Below the pieces are notes generated by a model. It saw only the letters and a list, made by a program, of their open reading frames with translations. It searched no databases and was not told the origin of the DNA. Source: Pseudobdellovibrionaceae bacterium (GTDB lineage Bacteria > Bdellovibrionota > Bdellovibrionia > Bdellovibrionales > Bdellovibrionaceae). From it: a DNA stretch of 62,980 nt. The stretch covers positions 26,012 to 88,991 of the forward strand of contig JABWCN010000023.1 in the NCBI GenBank assembly GCA_013359135.1, written 5' to 3'. Of this stretch, positions 1-62,980 are shown one piece after another. The translations under genes were made by a program, and so were the position numbers. Each line of letters starts with the position of its first letter. Positions within the stretch are counted from its first letter, which is position 1.

Positions 1-562
1 CAGGTTCTCTATCAACAACAGTTCTATCAAGCCTAACTAAAGCATAGTCTTGATTTCTGCTGTAGCCACGAGCAACAACTTCTTTACAACTATAAACATC
101 ATTTTGAGCTAAATTTGTCGGTGGAACATTCTGATCTTGCATACGATAATTAAAAACAAAAGACTGAAAAGAACAATTGAACTCGTTCACACAATGACCT
201 GCTGTAGCCACCAAGTCAGGACCTACTAAAAAACCCGTACAATTAGCAGCTGTTGGCTGATTATAAAAAGGTTCTTCTTTGCATAGCTCCATGGATTCAC
301 CAAGAGTTGACTGTGAAATCTCGAATAGATTTTCTTTAAGAGTTAAGTTCGCGGTAGGAATCATAGCTACCGTCGCATTCATCGCAGTGACTAATCCTGG
401 AGCTGAAACTTGATATGCCTCCATGCGATCATCTTGCCCATAAATTACTTTTGGTCTCTTTTTGAAATTTTTTGAGTCTAAAGCCATTGCCGAATAGCTT
501 GAAAACCCAAAACTTAAAGCCAATACAGAATGAAAAATCCCCCCAAAAAGAATTCCCTTCAT
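1..562 (-). CDS. Trypsin-like (S1) serine protease, exported, 3' end outside window
   Basis: The gene starts at an ATG at 562 behind a GGAAGGGG ribosome-binding site and runs off the left edge, so only about 187 N-terminal residues are visible. The N-terminus is a signal peptide (MKGILFGGIFHSVLALSFGF and following). The sequence VATAGHCVN is the S1 active-site His motif, preceded by the usual NCTGFLVGPD strand. NQDYALVRLDR carries the expected catalytic Asp. The Ser motif (GDSGG) would lie outside the window, so activity cannot be judged. Several Cys residues (in LCKEE, NCTGF, GHC, FNC, YSC) suggest disulfides and periplasmic or secreted localisation. It follows sufE on the same strand, but a hairpin with a T-run separates them, so it is probably a separate transcript. 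The family call is firm; the substrate is unknown. Confidence 0.88.
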   Translation of the reverse strand, partial: MKGILFGGIFHSVLALSFGFSSYSAMALDSKNFKKRPKVIYGQDDRMEAYQVSAPGLVTAMNATVAMIPTANLTLKENLFEISQSTLGESMELCKEEPFYNQPTAANCTGFLVGPDLVATAGHCVNEFNCSFQSFVFNYRMQDQNVPPTNLAQNDVYSCKEVVARGYSRNQDYALVRLDRTVVDREP

Positions 563-580
563 GCTTTCCCCTTCCTAGGA

Positions 581-610
581 AAAATAAAAATCAAAGCTCA
601 TCATGAGCTT
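581..610 (-). terminator. Weak intrinsic terminator between sufE and the protease gene
   Basis: On the minus strand a short hairpin (AAGCTC, loop ATGAT, GAGCTT; 594-610) is followed by TGATTTTTATTTTT. It lies downstream of sufE and directly upstream of the protease ribosome-binding site. It could be a terminator or an attenuator in the protease leader. The stem is only 6 bp. Confidence 0.4.
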
Positions 611-686
611 AATTAAAATTTTTAATATTATTCTATTAGAAAATATTTGTTAGTTTGTAGCAAAGGATTTACCACACTCAGACTCA

Positions 687-1166
687 TTAATTATTTTTAT
701 TATTCAAATAATTAAACGCTAAAGCGTAATTATAAATTTGCTTAATCATGGAGTTGAAACCATTAGCCCGTGAAGGAGACAGATGACTTTTAAGACCAAT
801 TTTTTCAAAAAAAGAAAGATCTGCCTTTAGAACATCAGACGGACTTTGGTCATCATAAAGCTCTAACAACAATGAAACTAGACCCCTCACAATCAAAGCA
901 TCACTATCACCTTTTAACAATAAACGCTTTGTTGTTGGATCCACACTGGCAACTAACCACACTTGTGACTGACAACCTTTGATTAAATTTTCTTCCACTT
1001 TAAGATGAGCCTCAAGGGCTGGGAGTCGTTTTCCTTTATCGATAATCAGCTTATAGCGAGCTTCCCAATCAACTTCATTTTGAAATTCATTGATTAGCAC
1101 TTGTACTTTATCTTGGATCGTTTTTCTTGCACCCGAAGGATTATTTTTATTCATTTGTTCTGACAT
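687..1166 (-). CDS. sufE: SufE-family sulfur acceptor protein
   Basis: This 159-residue protein resembles SufE/CsdE, which accepts persulfide sulfur from a SufS-type cysteine desulfurase and passes it to Fe-S cluster assembly in the cytoplasm. The visible family core is WEARYKLIIDKGKRLP, then KVEENLIKGCQSQVWL, in which the Cys of GCQSQVW is the sulfur-accepting residue. The first 20 or so residues are a polar extension. The start at 1166 overlaps the end of the upstream gene by 16 bp, which suggests translational coupling. An alternative start is the fifth codon (1154). No sufS or other suf gene is visible here, so the desulfurase partner must be encoded elsewhere. Confidence 0.88.
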   Translation of the reverse strand: MSEQMNKNNPSGARKTIQDKVQVLINEFQNEVDWEARYKLIIDKGKRLPALEAHLKVEENLIKGCQSQVWLVASVDPTTKRLLLKGDSDALIVRGLVSLLLELYDDQSPSDVLKADLSFFEKIGLKSHLSPSRANGFNSMIKQIYNYALAFNYLNNKNN

Positions 1167-1993
1167 ATTTCTATTTTATCCCTAGCCTCTAGCAATTTCT
1201 GCAACAAATCAGTCCCCAGAGCTCCTTGTATTTCTTTTATTTGCTTTAAAGGAAGCTCGTCAACAAATTCTGCAGCTTTTATATAGAATTCTTCTTCTTT
1301 TTGCCAGTAATGCTTCCACAATTTCTTGGCCTGAGGGATTGGTAGACTCTTCTGTCCAAGTAATTTTTTTAGGTTCATCTGATCTGGGTCGATATTAAGA
1401 AAATCTAGTTGTTCTGAAAGCTCTCTAGGAGAATAATCGTGGTAAACTAAAACTTCTTCAGCTAAAGCCATTTCCAAGTAACTTAAATAATCCTCTAGAT
1501 GTTTCCAGAACAACTGACCTTTCTGCGCATAACTAGATTTACAATAAAAACTAGTACAAACACTTCCGCGAAAACGCCAAATTCCACAGCTCTGAGTTGC
1601 AGTTTGATAATAAGGACATAACATCTTTTCTGATTTTCCAAAAATTTTGTCTTTATTATCTAAAAACTCCTTCTGATACCAAGGCGGTGCCACCAAACCT
1701 ATTGGAAGTGCAAATCTTTTTTCTTTGATCATTCTTCTTAAAAAGACTTGTGCGTTTTGATAAGACTCACTTTTTTGCTTAAGGATATAGCCTATGGTGT
1801 AGTTTGGCAAAAAAGGCCAAAAAGTACAGCACTTTAAATGCGCTTCATACTTTTTGGGCGCCTCTATGCACTGGTGGCAGGTCGCTTTCTTTTCCTCAAT
1901 GTCAAACTCCCAAAAAGAGTCTCTCTTGCCATAATTTCCTGGAACATTAAAAAATGCCCGATAATGATCGGGCATTAGGTATTTCATCTTCAT
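1151..1993 (-). CDS. Cysteine-cluster protein of unknown function
   Basis: A cytoplasmic-looking protein of about 280 residues with no signal peptide. Its Cys residues are grouped: CHQC, then KCCTFWPF about 20 residues on, then CPYYQ...CGIW...SVCTSFYCK near residue 130. This resembles the CxxCxxCC-type metal or Fe-S clusters of the YkgJ (UPF0153) group, but I cannot assign it firmly. It overlaps sufE by 16 bp, so a role connected with Fe-S metabolism is a reasonable guess. No Shine-Dalgarno decides the start. A TTG at 2008 and ATGs at 1993 and 1987 are all possible; I give the first ATG. Confidence 0.6.
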   Translation of the reverse strand: MKMKYLMPDHYRAFFNVPGNYGKRDSFWEFDIEEKKATCHQCIEAPKKYEAHLKCCTFWPFLPNYTIGYILKQKSESYQNAQVFLRRMIKEKRFALPIGLVAPPWYQKEFLDNKDKIFGKSEKMLCPYYQTATQSCGIWRFRGSVCTSFYCKSSYAQKGQLFWKHLEDYLSYLEMALAEEVLVYHDYSPRELSEQLDFLNIDPDQMNLKKLLGQKSLPIPQAKKLWKHYWQKEEEFYIKAAEFVDELPLKQIKEIQGALGTDLLQKLLEARDKIEICQNK

Positions 1994-2051
1994 AATTTTA
2001 CATTTCAAATTTTAACATTTCAAATGTCTAACTTTTTAAACCTTTAAAACA

Positions 2052-3515
2052 TTAAGAGGCTGATTTTTTTCTTTCATCACTAGCCGATGCTAGTTCCATT
2101 ATTTTATCACCGATATTTTCCAAGGGCAATACAAACTCTGCAGCTCCTCGCTCGACCGCTTCCCTAGGCATTCCGTAGACCACACAAGTTTCTTTATTTT
2201 GAGCTATGGTTCGAGCTCCCAGTTTTCTGAGGTTAAGTAACTCCCTAGCTCCATCAGCACCCATACCTGTAAGGATAACTCCTACAATTTTATGATAATC
2301 TTGCTTAGCTACGGATTGAAAGAAATAATCTACACTTGGCTTATGACGATTAACGGGTTCATCATCTGTTATCACAATTTTACTTACATTACCTGCTTTC
2401 TTAATAGCCATTTGCTTACCGCCTGGCGCAATGTAAATGGTATTTTTTTTGACTTCATCGCCGTCTTTAGCTTCAAAAACATCATGAGGTAAAATGTCAT
2501 TCAATCTTTTAGCAAAGGCAGTTGAAAATACTGGCGGAATATGTTGAACCACCAAAATTGGAGGAGTTTCCTTTGGTAAGGTCAAAAATACTGACTTAAG
2601 AGCTTCAGTTCCACCTGTTGATGAGCCAATAACAACAATGGATTGAGCATCTAAATTATAAGAGGTATTCTTTTTAACTAGGTTTCTAGACGGAAAGGTG
2701 GTTCTTAGTTTTGTTTCTACCGAAACTAAACTAGCATTCTTCACTCTTTCAATAATCAAGGGTGCAACGAGATCAAGTTCTTTTAAAGTGGGTTTTTGTA
2801 TATAATCAACCGCTCCACCTTCAAGAGCATTAAAAACCTGAGGCCCTTCTTCCTGGCTGATTGAACTTATCATGACAATTGGTACCTTGTAGGTTGGAGC
2901 TAGTTTTTTTACCAACTGCACTCCATCTATATGTGGCATATGAATATCCATAGTGATAACATCTGGCTTATGGGTTTTATACAACCCCTCTGCTTCTAAA
3001 GGATTTTCACAGGTAGCGACAACTTGAATATTTTTATCTTTTTTAAAAATCATACTTAACAACTGAATGATTGTTGCGGAATCATCAACAATCATAACTT
3101 TGATAATTTTATTTTCTAATTTATCTTTTTCTTGAGGGGTCACCTCTATGGAGGAATTTTCTTTGGAAAGAATTAACTTATTTCCATTTTGAGTATAGTA
3201 GACTTCAAAGTCATTCTCTCTGATAACTTGATTCAATAATTTCATATTCTGAGTTTTAACAAAAGCAGCAATTTCTTCTAACGGTTTTTTGGGACCAATC
3301 ATCTTTAAAGACAAATCTACTTCATTACAATTAAGTTTAGATTTAACCTCTGCTAGCATGTCCTTAAATGAGTTCAAGCTCATATCATGCAACAATGTAA
3401 GCAGACTCTTCTTTTGTGCTGCCTCGAAATAAAAAAATAAACTCTGATGCATTTTTAGATGAATCGTTTCAACTGCTAAACCTTGAAAAACTTCAAACTT
3501 AAATTTAGAATTCAC
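2052..3515 (-). CDS. cheB: CheB methylesterase with receiver domain and degenerate CheD-like N-terminus
   Basis: A chemotaxis receptor methylesterase/deamidase of 487 residues, well above the usual 350. A receiver domain spans about 138-255 (MIVDDSATII; phospho-acceptor Asp190 in VITMDIHMPHIDG). The CheB catalytic domain follows, with Ser299 in IGSSTGGTEAL, His325 in VVQHIPP and Asp421 in LTGMGADGA, so the triad is intact. Residues 1-128 are extra. Their pattern (LSLKMIGP, then an Asn-rich helix, then FEVYYTQNGNKLIL) resembles the C-terminal half of CheD, but the CheD catalytic Cys is absent. The GTG start has an AAGGGG site 5 nt upstream. It is the last gene of the chemotaxis operon, 13 nt after cheR. 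Confidence 0.93.
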   Translation of the reverse strand: MNSKFKFEVFQGLAVETIHLKMHQSLFFYFEAAQKKSLLTLLHDMSLNSFKDMLAEVKSKLNCNEVDLSLKMIGPKKPLEEIAAFVKTQNMKLLNQVIRENDFEVYYTQNGNKLILSKENSSIEVTPQEKDKLENKIIKVMIVDDSATIIQLLSMIFKKDKNIQVVATCENPLEAEGLYKTHKPDVITMDIHMPHIDGVQLVKKLAPTYKVPIVMISSISQEEGPQVFNALEGGAVDYIQKPTLKELDLVAPLIIERVKNASLVSVETKLRTTFPSRNLVKKNTSYNLDAQSIVVIGSSTGGTEALKSVFLTLPKETPPILVVQHIPPVFSTAFAKRLNDILPHDVFEAKDGDEVKKNTIYIAPGGKQMAIKKAGNVSKIVITDDEPVNRHKPSVDYFFQSVAKQDYHKIVGVILTGMGADGARELLNLRKLGARTIAQNKETCVVYGMPREAVERGAAEFVLPLENIGDKIMELASASDERKKSAS

Positions 3516-3527
3516 AATAACCCCTTA

Positions 3528-5435
3528 TTACGACTTCATATCATCAGATTTAACAAAAAAATCCTCACTCACAGAAAGATAAGAATTTAAAGGAACAACA
3601 GCTTGAGCTACTTCTTTAAGTTCCGCATAAAACTTATTGTTAACTCCGCTACCATGTTCTTCTAAAGTTAAATGCAAAGGATGAATTTCCTGAATCGAAC
3701 TCAAGATCTTTTTGCTTGGCATCCCCATGACTGCCACCGATACTTTTTTTCCTTTAATTAACTGCGCCCATTTTTTGAAATTCGTATCTAAATCAGTAAA
3801 ATAAATTTTTTTATCTTCTATTTGATTTATCTCTGGCAACAACTGCGTAGAAATAGTTGTTTTTGTCTTAAATTTTTCAAAAAGCGGATTTAATGCTTCA
3901 TAAACACCATCATAAACAAAAATTGTAGCTGGATCCTGTGCATGTAAAGCCTTCAAAAAATCAAAAGTCATCTTAGTACTTGGAGCTGATAAGTTCGCAA
4001 AAACAATTCTGAGTTTTTCAGCAGTGTTCTTAATCTCATATTTCTTCCTGAAAGAATTATCAATTTCTGAAACTTTTTTGTTTTTATGTTTAAATTGAAA
4101 AGAAAGTTTCAATTTTGAACGAATCTCATCTGAACGTTCTTCTAAATTAGCCATTGTTGGCTTCTCAATATAATCGCTAGCTCCAAGTTCTATCGATTTC
4201 ATTGCTGTATCACTATTTTCCCTATTGATACTAGAAATCATAATTACAGGGGGGTGAGAGTCATTCATTTGGGATTTTAAATAACTAATTCCATCCATTT
4301 CTGGCATATGAATATCTAACGTTACCAAGTCTGGTTTTAAATCTTTTACTTTTTGAATAGCTTCTTTCCCATTTAAGGCCGTACCAACCACTTCAAAGCC
4401 GAAATCTTTCGTTAAGATTTTCTTAAGCAATGTGAGTATAGTTTGAGAGTCGTCGACACACAAAACTTTTAACATAGCAGGCATTTGAAAAATAGGTGTT
4501 AATGGCTTAACTATAGGAGCAGCTGGTGCAACAATAGAAGGCGCAGAAACAGCAGAGTTCGTTTTTGTTTTTGCCATATGTGAATACACACTTGGCCCCA
4601 CATAGTTTACATTCTCTACGATTCCATTTAAAGACTCAGAAATACCGATAAAGAACATACCTTCGGGATGAAGGTATGACATCAATTTTTTGGTGATATT
4701 TTTGATCTGATCCATATTAAAATAAATAAAAACATTTCTACAAAAAATAATATCAAATTTTCTATTTTGTGGAAGTTTGATATCATTTAAATTTTCCACA
4801 CCAAAAGAACATGGCTTTTTTAAATCATCTTTTATCTTTGCAAAATGAGCAATTTGCCCTGTGCCTCGAACCCAATTGCTTCCAAGGTACTGCATAGGAA
4901 TTTTCTTGACCTCATCCCAAGGATAAACTCCGTTACTAGCAAATTTAACACTTTCGGGATCAATATCGGTACCAAATATTTGATAGTTAAAATCTGGAGC
5001 TACTTGTTTTAGATAAATATTTAAAAACATAGATAAAGAATAAACCTCTTGTCCTCTAGAGCAAGCTGCAGACCAAATGTTTATAACCTTTTCACCTCTA
5101 GCCCTGGCACGATCAACAATCTCAGGAAGATGAGACTCTAGATATTCAAAATGATTAAACTCTCTAAAAAAATAAGTATGATGGGTTGTCATCAAAGAAA
5201 CTAATTTTTCAGTTTCAGCAATTTTGTGGGCATTAAAATAAGTCAAATAATCAGAAAAACTGGGAATCCCCAATTTTATCATATGAGACTTAAGTCGATT
5301 TTCAACCATGGAAACCTGTTTTTCACCTAATTGAATTCCAGTTGATTGATTCACTACTTTAGAAATCTCTACCAAAACTTTTTTAATATCTTCTGAACTT
5401 TCAACGATTACATCTTTTAACTTAACTTGTCCCAT
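3528..5435 (-). CDS. cheR: CheR methyltransferase fused to a receiver and a pseudo-CheB domain
   Basis: A 635-residue fusion. Residues 1-285 are a CheR SAM-dependent methyltransferase (HHTYFFREFNHF, WSAACSRGQEVYSL SAM loop, FCRNVFIYF), which would methylate MCP glutamates. A Pro/Ala linker leads to a receiver domain at 321-445 (LCVDDSQTI, Asp374 in VTLDIHMPEMDG, Lys in YIEKPT). Residues 474-625 align by eye, segment by segment, with the CheB catalytic domain of the neighbouring gene. However, the Ser loop reads FANLSAPST, the His position reads FVYDGVY, and GMGADGA is replaced by GMPSKKI, so all three catalytic residues are gone. It sits 32 nt after the MCP and 13 nt before cheB. It is probably a phosphorylation-controlled methyltransferase with a non-catalytic CheB-fold module. 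Confidence 0.9.
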   Translation of the reverse strand: MGQVKLKDVIVESSEDIKKVLVEISKVVNQSTGIQLGEKQVSMVENRLKSHMIKLGIPSFSDYLTYFNAHKIAETEKLVSLMTTHHTYFFREFNHFEYLESHLPEIVDRARARGEKVINIWSAACSRGQEVYSLSMFLNIYLKQVAPDFNYQIFGTDIDPESVKFASNGVYPWDEVKKIPMQYLGSNWVRGTGQIAHFAKIKDDLKKPCSFGVENLNDIKLPQNRKFDIIFCRNVFIYFNMDQIKNITKKLMSYLHPEGMFFIGISESLNGIVENVNYVGPSVYSHMAKTKTNSAVSAPSIVAPAAPIVKPLTPIFQMPAMLKVLCVDDSQTILTLLKKILTKDFGFEVVGTALNGKEAIQKVKDLKPDLVTLDIHMPEMDGISYLKSQMNDSHPPVIMISSINRENSDTAMKSIELGASDYIEKPTMANLEERSDEIRSKLKLSFQFKHKNKKVSEIDNSFRKKYEIKNTAEKLRIVFANLSAPSTKMTFDFLKALHAQDPATIFVYDGVYEALNPLFEKFKTKTTISTQLLPEINQIEDKKIYFTDLDTNFKKWAQLIKGKKVSVAVMGMPSKKILSSIQEIHPLHLTLEEHGSGVNNKFYAELKEVAQAVVPLNSYLSVSEDFFVKSDDMKS

Positions 5436-5466
5436 TAACCATCACTCTTTCTTTTAGGTTTAACTT

Positions 5467-7689
5467 TTAAACTTCTTCAAATCTTGGATCATTAGCACTT
5501 GGCACAGAATCTCCAGAAACAGAAACCTTGCTTACTGAAGACCCGGCAGGCTCTACTTTTTCCATAGGTAAAGGTTTAGCTACAACATTCAAAGTTTCTT
5601 TCTTTTTAAAAGCCAAAACTTTCTTATTTTCATGTTTCTCTTTTTTTGGTTTTTCTACTTTTTTGGGATTCACTTCTAATTTAGATGAATTTGAATTACT
5701 TCCTTGCACAACATGAACCAAAGCCTCTACTTGCTCTTTTAGTTCCTGTGATTTAGAATTAACCTCTAATGAAGAATTATTTGATTCTTGAGAAATTTTT
5801 GAATTTTCTGAAGTTGTTATGTCAAGCTGACCCATGGCTTTAGCTATTTCTTTAATTCCATTCGATTGTTCTTCTGAAGCCCTAGCAATTTCAGAAATCA
5901 TTTCATCAACCATTTTTACATTCTTCGCAATATCCTCTAATGCTTCATTACATTCACCAGCAGTTCTTTTACCTAGAGAAACTTTTTCTCTAGATCTAGA
6001 AATTAACTCTTCAACACGGCTTTCAGTTTCTTTAACAATTTGCGAGGTTTTTCGCTGACTTTCATCAAGTAGTGTTGAAATTTCTTTAGCTGCATTTCCA
6101 CTCATTTGTGCTAAATTTCCAACTTCTTCAGCTACGACAGCAAACCCTTTTCCATATTCACCAGCTCTAGCTGCTTCAACTGAGGCATTAAATGATAATA
6201 GTTTTGTTTGGAAAACAATCTCGTTGATTACTTTCGTTTTATTACCAATATCTGAAATGAGTTTCACAATTTCATTGATCTTTTCATTATTAACTTTCAT
6301 TTGATCTGCAATCAAATCATTAGACTGAGAAATTTCATCGATGGAATTTAACATGTTAACAACAGTCTGTTTTCCCTGATTGGTTGCTTGTAAACTATCA
6401 CCAGAAACAGCTTTTGACTGTTTAGAAGCTTCCGTGTTTTTCTCTACAGTAGCACTGATCTCATCAACAGCTGCCATCGTCTCCTGAATTGCACTTGCTT
6501 GCTCTGTCGATGCCTCGGAAAGTTTAGTGCTTTGAATTGTCATGTTTCCAGATGTAAAGCTTAGGCTCTCAGCGCTTTTATTTAATAAAATACTGATTTG
6601 AGCTAGTGATTTAGCAATCTGGTTCCCAAAGAAATAAGTCACCACAAATCCAAGTAACAATACCGTAGCAAATACCACGTAAAATAAGTTAAATAGCTTA
6701 TTTACTGCAGACATAAGCTCGGCCTTATCTTCTCTAACCATTACACCCCAGCCAATAGCATCTACGATTTTAGGCCCACTGACTTTAGCATAACCAACAA
6801 CTTGCAAGATCCCTTTTCTAACATGTGTTGCCTCTTTCACACCTTCAATATTATTAACCAAATCCATCGCTGGACCTAGTTTTTTTTCAGCAAGATTTAG
6901 TTTAAAAATGTCATGCTCTGTATCGTATTCAACTTCAGTTTTAAAGTTATTTTTAGCTGGGTCATAATCTAATAAAACCAGCCCATTTTTATCAATCAAC
7001 GTGATCTCAAGATTCTTGTAGCCAACTGCACTCAGTTCGGAATAAACTCTTTGAATTGACTCCTCTACCCATTTAGTCGTTGAGCGGTTTGTAATAACCC
7101 CAATGACTTCCCCTTTAGAGTCTTTTATTTGGGCTGTGAAACTAACCCCAATTTTATCTGTACCTTGAGCTAACTTTCTGATGGGATCGAATTGAAATTC
7201 TTCAACAAGAGTACCAGCAAAATTTTTACTTTTATCTTCTGTGAATTCACCTTTTATAGCTTTTTTAAACCATGAGGTACTGCTATAATTTAATTTTTCA
7301 AGAACTTCTGTTTTTAAAGGTTTTCCAGAAACATCTTTAGTGTTAGCAGCAACAAACTTCCCATTTTTATCAACTACTAAAATCACATCATAAAGACCAT
7401 ATAATGCCACATATTCATCTAAAACTTCTGACATTTTGTGTTTATCAAAACTTCTAACAGTTTCATTCAGAGCAAAAGCTTGAACATCTCCGTATCTTTC
7501 ATAAAATTGATCCTGAATATAAAAGCTAATCGTTTCTGAATTAGCTCTTATCGTATCATACTTACCCTGGACGTATTCGCCTTTGAAATTTTGAAATAAA
7601 AGAAAATTAATTGTACCTAATACTAAAACAATTAAATTCACTACAACTAAAATTTTTATCCTTAACGAAAACCTATTAAAAAACTTCAT
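5467..7689 (-). CDS. Methyl-accepting chemotaxis protein with dCache-like periplasmic sensor
   Basis: A 740-residue inner-membrane chemoreceptor. TM1 is near 11-29 and TM2 near 334-357. The roughly 300 residues between them look like a double-Cache (PAS-like) ligand-binding region (for example [18 protein letters not shown] and [16 protein letters not shown]). No clear HAMP domain is visible after TM2. The cytoplasmic signalling hairpin is conserved ([20 protein letters not shown]). A basic, low-complexity linker of about 80 residues ends in DPRFEEV, which resembles the aromatic C-terminal tethering peptides that recruit CheR/CheB, although the last residue is Val. It lies between cheW and cheR in the operon and has an AGGGGAAG ribosome-binding site directly before the ATG. 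Confidence 0.95.
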
Positions 7690-7718
7690 CTTCCCCTACT
7701 TCCTTACCTATTCTTTAT

Positions 7719-8192
7719 CTATGCCGCTGCTTTTGTTGCACTTTTGCTAATTACTGACTTATCTTCTTGAGAGAGTGTTTTAAAAATATCAAGTAACAAC
7801 ACTAAGTGTTCATTTTTTCTAAACACACCAGTGATGTACTCAGTACTTTTTGAACTTTCAATCATAGGCTTTTCTAGAATATCTGAATTTTTTATAGCTA
7901 AAACTGAAGTTACAGAATCAACAACCACACCTAAAAAGTGATTTTTTAGATCCAAGATAATCACCGATGTTTCTTCCGTGTTTTTTGTGTTGATAGAAAA
8001 TTTTTTTCGTAAATCTATTACCGAGATAACCTGTCCACGAAGGTTCATAATGCCTAAAAAATGAGGGGGAGTATGTGAAATAGGTGTTGTCTCTGGAACT
8101 GCTATGACCTCTTTTACTGATAACAAAGGAATCGCAAATTCCTCTTCACCAAGAGAAAAATTTAAATATCTATTGACTTCATCTTGACTCAT
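7719..8192 (-). CDS. cheW: CheW chemotaxis coupling protein
   Basis: A 157-residue single CheW domain that links chemoreceptors to CheA at the inner membrane. It shows the family pattern LNFSLGEEEFAIPLLSVKEV, TPPHFLGIMNLRGQVISVID and VDSVTSVLAI. The start codon overlaps the cheA stop in an ATGA at 8189-8192, so the two are translationally coupled. The MCP gene follows after 26 nt. Length and motifs are typical, and a short Ala-rich C-terminal tail follows the domain. Confidence 0.97.
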   Translation of the reverse strand: MSQDEVNRYLNFSLGEEEFAIPLLSVKEVIAVPETTPISHTPPHFLGIMNLRGQVISVIDLRKKFSINTKNTEETSVIILDLKNHFLGVVVDSVTSVLAIKNSDILEKPMIESSKSTEYITGVFRKNEHLVLLLDIFKTLSQEDKSVISKSATKAAA

Positions 8193-10384
8193 ACGACTCT
8201 CCCTAACTCTTGAGGTTTTGTTAATGATTTCCCACGTGCCTTAACTAAATCAAGTGGTTCAATAATCAGCGATGGTCTTCCATCACCAAGTATCGTGCTA
8301 CCACTAAAGCCTTTTAAATTTTGTAATTCAGGACCAAGTTGTTTTATTACCACCTGATATTGCCCTATAATATCATCTACCATGACAGCAAATGGCTCTT
8401 TCCCTGTTCTGATAACAATTGCAATCATATCTTCAATTTTAGCTGACGCTTTTTTACCCATAAGAGAGCCTAAACGATACAATGGTAAATTCTCGCCTCT
8501 TAAAAGCAAAACCTCACCAAGCCCTGTGTTAAATTGAATTTGTCCAGCATCTGGTTTTAAAGATTCATGAACGTGAGACAATGGAATTACATACCTATCA
8601 GAATTTACAGAGACAACCATGCCATCAATAATTGCGAGAGTGAGAGGTAATACGACTTTAAAAGTGGTCCCAACATTTTTCTCGGAAACTATCTGTATTT
8701 CTCCTGATAATTCTTGTATATTAGTTTTTACGACATCCATTCCAACACCACGACCAGAAACATCTGTAACTTGTTCTTTAGTGGAAAAACCCGGAGCAAA
8801 TATCAAGTTCCAGCTTTCATACTCAGTCAACACCTGCCCAGGTTTTAAAATCCCTTTGGAAATAGCTACTTTTTTAAGTTTCTCAGCATCTAATCCACCA
8901 CCATCATCTTTAACTTCGATAACTAACTTTCCACTTTGATGATAAGCATTGAGTTGTACCTCACCTTGCGCTTTTTTACCTTTTGCAATTCTTTGGTCCG
9001 CGGGCTCTATCCCATGATCAACTGAATTTCTAATTAAATGCACCAAAGGGTCATTGATTTTTTCCAAAACAGTTTTATCCAACTCAGTTTCTTCACCCGA
9101 GATTTTAAATAGAATATCTTTATTCAATGCCTGAGCTGTATCTCTAACGATCCTCTGCATCTTCTGAAAAGTAGGTTTCACAGGAACCATTCTTAAATTC
9201 ATAGAAATATCCTGAATTTCTTTTACAACTTTTCCTAGCTGGTGAGCCGTTCTTTTAACAACTAAAGAGGTTGAATCATTTAGTTGCTCTCTAAGAACCG
9301 ATTGTAAAATGACCATTTCTCCAACATAGTTTTGAAGTTTTTCTAAGCGCGATAAGGATACTCGAATGCTCTCATCAACAACTGCAGCTGTTTTAGCAGA
9401 AGTAGCAGGTTGAGGGGTTACTTTGTTTGATTCCTTATTTGCCGGCATTGGCACAACTGTCGCACGATCCCCACTAACTAAAGGTGTTGCCATTGTTGCA
9501 GGAACCTCCGGCTCTGTGGCTTCACTCTTGACGAGTTTTATTTCTGTGGGATTTTTTGCAAGAACCGCTGTCGTTGTTAGCTCTTCAGAATTTGCTGTAT
9601 CCATACTCCCAACAGCTTGAACTTCGCCTGAATGGTTCTTCTTTGCTAAAACATTTTTCTGACTTGGAATTTGATCAGTTAATTTTTTTACTTCACTTAA
9701 AACGTTTTCTAACTCTTCTTGAAAACTAGAATCTTCGTTTGCTTTTAAACTACCCACAGGCTTTGTTGCACTGATATCATTGATATCTATTTCATTAAAT
9801 GCAGAAGCATCCGGTACTGGAGCGGACTCCAGACTTCCCAAGTCTACTGAAGAAAGATTTATCGTTTCTTCTTCCAATGATAGCGGCTGATTTAACTCTA
9901 TTCCTTCTTGTTGCATGATTGCGTCTTCTAAAACCTCAGTAGAAGATTCTGGAACTTCATTTTCGTTAACTTCAGAGACAACACCTGCCGAAGCAAATTG
10001 TCCTTGTTTAGCATTTTCAATCTCATGAATTAAATCTTGAAACTCAAACTGAGCCTCTAGATTTTCTTTAAGTCCACTCACCATTTGTCTTATAAAGTCA
10101 TTACATCGTAACATCAGATTAATCGTCGGAGGTAAAACTTCCATTTCACCATTTTTTAATTTCAACATTAAAGTTTCAAACTCGTGGGTAAAAGCTCCCA
10201 TTTGTTCAAAACCAACTGCTTTTGAGCTTCCTTTTAAGTTATGAGCTAAGCGAAATATTTTATCTAGAACAGCCTTATCTTCTGGATTTGCTTCTAAAGA
10301 AAGAAAGCTCTGTTCCACCTCATCAATGGCTTGCGCTGCTTCATCTAAAAAACCTAATTTCAGTTCCTTTTCAAAATCATCCAC
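8189..10384 (-). CDS. cheA: CheA chemotaxis histidine kinase
   Basis: A 731-residue class II histidine kinase. The HPt (P1) domain is at 1-105 with phospho-acceptor His48 in LAHNLKGSSKAVGFE. A long acidic, Pro/Ala/Thr-rich linker spans about 106-335, and I see no clear CheY-binding P2 domain in it. The dimerisation helices start at about 338 (ESIRVSLSRLEKLQNYVGEM). The ATPase domain has the N box (HLIRNSVDHGIE), DDGGGLD and SGRGVGMDVV, and a CheW-like domain ends the protein. It is the first gene of the operon, with a GTG start 8 nt after GGAG, behind a sigma-28-type promoter. No cheY is present in the window. Confidence 0.97.
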   Translation of the reverse strand: MDDFEKELKLGFLDEAAQAIDEVEQSFLSLEANPEDKAVLDKIFRLAHNLKGSSKAVGFEQMGAFTHEFETLMLKLKNGEMEVLPPTINLMLRCNDFIRQMVSGLKENLEAQFEFQDLIHEIENAKQGQFASAGVVSEVNENEVPESSTEVLEDAIMQQEGIELNQPLSLEEETINLSSVDLGSLESAPVPDASAFNEIDINDISATKPVGSLKANEDSSFQEELENVLSEVKKLTDQIPSQKNVLAKKNHSGEVQAVGSMDTANSEELTTTAVLAKNPTEIKLVKSEATEPEVPATMATPLVSGDRATVVPMPANKESNKVTPQPATSAKTAAVVDESIRVSLSRLEKLQNYVGEMVILQSVLREQLNDSTSLVVKRTAHQLGKVVKEIQDISMNLRMVPVKPTFQKMQRIVRDTAQALNKDILFKISGEETELDKTVLEKINDPLVHLIRNSVDHGIEPADQRIAKGKKAQGEVQLNAYHQSGKLVIEVKDDGGGLDAEKLKKVAISKGILKPGQVLTEYESWNLIFAPGFSTKEQVTDVSGRGVGMDVVKTNIQELSGEIQIVSEKNVGTTFKVVLPLTLAIIDGMVVSVNSDRYVIPLSHVHESLKPDAGQIQFNTGLGEVLLLRGENLPLYRLGSLMGKKASAKIEDMIAIVIRTGKEPFAVMVDDIIGQYQVVIKQLGPELQNLKGFSGSTILGDGRPSLIIEPLDLVKARGKSLTKPQELGRVV

Positions 10385-10718
10385 ACTTACTTCTCCTAAT
10401 CTTGAAATTTAAATCTACATTTGTCTTAGCGGCATTTATTTCATTTTATTTAGAAGCTTTAAGAAATCTTTTAACAAGCCCCCTAACGAGCTAGACCTAC
10501 ATCAAGATCTCATTTCAAAAAAGATGATGAAATCTTCTATTCTGTCTTAAAATCCAGTAATACTGACAATTTATGCCGATTTTAATATTTCTTTTCATCT
10601 CATTTTGAGTCGCTCATATTGAGCTTAAAAAAACCTATTTCTTTCAAGTAGCTAGAGGAATCTCTCTAAATGAGACATGGATTTTATCTTGCACTCTCTT
10701 TTATGTAAGAGGTTGACC
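10385..10718. other. Intergenic region between cheA and a divergent small gene
   Basis: This 334-base stretch has no convincing gene. It holds the sigma-28-type promoter for cheA (10426-10452) and a GCTCA-TAT-TGAGC palindrome at 10612-10624, about 95 nt before the divergent small gene. The palindrome lacks a T-run in the plus direction, so it is more likely an operator than a terminator. Confidence 0.6.
10426..10452 (-). promoter_or_regulatory. Sigma-28 (FliA)-type promoter of the chemotaxis operon
   Basis: On the minus strand the sequence is TAAA (10449-10452), 15 nt, then GCCGCTAA (10426-10433). The FliA consensus is TAAA-N15-GCCGATAA, so this differs at one base with exact spacing. The predicted start lies about 30 nt upstream of the cheA GTG. 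This ties the operon to flagellar class III regulation. Confidence 0.85.
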
Positions 10719-10976
10719 ATGAATAAATCATTATTTATTAAATTATTAACACTTTCCTTTTTAATGTCTCAAATTGTTGCTGCTAATGAAGTTTTTAAAT
10801 TTCATTACACCTTTAACGGAGAAAACCTTGTGGTTAAGCAAGAAGCTAAAGATACTTTTCAAGCAATGAGTGTAGCAGCCAAAACCTGCTTCCAACATTT
10901 CAAAGGAAAACAAAAATTAAGTTCAGATAAAGGACTTGATTTGATCGATACCTGTGCAAATCCAAGGAAAATTTAA
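10719..10976 (+). CDS. Small exported protein of unknown function
   Basis: An 85-residue protein that I start at the ATG at 10719, because AAGAGG lies 6 nt upstream and the next residues form a clean signal peptide (MNKSLFIKLLTLSFLMSQ, cleavage near VAANE). An upstream in-frame ATG at 10677 would bury the signal sequence. The mature part is about 60 residues, basic, with two Cys (TCFQHF and DTCANP) that could form a disulfide. No known domain is recognised. It is divergent from cheA and followed by another small gene. Confidence 0.65.
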   Translation: MNKSLFIKLLTLSFLMSQIVAANEVFKFHYTFNGENLVVKQEAKDTFQAMSVAAKTCFQHFKGKQKLSSDKGLDLIDTCANPRKI

Positions 10977-11044
10977 GTCGTTTACAAATATTATTCTCCA
11001 TGCTAGCTATTTATTGTTGTCATATCGTTTAAGGAGAATTCAAA

Positions 11045-11236
11045 ATGTCACTACTTAAAACTGTTCTAGATTTTTTATTTGGTAAAGATCCAGATATTTT
11101 TGATGAAAAAGGCAATGTTAGCCACAATCTACCTAGAAAAAAATGGGAGTCATGGCATCAAAGAACAAAAATTGATCCCCACCATAACTGGAGATCTCAT
11201 ACCGGTAGAACCGGCAACCTGAACAAGAAAAAATAA
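11045..11236 (+). CDS. Small basic protein of unknown function
   Basis: A 63-residue protein with a good ribosome-binding site (AAGGAG, 8 nt before the ATG). It starts MSLLKTVLDFLFGKDPDIF and continues into a Trp/His/Arg-rich basic tail (KKWESWHQRTKIDPHHNWR). It has no signal peptide and no known domain. The amphipathic N-terminus and charged tail could suit membrane or nucleic-acid contact, but that is a guess. Its stop codon abuts the stop of the convergent mutS gene with no spacer. Confidence 0.6.
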   Translation: MSLLKTVLDFLFGKDPDIFDEKGNVSHNLPRKKWESWHQRTKIDPHHNWRSHTGRTGNLNKKK

Positions 11237-13840
11237 TTATAATAATGACTCTGTATATTCCTTCATTTTATGTAAATGGTTGAGCGCTTGTAAGGGTGTT
11301 GTTCTTGAGATATCTATTTTATTTAACCTCAAGACAATTTCCTTATAGGGAGCTAAAATTTCCTCATCTTTAAAAGCGAAATCGGCCCCAAAACTAGGTC
11401 TATTAATCAAACCATGAGAAGTCGAAGGCTCCAAGAATAATGCCAGCTGCCCTTGCTGGTTTACCGATTTAACCTGAGCCTCTGGGAGTACCTCTTTCCT
11501 TAATGAGGTATCCAAATCTAAAACTTTTTCACTGATTTTGTTTTCAGCTTCCGTTTTCATAGCCAAATATTTTTTTGCCTTCTCAGTTATTGCTATAGGC
11601 ATTCCTGCAAGTTCAGCCACCTGAATTCCATAACTTTTTCCCGCAGCACCAGGTTTTAATAGATGTTGAAACTCAATCCTACTGTTTTTTTCAGAGATAG
11701 CCATATGCCAATTCTTAACTGTCAAAAACTTCCCTTCAAACGCTGTCAATTCATGGTAATGAGTTGCAAATAAAGTATAAGATTTCACCTGTTCCGCAAG
11801 ATATTCAACAATAGCTTCGGCTAGTGACAATCCATCATAAGTAGCAGTTCCCCTGCCTATTTCATCTAGCAAAATAAGGGACCTAGATGTTGCCTCCTTT
11901 AACATCTCCGCAGTTTCTACCATTTCTACCATGAATGTTGATAAGCCCTCGGATAAATTATCACTAGCTCCGATGCGGGTATGAATCGATTCAAGTAAGG
12001 GCAATGAACAACTCGTTGCTGGTACAAAACTCCCGATTTGCCCCAAAATTTGTATCAAAGCCACTTGGCGCATCAAGGTGCTCTTACCAGCCATATTTGG
12101 TCCTGTAATCAACCAGCAGTGATTCTGACCTATTGATAACGAATTAGGAACAAAACGCTCTTTCATAACTTTCTCAACAACGGGATGTCTTCCCATTTCA
12201 ATCTGAATGTCGCCCCCCTCTTTAAAGGTGGGCTTTACATAATTCGATTCTAAAGCTAGCCAGGCAAGACTTGCATAGACATCTATTTCGGCGATCACCT
12301 GCGCTATTTGTAAAAAAATTGAAGTCTTTTGTGTGATCTGAGTCTTAAGCTCTTCAAAATATTGATACTCTAGTTCTCCTCGACGAGTTTGTGCTTGTAG
12401 AACTTTCTTTTCAAGTTCTAACAACTCCTCAGTATAAAATCTCTCAGCATTCGTTAACGTCTGCTTCCTCTTGTACTCTTGAGGAACTTTATCAGAGTGG
12501 GTATTTGTAATTTCAATATAATATCCAAAAACCTGATTATACCTTATTTTCAAAGATCCAATTCCCGTTCTCTCGCGCTCCCTTTGCTCCATTTGACTTA
12601 CAAGTGCTTGGGAATTTGTAGCAAGCTCTATCCACTCATCCAAATCAGCAAATACATTCTTTCGAAATAAGCCGCCTTGTCTTAGACTTAAAGGAGCCTC
12701 CTCGACAAGTTGTAACATCTTATCCTGACAAAAAACTTTTAACTCCGGCAAATCTTGCAATGGGAAACTGTTCAACAAAAATCCAGTTTGTTGAAGAATC
12801 TCTATAATTTCTTCTCCATGAAGTAGCGAGAGTAATAACCCTTGAACATCCCTAACTAAACACTGAGATTGATCCACTTTAGATAATTTTCTCTCGATAT
12901 CTGAAATGTAAACTAAAACTTCACGTATTTTCTTTAACACATGAGGCTTTTCTATAAAAAACTGAATTCGCTCTTGCCTTTGAAGAATAGACATCTTTTC
13001 TGTCAACGGAAAGCGTAACCATGATTTTAGCTTTCGAGAACCAGCAGCCGTTTTGGTTAGATTCACAACATGAAACAAAGAAGAGTCTTCATCTCCACGA
13101 TAACTTTCGAAAATTTCTAAATGTTTTATCGTATTTAGCGAAAGCTGCATCTTTGAGTTTAAGACTCGCTCTGGAAAATCATGACGCTGAGATTGCCACT
13201 GAGGATTTAAGTACTTTAAATACCTAGTTAGAATTTCGCCACCATGATTTCCTTTTTTTAAACCTTCATCGATTGTTGTTAAAGTGATTTTTAATGTTTT
13301 AAGTAATTCTATTTGATTTTCCAGACAAAGAATTTCTGAAATTTCAAAAGCCGAAAGAATTTTTAGAAGCTCTCTATCGTTGTGAAATAAAATTTTAAAG
13401 GTCTCGAAAGTAGAAACTTCATAAAAATAAATCTCTCCTAAATAAACACAAACTATAAAATTAGACTTTGTCGCGTCCAGAGTATCAAAATCAAAAACCA
13501 TACCTGGAGTTAAAATTTTTGTAACTTCCCTCTTAACTATTCCTTTGGCTAGTTTTGGATCCTCTACTTGGTCACAAAGCGCAACCTTCAATCCAAGTCG
13601 TAGCAACTTATTTATAGCTCCAGCCACAGAATGATGAGGCAATCCACACATTGGTGTTTGATCTTGGCTTTTCTTATTTCGTGAAGTTAAAGTTATTCCC
13701 AACAAAGGGGCCGCAGTTTGAGCATCTTCATAGAACAATTCAAAAAAATCCCCCATCCTAAAAAAGACAATTTTGTCAGGATGTTGGTTCTTTACGTCCC
13801 AATATTGTTTCATTAAAGGTGTCAAATTTGTTTTTTCCAT
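11237..13840 (-). CDS. mutS: DNA mismatch repair protein MutS
   Basis: An 867-residue MutS, the normal length for the family. It recognises mismatches and small loops and recruits MutL using ATP. The mismatch-binding N-terminus has the Phe-x-Glu type motif in FFRMGDFFELFYEDA. The ATPase has Walker A (GPNMAGKSTLMRQ), the following ASDNLSEGLSTFMVEM, Walker B (LILLDEIGRGTATYDG) and the TLFATHYHEL switch. The C-terminal dimerisation tail is present. It stands alone on the minus strand, convergent with the small gene at its 3' end and divergent from the EAL gene upstream. Confidence 0.98.
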   Translation of the reverse strand: MEKTNLTPLMKQYWDVKNQHPDKIVFFRMGDFFELFYEDAQTAAPLLGITLTSRNKKSQDQTPMCGLPHHSVAGAINKLLRLGLKVALCDQVEDPKLAKGIVKREVTKILTPGMVFDFDTLDATKSNFIVCVYLGEIYFYEVSTFETFKILFHNDRELLKILSAFEISEILCLENQIELLKTLKITLTTIDEGLKKGNHGGEILTRYLKYLNPQWQSQRHDFPERVLNSKMQLSLNTIKHLEIFESYRGDEDSSLFHVVNLTKTAAGSRKLKSWLRFPLTEKMSILQRQERIQFFIEKPHVLKKIREVLVYISDIERKLSKVDQSQCLVRDVQGLLLSLLHGEEIIEILQQTGFLLNSFPLQDLPELKVFCQDKMLQLVEEAPLSLRQGGLFRKNVFADLDEWIELATNSQALVSQMEQRERERTGIGSLKIRYNQVFGYYIEITNTHSDKVPQEYKRKQTLTNAERFYTEELLELEKKVLQAQTRRGELEYQYFEELKTQITQKTSIFLQIAQVIAEIDVYASLAWLALESNYVKPTFKEGGDIQIEMGRHPVVEKVMKERFVPNSLSIGQNHCWLITGPNMAGKSTLMRQVALIQILGQIGSFVPATSCSLPLLESIHTRIGASDNLSEGLSTFMVEMVETAEMLKEATSRSLILLDEIGRGTATYDGLSLAEAIVEYLAEQVKSYTLFATHYHELTAFEGKFLTVKNWHMAISEKNSRIEFQHLLKPGAAGKSYGIQVAELAGMPIAITEKAKKYLAMKTEAENKISEKVLDLDTSLRKEVLPEAQVKSVNQQGQLALFLEPSTSHGLINRPSFGADFAFKDEEILAPYKEIVLRLNKIDISRTTPLQALNHLHKMKEYTESLL

Positions 13841-13989
13841 AGACCAAAGTTTTAATTAAAAAACCTATAAAGGTTCAAGTTTTTCTTCTTTAAAGAGAAT
13901 CTTTTGTAATTTTCTGCACAGCGCAAACAAAGGGACTAGTTTTATTAAGAAAATTTGATATTTTTAACAGCAGTACCGATAATAACTTT

Positions 13990-15174
13990 GTGTCAAAAGC
14001 ATCCGTTGTTCCCATTCCTGCAAATCAATTAATTTTTTCTCAAGGTGAACTTGGGGATAAGGCTTACATCATTGAAAAAGGCAGGGTTTTAATCTACCTC
14101 ACCAAAGATAATGAAGATTTCCCTCTAAGTATTTTAGGTGAGGGGGAAATTTTTGGCGAAATGGCCATTATCGATAACCAGGTTCGCTCGGCTTCAGCAA
14201 AAACCCTGGATGACTGCAGCCTCCTTGTTGTCACTAAAGATCAACTTTTAGAGCGAGTTCAGTCAGCAGACACCGTAGTAAGACTTCTGCTTAGAGTATT
14301 GCTTAAAAGATTACGTTCACAAAACGATCTGATTGTAGTTCAGCCTAAGAAAAAAATTTTTAATACCCAAAAAGCGCACCAAGAAGACAAACAAGCTGTT
14401 GAAAAAATCAAACTTGAGGCCCGTATCGCCAATGCCTTTGATAATAAAGAATTTGTTATGTTTTATCAGCCAATTTTGGATTTAAAAACAGAAAAAATTG
14501 TAGCTGCTGAAGCTCTGATCCGTTGGTTTCCCCCTACTGGAGAACAAATATCCCCAGCAGTTTTTATGGATGTAGTTGAAAACTCCTCGATGATCATTCC
14601 CTTTGGTAAATGGATCGTAGAAAAATGCTTTAGCGATCTAAAGAAAATTCAACTTTCTCATGCTTTATGTCACGATTTTAGCATCTCCATTAATATCTCT
14701 GGAAAGCAATTCACTCACATTGATTTTATCAATGATGTTGAATCTTTAAGAAAAAGATTAGCACTTGAAGCTCCGAGTATAAAACTCGAAATGACAGAGC
14801 GAGTAATGATGGATGGTAATGTAGCCCTGGACACTCTCCTTCGTTTTGACCAACTAGGTTACAAATTATCGATTGATGATTTTGGAACTGGTTTTTCAAG
14901 CTTACAATACCTTTTTAGGATGCCTCTAGATAACATCAAGATTGATCGTTCTTTTGTGCGAGATATGATGAAAGACGATAAAGCTCTAGCCATTGTTAAA
15001 TCATTGATCTACCTTGCTCAGTCTTTGAGAATGAAAGTTATAGCTGAGGGTATAGAAAAAGAAGAAGAAAAGCATTTACTTAAAGCCCTGGGCGTTGATT
15101 TTGCTCAAGGATTCCTCTTCTCAAAGGCCATTCCCCTTGAAGAACTACTTAAAAAATTAATTCCGTCCTCATAA
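13990..15174 (+). CDS. cNMP-binding domain / EAL c-di-GMP phosphodiesterase
   Basis: A 394-residue cytoplasmic protein. Residues 1-125 are a cyclic-nucleotide-binding (CRP-like sensor) domain, with FGEMAIIDNQVRSASAKT as the phosphate-binding cassette. Residues 140-394 are an EAL domain with the catalytic set visible: EALIRWFPP, NISGKQF, EMTERVM, IDDFGTGFSSLQYL, NIKIDRSFV and AEGIEKEEE. It should therefore be an active c-di-GMP phosphodiesterase, presumably gated by a bound nucleotide. The GTG at 13990 is the only sensible start, and it lacks a clear Shine-Dalgarno. The gene is monocistronic and divergent from mutS. Confidence 0.92.
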   Translation: MSKASVVPIPANQLIFSQGELGDKAYIIEKGRVLIYLTKDNEDFPLSILGEGEIFGEMAIIDNQVRSASAKTLDDCSLLVVTKDQLLERVQSADTVVRLLLRVLLKRLRSQNDLIVVQPKKKIFNTQKAHQEDKQAVEKIKLEARIANAFDNKEFVMFYQPILDLKTEKIVAAEALIRWFPPTGEQISPAVFMDVVENSSMIIPFGKWIVEKCFSDLKKIQLSHALCHDFSISINISGKQFTHIDFINDVESLRKRLALEAPSIKLEMTERVMMDGNVALDTLLRFDQLGYKLSIDDFGTGFSSLQYLFRMPLDNIKIDRSFVRDMMKDDKALAIVKSLIYLAQSLRMKVIAEGIEKEEEKHLLKALGVDFAQGFLFSKAIPLEELLKKLIPSS

Positions 15175-15185
15175 ATTTTTTTCAA

Positions 15186-15217
15186 ACATGATCTAAGTCA
15201 TGTCCTGATCCATATCA
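15186..15217 (+). promoter_or_regulatory. Tandem FNR/CRP-family-like operator boxes
   Basis: TGATccatATCA (15206-15217) matches the FNR/DNR core TGAT-N4-ATCA exactly. A second, imperfect box TGATctaaGTCA (15189-15200) lies 17 bp upstream inside a longer palindrome (15186-15203). They precede the cytochrome genes at 15258-17570, with a TATAAG-like -10 at about 15223. The match is by eye. Confidence 0.5.
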
Positions 15218-15257
15218 TACTTTATAAGTAGAATTCACTATGCAAAAAGGATCTTCT

Positions 15258-16475
15258 ATGCTGTTTGTGATCAGGTTTTTTTTAGGGTTATTTTTATTTT
15301 TTCAAGGACTTGAGCTAAAAGCACGCCCAGAATATGCGGCTAAACATAATTTCGTTAACTGCAATCTCTGTCATTTATCACCCTTCGGCGGTGGCGCTAG
15401 AAATGCCAACGGAAAGCTCTATGGTAGCCATGAATACCCTATCAATAACTTTTCAAAACAAGATTTATTCTCCTTTGATACACGCTTTGAAGGATTTTAC
15501 GGGAAGGGCGCAAAAACGACTCGAGGATTGTATTTCATGACCGCCGACCCAACAGTTAATTTACCATTAACTTTGGGAGACTCTGACCATGTCATAGACC
15601 GCTTTGTATACGGTTTAGGCTTATCTCCAATGGAAGCCGCAAAAAACAAGGAAAGAGAAGCCTATTTTCTACATGATTTTTCCAACAATAATAAAGAAAC
15701 TAAATTCCTTTCACAAATTTTAGTGGGTCGTTTTTTGCTCCCTTTCGGTCTGATGACCGACGAGCACCGTACCTATACCCGTTTACAAACCAGAACCACT
15801 GTTTTTGACTATGATATCGGAGTAGGCTTTGCAGGTAATCCAACCGAATCACTTCACTGGGACTCCTCATTCACGGCTGGTGCTCCAGCTTTAGGGGGGC
15901 AAACTCCTATAATGGATGATAGTCCCTACACTGTGGTGCTCAATTTACGATACAAACCTGGAACTCATCCCGGATTTTTTGGTTTAAGTGCTTTGAACTA
16001 TAGCTCACAAACCCTAAGTTCTTCTCTTGAGGCCTACTCGATTTATAATGTGGTTTCATTTGAAAAGTATTTTGGAAAGCCTGTAAACTGGCAAATTGAG
16101 TTTACTTATGCAAAGGGCTTCACTAATCCCGATGTAAATGCCTATATGGGAAGATTCTTTATCCCAGCTACCGATACCACTTGGATGGAAACGTTAAAAG
16201 AAGCTAAATCTTATGGTTTTTATAGTTTGTGGAATTATGAGCTGACACCTCGTTGGATTTTACAATACAAATTTGACCAACTAGTTCCTGACAATCGCTA
16301 TCAAGCTGATCTCTTTTCTAGAAACTCAGCCGGAGCTAAATGGTTTTTAAATAGCAACATGGATTTAAACTTTCGTTTAGAACAATCAAACTCAACAAGA
16401 CCTGGACTGACAGAAGCTAAAGAAATGCCAACGGTCATAAATGCATTTTTCATACTTCTTCATGGTTGGATTTAA
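15258..16475 (+). CDS. Exported beta-barrel-like protein with an N-terminal haem c motif
   Basis: I start this at the ATG at 15258 because AAAGGA lies about 8 nt upstream; an ATG at 15240 has no such site. The 405-residue product has a signal peptide (MLFVIRFFLGLFLFFQGLEL). Directly after it comes NCNLCHLSPFGGGARNANG, a CxxCH haem-attachment motif. The remaining 350 residues have alternating polar/aromatic strands typical of outer-membrane barrels, ending in Trp-Ile. The gene at 51260 has the same architecture and is an apparent distant paralogue. It leads a three-gene set of cytochrome-like genes. An electron-carrying outer-membrane porin is the simplest reading, but it is an inference. Confidence 0.7.
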   Translation: MLFVIRFFLGLFLFFQGLELKARPEYAAKHNFVNCNLCHLSPFGGGARNANGKLYGSHEYPINNFSKQDLFSFDTRFEGFYGKGAKTTRGLYFMTADPTVNLPLTLGDSDHVIDRFVYGLGLSPMEAAKNKEREAYFLHDFSNNNKETKFLSQILVGRFLLPFGLMTDEHRTYTRLQTRTTVFDYDIGVGFAGNPTESLHWDSSFTAGAPALGGQTPIMDDSPYTVVLNLRYKPGTHPGFFGLSALNYSSQTLSSSLEAYSIYNVVSFEKYFGKPVNWQIEFTYAKGFTNPDVNAYMGRFFIPATDTTWMETLKEAKSYGFYSLWNYELTPRWILQYKFDQLVPDNRYQADLFSRNSAGAKWFLNSNMDLNFRLEQSNSTRPGLTEAKEMPTVINAFFILLHGWI

Positions 16476-16498
16476 ACACAAGATACAAGGACACTCCA

Positions 16499-17257
16499 AT
16501 GAAATCAGCTCATAAACATTTCCTCTTGATAGCTCTGACTTTTCTAATAATCAGTAATATCTCTTGCCGAGGAGGCAAGCACGGTCCACAAACCTCTTAT
16601 GACAATTCAAATCTTGCTACCAAAACGTCTTCCAACACCGCAAATTCAGGCCCAACCTATAACGAACAGATCAAACCTATTTTTGAAAAGGCCTGTATTC
16701 CATGTCATGCTAGTGGATCTCCCAACGGGAATTGGCTAGAATACAAAGTGGTTTATGCAAAGAGGGCTCTCATTAAAAATAGAATTTTCGAAAAGAAAGA
16801 CATGCCCTTTGGTAAGTCCATTTCGGATGAAACTAGAGCCCTTATAGCAAAGTGGGTAGACTCAGGCGCGGCTGAAAAGAGCATTGACACAGAAACTACT
16901 CAAACTCCAACTCCAGCTACAGATAATAAGATAAGTGAAGAGTCTCCTTCCCCAAGTAAAGATTCTACAGATGTAACAACTCAACAACCTCCGTTACTCA
17001 CAGCGGATGCCATGACGTATGTGGATCATGTAAAACCTTTTTTCGAAAAATATTGCAGTGTTTGTCACAATGAAAATTCAGATGTGAGTATGCCAAATTG
17101 GCTTAAATATGACATTGTCGTTCTTAAAAAAGATGCCCTCTTGACTCGACTTATTGTCAAAAAAGATATGCCCATAATCGGAATGCCAGCACCTAGCGAT
17201 GAAGAGAGAGAACTTATTAACCAATGGATTTCAAAAGGAATGAAATATGAAAAATAG
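16499..17257 (+). CDS. Lipoprotein with two duplicated cytochrome c (CxxCH) modules
   Basis: The start at 16499 gives a signal peptide ending in SNISC, a plausible lipobox. The upstream in-frame start at 16466 would overlap the previous gene and bury it. The 252-residue protein contains two copies of a module of about 85 residues: IKPIFEKACIPCHASG...KKDMPFG and VKPFFEKYCSVCHNEN...KKDMPIIG. Each has one CxxCH and a conserved KKDMP Met that could be the distal haem ligand. A Pro/Thr/Ser-rich linker joins them. It lies 23 nt after the barrel gene and overlaps the next cytochrome by 11 bp. It is a likely periplasmic electron carrier held in a membrane leaflet. Confidence 0.8.
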   Translation: MKSAHKHFLLIALTFLIISNISCRGGKHGPQTSYDNSNLATKTSSNTANSGPTYNEQIKPIFEKACIPCHASGSPNGNWLEYKVVYAKRALIKNRIFEKKDMPFGKSISDETRALIAKWVDSGAAEKSIDTETTQTPTPATDNKISEESPSPSKDSTDVTTQQPPLLTADAMTYVDHVKPFFEKYCSVCHNENSDVSMPNWLKYDIVVLKKDALLTRLIVKKDMPIIGMPAPSDEERELINQWISKGMKYEK

Positions 17258-17570
17258 TTTTTTATCAACAACAACTCTTATGTTACTTTTTTTGACTGTT
17301 GCCCAACTAGCTCCTTGTCAGAGTCAGATAATTGCTGAAGCCACTTCTAATTTAGTAATCACATGCGCTGGTTGTCATGGCACAGAAGGAATTAGCAACA
17401 ATCCTTTATGGCCAAATCTTGCGGGACAAAAAAAAGAATACTTAAGCAAGCAACTTCTGGCATTTAAAAATCAAGACAGAAAAGATCCTCTGATGAACCC
17501 AATAGCATCATCACTTAATGAAAAAGACATTGAACTTATCGCAGAGCACTTTTCAAAAAAAAAGGAATAA
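17247..17570 (+). CDS. Small periplasmic cytochrome c (c553/c4-like)
   Basis: A 107-residue protein with a signal peptide (MKNSFLSTTTLMLLFLTVAQ) and a single class I cytochrome c fold: ITCAGCHGTEGI haem attachment, PNLAGQKKEYLSKQLLAFKN, then DPLMNPIASSLNEKDIE, where the Met is the expected axial ligand. This layout is that of c553 or one half of a c4 cytochrome. It overlaps the preceding lipoprotein gene by 11 bp, so the two are coupled. It ends 8 nt before the end of a convergent operon. Confidence 0.85.
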   Translation: MKNSFLSTTTLMLLFLTVAQLAPCQSQIIAEATSNLVITCAGCHGTEGISNNPLWPNLAGQKKEYLSKQLLAFKNQDRKDPLMNPIASSLNEKDIELIAEHFSKKKE

Positions 17571-17578
17571 AAAATAAA

Positions 17579-18796
17579 TTATTTGGCAGACTTGAAGTAG
17601 ACATCATAAATTGGTGCCATTTTAAGTTTTCCACTTAGATCGTTGTACTTAATAAAGCTTCTCTGCTTCATTTCAGCTCGATCTCCGAAAGCTTTAAAGT
17701 ATTCGACATAGTTTAAATCTATAGATTTAATTTGATAATGTGTTATTTTTTTTATTTCATTTTTTTCAGCGATACCATTACCATTGATATCACGCCAAAG
17801 TAGTAAGTTATAAAACTCTTTATCTTTACTATCTACTATTCCATCTTTATTGGAATCTAATTCTTTTAGTGCCTCAAATCCGTTACTAAAATTTTTTTGA
17901 TCACCAAAAAGTTCCTCACCATCGTCAATCCTTTTATTCTTATTTCGATCAAAAGCTAGAAAATATGCTTTTGCTTTAGCCTCTGGCCAATAAATTTTCT
18001 GACTATGTTTGCTTAATTTAAATGAAGATTTATTTTCAAATCGTGGAATCTCATTTTCATTAAAAAAAATCATTAATGGTGAGTAATAACCTCCACAAAA
18101 ACCGGCGGCTCCCGGAAAAGAAGCATTTATTGTTAAAACTTTTAAATCATTTGAAATAGAGTGACTAATTTGCGCTTTTAACGGTCCTGAATATTGAACC
18201 ACACCAGCGTAATTTCCAAATTTATCAATCACATCTGCCCTTTCATTGGCTTTGGAGCTAGGAACTTGTTCGAATTGGATTGAGGTTATAAAATTAATTT
18301 TCCTATTTACATCAATGCTACCATCTGGCTTAATTTTCATTGTTGCCATATTAGTGAGGTCTATCCTTAACAACCTATTGGAGCTACTCACAACCTTAGA
18401 ACCAGCAGGTCCTGCCAGTATTTGAGTTGAGTTAAAAGGATTCATATTAACTCCAGTAAGAGCAAAGTTAGGATTTTTTTCATCTCCAGCTAAAGCGGCT
18501 GGAAATTTAAAAGAAATAAAAGAAGGAGTTCCATTACTATCCTCCACCTGAATATTAGCTATAACATCATTGTAAGGCGATAACGGGTTAGAAACACTTC
18601 TTAGATTAGTTGGAAAACAACTCACATTCATAAAAATAGATGTTATGGTTTGTCTATTAGGACTGGCATTTTGTGAATCAATGACAACATTATTATAATT
18701 CGGAGGGCTAGAAGAGAAAATCTGTAATCTACTCTCAGCTAACAAACCTTGAGAGAAAAAAGTTAATACAACAAATAAACTAGTACCCGCATTCAT
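17579..18796 (-). CDS. Exported protein with three EF-hand-type calcium loops, last gene of a pilin operon
   Basis: A 405-residue protein with a signal peptide (MNAGTSLFVVLTFFSQGLLA). The C-terminal half has three EF-hand/dockerin-type loops in sequence: DRNKNKRIDDGEE, DSNKDGIVDSKD and DINGNGIAEKNE. The N-terminal half is beta-rich with no recognised domain. Its ATG overlaps the stop of the PilW-like gene (TAATG), so it is translated with the pilin genes. Calcium-binding exported partners such as PilY1 occur with minor pilins in other bacteria. It is too short and too different to call PilY1, but a tip-associated role is plausible. Confidence 0.65.
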   Translation of the reverse strand: MNAGTSLFVVLTFFSQGLLAESRLQIFSSSPPNYNNVVIDSQNASPNRQTITSIFMNVSCFPTNLRSVSNPLSPYNDVIANIQVEDSNGTPSFISFKFPAALAGDEKNPNFALTGVNMNPFNSTQILAGPAGSKVVSSSNRLLRIDLTNMATMKIKPDGSIDVNRKINFITSIQFEQVPSSKANERADVIDKFGNYAGVVQYSGPLKAQISHSISNDLKVLTINASFPGAAGFCGGYYSPLMIFFNENEIPRFENKSSFKLSKHSQKIYWPEAKAKAYFLAFDRNKNKRIDDGEELFGDQKNFSNGFEALKELDSNKDGIVDSKDKEFYNLLLWRDINGNGIAEKNEIKKITHYQIKSIDLNYVEYFKAFGDRAEMKQRSFIKYNDLSGKLKMAPIYDVYFKSAK

Positions 18797-19782
18797 TATA
18801 ACCCCTCTAACTTAACGTCAATATTTGGTAATGAAATGTTTCTACGATAAAACTCAATAGATTTTAGCTGACCAAGGACAAAAGTTTCTGATTTCTTTTT
18901 AAAACCATTGTATTCTATCTTATAAACATCGATATATTTTCCTCCTTGAGAGCTAACCTTAGGATAAATTTTAAATGATACTATCTTTATTGGAATTAAA
19001 GAAACAATAGGATACGACCCCCCTACAGTTGGTAACTCCCTAAAAAAATCATCTGGTGATTTTAAATCTTTTTCAGTCATAGGGTTAAAATTAAAAAAAA
19101 GAGATTTAAACGGATCTATATCTAACTTCAAAATATCAGTAGCTTTATCATTTACAATACCAACAAAACTTAAAAATCTTGGCGGATTTAAAAAATCGAC
19201 TGTTTTATTTAATTCTTTTTTTCTCAATTGAACTGGAGTAATAAGTAAAAAAAGTTGATCTTTAATCCATGCCTCTGTGTTCGCTTTAACATAACCAGAT
19301 CCTTCTTTAAACTCTTTATTCAAAGCTTCGTATGAAACTATTGGGGATGTATCTATATCATTAGGGTCATCAAAAGAATAAGCATAAGTAGGATCATAAA
19401 ACATAAGTTTTCCCTTTTGAAAATCAGTAGAAATAAAAAAGATTTCGTTATTCTTTGAATCATAAGAAAACTTCACAGATCTTGTTTTTGTTTTTTCATA
19501 ATACATAGATGAAACATCACTCATTAAATCAAAAAAATTTAATTTATTATCATCATCATATTTAATATTATTAAAACTATACCCTATGTTTTTACTTAAA
19601 ATGGCGAAGCTTTTTGCTACGGTGATCTTATCGCCTTGGTTTTGAATGTTTTTATCTATCTGTGATAACTCTTTATTTAAATAACTTAAAGCTATAAACC
19701 CCATGCCAGTAACCAAATTAACTAGCGCTAAGGAAATGAGCACCTCTAATAATGTTAAGCCTCTTTGATTATAATATTTCAT
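18796..19782 (-). CDS. PilW-like minor pilin / pseudopilin
   Basis: A 328-residue protein with a type III (prepilin) signal: a short basic leader ending in QRG, then LTLLEVLISLALVNLVTGM with Glu at mature position 5. PilD-type peptidase should cleave after the Gly. The large C-terminal domain is beta-rich, as in PilW/GspJ-like minor pseudopilins. Its start overlaps the stop of the preceding pseudopilin gene in an ATGA (19779-19782). It acts in the inner membrane/periplasm as part of a type IV pilus tip or type II secretion pseudopilus. No assembly ATPase or secretin is nearby. Confidence 0.75.
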   Translation of the reverse strand: MKYYNQRGLTLLEVLISLALVNLVTGMGFIALSYLNKELSQIDKNIQNQGDKITVAKSFAILSKNIGYSFNNIKYDDDNKLNFFDLMSDVSSMYYEKTKTRSVKFSYDSKNNEIFFISTDFQKGKLMFYDPTYAYSFDDPNDIDTSPIVSYEALNKEFKEGSGYVKANTEAWIKDQLFLLITPVQLRKKELNKTVDFLNPPRFLSFVGIVNDKATDILKLDIDPFKSLFFNFNPMTEKDLKSPDDFFRELPTVGGSYPIVSLIPIKIVSFKIYPKVSSQGGKYIDVYKIEYNGFKKKSETFVLGQLKSIEFYRRNISLPNIDVKLEGL

Positions 19783-20228
19783 TTTGAACTCACAATAAAA
19801 CTATATTCTAAAAATTGATCACCAAGACTTTCGTGATAAATTCTTAATTTTACATCATACAAACTTCGAATAGTTTTTGATGGCTGAATGATGTAGCCAA
19901 AACGCCCAGAACAGTTTAAACAATCTGAAACTGGATAAATCATATACTTGTCAAATGCCCATGGCATGTTTTCTTTTGTCAATTTTGATATAGCCATTGA
20001 CGATGATGAGTCATAATGAATCTGCATTATATCAATATTCTGCCTAATAGTATCAATAAGATTTGAAAATTCAGTGTTTTTAGTTGATTTAACAATCACT
20101 TGATTAACACTCTGTTTGGATTTTACAAGAAGATAGGCTGAAGACGAACCAACAATGGTAATAATCACCAATCCAAGAAGGACTTCAATAATGCTAAAAC
20201 CATGTCTAGTATTTTTTTTAACTCTCAC
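19779..20228 (-). CDS. Type IV pilin-like pseudopilin
   Basis: I choose the GTG at 20228 because AGGAG lies 7 nt upstream and the codon overlaps the stop of the preceding gene (GTGA, 20225-20228). A longer reading from 20261 would overlap by 37 bp without a site. The 149-residue product has the class III leader RVKKNTRHG followed by FSIIEVLLGLVIITIV, with Glu5 conserved. The rest is a small pilin-type globular domain with a Cys pair (DCLNC) that may close a loop. It resembles PilV/GspI-type minor pilins by position, but the subtype is uncertain. Confidence 0.75.
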   Translation of the reverse strand: MRVKKNTRHGFSIIEVLLGLVIITIVGSSSAYLLVKSKQSVNQVIVKSTKNTEFSNLIDTIRQNIDIMQIHYDSSSSMAISKLTKENMPWAFDKYMIYPVSDCLNCSGRFGYIIQPSKTIRSLYDVKLRIYHESLGDQFLEYSFIVSSK

Positions 20229-22711
20229 AGTAGTCTCCTGTAGAGCTCTTTGATACTCCATCTTTTGATTCTCCCTTTACAAGATACAACCGAAGAACCT
20301 TTAGCAACACCACAATCAGGATCTATAGTTGTCCAACGAAATGGATCCGCTTTAGATCTTAATGATACAGCATTGCAAAAAAAATTATTTTGGCTATCAT
20401 TTACACTGGGGTAAGGCATCCAAATGGGTTTGTTAGGGTTTTCACAATTTGTCCCTGATAAAATCTTGCTATCTCTTAGTTCACTCACAGAGTTCACTTC
20501 GTATATACTTGACCAGACAATACCATTTTTAACAGCACTAGGATCAATACTTATTTGATTAACGACAAAAGTACCAATAATTCTTAATGGTTTAGCTCTT
20601 TGTTTAATATGAAGTTTATCACAAACGAAAAAACCTGTAACAAAGTCAGCTTCTGCTAGAATATTGCAATTTTTGGCATAAGCTATAACATTGAAACTAG
20701 GATCGGATCTTTTACCTGTAAGATCCGCTACATCAATTTCTTCTTTAACGACGTCAGAAGTCTGCCAACTTCCATTTCCAGAAAAACTCCACGCTTTCTT
20801 AGTGAAGGATAAAAAAGAAGTGTCCCAACTAGCAGCTTGAAATGAGTTATTTAAAGGTTTTAGCGTAAAGTCAACTCCACTACAAGAAAGATCTAAAGCC
20901 GCTAAATCTTCGGCTTCATTAGCTGCCGCTTGAAATGGATTACTAACTATCCTGTCAGGATAAGCCTCGGATTCAAAGTATTTAAAACCGGCATCATCAC
21001 ACTCTTCGGTCCCTAACAAACTACATGTGTAATACTCAGAGTTTTTAAAATTAATTCCTTTATTAATTTTAAAAACTCCATTTTTTTTGACAAGTTCTAT
21101 TCCACTCATTTTAAACTTATCTAAAAAGTAATGAGCTGTATCGCTAGCTTTAATTGTTCCATAACTTATCGAATTAGGATTTTTATCTCTTGTTGGAACT
21201 CCATTAGCATAACCAAGATCAAAAGCTTCAAACTGGATAACAATTCTAGGATTTTGAATCTTAATAGATCCACTACCTCCTGTAAGTGGTAAATCCTCAA
21301 TTCCCTTATAGATTAATTTCAAGTTAAGTAAATGATCCTGGACGTTATCATTAATCAAATAGGAAGACGTTTGAACTTCAATGCTAAAATTAGGAAAATT
21401 AGAATTCTTCAAAGTAAACTTCCCATTTCGTGATAAGGAAGCATATGTTTTAAACTCAACCCCAGAGTCATAACCAATTGAACTAATCCATACTCTGATT
21501 ATAGGTTCTGAATTGTTCTCATGATTCATTATTTTAAAATCATTATCTGATGAACTATCACTTCCCTCTATTCTTTGAGGTAAAAAGATATCCACTTTAC
21601 CAAAATTTAGTATAGATTGAATTTCCGAATTAGTATCACTAACAACTCTTTGCCATAACTGAGAATCACGTGATTTTGTTAAATCCATTTTTGCCAATTG
21701 TCTTTGCTTACATACATCAAAATTCGAAATCACAACTCCGGGGTTATAAATTCCTGACAACACATCAAGACCTAGATCTCTTTCTGGATCAAGTTCTACC
21801 CCTCCCAAAAAACCCCCAAAGTTTTTTAACTGTGAAGTGTATTTATCTGCATCACCCCCAAGAGTATTTGGTATAAAATAATCATTATCTTGTTTGACAT
21901 ATCCGTTTCCTAGAATAAGCTTATCCGCAAATGTGACGTTAGAAAATTTCTTACTATTAGAATCAGGTAAATAGACATCACCATTAACAAAAACAGAACT
22001 TAAAAAATGCAATCCTCCAGACTTAGCAATCTCACTATCCTGAGCAATACGAGAATTTCCAGCCTCACTTAAAAAACTACTTTCTGAAGAGTTCAAGTAT
22101 AAATTATTAGCTAGGAGCAATGCTTGAGTTCCTATTTCTCTTGGAAAAACGTACATTATATTTTCAATTTTAACTTTTTTTGTAAATATAGAAAAATCTA
22201 TTTCTACTGTGATTTTAATTGGAATTTCACGACCCTTATTAGGGGTTTGAATATTCTGAATTCTCTCAACAGTAAACAGTATTTTCTTACCACCAAATTT
22301 ATATACTTGATCTAACATTGAGAACAACGGATGTTCTGTCTGTATAGAAGATAAAGACACCTCTACGGGACCAATTTTTGAAATTCTAATTTTACTTGTG
22401 TCCTCGCCTAAAAGACCCAGATACTTAATATTATCCTCATTAAGTAAAAGTCTTTCAATATTGTATGCATCTTGAAGGTTACAACTTGTTAAACTTTTGG
22501 TCCAAGTTGGAGTCATACACCAGTTTTGCTTTACTGCAGTCATAGTATAATCCAATGCACTGTTAAGTACTTGATCTACAGTTATATCACCCATCTGCTG
22601 TCTTTGAAGCTTATTAAATTGCAAAATAGATTGACCAATACCCATGAGAAGCACTAACGACAAACCAGCTAACATCATACTTGTTAAAAGCGCACTTCCT
22701 TGTCGGTTCAT
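20225..22711 (-). CDS. Very large PilX/GspK-like exported protein
   Basis: An 828-residue protein whose N-terminus (MNRQGSALLTSMMLAGLSLV, followed by LLMGIGQSIL) looks like PilX or GspK, which lack the usual Glu5 and cap pseudopili. PilX is usually about 200 residues and GspK about 320, so this is far larger. The rest is beta-rich, with about a dozen scattered Cys towards the C-terminus, and it may form an elaborated tip adhesin. An adequate site (GGGAGA) precedes the ATG. The gene is coupled by a GTGA overlap to the pseudopilin. The previous gene (Cys-repeat protein) ends 46 nt upstream. Confidence 0.65.
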   Translation of the reverse strand: MNRQGSALLTSMMLAGLSLVLLMGIGQSILQFNKLQRQQMGDITVDQVLNSALDYTMTAVKQNWCMTPTWTKSLTSCNLQDAYNIERLLLNEDNIKYLGLLGEDTSKIRISKIGPVEVSLSSIQTEHPLFSMLDQVYKFGGKKILFTVERIQNIQTPNKGREIPIKITVEIDFSIFTKKVKIENIMYVFPREIGTQALLLANNLYLNSSESSFLSEAGNSRIAQDSEIAKSGGLHFLSSVFVNGDVYLPDSNSKKFSNVTFADKLILGNGYVKQDNDYFIPNTLGGDADKYTSQLKNFGGFLGGVELDPERDLGLDVLSGIYNPGVVISNFDVCKQRQLAKMDLTKSRDSQLWQRVVSDTNSEIQSILNFGKVDIFLPQRIEGSDSSSDNDFKIMNHENNSEPIIRVWISSIGYDSGVEFKTYASLSRNGKFTLKNSNFPNFSIEVQTSSYLINDNVQDHLLNLKLIYKGIEDLPLTGGSGSIKIQNPRIVIQFEAFDLGYANGVPTRDKNPNSISYGTIKASDTAHYFLDKFKMSGIELVKKNGVFKINKGINFKNSEYYTCSLLGTEECDDAGFKYFESEAYPDRIVSNPFQAAANEAEDLAALDLSCSGVDFTLKPLNNSFQAASWDTSFLSFTKKAWSFSGNGSWQTSDVVKEEIDVADLTGKRSDPSFNVIAYAKNCNILAEADFVTGFFVCDKLHIKQRAKPLRIIGTFVVNQISIDPSAVKNGIVWSSIYEVNSVSELRDSKILSGTNCENPNKPIWMPYPSVNDSQNNFFCNAVSLRSKADPFRWTTIDPDCGVAKGSSVVSCKGRIKRWSIKELYRRLL

Positions 22712-22757
22712 TTATTATTTCTCCCATATCTCAGTCTAAATCTTTATCTCTTTCAGC

Positions 22758-24098
22758 CTAAATTGATGGCATAGAGGCACATACTGAAACTTCCCAACTA
22801 CCATTACTGTTACACTTTATAACCGTCACTTCACACATGTCAGTTCTTTGAATATTTACCTCAACTCCAGTTCTGTAAGGAGGCTTTATGTTAGTATAAA
22901 GGGAAACATCATAACCCCTATAAAATGGAGCACAATTTACATTTGAATCAAAATTTGAATTTTTCTTTGATCCCTGAGTTAATTTATTAACAATTGATTT
23001 AAATCCTTTAAGAATATTTCCACTTTGAGGTTGAGCAACTAGTACTTTATTAGTACAAACTACTTTTTTGGAGTTAGAATCTATGACACAACTTTTATCT
23101 GCGTTGTTTATTAAACTGCACCCAACTTCTTCTTTAGTTAAAGCTCCCGATTCGCACTTAAGCTTAAAATGACCCTCTAAGTTTGAATCAAAACGTTTAC
23201 AAGATAAATATTCTCCATTATCAAAACTCGCATACATATTTTTTGAATCTCTTACATAAGAATTATCCGGATATTTTTTATCTAAATTTAAGTTATAAGA
23301 CAAAACATCCCATTGACTTAATGAAACATTTAATCCTTCTTGACAACCGGATGGCTTACAATCCCCATTTACCGACAAAACTCCAGAGTTGCACTTCACT
23401 TTAAAAGTTCCCGTAAGTTCAGTTGAAAACCGTCCACAAGATAAGTTTTCGCTATTTTCTACTTTACTATCCTTGAAGTAGGTATTGTTAGAAAGGCGCT
23501 CTGGAAGTTTAAAAAACAAGGGTTTATTATTTATAAGTACATTATGGACAGTGTTTTTTGGACAAGATATCCCATACAATTTTCCCATCAACAGTTCATT
23601 TTTATCAAATGTAACCTCAACAGTAGAACTAGTTTGATCTTGAGTACTTTTACTTGTATCTTTGTCGTTTTGATTACTAGCCTGAACCGTGGCTCCCTGA
23701 ACATTTGATTGCACAGCTGATTTAGAGTTTATCTCATCTGCTGAAACTGTATTTTTTTTATCTTGGGAAGAATTTAATTTTCTCTGCGTATTTAACTGAT
23801 AACTTATATAATCATTGATCATTTTTTCAATATCTTTTAAAGAAATTTTTTCAATAATAGCTGGATTGTTCAAATTTACATTTTTTTCATTTTTGAGATA
23901 TTTTGTAGCTTCTGGGTAACTTTCAGAGAACTGATAAATCAATTCTTTTATTCCTTTTTGTTTCTTTGAATTGAAGTCTTCTTTTTTTTCATCCAAAACA
24001 TTCCCAGATGTTGATGGCCCTTTATCTGCTATAACTATTAAAGGCAGTGTTGATAAAAAATAAAACAGATATAAAAATAAGCGACGACCATTTTCCAT
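22758..24098 (-). CDS. Exported Cys-repeat protein, first gene of the pilin operon
   Basis: I start at the ATG at 24098, which has GGAGGGG directly upstream and gives a signal peptide (MENGRRLFLYLFYFLSTLPL, then IVIADKG). The TTG at 24167 has neither. The 446-residue product has a Lys/Ser/Gln-rich helical N-terminal half. Then come two related modules of about 80 residues, each with ...NTYFKDSKVENSENLSCGRF... or ...NSYVRDSKNMYASFD...LSCKRF..., followed by G-F/H-F-K-L/V-K-C and a closing Cys. A further Cys-rich tail follows. The function is unknown; operon position suggests a surface partner of the minor pilins. Confidence 0.6.
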   Translation of the reverse strand: MENGRRLFLYLFYFLSTLPLIVIADKGPSTSGNVLDEKKEDFNSKKQKGIKELIYQFSESYPEATKYLKNEKNVNLNNPAIIEKISLKDIEKMINDYISYQLNTQRKLNSSQDKKNTVSADEINSKSAVQSNVQGATVQASNQNDKDTSKSTQDQTSSTVEVTFDKNELLMGKLYGISCPKNTVHNVLINNKPLFFKLPERLSNNTYFKDSKVENSENLSCGRFSTELTGTFKVKCNSGVLSVNGDCKPSGCQEGLNVSLSQWDVLSYNLNLDKKYPDNSYVRDSKNMYASFDNGEYLSCKRFDSNLEGHFKLKCESGALTKEEVGCSLINNADKSCVIDSNSKKVVCTNKVLVAQPQSGNILKGFKSIVNKLTQGSKKNSNFDSNVNCAPFYRGYDVSLYTNIKPPYRTGVEVNIQRTDMCEVTVIKCNSNGSWEVSVCASMPSI

Positions 24099-24202
24099 AC
24101 CCCTCCACTCATTTACATAGGAGCATTTCGGAGCCTTCTCGAAATACTTGAATAAAACCAGTCTCAATATTGGAATTAAAGGAATTTTACTAATTAAATC
24201 AA

Positions 24203-25624
24203 TTAAATAGCTTTTTTCAATTCTTCGACAAATTGATTTAAGCTTTCAACCTCAGTGTTTGTTTTATGGACATTCTCTTTCACCGTCCCAGAAGAGTTAG
24301 CATTGTTTTGATTATTAGAGTCAATTTGTTGAATCACGTGGGTGATTTGCTCGATACCACTCTGCTGCTGAAGGGATGCTTCAGAGACCTCTTTACTTAG
24401 AACAGAGATCTTTTGAACTAAATTTTTCATGTTGTTAAATAAATCAAAACTTCTCTCTGCAAGTTCAAATCCTGTTTTAATTTTATGATCTGTATCTTTA
24501 GTAAGTAAACTAATCTCCTTGGCTGAGTCACTACTGCGAATTGCTAACTGTCGAACAGCATCCGCAACCACAGCAAAGCCTTTTCCCTGTTCCCCTGCTC
24601 TAGCCGCTTCCACGGCCGCGTTCAATGACAGCAAATTAGTTTGAAATGAAATTTCTTCTATCATACTTGTAATTTCATTAATCTTTACAGAGGCTTCATT
24701 AATTAATTTCATTGATGAAATCAAATCTTGCATTTGCATAGAAGCTTTTTCTCCTGATTCATAACCAACGCGACAAAGTTCAGCTAACTGAGAAGTATGT
24801 TTAGTATTTACGGAAACCATACTGTTGATCTCCTCAAGAGAAGCTGAAGTTTCTTCTAAAGAGGCTGAAGTATTATTGATATTTTGATTTAACTCATCAG
24901 AGACCACCACGAGGGACTCATTGCCCTTTCTGATTTCAATCACATTTTGATTTAAATGTTCAATAGATCTTTTCAAAACATTCCTTATGAGAAAATTAAA
25001 CCCAAAGAATAAGGTTAGCAATAAAACGACAGCATTGATAACAACCACTACTAAATTCACTTTAGATAAAAATACTAACCTTTGCGCCGCCTCTTCGTCT
25101 TTTTTCGTTATAAAATCCATAAAACCATCGAGCTCTTTATAGAACTTTCCAATAATCACATTAAAACCTGAATCTGGATCTTTCATCACATTGTTTCCGG
25201 CTTCAATTCCTGCCAAGTTGTAAACATGAATCATGGCTAAACCAGCTTCGTTAGCGATGTCTAACTGATTATCTATAGACTCTAAAACTTCTTTTTTTTC
25301 TGGAAACTTTTTAACCATATCAACTAACTCTGAATGAGCCTTAGCAAACATTTCTTTCCCTGAGGTTTCAGCGCTTAAATCTTTCGTCAAAGAAGCGTTG
25401 GTATAAAACTGATGCAGTTGACTTCCATAGTATCTAATATCTTTAATGTCTTGAGTTAACTCATTAAGATAATTGATTTCCTCGACGTAGTTTTTTTGTT
25501 TTAAAGAAATGAAAGAAATAATTCCTAGAAGAGTCATAACCCCAAAAAAGGAAAGTAAATTAATAACTTTTAAAGTTGAACGAAAATTTAAATCCAACTT
25601 TTCATCTAAAAATTTTTTTATCAT
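24203..25624 (-). CDS. Methyl-accepting chemotaxis protein with small helical sensor
   Basis: The start is the ATG at 25624; a TTG 27 nt upstream is less likely. The 473-residue receptor has TM1 near 18-38 and TM2 near 185-207. The 145-residue periplasmic segment between them looks four-helix-bundle-like. The signalling hairpin is textbook ([20 protein letters not shown], then [15 protein letters not shown]). There is no C-terminal pentapeptide; it ends in FVEELKKAI. It stands between mpl and the pilin operon. A TATA-N15-CCCGATGT sequence upstream (minus strand, near 25660-25690) is a weak sigma-28 match. Confidence 0.93.
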
Positions 25625-25804
25625 AATATAATCCCATGCTAAAATATACAAAGACTACATCGGGATAAAAATAATGAAATATAAGAGGACTTCTGTACTC
25701 TTTTTAAAATTTTACTTTGGCGATCGTAAGTAGCCAGATCAATTTGAGACAAAATGGATATCGCTTCTATTTAACCAAAAAAGTCCAGTCTAGTTAGTGT
25801 GTAA

Positions 25805-27235
25805 CTAAGACAAAGTTTTTAAGATTTTATCATAGATTCCATCAAAACCACCATTACTCATAACAATTATCAGATCTCCTGAAACACTTTCCTTTTTTAA
25901 GTTTGAAACAATAGTATCCACATTTTCAAACAAAGCGGCTCTATTTGATTTTTTATTTAAATCTTTAACCAAATCTTCGGATGAAAACTTTTCTTCATCC
26001 GCCAATTTACTTTGATCAAAGGCCTTCATAATATAAACCTTATCAGCACTTTCAAATGCATGAGCATAATCATCTTGAAAAATTTTTCTACGACTGGTTG
26101 CACTTCTTGGCTCGAAAACCGCGTGAATTTTCCTGTTGGGATATTTTTTTCTAATACCTTTAAGAGTTTCTCTAACGGCCGTAGGATGATGAGCAAAATC
26201 TTCAACAAGCAATCGTCCACCAGGCTCTCCCAAAATTTCCTGACGTCTCTTAACACCTTTAAATGATACTAAGGCTTTCTTGGTAATTTCAGGACTCACG
26301 CCCAGATGATAGGACATTAAAACAACCGCAGCTGCATTTAGCACATTGTATTCACCAGGTTGAGCTAATTGAAAAGGACCCCATTTTTCACCTTTAAAAT
26401 GTATACAAAAATCGGAAGTCAAACTAGTGGTCGCAGTGGCGTTAGATAGCATTTCTATCCAAGCATGGTTGTCTCTGCTTTTTTTGGTCAATCCATAACT
26501 ATAAACATTTTTGGTGTTAGTATCTTCTAACAAATCAGGAATATTCTTATCGTCAGCCCAATAAACAAGTGACCCTTGAGGTGGAATAATTTTCACAAGA
26601 CGAGTAAAGGCTTTTTTCACATCATCTAGGTCTTTATAAATATCAGCATGATCAAATTCAACACTTGTAAGTATGACATTTCTAGGTTTGTAATGGATAA
26701 ATTTAGGCACTTTGTCAAAAAAAGCCGTATCGTACTCATCACCTTCAATCACAAAATAATCACCTTTTGGATTTCTGAAACTTTGATGAAAGTTAATTGG
26801 AATTCCCCCAATTAAGAATCCTGGTTCTTTTTCAGCTTGATCCAAAACCCAGCTCATCATTGAAGTCGTCGTAGTTTTTCCATGAGTTCCCGAAATACAG
26901 ATACAATTCTTCTGATCTATAATCCACTCTCCAAGAGCCTTTGGCAGTGAAGTAAATGGAATATTTTTATTTTTTAACTCTACTGCTTCTGGATTATTCG
27001 CAGAGATTACATTCCCAACAATTACAAAATCAGGAGTGGGAGACAGATTTTTTTCCGAATAAGGTGTTAGAATTTTTATTCCCAAATTCTCTATTTGCGT
27101 CGACATCGGCGGATAAGGATTCGAATCAGACCCAGTTACCACAAACCCCTTATCTTTTAGTAAACCAGCAAGCGATGCCATCGCTGTTCCACAAATTCCC
27201 ATCAAATGAACTCTTGATCCAGGTTTTAATTCCAT
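25805..27235 (-). CDS. mpl: UDP-MurNAc:tripeptide ligase Mpl (peptidoglycan recycling)
   Basis: A 476-residue Mur-ligase family enzyme that joins recycled L-Ala-D-Glu-mDAP tripeptide to UDP-MurNAc in the cytoplasm. The N-terminal Rossmann motif is HLMGICGTAMASLAGLLKD. The ATP loop is CISGTHGKTTTTSMMSW, followed by EGDEYDTAFFD, EFDHADIYKD and the C-terminal EDFAHHPTAVRETL characteristic of MurC/Mpl. Mpl rather than MurC is suggested by the lack of a surrounding mur/fts cluster, by length and by the neighbouring LD-carboxypeptidase. GGGG lies 5 nt before the ATG. It is the last gene of the purine/cell-wall operon. Confidence 0.9.
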   Translation of the reverse strand: MELKPGSRVHLMGICGTAMASLAGLLKDKGFVVTGSDSNPYPPMSTQIENLGIKILTPYSEKNLSPTPDFVIVGNVISANNPEAVELKNKNIPFTSLPKALGEWIIDQKNCICISGTHGKTTTTSMMSWVLDQAEKEPGFLIGGIPINFHQSFRNPKGDYFVIEGDEYDTAFFDKVPKFIHYKPRNVILTSVEFDHADIYKDLDDVKKAFTRLVKIIPPQGSLVYWADDKNIPDLLEDTNTKNVYSYGLTKKSRDNHAWIEMLSNATATTSLTSDFCIHFKGEKWGPFQLAQPGEYNVLNAAAVVLMSYHLGVSPEITKKALVSFKGVKRRQEILGEPGGRLLVEDFAHHPTAVRETLKGIRKKYPNRKIHAVFEPRSATSRRKIFQDDYAHAFESADKVYIMKAFDQSKLADEEKFSSEDLVKDLNKKSNRAALFENVDTIVSNLKKESVSGDLIIVMSNGGFDGIYDKILKTLS

Positions 27236-27261
27236 TTAATCCCCATGTTTATATTCTTTAT

Positions 27262-28323
27262 TTACAACGACGATTTTTTTAATCCTTCAACAATCCAATT
27301 ATGAATCAAAGGCCTTAATTCAACAAAAGAACGATTCTCTCTTCCATAAACTAAGCGATTACTTAACACACTTACTGCTAAATCTGACTTAGGGTCATAC
27401 CACATAGAAGTTCCAGTAAAACCTGTGTGTCCAATTGAGTTTAGTGAAAAATATCCACCACAACTACTCTTGCCAGGTGTTGGCATCATAAAACCCAATG
27501 ACCAGTCACCTCTGCCTTCAGGTCGAGCTCGTTTTACAAAAGCCTGAGTTGTCTTAAGTTTAATAAAATATTTAGCTATTCCTAAAATCTGCGAGCGAAG
27601 GTGTAGCATGTACCAACCCATATCATCAATACTACCAAACAGTCCGGCATGAGTTGAAACTCCACCCAAGGCCCATGTGTTTTCATCATGAACCTCACCC
27701 TGTAAAAGCTTTCCTCTCCAAGGACATTCTTCTGTTGGGGCAAATAAATTACTTCTCAAGTTCGTCTGATTTCTAGGGTGAAACTCCAAAGTCGTCCCCT
27801 CATAAAACAAAGCTTTGATATCATTCCAAATAGATACCAAATCTTTTTGATAAAAAGCTTCAAGAATAAAACCCAAAAGTAAAAAACCAACATCACTGTA
27901 AACACTTACATCTTGGGGCGTAAGCTCTAAGGATTCGATCATTTTCCTTAAATGCTCTCTTCTTTTTTGCCAAGTTTCTGCCAGATTAAGTTCTTTATAA
28001 AAAGGCTTCCACCAAACCAAGCCAGACGAATGAGTCAACAAATCCTGTATCCGTGTATGCTCATGTTGATACCAGGGAAGAAATGCTTTAACCTTTGAAT
28101 CTAGATCCCATTTTTTTTCTTCAAAGGCTAACATCATAGCTTGAACTGTAAAAATAATTTTAGTCAAACTAGCCAAATCATAGTAAGCATAAGTAGTACC
28201 AACGGACACATCGCAAACAAGTCGTCCATTTTGATAAGCTCTTACCATCACGCCTGGAGTGACGTCACGAATACTGGTTTCTAAATTCTGAATTAAACTT
28301 TTTTCTAATACTGAAAACTTCAT
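27262..28323 (-). CDS. Beta-lactamase-family serine hydrolase
   Basis: A 353-residue protein of the class C beta-lactamase/DD-peptidase fold. The nucleophile motif SLTK is in YDLASLTKIIF, the second motif is YSD (instead of the common YxN), and GHTGFTGTSMW supplies the third (HTG). No signal peptide is visible, so it may be cytoplasmic, in contrast to periplasmic penicillin-binding proteins. It lies 15 nt after the LD-carboxypeptidase gene and 26 nt before mpl, which suggests action on muropeptides or related amides. The exact substrate cannot be read from sequence. Confidence 0.85.
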   Translation of the reverse strand: MKFSVLEKSLIQNLETSIRDVTPGVMVRAYQNGRLVCDVSVGTTYAYYDLASLTKIIFTVQAMMLAFEEKKWDLDSKVKAFLPWYQHEHTRIQDLLTHSSGLVWWKPFYKELNLAETWQKRREHLRKMIESLELTPQDVSVYSDVGFLLLGFILEAFYQKDLVSIWNDIKALFYEGTTLEFHPRNQTNLRSNLFAPTEECPWRGKLLQGEVHDENTWALGGVSTHAGLFGSIDDMGWYMLHLRSQILGIAKYFIKLKTTQAFVKRARPEGRGDWSLGFMMPTPGKSSCGGYFSLNSIGHTGFTGTSMWYDPKSDLAVSVLSNRLVYGRENRSFVELRPLIHNWIVEGLKKSSL

Positions 28324-28337
28324 CTCGCCTCAAATCT

Positions 28338-29267
28338 TCACTCGTTATTTTCCACACTTAGAGTGAAGAGGTCACCCTTTTTTTTCACTACGGCCGGAGT
28401 ATTTAGTGGTAAAGGTCTTTGATTGATCTCATGTCCCGTCTCTACTCCGACAAAAATGGGAATGGAAAGACGCTCTCCCCATTGCCTCCATAGCCAGGGT
28501 AGCATGTTTTTCTTATCTGGCTCTAAACATTGAGTCATTTGCCCAATAAGCAATCCTTTACACTCCCTAAAAATACCCGCTAAATACAATTGTTCTAGAC
28601 AGCGATCGATCTTATAAGCTCTTTCTCCAATCTCTTCTATAAACAAAAACTTCCCCTTAGTTTGAATTTCATAGGGGGTACCCGTGTGGCTGGTTAGAGT
28701 GATTAAATTCCCTCCCACAATATCACCTTGAATTTTTTTAATTTTTTTGGCCAACTCATTAACAGGGCGAAGTCTTTTAAATTCTACCTGAGCTTGTGTT
28801 TTTAAAATTATTGCTAAATTTTCTTTTAATATTCCCCGCGGAAGTTTGTTCTCTATCCAACGGTCCAAATGAGAGGCATGCAATGTCGACCACCCCCACC
28901 GCTGTTGTAGATAAATATGCAAGGAAGTGATATCGCTTAATCCAATCAATAATTTTTTCTTCTTAGGTTTCTTCAGAGAATCTAATAAAGGTAGTAAATG
29001 GATAGATCCATAACCTCCCCTCAAGCACCAAATCACATCAGACTGCTCCTCTTCCAAGGCTAACTTTAAATAATCAAATCTTATGTTGCGATCTGACGAA
29101 TTTAGCGGATGTCGCCTATCCATCATTTTTTCATCATAAAGAAAATCAAAAAAAGGGTTTTGACCGACAAACTGAGAAATAGATTTCAAAACCTCGGGGT
29201 GAGGTTTAAAACCAGGTGCTATTACCCGCACTACTGTCTTTTTTAGCAATTTATTTTTCTGACTCAT
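28338..29267 (-). CDS. LD-carboxypeptidase (peptidase family S66)
   Basis: A 309-residue cytoplasmic enzyme of the LdcA/MccF family. It shows WCLRGGYGSIHLLP, the nucleophile Ser in LIGLSDITSLHIYL, and the C-terminal VETGHEINQRPLPLNTPA with the catalytic His. LdcA removes the terminal D-Ala from murein tetrapeptides to give the tripeptide that Mpl re-uses, so its place two genes before mpl fits. MccF-type immunity amidase is the alternative within S66. It follows purF after 45 nt. Length is normal. Confidence 0.9.
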   Translation of the reverse strand: MSQKNKLLKKTVVRVIAPGFKPHPEVLKSISQFVGQNPFFDFLYDEKMMDRRHPLNSSDRNIRFDYLKLALEEEQSDVIWCLRGGYGSIHLLPLLDSLKKPKKKKLLIGLSDITSLHIYLQQRWGWSTLHASHLDRWIENKLPRGILKENLAIILKTQAQVEFKRLRPVNELAKKIKKIQGDIVGGNLITLTSHTGTPYEIQTKGKFLFIEEIGERAYKIDRCLEQLYLAGIFRECKGLLIGQMTQCLEPDKKNMLPWLWRQWGERLSIPIFVGVETGHEINQRPLPLNTPAVVKKKGDLFTLSVENNE

Positions 29268-29312
29268 CAGCTAATTATGAAACAGATTTATTAAATAGCA
29301 AAGAGGAAATCC

Positions 29313-30665
29313 TTAAATTTTGGTAGGATACTTTTCGTTAAAACAAGCCGCACAAAAGTCCTTACCGTCAGAGTGCATGGCTTTAAATAAGCCATCCATA
29401 GTAAGATAAGTCAAACTATCAGCCCCAATAAATTCCTCGATAGTTTTTAAATCATATTTAGCTGCTATCAACTGACTTTTCTGTGGTGTATCTACACCAT
29501 AGTAACAGGGACTGATCGTCGGTGGTGAAGCAATCCGCATATGAACTTCTTTTGCTCCTGCCTGACGAATCAAGTTAATGATTTTTTTACTTGTCGTACC
29601 TCGAACTAAAGAATCATCTATCACTACGACGCGCTTACCTTTTAATACCTCTGATTGAGGGTTAAGTTTGATTTTCACCCCAAAATCCCTGACACTTTGA
29701 GATGGTTGAATAAAAGTTCTGCCTACATAATGATTACGAATAATTCCAAACTCAAAAGGCACACCACTTTCTTGAGCAAACCCAATGGCCGCTGGCACAC
29801 CACTGTCAGGCACTGGAATCACAATATCAGCCTCAACTCGAGATTCTTTAGCTAAAAATTTTCCTAAATTCTTCCTGGATTCATAAACACTTCGCCCAAA
29901 AACTTTAGAGTCTGGACGAGCAAAATACACATGTTCAAAGACACATTGTGATAAATGGTTCTTTGTTGCATAAATCTCTGAATGCATCCCATCTTCATCA
30001 AACCAAACTATTTCTCCAGGCAAAATATCCCGAACAAACTCAGCCCCTATCAAATCAAAAGCACAACTTTCACTAGCAACCACATAGGCATCATCTTTTT
30101 TTCCTAAACTTAAGGGTCTAAATCCATGGGGATCACGAAGGGCTACCAGCTTTTTTTGCGTCAGTAGCACAAAGCTAAAAGCCCCATCAAGCACCAACAA
30201 AGACTCTTTCAACGCCTCAATAAAATGATTATGATTCTTTTTTGAAATCAAATGTAATAAAATTTCCGTATCACTTGTAGCTTGAAATATGGCTCCTGAA
30301 AAACTTAGTTCTCTCTTAATTTCCTCATAGTTTACAATGTTACCATTATGAGCCAAAGCAATAGGCCCCTTATACAACTCCGCGGTCAAAGGCTGAGCAT
30401 TAGCTAATAAATTTTGCCCCGTTGTTGAGTAGCGCACGTGTCCAATGGCCGCATTGCCTTTTAAGCTTGCCAGAACGGATTCACTAAATACATCCCCAAC
30501 TAGGCCTAAACCTTTGTAATGATGATGCTTCTTATCTTCCATTGTGACGATGCCTGCCGACTCCTGCCCGCGATGTTGCATGGCATAGAGTCCAAGATAA
30601 GTCATCTGACTGGCTTCAGGATGATTCCAAATTCCAAAAACGGCGCACTCCTCTTTGACTCCCAT
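29313..30665 (-). CDS. purF: Amidophosphoribosyltransferase PurF, Fe-S type
   Basis: A 450-residue enzyme for the first step of purine synthesis (PRPP + Gln to phosphoribosylamine). The Ntn nucleophile is Cys7 after the propeptide MGVKEE, which must be removed for activity. The glutaminase core (AMQHRGQESAGI, GHVRYSTTGQN) and PRTase loop (RVVVIDDSLVRGTTSK) are clear. Cys residues at SQCVFEH, SPCYYG and the C-terminal DFCAACFNEKYP match the four 4Fe-4S ligands known from the Bacillus-type enzyme, so an oxygen-sensitive cluster is expected. It is the last purine gene of the operon. Confidence 0.97.
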   Translation of the reverse strand: MGVKEECAVFGIWNHPEASQMTYLGLYAMQHRGQESAGIVTMEDKKHHHYKGLGLVGDVFSESVLASLKGNAAIGHVRYSTTGQNLLANAQPLTAELYKGPIALAHNGNIVNYEEIKRELSFSGAIFQATSDTEILLHLISKKNHNHFIEALKESLLVLDGAFSFVLLTQKKLVALRDPHGFRPLSLGKKDDAYVVASESCAFDLIGAEFVRDILPGEIVWFDEDGMHSEIYATKNHLSQCVFEHVYFARPDSKVFGRSVYESRKNLGKFLAKESRVEADIVIPVPDSGVPAAIGFAQESGVPFEFGIIRNHYVGRTFIQPSQSVRDFGVKIKLNPQSEVLKGKRVVVIDDSLVRGTTSKKIINLIRQAGAKEVHMRIASPPTISPCYYGVDTPQKSQLIAAKYDLKTIEEFIGADSLTYLTMDGLFKAMHSDGKDFCAACFNEKYPTKI

Positions 30666-30688
30666 TTTTAAATGCCTACTTTCTACTT

Positions 30689-32878
30689 TTATTTTTTAGT
30701 AAAACCTATCAAATGAAATTTAAATCGATTTTTCTCACAGTAATTTTTTAAACTCTTCTCAAAATTTTCTTTTTGATTTTTACTCACTGTAAAAACAAAT
30801 TCATAAAATCTTTCTTCAAATAAATATGCCAAATTCTCTTTACCATTAAAGATTTTACTAAAGGGTTGAAACTTTATTTCACTCGTTTCCATTTTCTCTA
30901 AAGTCATTGCTAGACCACCGGCCCCCACGATCCTAGCACCCTGGGGCTTTGTTTCTTCAATAAAGACTTTTAAAGTGTTAACCACTTGAGCCCATTCTTC
31001 GGAGTTTAAATCGCCGCAAAAAAATGGTTTTACATGATTTATCTCTGCCATTTTATGATAAGATAACACATGACTTCGGTCAGGGTGAGGATACATATGA
31101 TAAACCTCTAAACCCTCTTCATGAAAATGACATTCAGGAACCGGGCTTTCATTTTCTTTTAGCCCAACCATACCTATAGCTGGAGTGGGCGTGATGTTTT
31201 TATTTTGGGTTTCATTGTAAAAACTCACATTCCCAGAAATCACCGGTGCATCTATTAACTGAGCTAAGTGAGCGTAATTATCAACTGTTGTCACAAAATC
31301 TGTCATGACTTCTAACTTTTCAGGATTTCCAAAATTCAAACAATCAGTAATTGCCAGAGGTTTAAATCCCTTAACTGCCATTTGTAATGCTGGGTACAAC
31401 AAGGCATCCTTTGACCCAAGCTCTGTGTCTAAACGCATGACGCTTGGTCTACATCCAACAGACAGAGCTAATTCTCGATGAGACGGGAGTTTTAAAATAG
31501 CCAAAGTTGCAGAAGCATCTTTCATAGTTCGCGCCCCCACCCTTTGATCATATTGTTCATAGATCCAATTTTTTTTCGAGAAAGAACTATTATGTTTCAT
31601 TTTGTGAATTATATTTTTTAGTAATTCTTCAGTTTCCTGACTTGTGCTCTCGATAGCTACTGTTTCTGCTAAGTTCTCTAATAATTTGCGACTTTGATTA
31701 TCAAAATCATTTGCTGAAATTTTCTTACTAGAATTGTATTTAGTAAAAGGACGCTCATACCTGGGAGCTGAATCCACAATAAGACCAGGTTCAATCTCTG
31801 TGAGTAAGTCACCATTCCAAAAAAGGCGCATCTTTTTGGTGTCGTTAATTTTTCCAATGGGAGAAGCATCAAGCCCCCACTTTTCGAAAGATTTTTTTAT
31901 TTTTTCTAAATTTTCTGGAACACAAACTAGCAACATGCGCTCTTGACTCTCGGAAAGTAAAATTTCCTCTGGCGTCAAAGTAGAGTCTCGACGAGGAACT
32001 TGATCTAAATGCATATCAAAACCAACTTGATTTTTAGCAGCCATTTCAAAACTACTTGAGGTTAAACCAGCAGCTCCCATATCCTGCATGGAGACGACTA
32101 GTTTTTCTTTTAAAACCTCTAAACACGACTCAATTAAAAGTTTTTCATAAAAAGGATCACCAATTTGTATATTTGGTTTCTTAGCTTCGTTATTCTCATC
32201 AAAAGATTCACTGGCCATCGCAGCCCCATGGACTCCATCTTTTCCAGTTTTTGCTCCCACATATACAACTAAATTTCCTATTCCATGAGCTTTAGAACTA
32301 GCCAAAGGCATTCCCTCTGTTACTAACCCCACAGCCATAGCATTCACTAAAATATTGTTGTCATAACTTGCGTCATACTCTGTAAAACCAGTCACTGTCG
32401 GCACACCAACACAGTTTCCATAACTACTGATTCCGCGGACTACTTCCTGCTCCAAGTACTTCATTCGTGGATTATTTTCAGTTCGTCCAAAACACAAGTA
32501 GTCTGCTAAGGCAATAGGTCTTGCTCCCATGGTGAAAATGTCTCTTAAAATCCCGCCAACACCTGTTGCTGCTCCCTGAAAAGGCTCAATAAAACTAGGA
32601 TGGTTATGGCTTTCCATTTTAAAAATGATTTTCTCGCCAAATCCAAGATCAACTAGCCCTGCATTCTCATCTGAATCATCACGTGTGATGGTATTGCGAT
32701 AAGAAAATTTTCTTAAGTGAATCTTTGAGCTTTTATATGAACAATGTTCACTCCATAAAGCTGAAAACAAAGGCCATTCTATTGACTTTGGTTCTCGCCC
32801 CAACAAACTGATCATTTTTTCATATTCACCTTGAGAAAGCCGATAATGCTTTAGCTTATTCTTTAACTCATCACTCAT
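30689..32878 (-). CDS. purL: Phosphoribosylformylglycinamidine synthase subunit PurL (small type)
   Basis: A 729-residue ATP-dependent FGAM synthetase of the small, multisubunit type that works with PurQ and PurS rather than the 1300-residue fused enzyme. Typical segments are WPLFSALWSEHCSYKSSK, KMESHNHPSFIEPFQGAATG, DMGAAGLTSSSFEMA and ITDCLNFGNPEK. The start overlaps the purQ stop (ATGA, 32875-32878). PurF follows after 23 nt. Every expected subunit gene of the complex is adjacent. Confidence 0.98.
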   Translation of the reverse strand: MSDELKNKLKHYRLSQGEYEKMISLLGREPKSIEWPLFSALWSEHCSYKSSKIHLRKFSYRNTITRDDSDENAGLVDLGFGEKIIFKMESHNHPSFIEPFQGAATGVGGILRDIFTMGARPIALADYLCFGRTENNPRMKYLEQEVVRGISSYGNCVGVPTVTGFTEYDASYDNNILVNAMAVGLVTEGMPLASSKAHGIGNLVVYVGAKTGKDGVHGAAMASESFDENNEAKKPNIQIGDPFYEKLLIESCLEVLKEKLVVSMQDMGAAGLTSSSFEMAAKNQVGFDMHLDQVPRRDSTLTPEEILLSESQERMLLVCVPENLEKIKKSFEKWGLDASPIGKINDTKKMRLFWNGDLLTEIEPGLIVDSAPRYERPFTKYNSSKKISANDFDNQSRKLLENLAETVAIESTSQETEELLKNIIHKMKHNSSFSKKNWIYEQYDQRVGARTMKDASATLAILKLPSHRELALSVGCRPSVMRLDTELGSKDALLYPALQMAVKGFKPLAITDCLNFGNPEKLEVMTDFVTTVDNYAHLAQLIDAPVISGNVSFYNETQNKNITPTPAIGMVGLKENESPVPECHFHEEGLEVYHMYPHPDRSHVLSYHKMAEINHVKPFFCGDLNSEEWAQVVNTLKVFIEETKPQGARIVGAGGLAMTLEKMETSEIKFQPFSKIFNGKENLAYLFEERFYEFVFTVSKNQKENFEKSLKNYCEKNRFKFHLIGFTKK

Positions 32879-33531
32879 AAACTACCTCTATCTGCTAAAA
32901 AAGAGAACCCATCAGCTCCGCCCATCCACTCCCAAAGCGCACGCTCAGGATGAGGCATTAACGCAGCCACATTTTTTTCTGCACTCATCACTCCAGCAAT
33001 TTGATTTAGAGATCCATTAATATCCTCTTCATAACTAAACCAAATTTGTCCTTGATCTTGTACTCGCTTTAACTCTTCGGAAGGTAAATAATAGCGACCT
33101 TCGCCATGAGCCACTGGTAGTTTGATTTTAGATTGATGAGCCTGAGTGTAAAAATAAGGATTACTATTTTCCAGTTTCAAACTTACCCACTTATCAATAA
33201 ATTTTAAATTTTTATTTCTCAGTAAAACACCAGGCAAAAGCCCGCTCTCACATAAAATCTGAAACCCATTACAAATACCTAGTATCGGTTTCCCTTTTTT
33301 TGCGAACTCAAGAGTTGACTTCATCACTGGAGATTTAGCAGCTAAAGCACCACATCTTAAATAGTCTCCATAACTAAAACCACCAGGCACAAGAATCTGA
33401 TCTATATCAGTCATTTGAAACTGATCTTGATGCCATAACCATATCGGCTCATGATTTTTTGCTTTGATCATTTCATAGATATCAAAATCACAATTAGTTC
33501 CGGGGAAGCGCAAAACACCTATTTTCATCAT
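32875..33531 (-). CDS. purQ: FGAM synthase glutaminase subunit PurQ
   Basis: A 218-residue class I glutamine amidotransferase that supplies ammonia to PurL. The nucleophile elbow is PILGICNGFQIL, the start is KIGVLRFPGTNCDFD, and MPHPERALW holds the His/Glu of the triad. Two adjacent ATGs (33531 and 33528) are possible; the second has better spacing from AGGAG. It lies 5 nt after purS and overlaps purL by 4 bp. Confidence 0.97.
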   Translation of the reverse strand: MMKIGVLRFPGTNCDFDIYEMIKAKNHEPIWLWHQDQFQMTDIDQILVPGGFSYGDYLRCGALAAKSPVMKSTLEFAKKGKPILGICNGFQILCESGLLPGVLLRNKNLKFIDKWVSLKLENSNPYFYTQAHQSKIKLPVAHGEGRYYLPSEELKRVQDQGQIWFSYEEDINGSLNQIAGVMSAEKNVAALMPHPERALWEWMGGADGFSFLADRGSL

Positions 33532-33536
33532 CTCTC

Positions 33537-33800
33537 CTAGTTTTTATGAAAGGATTGAGACTCTTCCAAAACTTCCAGTTGGTATGACTCTATTAAAGGA
33601 TTTATAAGCAAAAATTCAGTCATTTTTTTTGCTTCTTTAAGAGCCTCCTCTTTATTTTCAAGCGCTAAATCCAACACAATGTACTTACCCACCCGACAAG
33701 AATTCAAATGAAACTGATGGTTTTTTAAATTGTCATGAACCGCTCTTCCTTGAGAATCGAGCAATACCTCTCTAGGTAAAATTTTTACCGCCACTTTCAT
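33537..33800 (-). CDS. purS: FGAM synthase subunit PurS
   Basis: An 87-residue protein that bridges PurL and PurQ. It shows VKILPREVLLDSQGRAV, VGKYIVLDL and a C-terminal NPLIESYQLEVLE, all typical of PurS, at the normal length. AGGA lies just upstream of the ATG. It sits between purC (4 nt away) and purQ. Confidence 0.95.
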   Translation of the reverse strand: MKVAVKILPREVLLDSQGRAVHDNLKNHQFHLNSCRVGKYIVLDLALENKEEALKEAKKMTEFLLINPLIESYQLEVLEESQSFHKN

Positions 33801-33804
33801 AGTC

Positions 33805-34542
33805 CTACCCCTTCCTTATATTCAATTTTTGCAAGCGTGCTAAAACCTGTTCATAACTTTCTTTGACCTGGCCTAAATCACGCCGAAAACGATCCTTATC
33901 TAGCTTCTCCTTGGTTTTTACATCCCACAAACGACAGCAATCAGGAGTGATCTCATCTGCTAGCAATATTTGCCCCTGAAGATCTTTTCCAAACTCCACT
34001 TTAAAATCAATTAACTCAATATCAATTCTATGGAACAACTCTTTAAGTCCCTGATTAATCATCAAAGCAAGTTCACATAACAAACTAATATCTTTTTCTG
34101 AAATTTTATAAATAATACGCATTTGTTCTTCAGAAACAAAAGGATCATTAAGTTCATCTTTTTTAAAATAAAACTCTACCAAAGGTTCAGAAAGAGGAGT
34201 TCCTTCTTCAAGTCCAAGTTTTTTAGCCGTAGAACCGGCAAGAACATTTCTAACAACTACTTCAAACGGAATAATTTCTACTTTCTTAACTAACATCCCA
34301 TTATGTTTTTCTTTTTTCAAATAATGAGATTTAACTCCATGTTGCTCTAAATAATCAAAAACCAAAGCCGCTATATCCCTATTTACAATACCCTTATTTT
34401 CAAAAGAACCTTTTTTTAAAGCATTGAAAGCAGTCAGGGAGTCTTTAAACTCTAAGAAAAAAACTTCTTTTTCTGGAGTTTTAAAAATTTTTTTAGCTTT
34501 CCCTTCATAAAGAAGTTCACTGTAATTAACCTCTTGACCCAT
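33805..34542 (-). CDS. purC: SAICAR synthetase PurC
   Basis: A 245-residue ATP-dependent ligase that joins aspartate to CAIR. Visible signatures are LLYEGKAKKIFKTPEKE, IIPFEVVVRNVLAGS, IELIDFKVEFG and LADEITPDCCRLWD. It is immediately downstream of purB (2 nt gap) with an overlapping ribosome-binding site, and upstream of purS. Length is standard. Confidence 0.97.
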   Translation of the reverse strand: MGQEVNYSELLYEGKAKKIFKTPEKEVFFLEFKDSLTAFNALKKGSFENKGIVNRDIAALVFDYLEQHGVKSHYLKKEKHNGMLVKKVEIIPFEVVVRNVLAGSTAKKLGLEEGTPLSEPLVEFYFKKDELNDPFVSEEQMRIIYKISEKDISLLCELALMINQGLKELFHRIDIELIDFKVEFGKDLQGQILLADEITPDCCRLWDVKTKEKLDKDRFRRDLGQVKESYEQVLARLQKLNIRKG

Positions 34543-34544
34543 GC

Positions 34545-35855
34545 CTATTTACCTCTTCCTTTTAATAAAGACTTTCTAGTTTTAATCACTTTCTTAATGG
34601 CTTCACGATGTTTTTTTCCGCTAAAAACATCTTCTAAGTCCTTAGAACTGAAATAAGAATTTAATTCTTTATCTTCTTTAATTTTATATTTAAGATGCTC
34701 GCCAACTCCTAGAGAATGACACAATCTTTGGACATGAGCATAAGCAATCTCTCTTTTAAGTCCTTTTTTCACTAAATGCAGTAACACATGAGAACTATAA
34801 AGTTGTCCTTGTGATAACTCCATAATTTCTAACATTCGCTTCTTATTGACTTGTAAACCTTCAAGTAATTGAGCCATTCGATGAGTAGCATAATCTGCAA
34901 CAATAAAAGCATCTGGAAAAACCACTCTCTCTACGGAAGAGTGAGAAATATCACGTTCATGCCATAAGGTCACATTTTCTAAACCACACTGCGCATAAGA
35001 TTTTAACAGACGAGCAAGCCCTGTTATGTTTTCCGCACTGATAGGATTTTTTTTGTGAGGCATCGCTGAAGAGCCTTTTTGTCCTTTAGAAAAACCCTCG
35101 ATAACTTCGCCTAATTCACTTCTTTGCAAATGTCTTAATTCAATAGCTAAGCGTTCAAGTCCCGCTCCATAAAGAGCCAGGGCATTCAAACACTGCGCAT
35201 GACGATCCCTAGGAACTACTTGAGTGGCAATAATTTCCGTTTTCAAATCAAGCAGCTTTGCTACTTTTTTTTCCACAGTCATGTCTTGGCTTGAATAGGT
35301 TCCGACAGCACCTGACAACTTACAAATTTTTAATTCCTCAAGAGCTTGTTTAAAACGATTCTCATTACGTTCAACCTCGGCCAAATAACCCAACATTTTC
35401 ATTCCAAAAGTCGTAGGCTCTGCAAACATTCCATGGGTACGGCCAGCGCACAAGGTGTCTTCATGCGCTAAAACCAATTGTCGCAACGCCATTTTTAGTT
35501 TTTTTAATGATTCTAAAAGGACTTTCCCTGCTTCTTGAATTTGTAAACTGAAAGCCGTATCCAAGACATCACTACTTGTTAAACCATAGTGAATATACTT
35601 ACCTTCAACACCTACATTTTCTGCCATATTAGTTACAAAAGCAATGACGTCATGCTTAGTGATAGCTTCAATTTCAGAAATTCTTTTAACGTTAAATTTA
35701 GCTTTTTTTTGGATGATTTTAAATGCCTTTGTAGGAATGATCTTAAGCTCACTTTGAACTTGAGCCACCGCTAACTCCACCTCCATCATTTTGCCAAATT
35801 TATGTTCTAAATCCCAGACCTGAGCCATTTCGACTCTTGAATATCTCTCTATCAT
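34545..35855 (-). CDS. purB: Adenylosuccinate lyase PurB
   Basis: A 436-residue fumarase/aspartase-superfamily lyase that acts twice in purine synthesis (SAICAR to AICAR; adenylosuccinate to AMP). It has HYGLTSSDVLDTAFSLQ, CAGRTHGMFAEPTTFG with the catalytic His, and the superfamily signature GSSAMPHKKNPISAENI. It starts inside the stop of gene X (ATGA, 35852-35855), so the two are coupled. Confidence 0.98.
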   Translation of the reverse strand: MIERYSRVEMAQVWDLEHKFGKMMEVELAVAQVQSELKIIPTKAFKIIQKKAKFNVKRISEIEAITKHDVIAFVTNMAENVGVEGKYIHYGLTSSDVLDTAFSLQIQEAGKVLLESLKKLKMALRQLVLAHEDTLCAGRTHGMFAEPTTFGMKMLGYLAEVERNENRFKQALEELKICKLSGAVGTYSSQDMTVEKKVAKLLDLKTEIIATQVVPRDRHAQCLNALALYGAGLERLAIELRHLQRSELGEVIEGFSKGQKGSSAMPHKKNPISAENITGLARLLKSYAQCGLENVTLWHERDISHSSVERVVFPDAFIVADYATHRMAQLLEGLQVNKKRMLEIMELSQGQLYSSHVLLHLVKKGLKREIAYAHVQRLCHSLGVGEHLKYKIKEDKELNSYFSSKDLEDVFSGKKHREAIKKVIKTRKSLLKGRGK

Positions 35856-37141
35856 TCCAGTTCCTTCATTTTTTCTGATTTTAATTTTTTATTAATATTC
35901 TCGATAAGCTGCAAACAGTCCTGATACTGACTTTCTCGATTCAAACTCTCAAGGGTTTCATAGCTTGAAAAATAAACATTTTTTAAGTCATTCCATTTGC
36001 GAAACTTAGATATCTCTTTTGAGTACTGGACAAATCGACTAGGACCAAGCTGCTGATACGTGTACTCATACTCCTGAGGGCAAGGAGCCAGAACTACTTG
36101 TGTATTTTCAAATTTCTTCTTAACTATTTCACTGATTTTAAGTGCGTAATAATCCAAATAATCTTTATTAAAACGTTGCGTGCTTGGAATTTTAATCCAA
36201 ACATCATACAATTCATCACGCGTCGTTCTTTGAACAATTAAAAGATTTTCGTGAGTCCAAGGTGCATACAAGTCATTGATCCATACTGAGTGTAAAGGGA
36301 TTTGCTCCGTCTCTCTGTTTTGTGAAATTGAGAAACTATAACGCGACCAAACCCACTCTGGATCAATCCCCCCCTGAGGAAACAAAGTATTGCCCAATTT
36401 TTCAGAAACAAAAAAAGTTTCTTGAGAAGATAATCCCCAAATCAAATGCTGAAACTTAATAATTCCTGACAACTCACCTTTTAATTCAAAACCACCCAGT
36501 TTTTTTCCTTCAGTCAAAACAAAATCTAAAATTTGAGTTCGGTGAGACCCTTGAATATTCTGATTTTTAAGCCACTCATGGGAGTGTTCTAAACTTCTTC
36601 TACTTAATGATCTTACAAAAAAAGAATTCATTAATGGTAATGGCCACTTTGATACTTTAAAATCTTGATAACTGGAGTACTCTGTCTGAGTTAACGTATG
36701 AGCCAAATACTCAAGCCAATTAGCCTCAAAAGAATGGTTTTTAAATGAAGACGTTAAGCCTTGACGATAATAGGCTTCTGTAGCCTGCGTTAAACGCTCT
36801 TTAAAATCAGCATTAATTTTTAACTCGGGATGGGACGGTGCCAATAGCTGATGGTGAATTAAGGGTGATTTAAACTCCAAGGGACCTCTTTGCGGCCAAA
36901 CAACAAAACCTCTGTCTTGACTTACATAGGTTTCCTCAAAATTTAACTTTTCAACAAAATATGGATTTAAGGTCTCGGAAGAAAAGAAACCAAATGGCCC
37001 CTCAACATCTTCCGTAGGCCATCGCCCCAAAGACTCATACAAATCCAAATACAAAACATTCCATCCTTGGCGCGAAAGTTCACTCGCTAACCACGAAAGA
37101 TTATAGAAGCCCCCAACAATGGCAACATCAAACTGACTCAT
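35852..37141 (-). CDS. Unknown Rossmann-type (probably flavin-binding) protein inside the purine operon
   Basis: A 429-residue protein that I do not recognise. The N-terminus (FDVAIVGGFYNLSWLASELS, then ending NVLYLDLYESLGRWP) looks like a dinucleotide-binding beta-alpha-beta with an acidic residue at the end of strand two, as in FAD-dependent oxidoreductases. The usual GxGxxG is altered to GGFYNLS. No other oxidoreductase motif is clear, and there is no signal peptide or membrane segment. The start at 37141 overlaps the purN stop (ATGA, 37138-37141), and its stop overlaps purB in the same way. It is therefore translated in step with purine enzymes. A TTG two codons upstream is an alternative start. 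Confidence 0.7.
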   Translation of the reverse strand: MSQFDVAIVGGFYNLSWLASELSRQGWNVLYLDLYESLGRWPTEDVEGPFGFFSSETLNPYFVEKLNFEETYVSQDRGFVVWPQRGPLEFKSPLIHHQLLAPSHPELKINADFKERLTQATEAYYRQGLTSSFKNHSFEANWLEYLAHTLTQTEYSSYQDFKVSKWPLPLMNSFFVRSLSRRSLEHSHEWLKNQNIQGSHRTQILDFVLTEGKKLGGFELKGELSGIIKFQHLIWGLSSQETFFVSEKLGNTLFPQGGIDPEWVWSRYSFSISQNRETEQIPLHSVWINDLYAPWTHENLLIVQRTTRDELYDVWIKIPSTQRFNKDYLDYYALKISEIVKKKFENTQVVLAPCPQEYEYTYQQLGPSRFVQYSKEISKFRKWNDLKNVYFSSYETLESLNRESQYQDCLQLIENINKKLKSEKMKELE

Positions 37142-37695
37142 AACCAATGATCCTCATACTTTCTGACTAAAAAATGCTCTCGCATCGCTATTTGCTGAGC
37201 CGCCTGCTCTAGTGTTTGTGGGTAAAAAGAACTGTCTTTACCTGCCACACAAGACTGCTGTATAATTGGTCCTTCATCCATTGCTGGAATCACTGTATGT
37301 AGACTCACCCCTAGTTTATTTTTGTCTTCAAAAGAACGCTCTATGGAATGCGTGCCTGGATATAGAGGTAATAAACTAGGATGTAAGTTTACAATTTGTC
37401 CTTGCCATTGATGAACAAATCCTTCAGGAAGGATCTTCATAAAACCAAGTAAAAATATTTTTTCAATGTATTTCTCTTTAAGAAAAGCTTCCAACTCTGC
37501 AAAACGTAAAGGTGAAAAAATCTTTGTTGGAATACCACAACGTTTAGCTTTTAAAATCCCGGGCGCTGATTTTTTATGACTACACACAAGCCTTATGTTA
37601 CAACCCTCTTTGTCCAGCAGAGCCTGCAAGTTACTCCCTCTTCCAGAGATCAAAACTGCAGACCTTACCTGAGACAACTTGGGTTTAGTTAACAT
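37138..37695 (-). CDS. purN: Phosphoribosylglycinamide formyltransferase PurN
   Basis: I start at the ATG at 37695, which has GAGGA about 9 nt upstream and overlaps the end of purM by 11 bp. A longer reading to 37743 overlaps by 59 bp. The 185-residue enzyme transfers a formyl group from 10-formyl-THF to GAR. Motifs are AVLISGRGSNLQALLD, ILGFM-type FLLGFMKILPEGF and NLHPSLLPLYPGTHSIERS, with the catalytic Asn and His, plus VIPAMDEGPIIQQ with the Asp. Confidence 0.95.
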   Translation of the reverse strand: MLTKPKLSQVRSAVLISGRGSNLQALLDKEGCNIRLVCSHKKSAPGILKAKRCGIPTKIFSPLRFAELEAFLKEKYIEKIFLLGFMKILPEGFVHQWQGQIVNLHPSLLPLYPGTHSIERSFEDKNKLGVSLHTVIPAMDEGPIIQQSCVAGKDSSFYPQTLEQAAQQIAMREHFLVRKYEDHWL

Positions 37696-38749
37696 AGACC
37701 CAGTCCTCTGTATCTTGAGGAGTCCGCAAAGATACAGCTCCAAGCTTAAATGCCTTTTCTCCCTTAATTTCTAAAAATCTTATTAACTCGTGGGCCTCTG
37801 AATTTGGCAATACAACCACCATACCAACACCACAATTTAAAGTATTCATCATCTCTTTAGTAGTTAACGCGGTTCTTCTCTGAACCTCTTGAAATAAGCT
37901 TGGAAACTCCCAAGGTGAAATTTTAGCAACTAAATCTTTTGGGATAACTCGTGGAACGTTTTCCATTCCTCCACCCGTGATATGAGCTAGAGCATGGATC
38001 GAAAATTTCTCTTTGATTTGCTTTATAATAGACACATATAACTTAGTCGGAACCATTAGTTCTTGTACTAATTTTAAATCTTGATTTTGAATTTCTTCAG
38101 CAAAAACTTTCCTTAACAAAGAGTATCCATTCGAATGAAACCCTGAACTAGAAATCCCTACTAACACATCCGAATCCCTGACTAGGTGCGCCCCCAAACG
38201 TCTGTCTTCATCCACTATACCAACAGCAAAACCAGCACAGTCAAACTCTGGCACTTTATAAATACCAGGCATTTCAGCAGTTTCACCACCCACAAGCGCT
38301 AAGTCACTTTCACGACAAGCCTTACGAATACTTGTTAAGATTTTTTTTGCTTGCTCTAAATCAAGCTTTCCAACAGCCAAATAATCAAGAAACAACAGTG
38401 GGTCCCCGCCAGTACACAAAAGATCATTCACACACATAGCTACCAAATCTTGGCCAATGCCTGCGTAAAGATCAAAATCAGCAGCGAGTTTGACTTTAGT
38501 GCCTACGCCATCAGTGCAGGTCACAAGGCAAGGTTTAGCATAATTTTTGGTGTTTAAACGAAATAGTGAAGCAAATCCACCAACACCCTCTATAACACTG
38601 CCCTGATGAGGAAGGTCTTCTTTCTTTGTAGATTTCTCTTCTGAATGAATCCAGTCTACAAAATCGTCTCCAGCTTGGACATCGACTCCTGAATCTTTGT
38701 AGGAGAAAACTTTGTCATTTGTGGTTGATGAAGACTTTTTATTAGACAT
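37685..38749 (-). CDS. purM: Phosphoribosylformylglycinamidine cyclo-ligase PurM
   Basis: A 354-residue AIR synthetase, first gene of the operon. Typical motifs are YKDSGVDVQAGDDFV, LVTCTDGVGTKVKLA, AMCVNDLLCTGGDPLLFLDY and ALVGGETAEMPGIY. The ATG at 38749 has no Shine-Dalgarno. The promoter just upstream places transcription start only about 7 nt before the codon, so the mRNA is nearly leaderless. It overlaps purN by 11 bp. No purine riboswitch fits in such a short leader. Confidence 0.97.
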   Translation of the reverse strand: MSNKKSSSTTNDKVFSYKDSGVDVQAGDDFVDWIHSEEKSTKKEDLPHQGSVIEGVGGFASLFRLNTKNYAKPCLVTCTDGVGTKVKLAADFDLYAGIGQDLVAMCVNDLLCTGGDPLLFLDYLAVGKLDLEQAKKILTSIRKACRESDLALVGGETAEMPGIYKVPEFDCAGFAVGIVDEDRRLGAHLVRDSDVLVGISSSGFHSNGYSLLRKVFAEEIQNQDLKLVQELMVPTKLYVSIIKQIKEKFSIHALAHITGGGMENVPRVIPKDLVAKISPWEFPSLFQEVQRRTALTTKEMMNTLNCGVGMVVVLPNSEAHELIRFLEIKGEKAFKLGAVSLRTPQDTEDWVYVN

Positions 38750-38756
38750 AATTTTA

Positions 38757-38792
38757 TGTGCACATTAAATTAAAGTCGCAGGGTCTTGTCAA
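38757..38792 (-). promoter_or_regulatory. Strong sigma-70-type promoter of the purine operon, near-leaderless
   Basis: On the minus strand TTGACA (38787-38792) is followed by 17 nt and TTTAAT (38764-38769). This is a perfect -35 and a 5/6 -10 with ideal spacing. The expected start is near 38756-38757, about 7 nt before the purM ATG (38749). Confidence 0.8.
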
Positions 38793-38838
38793 CAGCTTAA
38801 CATTTTCATAATTTTTTTATAAACTCTAGGAGTCTATC

Positions 38839-39477
38839 ATGTTTGAATTTATTAGCCGCTCAAAAAATCGTCGCTTTTACTACTTACTTTTCCTTGTGAG
38901 CCTACTTTCCAACCTATGTGTAGCTCAAAAATCGAGTAATATGTCTAACACACATCGAGCTGAAAATAGTAGCAAAGATCTTCAGAATAAAGAAAAGACT
39001 TTTTTTGACTTTACAGTCAAAGACATTCACGGAAAAGACTTTTCCTTATCTGAATTAAAAAACCGAGTTATCCTAGTTGTCAATACAGCATCGGCTTGTG
39101 GCTTTACTCCACAACTTAAAGATTTAGAAGAACTTTACCAAAAATACTCTAGTAAAGGATTTACTGTTCTAGCTTTCCCATCCAACGATTTTCGCCAAGA
39201 TAGTGGTTCCAATGAAGAAATAGAAAAGTTTGCCAAAGACAAGTACCAAATTAGCTTCCCCATCATGGGTAAGAACCCAGTCAGCGGAAAAGAAAAACAA
39301 CCTATCTTTAAATTTTTAACTGAATCTAAATCTGGTTTTTTGTTTCGCGAAGTTCAATGGAATTTTGAAAAATTCTTAATCAACAAAAAAGGGCTTGTCG
39401 TCGATCGCTGGAGCTCTATGACCTCACCAAATTCAAAAGATATTATTTCAAAAATTGAATCCGAACTCTTAAATTAA
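38839..39477 (+). CDS. Exported glutathione peroxidase-family protein
   Basis: A 212-residue thiol peroxidase that reduces hydrogen or lipid peroxides. The conserved core includes VNTASACGFTPQLKDLEELY with the peroxidatic Cys, LAFPSNDFRQDSGSNEEI and WNFEKFLINKKG. It is the Cys (not selenocysteine) form. The N-terminus has a hydrophobic segment (YYLLFLVSLLSNLCVA) and a Ser/Asn-rich spacer, so it is exported, which is less common in the family. TAGGAG lies 6 nt before the ATG. It is divergent from purM and ends in a hairpin terminator. Confidence 0.93.
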   Translation: MFEFISRSKNRRFYYLLFLVSLLSNLCVAQKSSNMSNTHRAENSSKDLQNKEKTFFDFTVKDIHGKDFSLSELKNRVILVVNTASACGFTPQLKDLEELYQKYSSKGFTVLAFPSNDFRQDSGSNEEIEKFAKDKYQISFPIMGKNPVSGKEKQPIFKFLTESKSGFLFREVQWNFEKFLINKKGLVVDRWSSMTSPNSKDIISKIESELLN

Positions 39478-39506
39478 AGCTAAAAATTTTTAGCTTTAAT
39501 TTTTCT
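39476..39506 (+). terminator. Intrinsic terminator after the peroxidase gene, probably bidirectional
   Basis: A 22-base perfect palindrome (39476-39497; arms AAAGCTAAAAA and TTTTTAGCTTT) begins in the peroxidase stop and is followed by AATTTTTC. It also lies just beyond the 3' end of the convergent gene at 39512, so it may serve both. Confidence 0.75.
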
Positions 39507-39511
39507 GAAAT

Positions 39512-40504
39512 CTAAAGACAACCAAAAGATAACTGTTGTAAAGATTGAACCTGCTCCGAGGTTAATAAGTCTTTATTCATCTCTGAAAGTGTTTTTTTAA
39601 AAGAGTCAGTAAGCTCTATTATCTTTTTTTCTTTAGAGCTTTGCTCTTTAACTGAATAAGATGAAGTAAAAACACTGTTGTCTATAATTTTTCTTGAAAC
39701 CTTTGACATCACATAAGTGTTTGTTACAGGTAAATCAGGCCTCCCTCCAACGTAAACAAAGGCATCAGTGGCTGTTTTACTTTTACAAAACCAGGTCATC
39801 CTATTTTTTTCCCAACTAAACTGAATTAAAACAATTTGATGTCTATCAAAAATTTCGGCTAGCAGCTGACGATATTTTTCTAAACCATAGTCAGCCATGT
39901 ACTGTAATGACAACCTAACAAAATACCCCTTATTCATTCCTAATTTTTGTATTTGCTTACGATTAAGTATTCCCTCTGATTGCAAAGCTAAAAGAGTTTC
40001 CGTTTTTAATTTGATTTTAGATACATTTGTCCATGTAGGATCAGAAACATCTAAAACTCTACTGCCAATCGGAAAGTCTATAACATACAAAGAACTGCCA
40101 AAATTTTGCGAAACTAAGGGATCCGTCGCTAAGTACATGCCAGGCCCAGCATTTACTAATTTGGTATCATGAATATTAATGTCCCAAAAAGCTCCTGCCT
40201 TAACCGCAAAATCTAAAGCTATCTGTCCCTCAGGTCGATAACGATCATAGATAGTCTGGTAGGTAGGCCAAAGCTCAGCCTGCCCTGTCTTGGAACCTGT
40301 AAGAACAGGATTAAAATAATGATAAAGACGAGTTGTTTTTGTCAGTGCATAAAAGCCCATTTTTGCGCTTAATATATCTGACTCTAGCATCTTCCCAGCC
40401 GGAGATAGCTCCACTGCCAATAAATCTATGCTACTAATCAGAAGAAGAGATAAAATTAAATTTTTTATTAAAACACAGAGGCGGTTCTTCCACTTCTTTT
40501 CCAT
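39512..40504 (-). CDS. Exported protein, possibly ADP-ribosyltransferase-like fold
   Basis: A 330-residue protein with a signal peptide (about MEKKWKNRLCVLIKNLILSL, then LLISSIDLLA). The region RLYHYFNPVLTG, followed about 60 residues later by GPGMYLATDPLVSQNFG and SLYVIDFPIG, resembles the layout of the ADP-ribosyltransferase/PARP/RES fold. There a His or Arg strand, a G-x-Y-L/F-A-x strand and a later acidic residue form the NAD site. I cannot confirm the third catalytic residue. Apart from this the protein is unrecognised, with a single C-terminal Cys pair (WFCKS and FGCL). It is monocistronic. Confidence 0.55.
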   Translation of the reverse strand: MEKKWKNRLCVLIKNLILSLLLISSIDLLAVELSPAGKMLESDILSAKMGFYALTKTTRLYHYFNPVLTGSKTGQAELWPTYQTIYDRYRPEGQIALDFAVKAGAFWDINIHDTKLVNAGPGMYLATDPLVSQNFGSSLYVIDFPIGSRVLDVSDPTWTNVSKIKLKTETLLALQSEGILNRKQIQKLGMNKGYFVRLSLQYMADYGLEKYRQLLAEIFDRHQIVLIQFSWEKNRMTWFCKSKTATDAFVYVGGRPDLPVTNTYVMSKVSRKIIDNSVFTSSYSVKEQSSKEKKIIELTDSFKKTLSEMNKDLLTSEQVQSLQQLSFGCL

Positions 40505-40593
40505 AAATACCCAGACCTAAATTAGATTAAAACCGACTATAGGTGTTTTTTAAAAAAAATTAAAACTGTAATAGCTCTAATATAAAGTTTTCC

Positions 40594-41061
40594 CTACTGT
40601 CTTCTTTTTTTATAGATATCATTGTCTTTAATTTCCATCCAACTGCCAGGAGTTTGAGTTACCTGAAATCCAAACTGTTCATAAAGTTTATGCGCTGACA
40701 CTGTAGCTAAACAAAGTCTCCTAAGACCTTGAAACTCTGGATAGCTAACAATTTCTTTCACCATCCATTTCGATAACCCTAGACCACGAAATTCTTTTTC
40801 CACATAAACATCACAAACCCAAGCAAACGTTGCCAAATCGGTTACAACTCTAGCAAAGGCAACTTGTATCCAATTAGACTTTTGATCAACATGGAAAACA
40901 TTAAAACAAACAGAATTATCGATGCCTTTTTGCACAACCTCTTTGGGAATCTCAACACACCAATAAGAATCCTGGGAAAGATAACGATGAACCCGATCTA
41001 CTTGGATCTTGGTTTTATCTGTAGACAGCACAAAATCATTCCATTTTTTTTCCAATAACAT
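40594..41061 (-). CDS. GNAT-family acetyltransferase
   Basis: A 155-residue protein with the GNAT acetyl-CoA core: ATFAWVCDVYVEKEFRGLGL (motif A, R-G-L-G-L pyrophosphate loop), then KWMVKEIV and LATVSAHKLYEQFGFQ (motif B). The substrate is unknown; the layout resembles small-molecule or amino-acid N-acetyltransferases. AAGGAA lies 6 nt before the ATG. It begins 10 nt after the end of the ATP-grasp gene, so the two form an operon and may act on one product. Confidence 0.88.
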   Translation of the reverse strand: MLLEKKWNDFVLSTDKTKIQVDRVHRYLSQDSYWCVEIPKEVVQKGIDNSVCFNVFHVDQKSNWIQVAFARVVTDLATFAWVCDVYVEKEFRGLGLSKWMVKEIVSYPEFQGLRRLCLATVSAHKLYEQFGFQVTQTPGSWMEIKDNDIYKKRRQ

Positions 41062-41071
41062 TTTTATTTCC

Positions 41072-42403
41072 TTAATGAAGTCCTATGTTTAATTTAAATT
41101 GCAATATCACGTCTTCAAGTTGAGTTTTTGAAGTAGCCCAAGAAATGACCGCCAACTCTGTCCCCCTCTCGCTACTTGCATATTCTTGTATAAAAATACC
41201 AGCAAGAAGAGGCACCTGGCTAGAATATAGTATTTCCTTATTAGACTCATAAATTCGCACAAAGGAAATACTAGACTCAAAAAACAATTTCTCAAATCGC
41301 CAAAATATCTGCTTCCCCAATGTTTTCTCAATTTCAGCAACCAAACAAAGACTAAAGGTGGAGCCATTAAGACGAATATTATTTTCTAAAACTCTCACTT
41401 CATTTTTAGGAGTGATCACAAAATCAAGACCAATTAGTCCTCTGTACCCTTGTTTCGCTATATCATGAGCAATGACTTGTGATTGAACAAAACACTCAGC
41501 CATCCCTTGATCATTGCAACTCTGAGGACTACCATGGTTACCTCTATAGCTGAAGCCTTGCAATAACTGTTCAGAGACTCCAAAAAAGTCAAGTTGATGA
41601 GTATCACTAATGAAAATTTGAATATTAACTGATCTGCACTCCTCAAAATACTCTTCAATTAACCACAAATTAGACTCTAAACTTATAATCTTTTCATAAG
41701 CATGGTTTTGATCTTTAACTTGAAAAGTAAAAATACCACTTCCAGCAGCGGAGCTAGATGGTTTAGCTATAAGTTTCTTTTCTGGCAAATAATTCGCAAA
41801 ATTCATTTTTATTTTACTTTGCCATTTCTTTCGATCTTCATTAGGAGTTTGAAAGGTAAAGAAATCAATTACGGGGAGATGAAGATTTCTTACTTTTTCT
41901 TTAAAAAGGATTTTATCAAAATGCTCTTGCACCAAAGAAAAAGGACAAGTCCATGCAAATTCTAGATTGTTTTGACTAGCAAAAGTCACTTCATTTTGGC
42001 TATTCATCCAAGAAAAAATTTTACAAATCTGTCTTTGTTTTAACAATTCTATTAAATAAGCTGTTCTATTTTGACGCAAAAAAAATTCAAAAAAACTTTC
42101 TTCTTCATCTTCTGACATTTGTTCAACAAAAAACAAATCTCCTTTTCCTATATTCACGCTCTTAAGCCACTGCCAATGATTAATATCTAATTTGCTAGAT
42201 GTCATAACTAAATCTTTTTCTTGTGAAAATAAAAAACCATTCTTTGCACGTGCATTTAGATTACTACAAAAAGACTTACTCAAATGATCCCTTGGTTTTG
42301 CAAAATGTCCCAAAACATCATAAATAATTAAAAGCGGTTCTTGGACGGAGTTCCTCAGTCGCTCTATGGGGTTCTTAACTTTACGACTAAAATCAATTTT
42401 CAT
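41072..42403 (-). CDS. ATP-grasp ligase of unknown specificity
   Basis: A 443-residue protein with ATP-grasp features in its middle and C-terminal parts: LIAKPSSSAAGSGIF (lid and lysine strand), LWLIEEYFEE (hinge), and the metal-binding GLIGLDFVITPKNEVRVLENN with E-x-N. The N-terminal 170 residues carry no recognised domain. Such ligases join a carboxylate to an amine or thiol and are often found beside acetyltransferases in small peptide or cofactor pathways. The substrate cannot be read. It has no signal peptide. Confidence 0.8.
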   Translation of the reverse strand: MKIDFSRKVKNPIERLRNSVQEPLLIIYDVLGHFAKPRDHLSKSFCSNLNARAKNGFLFSQEKDLVMTSSKLDINHWQWLKSVNIGKGDLFFVEQMSEDEEESFFEFFLRQNRTAYLIELLKQRQICKIFSWMNSQNEVTFASQNNLEFAWTCPFSLVQEHFDKILFKEKVRNLHLPVIDFFTFQTPNEDRKKWQSKIKMNFANYLPEKKLIAKPSSSAAGSGIFTFQVKDQNHAYEKIISLESNLWLIEEYFEECRSVNIQIFISDTHQLDFFGVSEQLLQGFSYRGNHGSPQSCNDQGMAECFVQSQVIAHDIAKQGYRGLIGLDFVITPKNEVRVLENNIRLNGSTFSLCLVAEIEKTLGKQIFWRFEKLFFESSISFVRIYESNKEILYSSQVPLLAGIFIQEYASSERGTELAVISWATSKTQLEDVILQFKLNIGLH

Positions 42404-42464
42404 CCCAGTAACTTAAATTCGATTCTAAAATTAATCAAGTAGCGAGCATGGGTCATAAAAAATG

Positions 42465-42578
42465 ATTAATGTTGGTATTTAAAGGCCAACAAAAACTCGA
42501 TAAAACTGATTTAGTCAAAGATATGGACATTCAACTATTTTTAAGTCACCTTAACTCAAATAATAGATCAACATTAAT
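42465..42578. repeat. 10-bp inverted repeat in intergenic region
   Basis: ATTAATGTTG at 42465-42474 is the exact inverse of CAACATTAAT at 42569-42578, lying in the 242-bp gap between the ATP-grasp gene and the divergent barrel gene. It could be paired operators or chance in AT-rich DNA. Apart from this and the promoter I see nothing in the gap. Confidence 0.35.
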
Positions 42579-42599
42579 GTCTTAAAAAGAGAATTAACA

Positions 42600-42628
42600 T
42601 TGCAATCTCTGTTTGATTCTTTGATAAT
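42600..42628 (+). promoter_or_regulatory. Sigma-70-type promoter for the outer-membrane barrel gene
   Basis: TTGCAA (42600-42605), 17 nt, GATAAT (42623-42628). Matches are 4/6 and 5/6 with ideal spacing. The leader would be about 10-12 nt, just enough for the AAGGGGG site before the TTG at 42646. Confidence 0.6.
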
Positions 42629-42645
42629 ATCCCAAGGGGGATTTA

Positions 42646-43386
42646 TTGAAAACCAATAGCTTATTGTTATTACTCTTTCTATCTTGCCTGTTTTCAAGTC
42701 TACACTTAAAAGCACAATCAGACTCGGCTGATGCCTTTGATCCTTTTTCTGATTACTCTGAATTTGATCAGGATTCAGATGAAGAAGCTGATATTAATTT
42801 TTTTAGAAATGGTAGGTTTCTGACCGTAGGTATTGCTACTGGCCCCAGACAATTCACAGGAAACATGGGAAAAACCTATGGTTCAGGTCTTAATTATGGT
42901 TTACAGATTGGATATTTCTTTGATCTCAAAATGGCCCTTGGCATTGGGATTATGACGGGAGATCACACCGTTGGATTTAGTACTCTTTCTGGAAATACAG
43001 TTAATAATTATTCAGGTAATGTTTCTTTTACTTCCATTAATTTTTGCCTAAAATATTTTTTAAACACTCAAAATGTCACTCGTGGTTTGGCCGATATTAA
43101 CCCCTATTTCCTTGGTGGCTTTACCCAATGGTATCGTACATACTCTTTGAGTGAGTTCTCCACTCAATCTCGTGAAAATGTTATGGGAGCTGACGTAGGA
43201 GCTGGAGTTGAAATACCAGTGATGAGACGAAAGGCTTATCTTGGATTGCAAGCAACCTACCATTACGTGAACTTTGCTGACGAAGGCAAAGATTTTTTAT
43301 ATAATGGTAGTTCTAATGAGCTTCTGGAAAGAAAGATTAATGGAGACATTATCGACTTTCTACTTGTTTTTGGCGTTAATTACTAA
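42646..43386 (+). CDS. Outer-membrane beta-barrel protein
   Basis: A 246-residue exported protein starting at TTG, with AAGGGGG 5 nt upstream. The signal peptide is LLLLLFLSCLFSSLHLKA. A very acidic stretch follows (DAFDPFSDYSEFDQDSDEEA). The remainder has alternating strands with aromatic girdles (RFLTVGIATGPRQF, NYGLQIGYFF, YLGLQATYHYV) and ends in VFGVNY, a C-terminal aromatic typical of BamA substrates. It is an OmpA/OmpW-size barrel, probably eight-stranded, of unknown function. Its last 27 bp overlap the convergent decarboxylase gene. Confidence 0.8.
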   Translation: MKTNSLLLLLFLSCLFSSLHLKAQSDSADAFDPFSDYSEFDQDSDEEADINFFRNGRFLTVGIATGPRQFTGNMGKTYGSGLNYGLQIGYFFDLKMALGIGIMTGDHTVGFSTLSGNTVNNYSGNVSFTSINFCLKYFLNTQNVTRGLADINPYFLGGFTQWYRTYSLSEFSTQSRENVMGADVGAGVEIPVMRRKAYLGLQATYHYVNFADEGKDFLYNGSSNELLERKINGDIIDFLLVFGVNY

Positions 43387-45138
43387 GGATATAGATTTCT
43401 CAATTTGCTTAACAAGTTCTAACTTGAAATTAACATGAAACTCTTTAGAATCAAAAAAAGGATTCATCAAGGTTATCCTAACTAACAACAAATCTTCGTT
43501 TGGCTTAATCTTCCCTAGCCCTCCCCATTGCGCAGCTAGTTTTTCCATATAGCTGCCATATTTTTTGAACTGTAATTTTGTCTGGGAAAAAATAAAAATT
43601 GGCTCTTTGTTTTTTTCAAAATACTTTAAAACTCTTGATGTTTTTTTATTAATAGCACTCAACGAATCATCCTGACTAGCTACACAAAAACAAAGAATAT
43701 TCAAATCGGTATCAGGAGCAAGGCGAACCATTGGTAACTTACGTTTAAGTAAAATTTCAATGTCTTTTTTAGTTCTCAAGGTACGTTTAATGATTCTCCC
43801 TAACCCATTCTGATTCAAAGGCATTGACTTTGCTGTCATCCACATTGCCGTGACCCCTGTGGCTGATCTTGAACCTTCCAATGTGAATGGGCCACGATCT
43901 GTTTTCTGATTGAAAGCCACATAGGGACCAAAAAAGGATTGTAAATAATAATTATTCTTATCAGAACATAAAAAAGTACCACTTGCATAGGGTACATAAG
44001 CCATTTTATGAGGATCTATAGTTAAAGATGTCGTATGTTTCAAACTATTTAAAGCCTTAAATGTTTCCGGACTAAATATTTTTTTATCTCTTTTTAAACT
44101 AGCAAAAAAACCGCCATAGGCAGCATCAACATGCAACCAAGCATTCTCAAGTTGGTGAGTTTTTAAAATACTTATCAAGCGATGCACAGGATCAACAAAT
44201 CCTAATTCCGTTGTACCTAAAACCGCTACTATTTGTTGAATTGGCCTTGATTCGTTTTTTAGTTTTTCTAACAAAAGTTCAAATTTTTTAGTATGAATTT
44301 TTCCCGTCTCATCAAGCTCAAGCTCAATAATTTGACTTTCATTCAATCCTATTAATGCGCACCCCTTAATCCAAGAGTAATGTTTGTGATTTGGTATCAA
44401 CACAACAGGATCATTCTCTTTCACATTAAAAATATCGGCAAAAAAACTTTTCTTCTGTTCATGAGATTTTAATTGTACCAACCCCTGCTCAAACTGACGA
44501 GCGATTTTCTTATCCTTCATTAATCTATAAAATCGGTCCCATCCTAAAGTGCTTGCTTGCCATAGATTAGCCTGAGTTTGATATAATTTCTTCTCAACAG
44601 CCAACATCAAAGCCCACCAATAAATTCTTTCCTTGGAGCGCACCAGTGACTCAAAATTCGCTACTGTTCCTCCTGAAGTAAAGTGCCCACAGTTACCACG
44701 ATAACCAATCATACGATTTAACATAATGACGGCTTCATTCTCAATTTCAATTCCAACCTTCGCTGACTCATGGGAAATAATATTTGGATTATGAAGTAAA
44801 CTTAAAAAATGCCCTAGAACTGCTGGCAGGTTCACCTCGGAAAACATGTGCCCTATGTATCTCGGAGAAAACTGAGGGACTTCTTTTTCATAACGTTTAG
44901 TGATATTTAAAAGATTCTTCTTCACAAGAGCTTGTTTTGTTGTGAAAGCACTTAATGATTGATCAAAGTGACTAATCGCAGCTCCATCATTAGGGTAGAG
45001 TTTTTTTCGCCACAGAGAGTATTCATTGGTGAGGCTTACCATCTGCTCTAGGAGCCAAGCTATGTTTTCAGCCTTTGGCCCCAAAAATAAACTTTTCATC
45101 GAAATTTCTGAAGGATAACATTTATCGAACTTATTCAT
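43360..45138 (-). CDS. PLP-dependent group II amino-acid decarboxylase
   Basis: I start at the ATG at 45138 (AGG 6 nt upstream); a GTG two codons earlier is possible. The 592-residue enzyme belongs to the glutamate/tyrosine/aromatic decarboxylase family. It shows GHFTSGGTVANFESLV, WLHVDAAYGGFFA (Asp for the pyridine N) and LTIDPHKMAYVPYASG with the PLP-binding Lys. The length fits bacterial tyrosine decarboxylase-like enzymes, but substrate choice is not readable. It is the last gene of the FHA/stator-like operon (34 nt gap), so its amine or lipid-like product may serve that system, or the linkage may be incidental. Confidence 0.9.
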   Translation of the reverse strand: MNKFDKCYPSEISMKSLFLGPKAENIAWLLEQMVSLTNEYSLWRKKLYPNDGAAISHFDQSLSAFTTKQALVKKNLLNITKRYEKEVPQFSPRYIGHMFSEVNLPAVLGHFLSLLHNPNIISHESAKVGIEIENEAVIMLNRMIGYRGNCGHFTSGGTVANFESLVRSKERIYWWALMLAVEKKLYQTQANLWQASTLGWDRFYRLMKDKKIARQFEQGLVQLKSHEQKKSFFADIFNVKENDPVVLIPNHKHYSWIKGCALIGLNESQIIELELDETGKIHTKKFELLLEKLKNESRPIQQIVAVLGTTELGFVDPVHRLISILKTHQLENAWLHVDAAYGGFFASLKRDKKIFSPETFKALNSLKHTTSLTIDPHKMAYVPYASGTFLCSDKNNYYLQSFFGPYVAFNQKTDRGPFTLEGSRSATGVTAMWMTAKSMPLNQNGLGRIIKRTLRTKKDIEILLKRKLPMVRLAPDTDLNILCFCVASQDDSLSAINKKTSRVLKYFEKNKEPIFIFSQTKLQFKKYGSYMEKLAAQWGGLGKIKPNEDLLLVRITLMNPFFDSKEFHVNFKLELVKQIEKSISLVINAKNK

Positions 45139-45172
45139 TTTCACCTAGATTCACTGAATTAACAGTATTAAA

Positions 45173-48100
45173 CTAGTTTGATTTTGAACTTTGCTCGATC
45201 TCCCCGTCAATTTGTTTTTGAAGATCCCCAGGTGTTTCTTTACCATCCTGAGGAGTTTTCGAATTCTTAGAAAGATAAAACTTTTCTAACTCATCACGAA
45301 AGAACTTTTTTTCAAATTTTCGAAATGATTCAAATTTCACATTAGAGCCCAAAATTTCAACAATTTTATTGGATGTCTCTTGCTCTTGTTCCCGCATTTT
45401 TGCAAGCCCCTGCTCCAAGAAATCAGTTCTAACCGTTGCTTGTTTTTCATGTAAAGTCTTAACTAAAGTCTGGGCCATAGCTACAATCTGAATAGACTTT
45501 TCTTCTTCCACTCTCCATGTTTTCAACAAGTAATCCATAGCAGCTTTACCCCATCTATCATGATAACCTGAATCTAAATACATCTCTACAAACTGATCGG
45601 TATAAAGCACTAAGTCAACGTAAGTGTCTTTAACTTCTGGAACACGCTCTGGAGTGAATTTCTTTTCCTCTAGTTCTTGCTTCACTTTTTCAGCTTGTTG
45701 AGCAATTTGATCAGTTACAGGATTTTGCTTATTTTGCACATAATGATAAACCGACTCCCCTAAGAAAAAAACTAACATCCCAAGTGCCATCCCCATTCCA
45801 ATACTAAGATTACGATCTCGCTTCATCTTGTTTACAACTTGATGAGCATCTTTTTGCATTTGATGAGAACCTTTTTCGTCATTTAATTTTAATGATGACG
45901 TGTGCTCATTAAAAACTGCCTGAATCTGATTTAAAATATTTCCCGTAACAGCAGTTAGCTGACCGGAAGGAATAACTTTAACAATCTCTCGCTCAACAGC
46001 TTGATGAACCTCTTTGGCTACAACATCTTTACTTTTGTAAAGCTCTGACAGCATTGTCTCTTTGAGTTTGTTAAATTTTTCAACTTCTAGAATCTTCATT
46101 TGATTCATTTGCTCTTGACTAACTTGCAACATCTTCTTTTGATCAGCATCTAACTGATTCTTATAATTTGCTTTCTGATTTTCGTACTCTTTTTTTAAAT
46201 TTTCAATTTTATTAACATGTTCATTGTGCTGATACTGCATTTCACCAAGTTTTTTTTCTACCGCCTTAGTATCTTGAATTAAAAACTCCTGCTGTTTTTG
46301 TAGTTTTTTATTATCCTCAGTGAGCAGCTTATTTTGCTCACTAACTTGATTAAATTCTTTAGATACTTCCTCGTAGTCATTCTTTAATTGAACATGCTTT
46401 TTATCTAATTCCTCAAAAATAGCAGTTAAATCTTTCTTTCGATTTTCTAAAAGATCGTTTTCGCTGATTAAATTTTTATTTCTCTCAAAAAATTCTTGCT
46501 GCTTTTCCTTAGTCCAAATCTCCATCTCACGATTTTTTGTTGCTTCAAGCTGACTTAACTCTGTATCCTTGGAACTCCACTCTGACTCTTTTCTTTTTTG
46601 TTCGCTTTCAATCCACAACATCGTTTCACTACGCTTTTGCGACTCAAAGTTTCTGAGTTGAACCTCTCTATCAGTCCACTCTTTTTCATTTTTATGTCTA
46701 GTCTCTTCAACCCATTTTTCTGTTGTCAATCTTAATTGACGAACCCATTCCTCAGTTTCAGCACGAAGGCTTCTATTCCAAGATTCAGTTTCAGCACGAA
46801 GATTTTTATCCCAAGAGGCTGTCTCTTCTCTTAGTTTTCTATCCCATTCCTGCGTCTCTTTTCTAGTTTTATCAGCATATTCTTGAGCTTCAAGTTTGAT
46901 GTTTTTAGACCAAGAAGTAACATCTTCTCTTGTCTTTACTTCCCACTGGTTAGTTCTTGCCTTTAGCTCATCGGCCCAAACTTGAGTGTCTCTTTTAACC
47001 TTTTCTTCATGGTCAAATACTTGCTTTTCTCGAGCTTCTAACTCTTGAAGTTTTAACTCTTTTTCTTTTGTTAATTTAGAAAAAAACTCTTCTTCTTTTT
47101 TCTTTAACATTCCATGAAATTCAGATAATTCTTTATTTTTTCGTTCTTCTTCAAGTTCAAGATCATTATAACGAGTGGCAATATCGCGCTCTGCAAATTC
47201 TTGTCGTTTTTTTAAACGCTCATCAAATTCAATTCTTTTTTCATCCAAAGATTTGTCAAAGGATTCCCCTCGCGCGTGAAGTTCTTCTTCTAGAAGCTTT
47301 CTTCGTTCTTGAGTCTCTCGCTCTATTTTAAATTGCAAAGTTCTTTTTTCTTCTTCAAGGGATTTGAGTTCATGATTGTACTTCTCAATATCTTTCTTCA
47401 AAAATGAAATATCATTCTTCAAAAGATCAATTTGTGATTGAGAATCGTGCTTTATTTTTTCAACTTCAAGTTCAGCCTGAGAAAGTAATTTTTCACGATC
47501 AACTCTTGCACTTTCAGCGGCATCTGAAAGTAACAACTGAACTTTCTTCTGACCTTCTCTTTCAGTTCTTTGAATAATGGCTTCTTTTTCAGATTCAGCA
47601 TCTTTTAATACCGATCTTTTTAATTCTTCAATTTCTTGTAAAGCTTTGTTTTTATTAGCATCCATTTCCTGCTGGGCAAAATCCCGCATCTCGGCTACTT
47701 TACCACGAGCATCTTCAACAATTTTCTGAGCCAAAATCTCGTTTTTCGATAATAAATCTTGCGATTTTACATGAGCCTCTTCGAGTTTATTCTTATAAAA
47801 AACTTCAGCTTCATTCTTAAACTCATTGGCTTTATTGTAAACATCTTGAACTGCTTTTTCTGCATCTTTTTGTGCATCATTAATAATGCCAACACCTTTT
47901 CTTTTAGCATCTTGTATAATTTGAGCCGATTGAAGACTTGCATTTGATAAAATATCATCTTGCTTTAAAAGCATCTCTTGCTCTATGGATGAAGCCTTCT
48001 GCTCTGCTATTTTAATTAACTTATCATGGCCTTCTTGGGCTAATTTAACGATTTTCTGAGCTTCCGAGTGGGCACCCTGAACCAACCTCATCATTGATTC

Positions 48101-48472
48101 TTTTTCATCTTTAGGCAGCTGGCTTTTTACTATTTCTTCTTTTTTAAAACATTTCTCTAATAAGTTAAATGATAAATAAATTTCTGATTTTCCAATCTTT
48201 ACTTTATCCCCAGGCTCTACACTCACCGTTTTTTGCGAAGGTATCTTTTGGTCATTAACAAAAGTACCATTAGCAGACCCCTGATCCTCTATCCAAATTT
48301 TGTTATGCTTCAAGGTAACAATAAGATGAATACGACTGATATTCTGATCACTAAATGCTAAAGTAGCATCTAAAGATCTTCCTACCGTAAAAGTACTATC
48401 GTCGACTATTTTGTAGTCGACGTTTTCTCCTTCTTGAATAGTAACAATAAAAACTTGAATAGGTTTAGCCAT
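45173..48472 (-). CDS. FHA-domain, giant coiled-coil, single-TM protein
   Basis: A 1099-residue protein. Residues 1-100 are an FHA phosphothreonine-binding domain with all key residues (FTVGRSLDATLA, NISRIHLIV, DQGSANGTFVND). Residues 120-860 are continuous charged coiled coil. Within it, residues 499-587 carry Trp (once Tyr) exactly every 11 residues. A membrane span lies at about 889-908 (LSIGMGMALGMLVFFLGESV), followed by a 190-residue C-terminal domain that is probably periplasmic. The FHA end is therefore cytoplasmic. It follows the MotA-like gene by 22 nt. I know of no described protein with this order. It may be a tail or scaffold for the channel proteins, controlled by Ser/Thr phosphorylation. 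Confidence 0.9.
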   Translation of the reverse strand: MAKPIQVFIVTIQEGENVDYKIVDDSTFTVGRSLDATLAFSDQNISRIHLIVTLKHNKIWIEDQGSANGTFVNDQKIPSQKTVSVEPGDKVKIGKSEIYLSFNLLEKCFKKEEIVKSQLPKDEKESMMRLVQGAHSEAQKIVKLAQEGHDKLIKIAEQKASSIEQEMLLKQDDILSNASLQSAQIIQDAKRKGVGIINDAQKDAEKAVQDVYNKANEFKNEAEVFYKNKLEEAHVKSQDLLSKNEILAQKIVEDARGKVAEMRDFAQQEMDANKNKALQEIEELKRSVLKDAESEKEAIIQRTEREGQKKVQLLLSDAAESARVDREKLLSQAELEVEKIKHDSQSQIDLLKNDISFLKKDIEKYNHELKSLEEEKRTLQFKIERETQERRKLLEEELHARGESFDKSLDEKRIEFDERLKKRQEFAERDIATRYNDLELEEERKNKELSEFHGMLKKKEEEFFSKLTKEKELKLQELEAREKQVFDHEEKVKRDTQVWADELKARTNQWEVKTREDVTSWSKNIKLEAQEYADKTRKETQEWDRKLREETASWDKNLRAETESWNRSLRAETEEWVRQLRLTTEKWVEETRHKNEKEWTDREVQLRNFESQKRSETMLWIESEQKRKESEWSSKDTELSQLEATKNREMEIWTKEKQQEFFERNKNLISENDLLENRKKDLTAIFEELDKKHVQLKNDYEEVSKEFNQVSEQNKLLTEDNKKLQKQQEFLIQDTKAVEKKLGEMQYQHNEHVNKIENLKKEYENQKANYKNQLDADQKKMLQVSQEQMNQMKILEVEKFNKLKETMLSELYKSKDVVAKEVHQAVEREIVKVIPSGQLTAVTGNILNQIQAVFNEHTSSLKLNDEKGSHQMQKDAHQVVNKMKRDRNLSIGMGMALGMLVFFLGESVYHYVQNKQNPVTDQIAQQAEKVKQELEEKKFTPERVPEVKDTYVDLVLYTDQFVEMYLDSGYHDRWGKAAMDYLLKTWRVEEEKSIQIVAMAQTLVKTLHEKQATVRTDFLEQGLAKMREQEQETSNKIVEILGSNVKFESFRKFEKKFFRDELEKFYLSKNSKTPQDGKETPGDLQKQIDGEIEQSSKSN
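46712..46978 (-). repeat. Hendecad (11-residue) Trp repeat region in the FHA coiled-coil gene
   Basis: Residues 499-587 have aromatic residues at 499, 510, 521, 532 (Tyr), 543, 554, 565, 576 and 587, all exactly 11 apart, in units like TESWNRSLRAE. In DNA this is a degenerate 33-bp repeat with recurring TTCAGCACGAAG blocks. Confidence 0.92.
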
Positions 48473-48494
48473 ATAGCAACTTCCTAAAATTTAA

Positions 48495-49427
48495 TTATGA
48501 AACTTTAACTTTTTTAATTTCATCAAACTCACGAGTTCTTTGGCCTTTAGCGAGCTCAAGCCTGATAGACTCTTCAGCTAAAGCCTCTTGAGGATCCTTA
48601 TGTTCGTCAAAGGGTTTTTCATTGGAAGGATACTCGTTATTATCGCTACGATACCAAAGTAAATCCAAAGAGCTTTCAAATCTATCAATCATCGAAACAA
48701 AAACTCTATCTGGAGAAAATGTCACATTTATAAAATTCAGCATCAACGAAAAGGTGATTCCGAAAATTGATGATGACATGGCATATGAAATCTCAAACAA
48801 AAAACGATCCATGACGTTCTTTGTACTATCCATATCTTGTAGATTCATTCCACCAAGTTCAGGTAACCCTTTAGCAATACCAATAAAAGTTCCAAGAATT
48901 CCAGCTACGACAAACAAACCTGGCAAAATAGAAACTATGTCATTCAAACTTGAAATAGGAAACACACCAAATACCCTATTAAAACATGGATTGTGATGAA
49001 ATGTGGCTTTTGTGATATGTAAAAGTTTTGGAGTGTCTTGTGTCCACTTTAAAAATTTTAGTTGTTTAATAATGTCTTTAACAAGCCACGCACAACCTTG
49101 CTTAACCAAAAACACTCTATCACTCCAACCCATTACTTTATCAGTACGTCTACGAAGCATACGATCTCTTAAATCAAAAACTTCATAATAGGTCTTCTCT
49201 AGCATTTTTTTTGACAAAACATAAAAAGACACATTTCCCGGAGTGCTCCCAGGCTTTTCAGTTTCCATAAAGTGGGAGACTCGTTTTTCAAACTCTCTAG
49301 AAAACCATTCGTGACGCTTCACTGTGTACCAGATCATCACTCTCAAAAAAGCTCCCACACAAAACACAGCACCCATAAAGTAAGGAAGTGAGAGTATAAA
49401 ATATTCCGTAAAAGTTTTTGCTGCCAT
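48495..49427 (-). CDS. MotA/TolQ/ExbB-family (ZorA-like) proton-channel subunit
   Basis: The ATG at 49427 lies 8 nt after AGGAG and is preferred over a TTG two codons upstream. The 310-residue protein has TM1 at about 10-32, a cytoplasmic region of 130 residues, then paired segments at about 163-187 (ISILPGLFVVAGILGTFIGI-like; it contains VAGILGTFIGIAKGLPEL) and 208-235 (FLFEISYAMSSSIFGITFSL). This is the MotA/TolQ/ExbB channel pattern. It differs from flagellar MotA in having only about three spans and no charged torque loop that I can recognise. It stands between a MotB/ZorB-like gene (18 nt) and the FHA gene (22 nt). Confidence 0.85.
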   Translation of the reverse strand: MAAKTFTEYFILSLPYFMGAVFCVGAFLRVMIWYTVKRHEWFSREFEKRVSHFMETEKPGSTPGNVSFYVLSKKMLEKTYYEVFDLRDRMLRRRTDKVMGWSDRVFLVKQGCAWLVKDIIKQLKFLKWTQDTPKLLHITKATFHHNPCFNRVFGVFPISSLNDIVSILPGLFVVAGILGTFIGIAKGLPELGGMNLQDMDSTKNVMDRFLFEISYAMSSSIFGITFSLMLNFINVTFSPDRVFVSMIDRFESSLDLLWYRSDNNEYPSNEKPFDEHKDPQEALAEESIRLELAKGQRTREFDEIKKVKVS

Positions 49428-49444
49428 ATCCAAATCTCCTTTAA

Positions 49445-51106
49445 TTATTTTTTTCCATCCATACCGAAACGAATAATCACACGTTGGGATTTTTTACAGT
49501 CGTTGATTGAACAAAAATCCTTTCCTTGTGGTACGTTTTTCACTTTCATGACCTCTAAAAAGCTACGTCCAGAGACTTTCATCACAGGGAACATATCTTT
49601 TTGGTGATCAAATTCCATACTTTTATCATCGATGATGTGATTAAATATGGACTTTGCACGTTGATAACTTAAATCCATGTTGTACTTTAAAGCCTGTTTA
49701 TCTTTTCTTGCTGATGAATTAGGATCTACGTACTTACCTTTGTAAGTTGGAGATGCAAATCCAACAATTTCTACAGCTGAAATCTTATCTTTAACCTTAT
49801 TATTTCCAAATAATGACTTGGCATACACTGGCATAGCCTTTTCAAGAATTGCCTTCATATCACCATTGAGTTTAGACGACCCTGTTTCAAAGTAAGAATC
49901 ACCAAAATCCAGCATCACTTCACCTGTCTGCAAATCAATATCAGCTTTGATTCCAGCTTTTTCAAATCCTTTTTTAATTTCTTTTGCTACATCTTTTCTT
50001 AAGTCTCTTTCCTCAAGTGCTTTCTTTAGTTCTTTATCCTTACTGTGCAGATCATTTGAAAGACCAGCTATACGATCTTGCATCTCTTTTTCTTTTTGAG
50101 CAGCTCTGGCTTTAAACTCAGCTTCTTTTTTGGCTCGTTCAGCAGCCCCTAATTTGTGTTTACCTAGTTCATCATCAAAAGCCTTACGATCTCTTTCTTT
50201 TTCAAGAGCATATTGCTTTTTTAAATCTCCAATCTTCTGATTGTATTCGCCTTCTACATTATTCAATTTATTTTTTAAAGCAGAAGCCTCACCCGCTTTA
50301 TTAGACAACTCAGCTTGAGTTTGAGCTAGATCTGTTGATAGTTTTCCTAATTTCTGCTGAGTCTGATTGAGTTCTTGTTGGTAGCTCTGATTAGCCTCAT
50401 TTAACTGATCAATTTTTGACTGATTATCTTGTTTAAGCTGAGCCATTCTCTTTTCATAGGCTTGCTTTGTAATTTCTTTATTCTTCAAAGCTTCCTTAAG
50501 GGCATCCATTTTATTTTCTAAGTTTTCTTGAATCTTAGCAATTTTAACTTCGCCTTCTTCAATCAATTTCTTTTTGTTCTCAACATCTTGATTGAGCTTA
50601 GAAATTTGTTCGTCTTGAGAGTCGATAGTATCATCTTGTTCTTCGATAATATCATCACGTTTTTTAATTTTTGTTTTAGATAATACGTTTGCATTAATCA
50701 TATTACGTACCATCTGTTGGTACTGATTCAGTGCTTGTTCTTTTTTTGAGTTTTCATTAAAAGCCTGTCTCAACTTTTCTTTTTCATCCTTGGCTTCTTC
50801 TTTAAGAAGAACCAATTTATCCATAAGTTCTTGGTATGATTTCTCTTCTGAAGAATCAGCTTCTTTTTTAAGATAATCTTTCTTAATAGAATCATACATT
50901 TTAAGCTGAGCTTTTAGATCTTGAACTTCCATTTTTAAATTCTGATTATCTACTTGTTGTTTCATCCCGTTAGTCCCCGTACGCAGCGAAGACGTTACAT
51001 AAAGTAAAAGAAAAATAGTTGACAATCCCAGGAATAAATCAGAATAGGAAGTCCAAAAGTGGCCGTCATCACTGTGATTCTTATGTTTATCGTAATTAAA
51101 TGACAT
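49445..51106 (-). CDS. MotB/ZorB-like stator subunit with long coiled coil and OmpA domain
   Basis: I start at the ATG at 51106, which has GAGGA 5 nt upstream. The 553-residue protein has a single N-terminal span (YSDLFLGLSTIFLLLYV) with Asp23 at its start, the position of the proton-carrying Asp of MotB/ZorB. About 330 residues of periplasmic coiled coil follow. The OmpA/MotB peptidoglycan-binding domain comes last (VMLDFGDSYFETGSSKL, IVGFASPTYKG, NMDLSYQRAKSIFNHII). Flagellar MotB is about 300 residues with no such coil. It is the first gene of the operon, divergent from the haem-barrel gene at 51260. Confidence 0.88.
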   Translation of the reverse strand: MSFNYDKHKNHSDDGHFWTSYSDLFLGLSTIFLLLYVTSSLRTGTNGMKQQVDNQNLKMEVQDLKAQLKMYDSIKKDYLKKEADSSEEKSYQELMDKLVLLKEEAKDEKEKLRQAFNENSKKEQALNQYQQMVRNMINANVLSKTKIKKRDDIIEEQDDTIDSQDEQISKLNQDVENKKKLIEEGEVKIAKIQENLENKMDALKEALKNKEITKQAYEKRMAQLKQDNQSKIDQLNEANQSYQQELNQTQQKLGKLSTDLAQTQAELSNKAGEASALKNKLNNVEGEYNQKIGDLKKQYALEKERDRKAFDDELGKHKLGAAERAKKEAEFKARAAQKEKEMQDRIAGLSNDLHSKDKELKKALEERDLRKDVAKEIKKGFEKAGIKADIDLQTGEVMLDFGDSYFETGSSKLNGDMKAILEKAMPVYAKSLFGNNKVKDKISAVEIVGFASPTYKGKYVDPNSSARKDKQALKYNMDLSYQRAKSIFNHIIDDKSMEFDHQKDMFPVMKVSGRSFLEVMKVKNVPQGKDFCSINDCKKSQRVIIRFGMDGKK

Positions 51107-51259
51107 TTTATCCTCGTTTTTTTTCTTCTGCATTTATTTCGATCAAATGCGACTTTTACTAAATAGCACTCTTACATTTTAAAAAAAAATTCGACCTAGG
51201 ACTTGTTTTTTTAATAACTTCTTCTTGATTTTAGTCTAGCTTTGAAAAAAGATATTCAC

Positions 51260-52405
51260 ATGAAAACTTTCATTACCTTTCTTTTCTTAGCTAATCTCTG
51301 CCTTGCCTACACTGATTTCATAGGCTACGGATATAGTTCCTGTATGACCTGCCACTACAACGGGCAGGGAAATGGTCCATTAAACGATTACGGTCGTGGA
51401 GTTTTTGCTGCAGAAATTATTTCAAAAGCCTTAATGACAAAAGACATTAAGGATGAAGAGTTATCTGAACGCAGTGGCTTTTTAGGGAAAACACCTTTAC
51501 CTTGGTGGTTTCGCCCAGGGTTTAAATACAGAGGCCTATGGTTTCAAACCAATCCAGGTAGCGAACAATCAACGAATCGTCTTGTACACATGCAGGCAGA
51601 CGCTACCGCCGCTTTTCACTTTGATCAAGATCAAAAGTGGGTTCTAGTCACTTCGTTCGGATACTACCCAGTTCCTCCAAGTGCTCAAAGCGATCCCAAT
51701 AAACCCTCATCTTGGATTTCACGTGAACATTATTTACGTTACTTAAAAAGTGAGAACCTAACACTATTTTTTGGCTTAATGGATAAGGCTTTTGGAATAA
51801 GAACTATAGATCATACTGCTTACTCACGTAGCAAAACAGAAATTGCTCAAAATGATCAAACCTATGGCGTTATGGCCATCTTCAGAAAAGAACCCTGGGA
51901 GTACACGACTCATGTATTTATAGGTAACTTTGCACAGACAGCTGAACTTCGTCAACGCGGTCTAAGCTTGATGGCTGAAAAAGACTTAAATCAATACCAC
52001 CGCCTCGGTGGAAGTTTTTTAATGTCTGAAAACAACTATAAAAATCTGACTCGTTTGGCAGGCCACTCTAAACTTGGTTTTGGCAAAGGCAACAGCTTTT
52101 TAACTGAACTGGGATTAATACAAAATAAGCCCAAATCTTCCGAACTCAAGAACGGTGGCTATGCCATGGCACAAAGTATGGCAATGCTTACTAGAGGTTA
52201 TTTTTTTCTTTCTCAAGCAGAGTATTACAATCAAACTCTTTCTACAAAATCAGCTGATAATTTAAGATGGACGTTTGGTTTGGTTAGTTTCCCCTATTTG
52301 AAAACGGAATACCGTCTAACTTTAATAAACGGTAGAGATCTCTCTGATGAAACAGTTTCTGGAGATTCTTGGCAATTACACATGCAACTTCATCTTTCCC
52401 TTTAA
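51260..52405 (+). CDS. Second exported beta-barrel-like protein with N-terminal haem c motif
   Basis: Starts at the ATG at 51260 (a TTG at 51242 would only lengthen the leader). The 381-residue product has signal peptide MKTFITFLFLANLCLAYT, then GYSSCMTCHYNGQGNGPLNDY with CxxCH. About 330 residues of barrel-like strands follow, ending WQLHMQLHLSL. The CxxCH followed by Gly-rich G-x-G-P-x-N-x-Y/N-G is shared with the protein at 15258, where the length is similar. The two are probably paralogues of a haem-bearing outer-membrane protein family. It is divergent from the stator-like operon and followed by another outer-membrane protein gene. Confidence 0.72.
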   Translation: MKTFITFLFLANLCLAYTDFIGYGYSSCMTCHYNGQGNGPLNDYGRGVFAAEIISKALMTKDIKDEELSERSGFLGKTPLPWWFRPGFKYRGLWFQTNPGSEQSTNRLVHMQADATAAFHFDQDQKWVLVTSFGYYPVPPSAQSDPNKPSSWISREHYLRYLKSENLTLFFGLMDKAFGIRTIDHTAYSRSKTEIAQNDQTYGVMAIFRKEPWEYTTHVFIGNFAQTAELRQRGLSLMAEKDLNQYHRLGGSFLMSENNYKNLTRLAGHSKLGFGKGNSFLTELGLIQNKPKSSELKNGGYAMAQSMAMLTRGYFFLSQAEYYNQTLSTKSADNLRWTFGLVSFPYLKTEYRLTLINGRDLSDETVSGDSWQLHMQLHLSL

Positions 52406-52437
52406 AAGGGACTAATAAGGAACTTGAAAAAGACATT

Positions 52438-53244
52438 ATGAAAAAAAAATTATTATTACCCCTCATGTTAGCTCTTTATATATCTTCTAATTCAGTTCAG
52501 GCTGAGCAGAAAACTGCTACTTCTAAAAAAGTAGCACCAGGCCCTAAAGCTCAACCCCAAACTCCAGTTCAAAAACAACAACCTCCCTCAATTCAAGAAA
52601 CCAGTGCCGTTCAAAAAAAAGTAACTCTTCCTGAGGAATTAAAGCTAGATCCAGAACCTGAAGAGACTAAAAGCATCGACAACAACGAGGATTTACCCAA
52701 TCGAATTAGTAGCAAACTTTCAACAAAGCCTAAATTTAAAAATCGTAAGGCTTTTACTATCGACTATAATACTTGGTACGAGGTTTTAAAGATTAAAGAC
52801 AAAACTAACTCCACTTATAGTGATTCTAAAACTCATTACTTCGGAGTAGGATTCTACTATGATTATACTGTTTATGAAGAAAAATATGGCTACGCTATCT
52901 CTCCTGGTATTGTGACCGGCAATGCCCAAGCTGGAACACAAGGCTCCGGTGAATATTATGAACGACGAATCCCATGGCTTGGGTATCGCCTTGGAGGAAG
53001 ACTGTTTTTTAGAGCGAATAATCGGATCGATATTGGTCCTGCGTTTATAGCTCAGTACAAAACAACTAAATGGCCAGAGGAAACTCAATATCAAGTTATG
53101 CCACAAGTGAATCCTCAATACTTTATCTATCTTGATACTCGTTGGCGCATCAGTTACCCTTTAGAACTAATTCAGTCTTTTGGAGTTCATACTCGTCAGT
53201 ACGCCTTAGTCTGGCGTCTTGGCATTAATTACACCTTAAACTAA
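52438..53244 (+). CDS. Exported outer-membrane-like beta protein
   Basis: The ATG at 52438 gives a clean signal peptide (MKKKLLLPLMLALYISSNSV, then QAEQK). Earlier in-frame codons would overlap the previous gene. The 268-residue protein has a Pro/Gln/Lys-rich linker of about 70 residues, then barrel-like strands (FGVGFYYDYTVYEEKYGYAI, WLGYRLGGRLFFR, YALVWRLGINYTLN) ending in Tyr-Thr-Leu-Asn. The linker could cross peptidoglycan. It starts 32 nt after the haem barrel and probably shares its transcript. Function unknown. Confidence 0.7.
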   Translation: MKKKLLLPLMLALYISSNSVQAEQKTATSKKVAPGPKAQPQTPVQKQQPPSIQETSAVQKKVTLPEELKLDPEPEETKSIDNNEDLPNRISSKLSTKPKFKNRKAFTIDYNTWYEVLKIKDKTNSTYSDSKTHYFGVGFYYDYTVYEEKYGYAISPGIVTGNAQAGTQGSGEYYERRIPWLGYRLGGRLFFRANNRIDIGPAFIAQYKTTKWPEETQYQVMPQVNPQYFIYLDTRWRISYPLELIQSFGVHTRQYALVWRLGINYTLN

Positions 53245-53249
53245 AAGAA

Positions 53250-53609
53250 TTAATTGATACTGTTTATCCAAGTTTTCAGTGTCGACATCTCTGTTTGTGA
53301 TAAATTAGATTGCCCTTCTGGCATATCACCAGCTATTCCTGTGTCATTACCACGAACTCGCGTATACAACTCTGAGCTTGCTGGTGATTTCTTAGTCACT
53401 AGCTTCTTAGAGACAAAATCTGTTTCTGAATAGGAACTCCAAGCTGTATGTTGATGACAACTGGCACACTTCTCTCTAAGAATTGTAGCTGCAGAAACAA
53501 ACTCTTCTGTACCTGTTGCCGTAGCGGCATCAGAACTTGAAGAATTCTTCACCTTGCCACACCCAAAAGCTAAAAACAAAAAAAACAATCCAAGAATTTT
53601 TTTAACCAT
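53250..53609 (-). CDS. Small lipoprotein with a single cytochrome c motif
   Basis: A 119-residue protein with a lipoprotein signal (VKKILGLFFLFLAFGC, canonical FGC). The mature part begins Gly-Lys-Val and a Ser/Ala linker, then ILREKCASCHQHTAW with CxxCH. A later GDMPEGQSNLSQTEMSTLKTW supplies a likely Met axial ligand in the DMP motif that its larger relatives in this window share. It is convergent with the gene at 52438 and divergent from the big cluster at 53868. Confidence 0.82.
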   Translation of the reverse strand: MVKKILGLFFLFLAFGCGKVKNSSSSDAATATGTEEFVSAATILREKCASCHQHTAWSSYSETDFVSKKLVTKKSPASSELYTRVRGNDTGIAGDMPEGQSNLSQTEMSTLKTWINSIN

Positions 53610-53806
53610 GATATAACTCTAACAAATCGTTTCAGTTTGTAACATCATTTTTTTTACAGATGTCATTTAGGTCCAAAAAATTTCCTCAAAAGAAACAACT
53701 GATTTAAAAAAATTACCTGAATCATTTTGATAATCAATAGTCATTTCTTTGGTTTATACAACAATGTTCAATAAGATTACAATTTCGTTTGAATAATTGA
53801 TTAAGA

Positions 53807-53831
53807 GGATTCATCGGAATCCGATTATACT
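53807..53831 (+). promoter_or_regulatory. Palindrome and -10 upstream of the redox/surface cluster
   Basis: GGATTC-ATCG-GAATCC (53807-53822) directly precedes a TATACT -10 (53826-53831), 37 nt before the TTG start at 53868. No good -35 is at 17 nt, so the palindrome may bind an activator or repressor, or the promoter may use an alternative sigma factor. Confidence 0.45.
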
Positions 53832-53867
53832 TTAAGAAGTATTCCATGAAAACAAAGGGGGGGACCT

Positions 53868-55841
53868 TTGAGTCGCAGACAATTACTATCTCAAAGATCA
53901 AAAAAGACTCTACTAGCGTTCTTGTTTATTTCATTATTAGTAGTTCCGTTTCAAAACTGTAAGAAGTTTGATACTTCTGAAAACTCTGTGTCTGCAACTT
54001 CAGATGATGGTTCTTACAGTAGTAATGATCCTTCAAATACAACAAAGGAACCATCACCACAATTACCAACACAGACAACACCTATTGACACAGCTGATCC
54101 AGCCGTTGTTGCCGCTGAGAATGCTAGACAAGAACGTTGTCGTAATAATATCAAGAAACCCGTCATCGTAAATGCAAATGACGTTTCTAACTTTGTATTT
54201 AACCTGAGTTCAGGCCTAAGCACAGCTGGAGGGGATTTAAATTCAACAGAAAATAAAGACATTACTGTAGACCCTTCCAAAGGAATCATAGACCTATCAC
54301 TGACTACTCCACAACTCAGCGGTGGAGATGGTTGCTCCTATGTGACTTCGCTAAGAATTGATGCCGTTAACGACGCCTCAAGACCAGCTGAACTAAAAAA
54401 TGCCATTAACTTCTCTGGAGTAAGTGTCGTTACTCAAGATAGTGCAACTAATTTTGGAATCGCCAAAGCAACTATTGCTTCAAATCCTAACAACAACAAT
54501 AATAATAATTTTGCCACCAACACACTCAATTTGAAATTTACAATCGTAAACAACAATAATCGTGATTACCGCTGTGTTGAGGGATCGCTATGGTACGCAG
54601 TTAAAGTTCGAGTATCCACACAGTCATTACCAAACAACAAACAATTGGAATCAGACCCTGTTTATATTAAAGCCAATATTACGAACAGTTGTTGGAAAGA
54701 AAACAAACTAAAAGCATCAAATGATTTTCCTCTTAATGCAAAAGCTGGAAGTAAAGTGTCTTTAGATGGTAATTGGGCTGCAGTGTTATCACCTTCTGAT
54801 AGTAATAAAGGAGCCGTCTTTTTGTTTACTAAAAACCCATCAAATGAATGGATTTTTTCACAAAAACTTGTCATGCCTGACTCCGCATCTGGTCAGAATC
54901 TTTCTAACTTGGATTTAAAAGGCAACATTTTAGCTGTTTCAAACTCTGGATATGCCAGCAAGGGAAAAGTTTATATTTTTAAAAACGTTAACTCTTCTTG
55001 GAGTTTCGTTCAAGGAATTGATGCCTACGAAAATACTGTTCTTTACCAACAGTTTGGTCAAGGTCTAGCTCTATCTTCTAATTCTCTTACTATAGGAGCA
55101 CCTTCCCATCCAAAGTCGGGAGCCGCTGAAAGTGATACGGGTAAGGTTTATGTTTACAATTATAACTCAGGCTCTGGTCTTTTTGAATACAACCAGACTC
55201 TAGAGGGTAGCAATGAACCACATTTTGGTTTTGGAAAAGTGATTCAAAACTACAACAACAGTAAGTTAATCATTGGCGCTCCTGACTCTGTCAATGGCAG
55301 CACCGGTCGTGTTTTTGTTTTCAATAAGTCTTCAATATGGTCTCAGGAACTGGCTATTGCTCCACCATCATCAATTACCCAAAGTGCTACTTTTGGAGCT
55401 GCTATTGCATTTAATGGGACAGCTTTAGTTGTAGGCGCTCCGTATGATGATAGAGATGCTAATAATCTAGATCGTGGGTCTGTTTTTTATTATAAAAATT
55501 ATAACTCTAGTGTTTTTCATACCATGAAAGGCGCAACAAATAATGGAAAGTTTGGTGTGTCTTTGGCTTTAACCACAGATTCACTTTACATCGGCTGTTC
55601 TGTTTGTGGTGACAATCAATCAGGAGTGGTATTCAGAAAGCTTCTTTCTAATATCGAAAGTTCTACTGTCAGCAACAGAGATATAAATAAGTTTATTAAT
55701 TTTAGTCAAGATAACACCAACACAGAGTCTTTTGGTCAGTCTCTAGTTTCTGATGGTGTTTCAACTATTATGGTAGGAGCTCCCTCTAAAGACACACCGT
55801 CTTTAAAGAGTGGTGCCGCTTATATCTATAATGTTCGTTAG
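53868..55841 (+). CDS. Surface lipoprotein with FG-GAP/propeller-like repeats
   Basis: A 657-residue protein starting at TTG, 4 nt after a run of seven G. The signal (LLAFLFISLLVVPFQNC) ends in FQNC, a non-canonical lipobox with Asn at -1. A Ser/Thr/Pro linker and a first beta-rich domain to about 280 are followed by at least five blades of FG-GAP/integrin-alpha style: SLTIGAPSHPKSG...GKVYVYN, LIIGAPDSVNGSTGRVFVFN, ALVVGAPYDDRDANNLDRGS and TIMVGAPSKD...GAAYIYN. It is probably a seven-bladed propeller used for adhesion or protein contacts. It leads the cluster running to 62893. Confidence 0.78.
   Translation: MSRRQLLSQRSKKTLLAFLFISLLVVPFQNCKKFDTSENSVSATSDDGSYSSNDPSNTTKEPSPQLPTQTTPIDTADPAVVAAENARQERCRNNIKKPVIVNANDVSNFVFNLSSGLSTAGGDLNSTENKDITVDPSKGIIDLSLTTPQLSGGDGCSYVTSLRIDAVNDASRPAELKNAINFSGVSVVTQDSATNFGIAKATIASNPNNNNNNNFATNTLNLKFTIVNNNNRDYRCVEGSLWYAVKVRVSTQSLPNNKQLESDPVYIKANITNSCWKENKLKASNDFPLNAKAGSKVSLDGNWAAVLSPSDSNKGAVFLFTKNPSNEWIFSQKLVMPDSASGQNLSNLDLKGNILAVSNSGYASKGKVYIFKNVNSSWSFVQGIDAYENTVLYQQFGQGLALSSNSLTIGAPSHPKSGAAESDTGKVYVYNYNSGSGLFEYNQTLEGSNEPHFGFGKVIQNYNNSKLIIGAPDSVNGSTGRVFVFNKSSIWSQELAIAPPSSITQSATFGAAIAFNGTALVVGAPYDDRDANNLDRGSVFYYKNYNSSVFHTMKGATNNGKFGVSLALTTDSLYIGCSVCGDNQSGVVFRKLLSNIESSTVSNRDINKFINFSQDNTNTESFGQSLVSDGVSTIMVGAPSKDTPSLKSGAAYIYNVR
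54489..54509 (+). repeat. Short trinucleotide (AAY)7 tract encoding poly-Asn
   Basis: Seven successive Asn codons (three AAC, four AAT) inside the propeller-like lipoprotein gene, at about residue 208-214. It is in frame and may vary in copy number. Confidence 0.7.
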
Positions 55842-55883
55842 TGTTTTGGGGTGTTCTACGGTTCGTTAATTTGGGGGTTAAAA

Positions 55884-58103
55884 ATGTTGCATTTTAAATT
55901 AGGATTATTATCCATCTTAGTTCTGGTATCTACAAGAACAATGGCTGATATTTCTGACTCTATCCGCAATGACAAAGCTGTTGTGATATACGAGTTTAAC
56001 GAAGCCTCTGGTGATAGTTTTATTGACTCTTCAAATCCAAAGTATGGAGCTAGTTTGAACCTAACTAATTATACACCAGGAAACGTATCTAGAGGTGTTG
56101 ATAGTAATGGCGATAAATATATTTCGGTGGATGTAAAATCAGTCATAAGATCTAACTCAGCTGCTGCCAAAATCTATAATGAATGTAAAAAAGATACAAG
56201 TAATGGTCTTACCGTTGAACTCGTTGTCGAAAATAATGAATCTGTTCAACTGCGTTCGGGAATGTATCCTGACAAAGTAGAGCAACCTTTAAGAATTTTA
56301 AGTTACTCAAGAGACTTCACCAATAGAACTATTAAAGTCAATGGAACAAATACTAATCAAGTTAACGTAAATTTTGCCATTGGTCAGTTCTATGACATGG
56401 GAAATCTTTATTTGGGAGCTGTAACGACAGGATCTAATAATAACTTATTTACAGATCCTCTTAAATCTTCAACTAATGGACTACTACTTAAAGGAGTTTC
56501 AAGGCCTGCATCATCTTATAAACAAACTGTAGTTCTTTCTGTAAGTAAATCAGGTATTGCTAGATTGTTTTTAAGTGACAGAAATGGAAATATTTATCAA
56601 GCTAGTGAAACTTCTCAAGGCTTTGGTGGTCAGGCTAGCGCGTTTACAAGTCGTTGGGCAAGTGATGCTTATTTAAATCTAGCTAATGATTTTATCGCCG
56701 ACAGTCAGATATCAACAACTCTGAATCGCAATGATCAATTTGCTAATGGTACTTGCGTTGATGCCTGTGCAGATAATCCCAATCGTTTTTGGAAAGGTAA
56801 AATATATCGTGTAGCTGTATACTGTCAGGCTCTTGCTAAAGCCGACGTCTTCGGTAATGCCTATGCAGTAAACAGAAATGAAGTTATTCCCTTATCACAA
56901 GTAAAAGTGAATGATCAGTTACTTAAAGCTTCGGAAATTTACAATCGCCTCACGGGTGTAAAAACACCTATCTACAACCCTATTCTACAGCAAATAGCAG
57001 CAAAACTTGACAGTCAAGATCCTATTGGCGCTGCAGCCCTACTGACTGAGCATCCTCTTTTTTATAATATCACAGTTAAAAACTTCGCTGCAAAAATGTC
57101 AAACAGAGATGAAACGATCAATGTCCCTCTTAATGATTTTACAGCTACGATTGTGGGTGCAACTCGTGATAATCTGAATTCAAAAACCTTACTTTATGAA
57201 AATTATTACTATCAGGCAGACCCTTCGAAGGCTGCAGTTCCAAGTGATGACGTAGATGACTTGTTAAAATCAAATAATCATTACGAAGCACTTGACCGTG
57301 GTGACTTTGATTTAAAAGCAGTCTTGGTCAAAAAAACTCCACAACTTGTTTTTGATGGGACATCAGCAGTTTCAAATCCAACTCCTGCTGGTTTACTAAC
57401 TACCAGACAATGGGCGGCAGCTCACTTTCTTGCAGGAACTAATCGTCGTGCAGTGGAATTTACATTAAGAGAATTCACTTGCACACCCATCGAAAATGCA
57501 GCTGATTCTTCTGGGCCAGAAGATGTTATTGGTCGTGACATTGACAGAAATCCTGGTGGAAGTATGTCAAAATTTACAACCTCTTGCCGTGCTTGTCATA
57601 CCGTCCTTGATGGTTTCAGACCAGCTTATGCTTTTATGACATTTTCAAATAATTTTTTAAAACACTCTCTAATTGTTCCCAATTCAACAGCAAATAATTT
57701 AAATGAAGATAATTCTACCTCTATGGGGGTCCATGTTGATGCTCCAAAAGTAGCACGAAAATTCAATCGCAATGAAACTACTTTCCCTGGTGGTAAAGTA
57801 GTTAGAGATGATTCTTGGGTAAACAATGCAAATAGTGGCACGAATAAGGCCAATTTTGGTTGGACACATACCTCAGGCAAGGGCATCACTGAATTCGGCA
57901 GAACTATTGCTGAAAGTAAGGCTTTCCCTAAATGCATGGCTAAACGAGTATTTTTTACTGTTTGTAAGCGCGAAGCTAATGCAAAAGATGACGCCTTTTT
58001 AACTAAAGTTTCTGAAGAGTTTTCATCACCTGAACGTAACTACAACTTGAAGTATCTGTTTCAAAGAATTGTTACAAATGATTCCTGTTTAGGAGGGGGT
58101 TAA
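55884..58103 (+). CDS. Exported LamG-like protein with a C-terminal CxxCH domain
   Basis: The ATG at 55884 lies 6 nt after GGGGG and begins a signal peptide (MLHFKLGLLSILVLVSTRTM, ADISD). An upstream GTG at 55851 has no such site. The 739-residue protein has an N-terminal concanavalin/LamG-like domain (VIYEFNEASGDSFIDSS ... FWKGKIYRVAVYCQAL). The C-terminal half contains TTSCRACHTVLDGFRPAYAF with a haem c motif and resembles, in general layout, the planctomycete-type cytochrome/DUF1585-1588 proteins that travel with DUF1501 proteins. The last codons (Gly-Gly-Gly) form the ribosome-binding site of the next gene. Confidence 0.72.
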   Translation: MLHFKLGLLSILVLVSTRTMADISDSIRNDKAVVIYEFNEASGDSFIDSSNPKYGASLNLTNYTPGNVSRGVDSNGDKYISVDVKSVIRSNSAAAKIYNECKKDTSNGLTVELVVENNESVQLRSGMYPDKVEQPLRILSYSRDFTNRTIKVNGTNTNQVNVNFAIGQFYDMGNLYLGAVTTGSNNNLFTDPLKSSTNGLLLKGVSRPASSYKQTVVLSVSKSGIARLFLSDRNGNIYQASETSQGFGGQASAFTSRWASDAYLNLANDFIADSQISTTLNRNDQFANGTCVDACADNPNRFWKGKIYRVAVYCQALAKADVFGNAYAVNRNEVIPLSQVKVNDQLLKASEIYNRLTGVKTPIYNPILQQIAAKLDSQDPIGAAALLTEHPLFYNITVKNFAAKMSNRDETINVPLNDFTATIVGATRDNLNSKTLLYENYYYQADPSKAAVPSDDVDDLLKSNNHYEALDRGDFDLKAVLVKKTPQLVFDGTSAVSNPTPAGLLTTRQWAAAHFLAGTNRRAVEFTLREFTCTPIENAADSSGPEDVIGRDIDRNPGGSMSKFTTSCRACHTVLDGFRPAYAFMTFSNNFLKHSLIVPNSTANNLNEDNSTSMGVHVDAPKVARKFNRNETTFPGGKVVRDDSWVNNANSGTNKANFGWTHTSGKGITEFGRTIAESKAFPKCMAKRVFFTVCKREANAKDDAFLTKVSEEFSSPERNYNLKYLFQRIVTNDSCLGGG

Positions 58104-58105
58104 TT

Positions 58106-58771
58106 ATGAGAGATTCAAAGAAAATTAAACACGTGATACGGGCACTTCAAATTATGAGTCTCACTGCAGTTGCCTTGGTTATTTTTGGAAATGGCTGCTC
58201 TGAAGGTGGTTTTGTTCCATCTGAATCTGTGGCTCAATCTCCTACACAAGATGATTCACTTCAATGTAAAAGCCCAACTGAAATTGAAGTCATCCCAGGA
58301 GCTAAAACAGCATCTCTTGTTGGAGCTAGTGAAGTTCTAAAACAACTCACCAACTGTGTTGGTTTAGAAACTTATTCAGATGCAACAAAAAAAGTTTATG
58401 ATGACAAGAAGGGATCTATCTCTACTTATGGAGCTGCTAACTCCATCACTCCTCCGATGATGATGGCCATCACAAGTATTGCAGGTGAGGTCTGTTCAGA
58501 TCTTATCGACAAAGAAATCTCTCAAGGAAGCAGAATATTTACAGGAATGGATCTTTCTTCTTCAACTCTTCCTTCAAACTCTCAAATAGGAAATGCCATA
58601 AGTAATTTAGCTCTTTCTTGTTGGAGAGGGAATGAATCTAACGAAGAAAAAGCAGCACTGTTAGATATGGTTAATCAAAGCGTTGCTTCTTCCGAAACTG
58701 GAGCAGCAAGGAAGGCGGCACTTCTTGTCTGCACAGCGATGTTATCAAGCTTAGATTCTTTATTAAATTAA
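58106..58771 (+). CDS. Lipoprotein of unknown function
   Basis: A 221-residue protein starting 3 nt after the previous stop, with GGAGGGGG 6 nt upstream of the ATG. The signal ends VIFGNGC, so Cys is the probable lipid site. The mature part is helical and Ala/Ser-rich, with four further Cys (LQCKS, TNCVG, EVCSD, LSCWRG, VCTAM region). No haem motif or known domain is seen. Its place between the LamG/CxxCH protein and the Tat-exported DUF1501-like protein suggests it is a structural partner in that set. Confidence 0.65.
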   Translation: MRDSKKIKHVIRALQIMSLTAVALVIFGNGCSEGGFVPSESVAQSPTQDDSLQCKSPTEIEVIPGAKTASLVGASEVLKQLTNCVGLETYSDATKKVYDDKKGSISTYGAANSITPPMMMAITSIAGEVCSDLIDKEISQGSRIFTGMDLSSSTLPSNSQIGNAISNLALSCWRGNESNEEKAALLDMVNQSVASSETGAARKAALLVCTAMLSSLDSLLN

Positions 58772-58835
58772 AGAACTAACAGTTACTGATTTATGGGGAT
58801 TTTATAATTATTTTTTTTAAAAGTGGGGAAAATTT

Positions 58836-60299
58836 ATGACTTCAAAAAAGAACAATAACACAACACAACCAACACCTTTGTACCATGGTAGAAAGCCTAT
58901 GAATCGTAGAGAATTTTTAGCTTCAGGGACTATTCCCTTTGCGGCTTCAATGACTTTACCTTCACTTCTCACTTTATTCGCTCGCTCAGGTGTCGCTGAA
59001 GCTCAAGAACTTTGCAAAGGTTCAAGTTCAAAAATGATTCCCATAGTTAATGTGAATTTAAGTGGTGGTGCCGGACTTACGGCACAATGGATTCCTCTAA
59101 CAGAAGGTCGTGAGTTGTTACAAAAATACCAAAAAATTGGTTTAGGACTTTCTTCTCAGTTGGCCTTACAAGTTGAAAAGGCATTCAAAAACAATGCCCC
59201 TTTCTGGTCTGGAAGTGGTTTTCTAGCTGGTCTAAAAACAAGTAATGTAGCCAATCTTGCGGTAAACGCCATGAACAATGCTCATTTCGTAGGAATGTGT
59301 CAACAGTCACAAAATGACTCGGATACAAATAAATTTTCTATTGCTGGGCTTGTTGATAAGGCAGGGCTTAAAGGTAAAATTCTTCCGCCGTTGGGGCGAT
59401 TTGATAACGGAGTTGGCGTTAGTAATGCTTTGGCTTTAGTTTCTGGAACACCTCCTTTGATTGTGAATAATGCAGACAATATTGTTAATGCTCTTGGTGT
59501 TGCAGATAGATTAGGAACTTTAAATCAAAACCAAAAGACCGCCTTATTTAAAACAATTTCGTCTTTATCTGATAGTCAAGTTCGAAAAGTTGCTAACTAC
59601 ACAGGGGGATCAGCACTAAATTATCTTTTAGGTTCTGCAACTAAAGACAATACCAATCTTATTGAAAACCCTTCATCATTAGATATTAATCCTTTATCAA
59701 ACCAAGCTTTTGCACAAGTATGGGGACTCAATGCTAACACGGCAAAAGGAAGTGCTGATTACGTTCATGCTTCTTTAGTTTACAATGCCATCAATGGGAA
59801 TGCAGGTTCCATTGGAATTGAATTAGGTGGTTATGATTACCATGGAAGTGATCGTGTAACAGTAACGACACCTAGAGATTTAGCCGCAGGTGTTGTCGTT
59901 GGAAAGATCCTTCAATCATTTCATGTAATGAACAGCAAAGGCTTTATCTATGTAAATACAGATGGTGGCGTTGGAGCTGCTGCTTCTGATACACCTGGAG
60001 CTAGTTTCACAGCTGACAGAGGTGATGCGGGTGCCGTGTATATGATTGCTTATGACCCTTCAAACTCGACAGAAAGTTCTGACTCTCAGTTAGGACATAT
60101 GAAAAACAATCCAGATGCAGAGGCCGCTGATGAAACTTTTTTAGTAGGGGGAAGTCCTGAAGTTGGGGCTGCTGCTATTTTTGCAAACTATCTTTCTTTT
60201 AATGGCATGATAAATAAATTTTCGAGTCTTCCTGAGACAGGAAGACTCTTTGACTCAGCTCAACTTGAGAAAATTGTAAAAATCCATGGAAAGAGCTAG
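58836..60299 (+). CDS. Tat-exported DUF1501-like protein
   Basis: A 487-residue protein. The N-terminus has a long polar region and a twin-arginine motif (MNRREFLASGTIPFAASMTL, then PSLLTLFARSGVAEAQ), so it is folded in the cytoplasm before export. The core has PIVNVNLSGGAGLTAQWIPL and SIGIELGGYDYHGS, the latter like the GG-x-D-x-H motif of DUF1501 proteins (sulfatase/alkaline-phosphatase-like fold). DUF1501 genes are typically paired with cytochrome-domain genes, exactly as here. GTGGGG lies 7 nt before the ATG. The catalytic status is unknown. Confidence 0.78.
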   Translation: MTSKKNNNTTQPTPLYHGRKPMNRREFLASGTIPFAASMTLPSLLTLFARSGVAEAQELCKGSSSKMIPIVNVNLSGGAGLTAQWIPLTEGRELLQKYQKIGLGLSSQLALQVEKAFKNNAPFWSGSGFLAGLKTSNVANLAVNAMNNAHFVGMCQQSQNDSDTNKFSIAGLVDKAGLKGKILPPLGRFDNGVGVSNALALVSGTPPLIVNNADNIVNALGVADRLGTLNQNQKTALFKTISSLSDSQVRKVANYTGGSALNYLLGSATKDNTNLIENPSSLDINPLSNQAFAQVWGLNANTAKGSADYVHASLVYNAINGNAGSIGIELGGYDYHGSDRVTVTTPRDLAAGVVVGKILQSFHVMNSKGFIYVNTDGGVGAAASDTPGASFTADRGDAGAVYMIAYDPSNSTESSDSQLGHMKNNPDAEAADETFLVGGSPEVGAAAIFANYLSFNGMINKFSSLPETGRLFDSAQLEKIVKIHGKS

Positions 60300-60376
60300 A
60301 GAGACTCTTTTATACTGAAGAAAGAAACCAACAGGGATTTCTTTGACGAGCTCACGTCTATTGTTTTGGGGGAAAA

Positions 60377-62152
60377 ATGCGTCTTAAAAATTTAATCCGT
60401 GCTTCAAGCTTTGCCTTGTTAACAGCGATTTTATTATTGGGGTACAACAATTGTGGCAAAGCTAAAAAAGAGGATAGCTTAAGTAGTCAATCGACGTCTG
60501 ATGCTGTACTGAGCCCGGATGCCTGTGAAAATCAATTAATGCTTTTCTTCGATCGCAGTTATCACTCTTTTTTAAAACAAAATTGCAGTTCCTGCCATGC
60601 GACCGGTCCAGGTAAAGGACAATTTGCTAACAATGATGTCATAGTCGCTTACAAAGATTTCATGCAAGTCGGATACACGAAAGTTTCTTCTAATGCCATT
60701 AGTGATGGACATAACCCACCCTACTCTGGTTCCCACCACACCCAAACAATAAACGACCTCAGAGTTACTTGGGTTCAAGCTTTAGCCGAAAATGACATCT
60801 GCAAAGGCGGTACTGGTGCTGTTGATGATACGTTAAGCCTTAAAGATAGAGCTCATTTTTCATTAGTCAGAAAAAAAATTCCTGCCATGGAAGATAACCA
60901 AGAAAAACGTATTGAGTTTAATCTTACGACGGAACTTTCGGCTCTTAAAGGTGAAGCCACTCCTAATCTAGCTGGAGCTAAATTTTCCATCATGATTAGA
61001 AAAGAAATCAAGGGTAATGCTAAATATTATGCTGTCCACTCTCCCAGAATTTTTGGTGGTACTAAAGATATTCATATCAAAGGGATTTTTACAAAAATAA
61101 ATACACGCTACATTCAACACAGTACTAATTTTCGCTTTGTTGACAAATCTATAGCAAAAAGTTCGACCGAAGATTCTATTAACTCTTTGGTTTCAACCGG
61201 AGCTTTAACTATACCTGGCGCTATGTCCGTCGATGATGAGATAAATTTCGACTTTGAAAAAATTGAACTCACTGAGATTCCACCACCGCCACCACCAGTT
61301 GTACTCTCTTTCACTTCGGCCTCTTACAGTAAAGCAGATAGCTCAGGAGTAGTATCAGTACAAATTTCTCTAGATAAGGCTACAACAGAGCCAATTTCTT
61401 TTACAATTGAAGCTGATAACTCACCTCTTTGTGGTAGCACTAACGATAGCTTAACTTTGAATAATTCCACCTGTCATCCAAACGCTTATAGCCTTCTTTG
61501 CCCTACTGGAAACTGCGGCCCCGTAGTTACTAATATCAATTTAGCTCGCTCTGTTGTAGGTGCTACTTATAATCGTTTCGATTGGGACTTTAAGTTTCCT
61601 CAAACTTCAGCCTTATTTTCAGTGGGAGAGACTACAAAAACTTTTGAAATCTTAACGTCTAAGGACATTCGCTATGAAGCTAATCGTATCTTAAGCCTTA
61701 AACTATCAGTTGGTTTAGGCAATGCTACTTTGGGTAAATCCAATGTTTATGTGGTTTTTGATAAAAGGAAAAATCCGATCCCTGGGTCTTCTGAAATCAC
61801 TTATTCTAAATTGATGAACTCCACCAACCCCACAGAAGGAATTTTAGCCTTTAAATGTATGAACTGTCACAACTCAAATCCATCTCAACAACAGGGTGGA
61901 TTTGATATGGCTAACTATGCACTGATGGTTTCTCAAGGGGTTCTAAATCCTGGAATGGACTTTATGACTATCAATAGCTCGACTGGAGAGATTACCAAAA
62001 CTTATGCCTCCAAACTTTTCAAACGAATGAATCCTCAAGATCCAGATTCAGGAAGTTATTTAACACCAATGCCAAGGGATAAATATCTTGATCCTGATGA
62101 GGAAGTTTCTAAAGTTGAAAGATGGATTTTAAATGGAGCTTTAAATAATTAA
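60377..62152 (+). CDS. Lipoprotein with two CxxCH domains flanking a Calx-beta-like domain
   Basis: A 591-residue protein whose ATG follows GGGGG by 4 nt. The signal ends LLLGYNNC (Asn at -1). An N-terminal haem module has QNCSSCHATGPGKG. A His/Pro-rich stretch and a beta domain follow, then PPPPPP. A Calx-beta-like domain (about 305-465; VVLSFTSASYSKADSSGVVS to NVYVVFDKR) precedes the C-terminal haem module KCMNCHNSNPSQQ, with YLTPMPRDKY as a likely Met ligand. It is probably anchored in a membrane leaflet as an elongated electron-transfer or adhesive protein. Confidence 0.78.
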   Translation: MRLKNLIRASSFALLTAILLLGYNNCGKAKKEDSLSSQSTSDAVLSPDACENQLMLFFDRSYHSFLKQNCSSCHATGPGKGQFANNDVIVAYKDFMQVGYTKVSSNAISDGHNPPYSGSHHTQTINDLRVTWVQALAENDICKGGTGAVDDTLSLKDRAHFSLVRKKIPAMEDNQEKRIEFNLTTELSALKGEATPNLAGAKFSIMIRKEIKGNAKYYAVHSPRIFGGTKDIHIKGIFTKINTRYIQHSTNFRFVDKSIAKSSTEDSINSLVSTGALTIPGAMSVDDEINFDFEKIELTEIPPPPPPVVLSFTSASYSKADSSGVVSVQISLDKATTEPISFTIEADNSPLCGSTNDSLTLNNSTCHPNAYSLLCPTGNCGPVVTNINLARSVVGATYNRFDWDFKFPQTSALFSVGETTKTFEILTSKDIRYEANRILSLKLSVGLGNATLGKSNVYVVFDKRKNPIPGSSEITYSKLMNSTNPTEGILAFKCMNCHNSNPSQQQGGFDMANYALMVSQGVLNPGMDFMTINSSTGEITKTYASKLFKRMNPQDPDSGSYLTPMPRDKYLDPDEEVSKVERWILNGALNN

Positions 62153-62185
62153 TTGGCATTAATACAGATCGTTAAAGGATAGAAA

Positions 62186-62893
62186 ATGAAAACAACTTAC
62201 AACAAACTAAAACCAAAATGGAGAGTGTTAGCATTAGTGAGTTTACTTTCTCTACTCACAATAACCTCCTTTCAAAACTGTTCGGCGATTAATGCTCCAA
62301 ACGGTCTTGATCAATCAGCTTCGAATGCGACAGAGTCAGAATTGATGGGACAACAAGCTATGGAGATTCTTTCTCGCCGCTGTGAAAGTTGTCACAATCC
62401 GGACAATGCTAAGGGAGACATCTCTGATATCATGGATATTAATTACTTACTTTATTATCGTCTTGTAATTCCTGGCCAGCCAGAGATTTCAGATCTTATC
62501 AGGGTGGTTAAAGAAGGCTCAATGCCTCCTAATGGATCATTAAGCAATGAGGAGCTTTCTCTGCTTACGAATTGGATTCAAAATGGACTTGTTGATAATG
62601 GCAAAGGTGTCACTCTTCCTGATATTTCAGCTCCATTACAAGCTAAATATGGTAGTTTACAGGTGAGCCTTTTTAACGTTAAGTGTGTTAGTTGTCATAA
62701 TCCTGCTAATCTTTCTGGAAACATAGACCTATCAGTTTACAACGGTGTTAAAGCCTCAGTTAATAGCAATAAACTTATTGCCTCTATTGAGAGACCAGGG
62801 ACTAACTTTATGCCTCGGAATGGAGCTAGACTTTCAGCTGATGAAATTGCAAAGTTAAAAGAATGGATTGCTAATGGAGCCAACCAGGATTAA
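62186..62893 (+). CDS. Lipoprotein with two duplicated cytochrome c modules
   Basis: A 235-residue protein with AAAGGA before its ATG. The signal ends TITSFQNC, the same ending as the protein at 53868. Two modules follow: ILSRRCESCHNPDNAKGD...EGSMPPNG and LFNVKCVSCHNPANLSGN...NFMPRNG. Each has CxxCH, a distal MP Met and a final helix with W-I-x-N-G. The arrangement matches the two-haem lipoprotein at 16499, so the two are probably paralogues. It closes the visible cluster. Confidence 0.82.
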   Translation: MKTTYNKLKPKWRVLALVSLLSLLTITSFQNCSAINAPNGLDQSASNATESELMGQQAMEILSRRCESCHNPDNAKGDISDIMDINYLLYYRLVIPGQPEISDLIRVVKEGSMPPNGSLSNEELSLLTNWIQNGLVDNGKGVTLPDISAPLQAKYGSLQVSLFNVKCVSCHNPANLSGNIDLSVYNGVKASVNSNKLIASIERPGTNFMPRNGARLSADEIAKLKEWIANGANQD

Positions 62894-62902
62894 CTTCAAG
62901 GG

Positions 62903-62980
62903 GTGAGCACTTCTTCTTCATTAGATCAACTGACACTCGCGGAAATAACCGATGCTATAACCCCATTTCTGCACTGCCCC
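62903..62980 (+). CDS. Possible start of a further gene, cut by the window edge
   Basis: A GTG at 62903, preceded by CAAGGG, opens a 26-codon frame (VSTSSSLDQLTLAEITDAIT and on) that is still open at the window end. The opposite strand is also open from the edge for 19 codons, so the call is weak. Confidence 0.25.
   Translation, partial: MSTSSSLDQLTLAEITDAITPFLHCP

Follow-up and report, generated by a model that had tools for sequence, protein, structure and literature searches.

What kind of machine is encoded where the genes for a MotB/ZorB-like and a MotA/ZorA-like protein are followed by that of a large FHA protein? This question is raised by a locus of a Pseudobdellovibrionaceae bacterium (assembly GCA_013359135.1, contig JABWCN010000023.1, positions 26,012-88,991 of the forward strand), a stretch of 62,980 nt that was analysed as a whole and is called the window here. 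The original prediction described four minus-strand open reading frames as parts of an ion-driven envelope machine. All four frames are indeed present (Table 1) and tightly packed, with gaps of ~11-17 bp between the subunits that we call B and A, 22 bp between A and the FHA protein F, and 28 bp, the largest, between F and a decarboxylase gene. The open frame of B spans 49445-51133, where the ATG at 51106 agrees with the start in its family, while A can start from a TTG at 49433 or an alternative ATG at 49427. A promoter scan came out at chance level. In our judgement there is an even chance that B-A-F is a wall-anchored, ion-driven inner-membrane motor of the MotAB/ZorAB type, in which an exchangeable third subunit would act as a signal-reading coupler.

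Table 1. Features of the operon, in positions of the window
Feature	Position	Strand	Description
B subunit, MotB/ZorB-like	49445..51106	-	TM with Asp near the N-terminus, then a long coiled hairpin (predicted) and an OmpA-type domain in which C-x4-C is invariant
TM aspartate codon of B	51038..51040	-	within SYSDLFL; residue 32 when B is read as 562 aa
A subunit, MotA/TolQ/ZorA-like pore	48495..49433	-	three TM, ~70 residues past the last of them; lacks a long tail
C-terminal segment FDEHKDPQEALAE of A	48573..48611	-	kept in the FHA-gene clade, absent outside that clade
F subunit	45173..48472	-	FHA domain and long coil, single TM, then a conserved helical domain at the C-terminus (predicted periplasmic)
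FHA domain of F	48191..48388	-	residues 29-94; conserved GR, SRxH and GT positions
C-terminal domain of F	45263..45748	-	~160 residues; no Pfam family or significant PDB fold match
PLP-dependent decarboxylase	43360..45144	-	adjoins the operon; outside the conserved unit

Conservation of the gene unit

The neighbourhood of these genes in relatives had been named beforehand as a possible refutation, and it did not refute the unit. In 134/134 loci where the contig allowed this to be seen, B immediately precedes A, and F is usually next. In the sample of the class the same holds for 36/36 loci, with F following in 33 of these. From a scan of a collection of named genomes, the best 80 of 180 relatives were kept; of these, 78 have B before A, the contig ending in the other two, and 74 have F after A, the contig ending in four and two being other exceptions; a few odd titles in this collection (Streptomyces, Thioalkalivibrio, Actinomycetota) are probably misnamed MAGs. 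A is present in 181 of the 369 genomes of the phylum sample. Within the class, A occurs in 85/144 genomes and the C-terminal domain of F in 82/144, and 80 of the 87 genomes with either have both, although these counts come from related genomes and are hence not independent. The exceptions are confined to two genera, with A alone in five genomes of g31 and the F domain alone in two of g53. B-A-F is thus a real conserved unit, beyond chance. The operon is also found in Bdellovibrio bacteriovorus (L078, strain kdesi). Several complete genomes in genera g4 and g18 are without both A and F, and the unit is therefore dispensable. In one genome of g4 (G023; loci L183 and L184), the F gene lies ~0.9 Mb away from B-A.

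Two other parts of the predicted machine fared less well. The fourth gene was correctly recognised as a decarboxylase (Pyridoxal_deC, 2.8e-25 in Pfam), but it adjoins the operon only in the window and in the near relative L031, and we reject it as a component of the machine. It is related to tyrosine decarboxylases, scoring 209 of 905 bits, which is far under the equivalog cut-off. The suggested link of F to a Ser/Thr kinase was not borne out at this locus: the operon holds no kinase gene, and the three Pkinase-like matches in the genome, which could supply the phosphate, all lie elsewhere. What stands of the predicted ion-driven envelope machine is the ZorAB/MotAB-type pair with an FHA protein as third gene. 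No flagellar genes were recognised next to the operon of the window. In L213 (G349:C174), a locus that has no F, a flagellin-like gene (6901-7761) is found ~0.6 kb after A.

The A and B subunits

Both the sequence and the predicted fold of B place it in the MotB/ZorB branch. Hydropathy gives a single TM, of which the aspartate is invariant in an alignment of 35 sequences. Pfam recognises MotB_plug and OmpA, both as weak matches, while the ZorB models of PADLOC match B more clearly (2e-29 at best). In a profile alignment, the FW-SY-DL segment near the N-terminus is matched to ZorB chain 8qyd_F at the TM aspartate, and the OmpA domain aligns to ZorB as well. When the predicted structure was compared with the PDB, three ZorB entries ranked at the top (Z 16.9, 15.8 and 15.0), with MotS, PomB and MotB below them (Z 12-14); it should be noted that this model is of middling confidence, with a mean pLDDT of 74 and a pTM of 0.45. 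Between the TM and the OmpA-type domain, the model has two long helices (85-208 and 214-316) that resemble antiparallel coiled coils such as those of PI3K iSH2 and Smc. Because of these matches, the helices point to a hairpin of ~18 nm, a length estimated from the helices themselves. In the OmpA-type domain, which sequence and fold both support, the wall-binding motif N..LS..RA has invariant N, L, S and R residues, and the usual aspartate is replaced (GFASPT); the domain also carries an invariant pair of cysteines, and binding to the wall itself is predicted. As such, the aspartate-bearing TM, long coil and OmpA domain that had been claimed for the first gene are all present.

A counts 312 aa, with three TM by hydropathy, the last of which ends near residue 240. 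The remaining ~70 residues leave no room for the long tail typical of ZorA, in agreement with the tailless MotA/ZorA-like pore that was proposed for the second gene. Pfam MotA_ExbB reaches an E-value of only 0.26 on A, below the cut-off, whereas the same genome holds 13 other pores of this family above it. PADLOC and NCBIfam models of ZorA do match A, yet under the NCBIfam cut-offs. Moreover, when a profile of 35 A sequences was searched against the PDB, all matches below 1e-3 were ZorA chains, to which A aligns across TM3 and TM4, with LPG..GI.GTF as the aligned segment of TM3. With the TM3-TM4 core in A and the TM aspartate in B, the pair belongs to the ion-driven motor superfamily (MotAB/TolQR/ZorAB), and by profile and modelled fold it is nearest to ZorA/ZorB, ahead of flagellar MotAB.

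Two observations on the C-terminus of A may be recorded here. In all clades, A subunits tend to end in two small residues near a Lys or Arg (e.g. KAS, KAA), as seen in 73/79 sequences (48498-48506 in the window; loci L031-L244) compared to 4.4% of 913 other ORFs of the same loci, and many of the cyclic-nucleotide-binding third proteins described below share this ending; a C-terminal recognition signal is possible. In L178 (G319:C28), the open frame that contains an A-type pore runs to 819 aa, its long extension at the C-terminus being either a tail fused to the pore or an effect of the reading frame.

The third subunit and its possible role

The third gene was expected to encode an FHA/coil/TM protein of 1099 residues, and such a protein was found, conserved at this position. 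In the window, its FHA domain is matched at 4.8e-16 (Pfam) and its single TM lies at about residues 890-908 by hydropathy. Among 89 proteins of the family, a single TM is seen in 81 and a more positive flank on its N-terminal side in 80. Following the positive-inside rule, the FHA domain and coil are therefore predicted to be cytoplasmic, and the C-terminal domain periplasmic. The length of the coil is highly variable among relatives. An FHA domain was detected in 81/89 proteins, and the eight without a recognisable one imply that reading of phosphorylated residues is not obligatory. The C-terminal domain is modelled as helical with a mean pLDDT of 90. It belongs to no Pfam family and has no significant Foldseek match in the PDB (best E 1.4), and its VIA-align scores (Z up to 6.2) are within the chance range for helical bundles, which is not proof of a new fold. 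In genus g53 (L179-L182), orphan proteins of ~480-545 aa combine an FHA domain with the F-type C-terminal domain, with A and B not adjoining; in L179, the gene after it resembles a glycosyltransferase by eye.

F is not the only protein to follow A. In the tree of A, the F-bearing clade has two-gene B-A loci without F outside it, several lineages carrying A and B in this way, and a more distant sister clade (L231-L244) where A is followed by the gene of a ~150-aa protein with a cNMP_binding domain (1.6e-18). Since a signal-reading protein occupies the same place in two clades, gene position suggests that the third gene serves as signal input or output.

So how would such a motor work? By homology, five A and two B subunits would form the pore, and ion flow past the aspartate of B would move A around B, which is predicted to be held to the cell wall by the OmpA-type domain at the end of its long periplasmic coil. 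F is predicted to have a single membrane span that separates a cytoplasmic FHA head and coil from a periplasmic helical domain, and most likely would dock on the A ring, replacing the long cytoplasmic tail that ZorA itself carries. The FHA head might then read phosphothreonine on a partner protein and in this way switch the motor or link it to its load. In the sister clade, the cyclic-nucleotide-binding protein may act as signal input or output from the same gene position. The lineages that carry A and B without F, the distant F gene of G023 and the F proteins that lack a recognisable FHA domain weigh against this picture. More tentatively, and with less conviction than we have for the motor itself, Bdellovibrionota could possess a family of signal-gated rotary motors, in which a ZorAB-like core is combined with different readers (a phosphothreonine-reading FHA protein or a cyclic nucleotide-binding one), so that a kinase or second messenger would switch mechanical work at the cell wall.

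An FHA partner could also mean that B-A-F drives gliding, adhesion or predation much as Agl-Glt does and that F corresponds to GltG, which we consider conceivable but somewhat improbable. GltG, the FHA partner of the TolQ-type AglR in Agl-Glt gliding, is a bitopic protein of the same plan (FHA, TM, periplasmic domain) that contacts the pore subunit, the AglR-GltG interaction having been reported in a study in which gliding of Bdellovibrio is noted as well (PMC3169522). However, GltG ends in TonB_C, for which F has no match, no glt-type genes were recognised beside F, and the TolR-type partners and large glt gene set of Agl-Glt are unlike B-A-F. The pore A is furthermore closer to ZorA than to TolQ, the unit is patchily absent in g4 and g18, and a Tn-seq predation screen of Bdellovibrio does not name the B-A-F genes in its main text, as far as they could be matched without locus tags. 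A named Agl-type system with a described FHA partner, which the original prediction listed among its possible refutations, exists in the GltG/AglR pair, yet B-A-F differs in its domains: such a partner has a precedent in GltG, but to judge from its sequences B-A-F is not Agl-Glt.

A different possibility, which we find unlikely, is that B and A make up a two-subunit motor, and that F, encoded next to them, is a scaffold with a separate function. This would fit the B-A loci without F, the separation of F from B-A in G023 and the orphan F-type proteins of g53. It would fit less well with the joint presence of A and F in most class genomes that have either, and with a conserved segment at the C-terminus of A (FDEHxDPxEALAE) that marks the F clade, being conserved together with F and missing outside this clade. 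On the tree, gain or loss of this segment and of F amounts to one change, and thus to one independent pair, so that it provides no replicated test of docking or co-evolution; several independent co-losses were considered and rejected, as the tree requires a single change only. In this comparison, the motif was scored present by hand in four loci where the search pattern had missed or misread it, L054, L056 and L060 (clear) and L065 (degenerate), L184 was scored as having F, which lies elsewhere in its genome, and L223 was not counted. The segment marks a clade and may be a docking site for F.

Comparison with known systems

By sequence, the closest known counterpart of B-A-F is the ZorA/ZorB motor of Zorya types I and II (PMC11890865). 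The likeness lies in the TM3-TM4 sequence of the pore, the aspartate segment of the ZorB TM and the OmpA-type domain. In contrast to Zorya, A lacks the long cytoplasmic tail, B has an inserted long coil, the FHA-coil-TM protein is separate and the gene order is B-A. That the locus is itself a Zorya variant, an anti-phage system with F as the detached tail and its effectors encoded elsewhere, would fit with ZorA and ZorB being the nearest counterparts of A and B in profile and fold comparisons, but is in our view quite unlikely. As predicted, no ZorC, ZorD or ZorE was found nearby, PADLOC matching neither F, the decarboxylase nor any of ten flanking proteins. The NCBIfam cut-offs for Zorya are missed by far (ZorA_2 46 bits against 100, ZorB2 33.5 against 400), even though homology under the cut-off is clear. 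Unlike a defence island, the unit is conserved phylum-wide with hardly any mobile relatives: the one plasmid relative of A is itself a ZorA, and no phage relative of B was found. The unit probably serves the cell envelope rather than phage defence.

Flagellar MotAB and PomAB share with this pair the aspartate-bearing TM and the OmpA-type wall-binding domain in B, and a 5:2 pore would be expected in both. They differ in that A has three TM where MotA has four, in the extra subunit, in fold scores for B that are lower than those of ZorB, and in gene order, as the survey of PMC12505986 places B after A. Although the pore superfamily is in common, these differences, the first rank of ZorAB by profile and fold, and the 13 better-matching pores of the same genome make it very improbable that the pair is simply a misread flagellar stator or Tol/Exb system. 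SiiAB of type I secretion (PMC12204202) offers another example of a MotAB-type pair with a non-flagellar task in the envelope, likened here by description and not by sequence.

The open-licence literature yielded no paper on the B-A-F operon, and a three-gene motor with an FHA protein in place of the Zorya tail is apparently undescribed. If our reading as a motor is true, the core of the Zorya defence motor has close chromosomal relatives across a phylum, equipped with signal-reading third subunits, which would bear both on the origin of Zorya and on how such motors are switched.

Follow-up and report, generated by a model that had tools for sequence, protein, structure and literature searches.

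In designed Trp-zipper coiled coils, which are pentamers built from heptads, tryptophan occupies core positions. Among natural proteins, FilP and Scy of Actinobacteria are long coiled coils made largely of hendecads, and their rods grew by the addition of further hendecads (PMC9858780). Because hendecads draw the core side chains together, such coils need small residues (Ala) or a higher oligomer, and large core side chains are accommodated by a higher oligomer or by an off-axis placement (PMC9858780). Hendecad coiled coils are also tied to an ion-driven rotary machine in the peripheral stalks of rotary ATPases (PMC6131620), and in the Zorya system ZorA forms an elongated cytoplasmic rod of five helices, that is, a pentamer (PMC11890865). 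Here we describe an FHA-domain protein of a Pseudobdellovibrionaceae bacterium (GCA_013359135.1, contig JABWCN010000023.1), encoded beside a ZorAB-like gene pair, whose predicted long coiled coil carries a ladder of tryptophans at hendecad spacing. The window, to which all nucleotide positions of this locus refer, is the whole analyzed stretch of 62,980 nucleotides.

The MotB-MotA-FHA locus

The gene for the FHA protein lies directly downstream of genes for a MotA-like and a MotB-like protein, in the order MotB-MotA-FHA (45173-51133), and the following features were recognized in the three products.

49445..51133, minus strand: MotB-like protein of 562 aa with MotB-plug/OmpA-type regions and a transmembrane Asp (YSD); PADLOC ZorB1 E=2e-29, weak Pfam MotB_plug and OmpA matches
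48495..49433, minus strand: MotA-like protein of 312 aa; PADLOC ZorA1 E=1.4e-11 over residues 165-262, PDB 8qyh (ZorA) E=2.8e-4
45173..48472, minus strand: FHA-coiled-coil membrane protein with the Trp ladder, 1099 aa, from the open reading frame
48191..48388, minus strand: FHA domain, residues 29-94, with GRS, SRxH and NGT motifs; Pfam FHA E=4.8e-16
46988..48145, minus strand: N-terminal coil, mostly hendecad, residues 110-495; spectral peaks of 3.68, 3.71, 3.63 and 3.66 in consecutive blocks
46166..46513, minus strand: post-ladder coil, heptad, residues 654-769; spectral peak 3.51
45737..45802, minus strand: predicted single transmembrane helix, residues 891-912; from the sequence, the hydropathy maximum lying at the corresponding place in named relatives, and a helix in the model
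45248..45736, minus strand: C-terminal helical domain, putatively periplasmic, residues 913-1075; family alignment, AlphaFold mean pLDDT 85

The MotA-like protein is similar to ZorA over the channel part and stops shortly after it, without the ZorA tail; in the MotB-like protein, the membrane Asp (YSD) is kept in 10 relatives. The PADLOC matches for a ZorA-/ZorB-type pair are significant, but the NCBIfam scores fall far below the curated cut-offs. In this protein the membrane helix and the OmpA-like domain of the MotB-like chain are also separated by a coiled region of unusual length (~residues 60-390). When genome contigs were scanned, the whole FHA protein returned nothing and an alignment of MotA returned the named relatives. 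The trio is kept across the Bdellovibrionaceae: the ten relatives studied closely have it, as do most of the named loci, B. bacteriovorus strain kdesi among them. Two MAGs that bear the labels Actinomycetota and Streptomyces griseus (L046, L063) contain MotA relatives too; since these share 62-70% identity with this family, the labels probably reflect binning contamination. The eight neighbouring proteins tested gave no PADLOC match, neither to the defense genes ZorC/ZorD or ZorE nor to any other. Literature searches returned no description of a MotB-MotA-FHA locus, which does not in itself prove that none exists.

The FHA motifs (GR, S, H, NG) are present in the protein and in 14 relatives, 15 sequences altogether. 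The longest FHA-like protein seen, with 1294 residues, is encoded downstream of a MotA relative in L065 (6884-10768). Because basic residues lie on the N-terminal side of the predicted membrane helix, the coil and the FHA domain would be cytoplasmic according to the positive-inside rule. Fully extended, the coil of ~770 residues would reach ~115 nm, a figure computed from the residue count at 1.48 Å per residue. The C-terminal domain is kept across the family, with T88, E120, K155 and E160 of the aligned segment invariant, and no PDB fold resembled it convincingly (Foldseek best E 1.6; VIA-align Z at most 5.7). A promoter scan of the region remained at chance level.

The aromatic ladder and its periodicity

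Within the coil, aromatic residues recur in an array composed of two kinds of repeat.

46505-46987, minus strand: full array, residues ~496-656
46691..46987, minus strand: nine plain hendecads, residues 496-594, with Trp (Tyr at 532) at position d
46752..46816, minus strand: recent-looking 33-bp tandem duplication, comprising the hendecads from residues 551 and 562; TRF period 33, 2.0 copies, 87% matches
46517..46714, minus strand: two 33-residue units, residues 587-652, with Trp spacing 12+21, found in all six genus members

Tryptophan stands at residues 499, 510, 521, 543, 554, 565, 576 and 587 of the FHA protein and tyrosine at 532, always at a spacing of 11, and the corresponding codons extend on the minus strand from W499 (46976-46978) to W587 (46712-46714). 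The nine positions and the interval 46712-46978 given in the preliminary description proved exact when the codons were checked, and the coil is otherwise poor in Trp, as it had remarked, with zero Trp in residues 110-480 and 660-885. Residues 480-660 were shuffled 100,000 times, and W/Y runs at spacing 11 then reached at most 6 members, versus the 9 observed. Beyond W587 the series goes on, which the preliminary description did not mention, with W599, W620, W632 and W653 at spacings of 12, 21, 12 and 21; this stretch consists of two 33-residue units with Trp spacing 12+21, and the residue number of every ladder aromatic, W599-W653 included, leaves a remainder of 4 or 5 on division by 11, in one register. 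In the plain hendecads position a is occupied by Thr, d by Trp and h by Leu or Thr, which fits a 3-4-4 core. In the 33-residue units Trp switches between d and e, and h frequently carries Lys, Arg or Glu, which makes for a poor core there. ILVMF residues account for 15% of the ladder versus 23-24% of the adjoining coil blocks, Trp being the main hydrophobe of the ladder, and Ala accounts for 5% versus 11-12% in residues 110-330.

The hydrophobic residues of the ladder give a spectral peak at 3.67-3.68 in this genome, where a hendecad corresponds to 11/3 = 3.667, in keeping with the hendecad coil proposed earlier for the aromatic repeat; in the other five genomes of the genus the peak lies at 3.64-3.68, Ala left out. 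Periodicity near 3.67 extends over residues 110-653, with some dip at ~330-440, and the peak is at 3.51 after that, so the ladder ends at the transition from hendecad to heptad coil. Residues 120-230 weakly match profile models of DivIVA/Wag31, ATP synthase b and the T3SS stator, and this was counted as an independent hendecad signal. In the AlphaFold single-chain model, residues 440-720 form one unbroken helix with a mean pLDDT of 89 (79-95 across the ladder), and the region is accordingly predicted to be ordered rather than disordered, in line with the coil of the preliminary description.

The hydrophobic moment calculated without Trp and Tyr points to the Trp side in this genome (G000, p 0.0055) and in that of a relative (G003, p 0.016), and is non-significant in this respect in the other four genomes of the genus. 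A simple straight-bundle geometry gives Cb-Cb distances at d of 4.4-7.4 Å in dimers, depending on core orientation, and of 6.0-8.4 Å in trimers to pentamers; trimers to pentamers can hold Trp at d or e under this geometry, dimers can hold it off-axis, and no one state is singled out.

Length variation and age of the repeats

An orthologue of the FHA protein occurs in 6/6 genomes of the genus (G000, the present one, and G001-G005), with Trp in register in all. Gaps in the six-genome alignment are confined to the ladder and the end of the C-terminal tail (~27 residues), and 895 flanking residues are gap-free across the six genomes at pairwise identities of 56-95%. The last ladder Trp is found at 565, 620, 620, 631, 642 and 653, and relative to the shortest the ladders differ by 0, +55, +55, +66, +77 and +88 residues, all multiples of 11; no ladder indel of another kind was found among the six. 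The array ends in two 33-residue units (12+21) in every genome and starts with a third such unit in 4/6. The plain hendecads, each a full 11-residue step and the 33-residue units being left out of the count, number 0 (G003), 2 (G004, G005), 3 (G002), 4 (G001) and 8 (G000), and the tree based on the flanks pairs G000 with G003, the two extremes of copy number (8 vs 0). The strict nine-member run is present only in G000, the orthologues carrying shorter runs: of the 11-residue spacing expected in orthologues, the register is kept and the exact spacing is partly lost. The selection that had been suspected behind the regularity is supported in the form of a constraint on register, Trp being in register in all genus members and the length changing by 11s alone.

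The search for the Trp ladder took in 140 genomes of the order, and in the 134 outside the genus it was not found, bar one stop-interrupted fragment. Four-member runs at spacing 11 were seen in two FHA relatives, one of Tyr in L058 (6879 onward, ORF residues 425-458; run p 0.002) and one of Tyr/Phe in L049 (6933 onward, ORF residues 385-418; p 0.005), both values before correction for 37 sequences; at most they suggest something ladder-like in distant FHA-coil relatives.

At the DNA level, the units from residues 551 and 562 share 79% of their nucleotides and are the sole pair with a recent look, whereas the remaining neighbour units are 39-61% identical, versus 32% (sd 9%) when in-frame 33-bp pairs are drawn at random from the coil. 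The recent 33-bp duplication envisaged in the preliminary description therefore applies to this pair, the other neighbours having diverged. Species-wise concerted evolution of the units was not supported, since mean nucleotide identity within genomes equals that between genomes (0.51). As neighbour units are 39-61% identical and no closer within than between genomes, the array appears to be mostly old with its Trp retained, which argues for constraint. The terminal 33-residue units keep every Trp in the six genomes, and U2 units show 42-75% DNA identity between species.

Readings of the ladder and relation to known systems

The reading that we favor, with a probability of about 0.58, is that the ladder is a modular Trp hendecad segment of a long, near-straight coiled-coil stalk, in which Trp lies in or beside the interface, insertions and deletions of whole hendecads are tolerated, and the stalk probably partners the MotA/MotB-like motor. 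The FHA protein would be anchored through its single membrane helix, close to the C-terminus, with the coil reaching into the cytoplasm and the FHA domain at the distal end. Every 11 residues of the ladder would make three helix turns, and Trp would repeatedly enter or flank the helix-helix interface in a segment poor in other hydrophobics. Gain or loss of a whole hendecad would change the length by 1.6 nm and leave the rotational register between the hendecad and heptad halves unchanged; such indels would be tolerated because only they keep the register. Coiled-coil assembly and burial of Trp are presumed here, the model being of a single chain. The stalk would probably work together with the ion-driven MotA/MotB-like (ZorAB-like) motor encoded next to it, replacing the rod carried in ZorA's own chain; gene order is what links the FHA protein with the motor, and the partnership is proposed on that ground. 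Given that ZorA has a long cytoplasmic rod in Zorya, a separate stalk protein is a plausible functional counterpart of that rod by analogy.

The Trp stripe had also been considered a stacking or docking surface; if it were exposed and docked a repeated partner, whether another coil or a cargo protein, the number of partner sites would follow from the number of repeats. Trp is retained while the residues around it diverge, the non-aromatic moment is not clearly toward the Trp face in four genomes, and G003, the sister of G000, is devoid of additional plain hendecads, as if the number of sites were adjustable. We nevertheless regard docking as rather unlikely: Trp fits core position d in the plain hendecads, the rest of the helix turns its hydrophobic side to Trp in G000 and G003, the segment without Trp would be nearly coreless amid an otherwise continuous coil, and no candidate partner was found. 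In all, the ladder suggests a modular coiled-coil segment rather than a binding site.

Wide variation in copy number, even between these sisters (8 vs 0 extra hendecads), together with one visibly young tandem pair, would also be expected if the array arose mainly by replication slippage in a permissive segment where in-frame, in-register 33-bp copies survive, neither Trp nor length having a specific role. This is improbable in our judgment, since most units are old (39-61% nucleotide identity between neighbours) and yet Trp stays in place, and the terminal units keep all their Trp in six genomes despite the low DNA identity of U2. The periodicity of 11 residues with Trp on one side recalls the 11-mer lipid-binding helices of perilipin and alpha-synuclein, and a monomeric amphipathic 11/3 helix lying on the membrane was considered. 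It was set aside on charge and appears very improbable, given a net charge of 0 to -6, 44-48% charged residues, a low hydrophobic moment, and the position of the segment inside a long coil whose neighbouring parts show standard coil periodicity.

The modular stalk segment has a more speculative extension, which we consider doubtful, namely that the Trp hendecads make the length or stiffness of a separate ~100-nm stalk tunable, that this stalk belongs to a ZorAB-like rotary motor in predatory bacteria and related species, and that the copy number is selected for in different species. The close relatives provide a natural series of 0, 2, 2, 3, 4 and 8 extra hendecads between rigidly collinear flanks, on which one can test the growth of a coiled coil without loss of register and the part that Trp plays at an interface of hendecads. 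The ladder further points to the conserved MotB-MotA-FHA locus of the Bdellovibrionaceae, which is like a Zorya motor and showed no defense effectors among the eight neighbours tested.

As in Zorya, a long cytoplasmic helical rod would belong to the locus, and the two upstream genes resemble those of ZorA and ZorB (PMC11890865); however, the rod of Zorya is within the ZorA chain, whereas here it would be a protein of its own, with an FHA domain and a membrane helix, beside a MotA of 312 aa without a tail, and Zorya has ZorC/ZorD or ZorE effectors, for which the eight neighbours tested gave no PADLOC match. Compared with rotary ATPase stalks, the coil of the A-type enzyme measures ~14 nm (PMC6131620) versus the ~115 nm computed for the FHA coil. 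Residues 158-221 weakly match ATP synthase b and archaeal subunit H, with scores far below curated cut-offs, and homology is not claimed. We know of no Trp ladder in the peripheral stalks of rotary ATPases. FilP and Scy have Ala-rich dimeric hendecad cores and a DivIVA-like N-terminus (PMC9858780), in contrast to the 5% Ala, recurring Trp, FHA N-terminus and membrane anchor found here; the DivIVA-like N-terminal motif of that family is lacking here, and the weak Wag31 match is confined to coil residues 120-230. The designed Trp-zippers share the placement of Trp at coiled-coil core positions, in designed heptads as opposed to natural hendecads with one Trp per 11 residues. Taken together, neither hendecad coiled coils nor their lengthening by added hendecads is new; what is unusual here is the recurring Trp with register-locked length variation.

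Follow-up and report, generated by a model that had tools for sequence, protein, structure and literature searches.

A conserved gene module of exported haem proteins and a Tat-exported protein in Bdellovibrionota

In a Pseudobdellovibrionaceae bacterium, six consecutive genes (p1 to p6) near the end of contig JABWCN010000023.1 raise the question of whether their exported products, among them haem-binding, propeller and LamG-like proteins, constitute one functional unit, and whether that unit serves adhesion, prey contact or electron transfer, the roles proposed for it in a first-pass annotation. The window analyzed here is the whole stretch of 62,980 nucleotides (positions 26,012 to 88,991 of the contig), and gene coordinates are given as positions in the window.

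Layout of the locus and conservation of its core

All six ORFs were present in the ORF list at 53868-62893 on the + strand and export signals could be read on each of them, in agreement with the run of exported-protein genes originally described. Lipobox-like ends were likewise recognized by reading in p1 (FQNC), p3 (GNGC), p5 (YNNC) and p6 (FQNC). The intergenic gaps from p1 to p6 (9, 2, 64, 77 and 33 bases) and the lack of + strand terminator-like sites between these genes, those found inside the cluster falling within ORFs, would be compatible with a single transcript. The contig stops just 3' of p6 (the window end, contig position 88991, is the contig end), and the linked region begins at 51242 with three additional genes (u1, u2 and u3). 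The features of the region are as follows:

u1, 51242..52405, + strand: exported protein with an N-terminal CMTCH, the rest barrel-like by reading only
u2, 52369..53244, + strand: probable outer-membrane protein by reading only, travels with u1
u3, 53250..53609, - strand: small mono-haem lipoprotein cytochrome
p1, 53868..55841, + strand: FG-GAP beta-propeller lipoprotein, accessory
p2, 55851..58103, + strand: secreted protein with a LamG-like domain (residues 34-335) ahead of a haem core resembling DUF1588/DUF1585
p2 CRACH haem-c motif, 57585..57599, + strand: C, C and H invariant in 39/39 homologues
p3, 58106..58771, + strand: lipoprotein, probable stand-alone N-terminal half (DUF1587/DUF1595 region) of a PSD protein
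p4, 58836..60299, + strand: Tat-exported protein with a predicted alkaline-phosphatase-superfamily fold, family without a Pfam model
p4 D334-Y335-H336, 59835..59843, + strand: invariant, candidate metal site together with D376 (59961-59963) and D394 (60015-60017)
p5, 60377..62152, + strand: lipoprotein with two CxxCH motifs by reading (60584-60598 and 61856-61870)
p6, 62186..62893, + strand: di-haem lipoprotein, accessory, with CxxCH motifs by reading at 62381-62395 and 62684-62698

The annotated start of p2 is a GTG at 55851; by reading, an ATG at 55884 follows a G-rich ribosome-binding site and opens a clean signal peptide, and the GTG is probably wrong and the ATG the true start.

Homologues of p4 were found in 77 of 147 related genomes and, by profile search, in 161 of 368 genomes searched in the phylum. 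Forty stretches around p4 genes were taken for neighbour counts. When BLAST was run with the window proteins as the only queries, the immediate neighbours of 39 p4 genes included p2 in 38 cases, p3 in 36 and p5 in 36, the only missing p2 being at a contig end (L036); the remaining locus (L045), where a longer antisense ORF displaced p4, was left out of this count and included in a profile count over the window and the 40 loci. The latter yielded p3 in 41/41, p2 in 40/41 and p5 in 39/41 (p5 was not recognized in L056 and L057), and is partly circular, since the profiles were built from p4's own neighbours in those loci. Two data sets are free of that circularity, namely the BLAST count and 20 stretches sampled in additional families of the phylum and not used in the profiles. 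In these stretches p3 preceded p4 in all 20, p2 was present in 19 (once as a contig-edge fragment) and p5 followed p4 in 17, not being recognized in L158, L159 and L174. Median gaps within the core were about 3, 24 and 26 bases (44, 45 and 45 gaps measured, respectively), and p2 and p4 agreed in their occurrence in 139 of the 147 genomes (both present in 73, neither in 66, discordant in 8). Distances of p2, p3, p4 and p5 were correlated as well (r 0.81-0.91), a relation that, computed without a control gene, reflects mostly shared descent. Based on the neighbour counts, the stretches from other families and the co-occurrence of p2 and p4, conservation of the core is far beyond chance, and p2-p3-p4-p5 is a real gene module, phylum-wide in Bdellovibrionota. 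The core order could also be read from the ORFs of the stretch from genome G037. A five-sequence scan of genome contigs had Bdellovibrio bacteriovorus kdesi as its sole match, while a single-protein scan of genome contigs for names outside the phylum gave no match.

The flanking genes behaved differently. The propeller assigned to p1 was confirmed (FG-GAP_2, E 2.3e-21, three stretches), yet a p1 homologue was detected by phmmer in only 9 of the 41 loci, with three more by BLAST (L042, L044 and L065), and p6, in which Cytochrome_CBB3 (E 2.1e-11) and PSCyt1 (E 7.7e-8) were recognized, was present in 11 of 41. Thus p1 to p6 are real and exported, yet they are not one unit: the gene order thought to be conserved is so for p2-p3-p4-p5, and the additional p1, p6 and LamG-like domain of p2 are specific to particular lineages. 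As to prey contact, p4 was found in 15 genomes of genus g6, which includes B. bacteriovorus, and was missing from at least 9, indicating that it is dispensable and speaking against a general need for it in predation; the proposed link to prey thus found no support.

Domain composition of the core proteins

Of the two elements originally assigned to p2, the CxxCH motif was confirmed: it was invariant, along with four more cysteines, in 39/39 homologues. The LamG domain was recovered by structure and not by Pfam, with no LamG match in the p2 of the window and Laminin_G_3 in just 4 of 39 homologues, whereas residues 34-335 of the AlphaFold model (pLDDT 86) matched sandwiches of the concanavalin-A/LamG type (Z 16-17). 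In the model a helical haem core follows the sandwich, and this core was barely tested by the structural match list. Foldseek rows for p2 included clostridial neurotoxin binding domains, alongside arabinanase and lectin modules; a reading of the former as a sign of toxicity was discarded, as they share the common ConA-like sandwich and say nothing on toxicity.

These domains bear directly on the view of the locus as a surface adhesion or prey-contact assembly in which the haems would be incidental. The p1 propeller, the ConA/LamG-like domain of p2 and the Calx-beta domains of some homologues speak for such an assembly, but 17 of the 39 p2 proteins are short and devoid of the LamG-like domain and p1 is as rare as described above, yet the haem motif of p2 was never lost, and genomes of the genus Bdellovibrio without p4 exist. 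Adhesion is therefore a poor summary of the locus, and we regard this explanation as very unlikely.

The haem core of p2 could be placed more closely. PSD2 (DUF1585) was detected by Pfam in 24 of 39 homologues and PSCyt3 (DUF1588) in 13 (E <= 1), the window p2 itself giving PSD2 at E 5.9e-4, under the Pfam cut-off. Profile comparisons linked p2 to a canonical PSD protein (hhalign, E 1.1e-8) and, in the DUF1501 triads, to their DUF1588 protein (E 1.8e-7), supporting the suggested kinship of the arrangement with planctomycete-type cytochrome pairs. Among the remaining p2 pairings only that with p5, also a haem protein, scored better than 0.073 (E 0.0034-0.005), and with this exception p2, p3 and p4 compared with families not expected to match gave 0.047 or worse; kinship of either p2 or p3 with DUF1800 was rejected by the same approach. 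In p2 a DUF1588 CxxCH domain is followed by DUF1585, but p2 is without the DUF1587, DUF1595 and DUF1592 that, as we take it, stand ahead of DUF1588 in the single chain of PSCyt3/PSD proteins. As judged from sequence, p2 is a shortened haem protein of the DUF1588/DUF1585 type.

Part of the missing stretch may be encoded next door. Compared with the PSD protein, p3 aligned within its N-terminal half, presumably the stretch occupied by DUF1587/DUF1595, with an hhalign E of 1.2e-6 for the whole of p3 and 0.0025 once the signal peptide was removed. PSD5 was weak in 3 of 38 p3 homologues and in 1 of 22 of a wider set, and p3 of the window scored 14.3 bits against it (cut-off 34.2). A haem domain of the p5 type was fused ahead of p3 in L158, L159 (two proteins) and L173, and in L168 a CxxCH likewise stands in front of p3, an order equal to the haem - DUF1587/1595 order of the canonical chain. 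This moderate evidence suggests that p3 is probably the separate-gene counterpart of the DUF1587/DUF1595 part of a PSD protein; no counterpart of DUF1592 was identified in the split module. Profile comparison of p3 with the short protein encoded in the middle of the DUF1501 triads showed no kinship (E 0.66).

The description of p5 and p6 as CxxCH lipoproteins agrees with the two motifs read in each. Cytochrome_CBB3 was detected in 35 of 37 p5 homologues, PSCyt1 in 25 and Calx-beta in 6 (E <= 1), and p5 matched PSD by profile comparison (E 2.1e-5). That match sits in the C-terminal haem domain of p5, not in the N-terminal one that other loci have fused to p3, and it may be a generic cytochrome c match. 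Together with p2, both proteins are putative c-type cytochromes with covalent haem, and Cytochrom_C_asm was found twice in the genome harbouring the window, cytochrome c assembly genes being thus present.

The Tat-exported protein p4 had been called DUF1501-like. Its Tat twin arginine was invariant in 40/40 homologues. The p4 of the window had no DUF1501 match in Pfam, and neither DUF1501 nor any related Pfam family matched any of these 40 (E <= 1); in the wider set DUF1501 (PF07394) appeared in 1 of 22, at E 0.051. A PF07394 search of the same genome led to two other loci and not to p4, and HXXSHH (PF07586) had no match in that genome. Profile comparison of p4 with DUF1501 gave E 3.3e-4 with the Tat signal, 0.024-0.029 without it (a range in which one comparison used thin DUF1501 and HXXSHH sets, 11 and 6 sequences from 21 and 20 loci, solely ORFs of suitable length and position having been kept) and 0.015 with the wider set, and that with HXXSHH gave 0.13 without the signal. 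Membership of p4 in DUF1501 was accordingly dropped, the score not being significant once the Tat signal was removed.

The predicted structure of p4 was more informative. In the VIA-align search with the AlphaFold model (pLDDT 80), the best 50 rows were all enzymes of the alkaline-phosphatase (ALP) superfamily (Z 11.0-12.0, 208-244 residues, 3.7-5.5 Å); Foldseek alone was weak (best E 9e-4, low TM). The model thus points to an ALP-superfamily fold. Residues D161, D334, H336 and D376 were invariant in 62/62 sequences and D394 in 61/62; H336 lies in GGYDYH, D376 in TDG and D394 in DRG, and these motifs align with GxDTH, SEF and GTDH of DUF1501, D394 falling on the GTDH aspartate. Position 74, which we take to correspond to the superfamily's usual first metal aspartate, was Asp in 22/22 of the wider set, whereas in the set with the gene order of the window it was Asn in 28/40 and Asp in 1/40, so the metal site looks reduced. 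Overall, p4 occurs in the same setting as DUF1501/HXXSHH proteins and probably has the same fold, and by the test applied it is not a member. PDB sequence searches returned only chance-level matches for p2, p4 and DUF1501, and for PSD essentially its N-terminal cytochrome.

Such a fold also opens the reading of p4 as an active metal-dependent enzyme, a hydrolase or transferase with a phospho- or sulfo-ester as its substrate, for which the haem proteins would serve only as scaffold or regulators. The predicted fold and the invariant residues speak for this reading, and Tat export suits a protein with a metal cofactor. The apparently reduced site at position 74 and the almost constant retention of the CxxCH partner p2 at p4 loci argue in the opposite direction, and we consider a hydrolytic role rather unlikely.

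Related cytochrome pairs in the same organisms

Pairs of DUF1501 and cytochrome-domain proteins had been regarded as mainly planctomycete, a view that does not hold for this phylum: among the 147 relatives, HXXSHH was found in 43 and DUF1501 in 63 (51 over the cut-off). The pair PSCyt3/PSD + HXXSHH (DUF1552) of Planctomycetes and Verrucomicrobia also occurs in Bdellovibrionota (L113-L122): in each of ten HXXSHH loci the gene directly upstream encoded a protein with CxxCH, roughly 550-690 aa long. The DUF1501 loci were of two types, one with a haem-free partner judged DUF1800-like from its sequence, and another consisting of a triad of a DUF1588 haem protein, a protein of 220-270 aa and the DUF1501 protein. 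One such triad lies on contig C31 of the genome harbouring the window, and a second set on its contig C19 comprises a haem protein with a weak PSD2 match, a DUF1501 protein and two lipoproteins.

The p2-p3-p4-p5 module shares features with each of these systems and differs from each. As in the PSCyt3/PSD + HXXSHH pair, a DUF1588/DUF1585 haem protein stands beside a large Tat-exported protein on one strand; in contrast to the single haem chain of that pair, the corresponding parts are here split over p2, p3 and p5, the gene for the C-terminal half (p2) comes first, and p4 has no HXXSHH match. The order of haem protein, small protein and Tat protein is that of the DUF1501 triads (L127-L129, L131 and the one on C31), but their middle protein is unrelated to p3, and their DUF1501 protein keeps D51, H130, D296, H298, E342, D356 and H357, only some of which are kept in p4. 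A Tat-exported DUF1501 partner is likewise found in DUF1800-DUF1501 pairs, such as those that one study places beside bacterial chitin synthases (PMC5122149); these differ in being without a haem partner, and profile comparison showed no relation of DUF1800 to p2 or p3. The module is a third kind beside the HXXSHH pairs and the DUF1501 sets in the same organisms.

The literature offers few clues to function. In a study of Verrucomicrobia (PMC5615132), PSCyt proteins are described as having no known function, some of them carry carbohydrate-binding modules, Laminin_G_3 among these, and a role in carbohydrate metabolism is suggested; the LamG-like part of p2 would fit such a role. DUF1501 is given as lacking characterization in PMC4452313, and the main text of a Bdellovibrio study (PMC12546842) mentions no cytochrome, DUF1501, LamG or FG-GAP. 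By title and abstract, in a coverage that mostly excludes subscription journals, no description of the module, or of a function for the pair, was found.

A proposed split cytochrome with a Tat-exported partner as the best explanation

The explanation we favour, to which we give an even chance, is that the core is the Bdellovibrionota split version of the pair of a PSCyt/PSD protein and a Tat-exported HXXSHH/DUF1501 protein, working as an envelope redox complex. It starts from the observed gene order, haem motifs, invariant residues, Tat motif and co-occurrence, and adds the predicted ALP fold of p4 and sandwich of p2. In its favour are the core order and spacing, the co-occurrence of p2 and p4, the correlated distances, the p2-PSD and p5-PSD scores, the haem-p3 fusions, the ALP fold of p4, PSD2 and PSCyt3 in p2 homologues, the cytochrome c assembly genes and the linkage of u1. 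Counted against it are the weak p3-PSD score without the signal peptide, the sparse PSD5 matches, the non-significant p4-DUF1501 comparison, the weak Foldseek result for p4, the location of the p5-PSD match, and the five loci at which p5 was not recognized.

Complex formation, electron flow and substrate oxidation, which we infer, could be pictured as follows. In the split chain the haem domain at the front would come from p5, the DUF1587/DUF1595-like half from p3 and the DUF1588-haem/DUF1585 half from p2. p4 would fold in the cytoplasm, probably with bound metal, exit via Tat, and dock onto p2 and p3, which would jointly replace the single chain used elsewhere. Electrons would then travel by way of the p2 and p5 haems (and those of p6, u3 and u1 where present), linking a substrate bound at p4/p2 with either the respiratory chain or the cell surface, and the lineage-variable LamG-like, propeller, Calx-beta and collagen-type additions would tune the contacts of the complex.

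Electron transfer had been among the roles first suggested for the locus. Apart from the envelope complex, it could take the form of an extracellular conduit in which u1, a barrel-like haem protein, would exchange electrons with the p-proteins through the outer membrane. Of the 41 p4 loci, 16 had a u1 homologue within the stretch analyzed, upstream or downstream of p4 and on either strand, against 0.29 expected under random placement in 40 genomes; the genomes counted are related and hence not independent, with about five distinct arrangements of side and strand. This linkage, and the presence of several lipoprotein cytochromes within the cluster, are in line with a conduit. However, u1 occurred in 34 genomes without p4 and was absent from 24 with p4, so the tie is frequent and not obligatory, each protein has just one or two haem motifs, and the barrel of u1 is seen by reading only, its PDB matches being at chance level. 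There was no Pfam match for u1 and none over the cut-off for u2; u3, linked in several loci, matched Haem_bd (E 7e-4) and Cytochrome_CBB3 (E 0.0033), both below the Pfam cut-off. We consider the conduit unlikely.

Returning to the split-cytochrome complex, a more specific and doubtful proposal, based on the model, is that p4 founds an ALP-fold family turned from hydrolysis to redox, a Tat protein with a reduced metal site that would hold a substrate for oxidation or reduction by the split cytochrome. If this were true, an envelope redox machine would be spread across a phylum known for its predators, B. bacteriovorus included. PSCyt/PSD and DUF1501/HXXSHH proteins occur in several phyla, and the split version consists of smaller, separate subunits that could be expressed, deleted and mixed; its occurrence in B. 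bacteriovorus, a genetically workable predator, would make the role of such pairs directly testable.

Homologues of p3 and p4 in other genomes

Calx-beta domains were detected in two of the 22 p3 proteins scanned (homologues of the window's small lipoprotein p3; best E-value 1e-43), a set that did not include the 1801-aa open frame of L159 (11978-17383, from a family other than that of the window), whose C-terminal end consists of a haem domain plus p3. Long homologues of the Tat-exported protein p4 were found in two stretches from the window's own genus, L135 (6502-8856; 784 aa) and L136 (798 aa), and the usual neighbour, the haem protein p2, was absent beside both. The N-terminus of the L135 homologue reads as lipobox-like.

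Additional gene groups in the window

15240-17570: second cluster of CxxCH/cytochrome genes
18796-22711, minus strand: row of minor-pilin-like genes
45173-51133, minus strand: row of three genes, possible envelope motor

The second cluster encodes an exported CxxCH protein (411 aa) with a layout like that of u1 (exported protein with an N-terminal CMTCH), a two-CxxCH protein matching the Cytochrome_CBB3 (E 1e-8) and PccH (E 8.5e-6) profiles, and a small cytochrome c. Prepilin-like N-termini (GLTLLEV, GFSIIEV) were recognized by reading in the minor-pilin-like row.

By reading, the three-gene row encodes a long coiled-coil protein, FHA-like at its N-terminal start, and a MotA-like protein; its OmpA/MotB-plug protein gave a ZorB2-like NCBIfam match (E 4.6e-8, score far under the cut-off). 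The row looks similar to an envelope motor, Zorya-like or of another kind.
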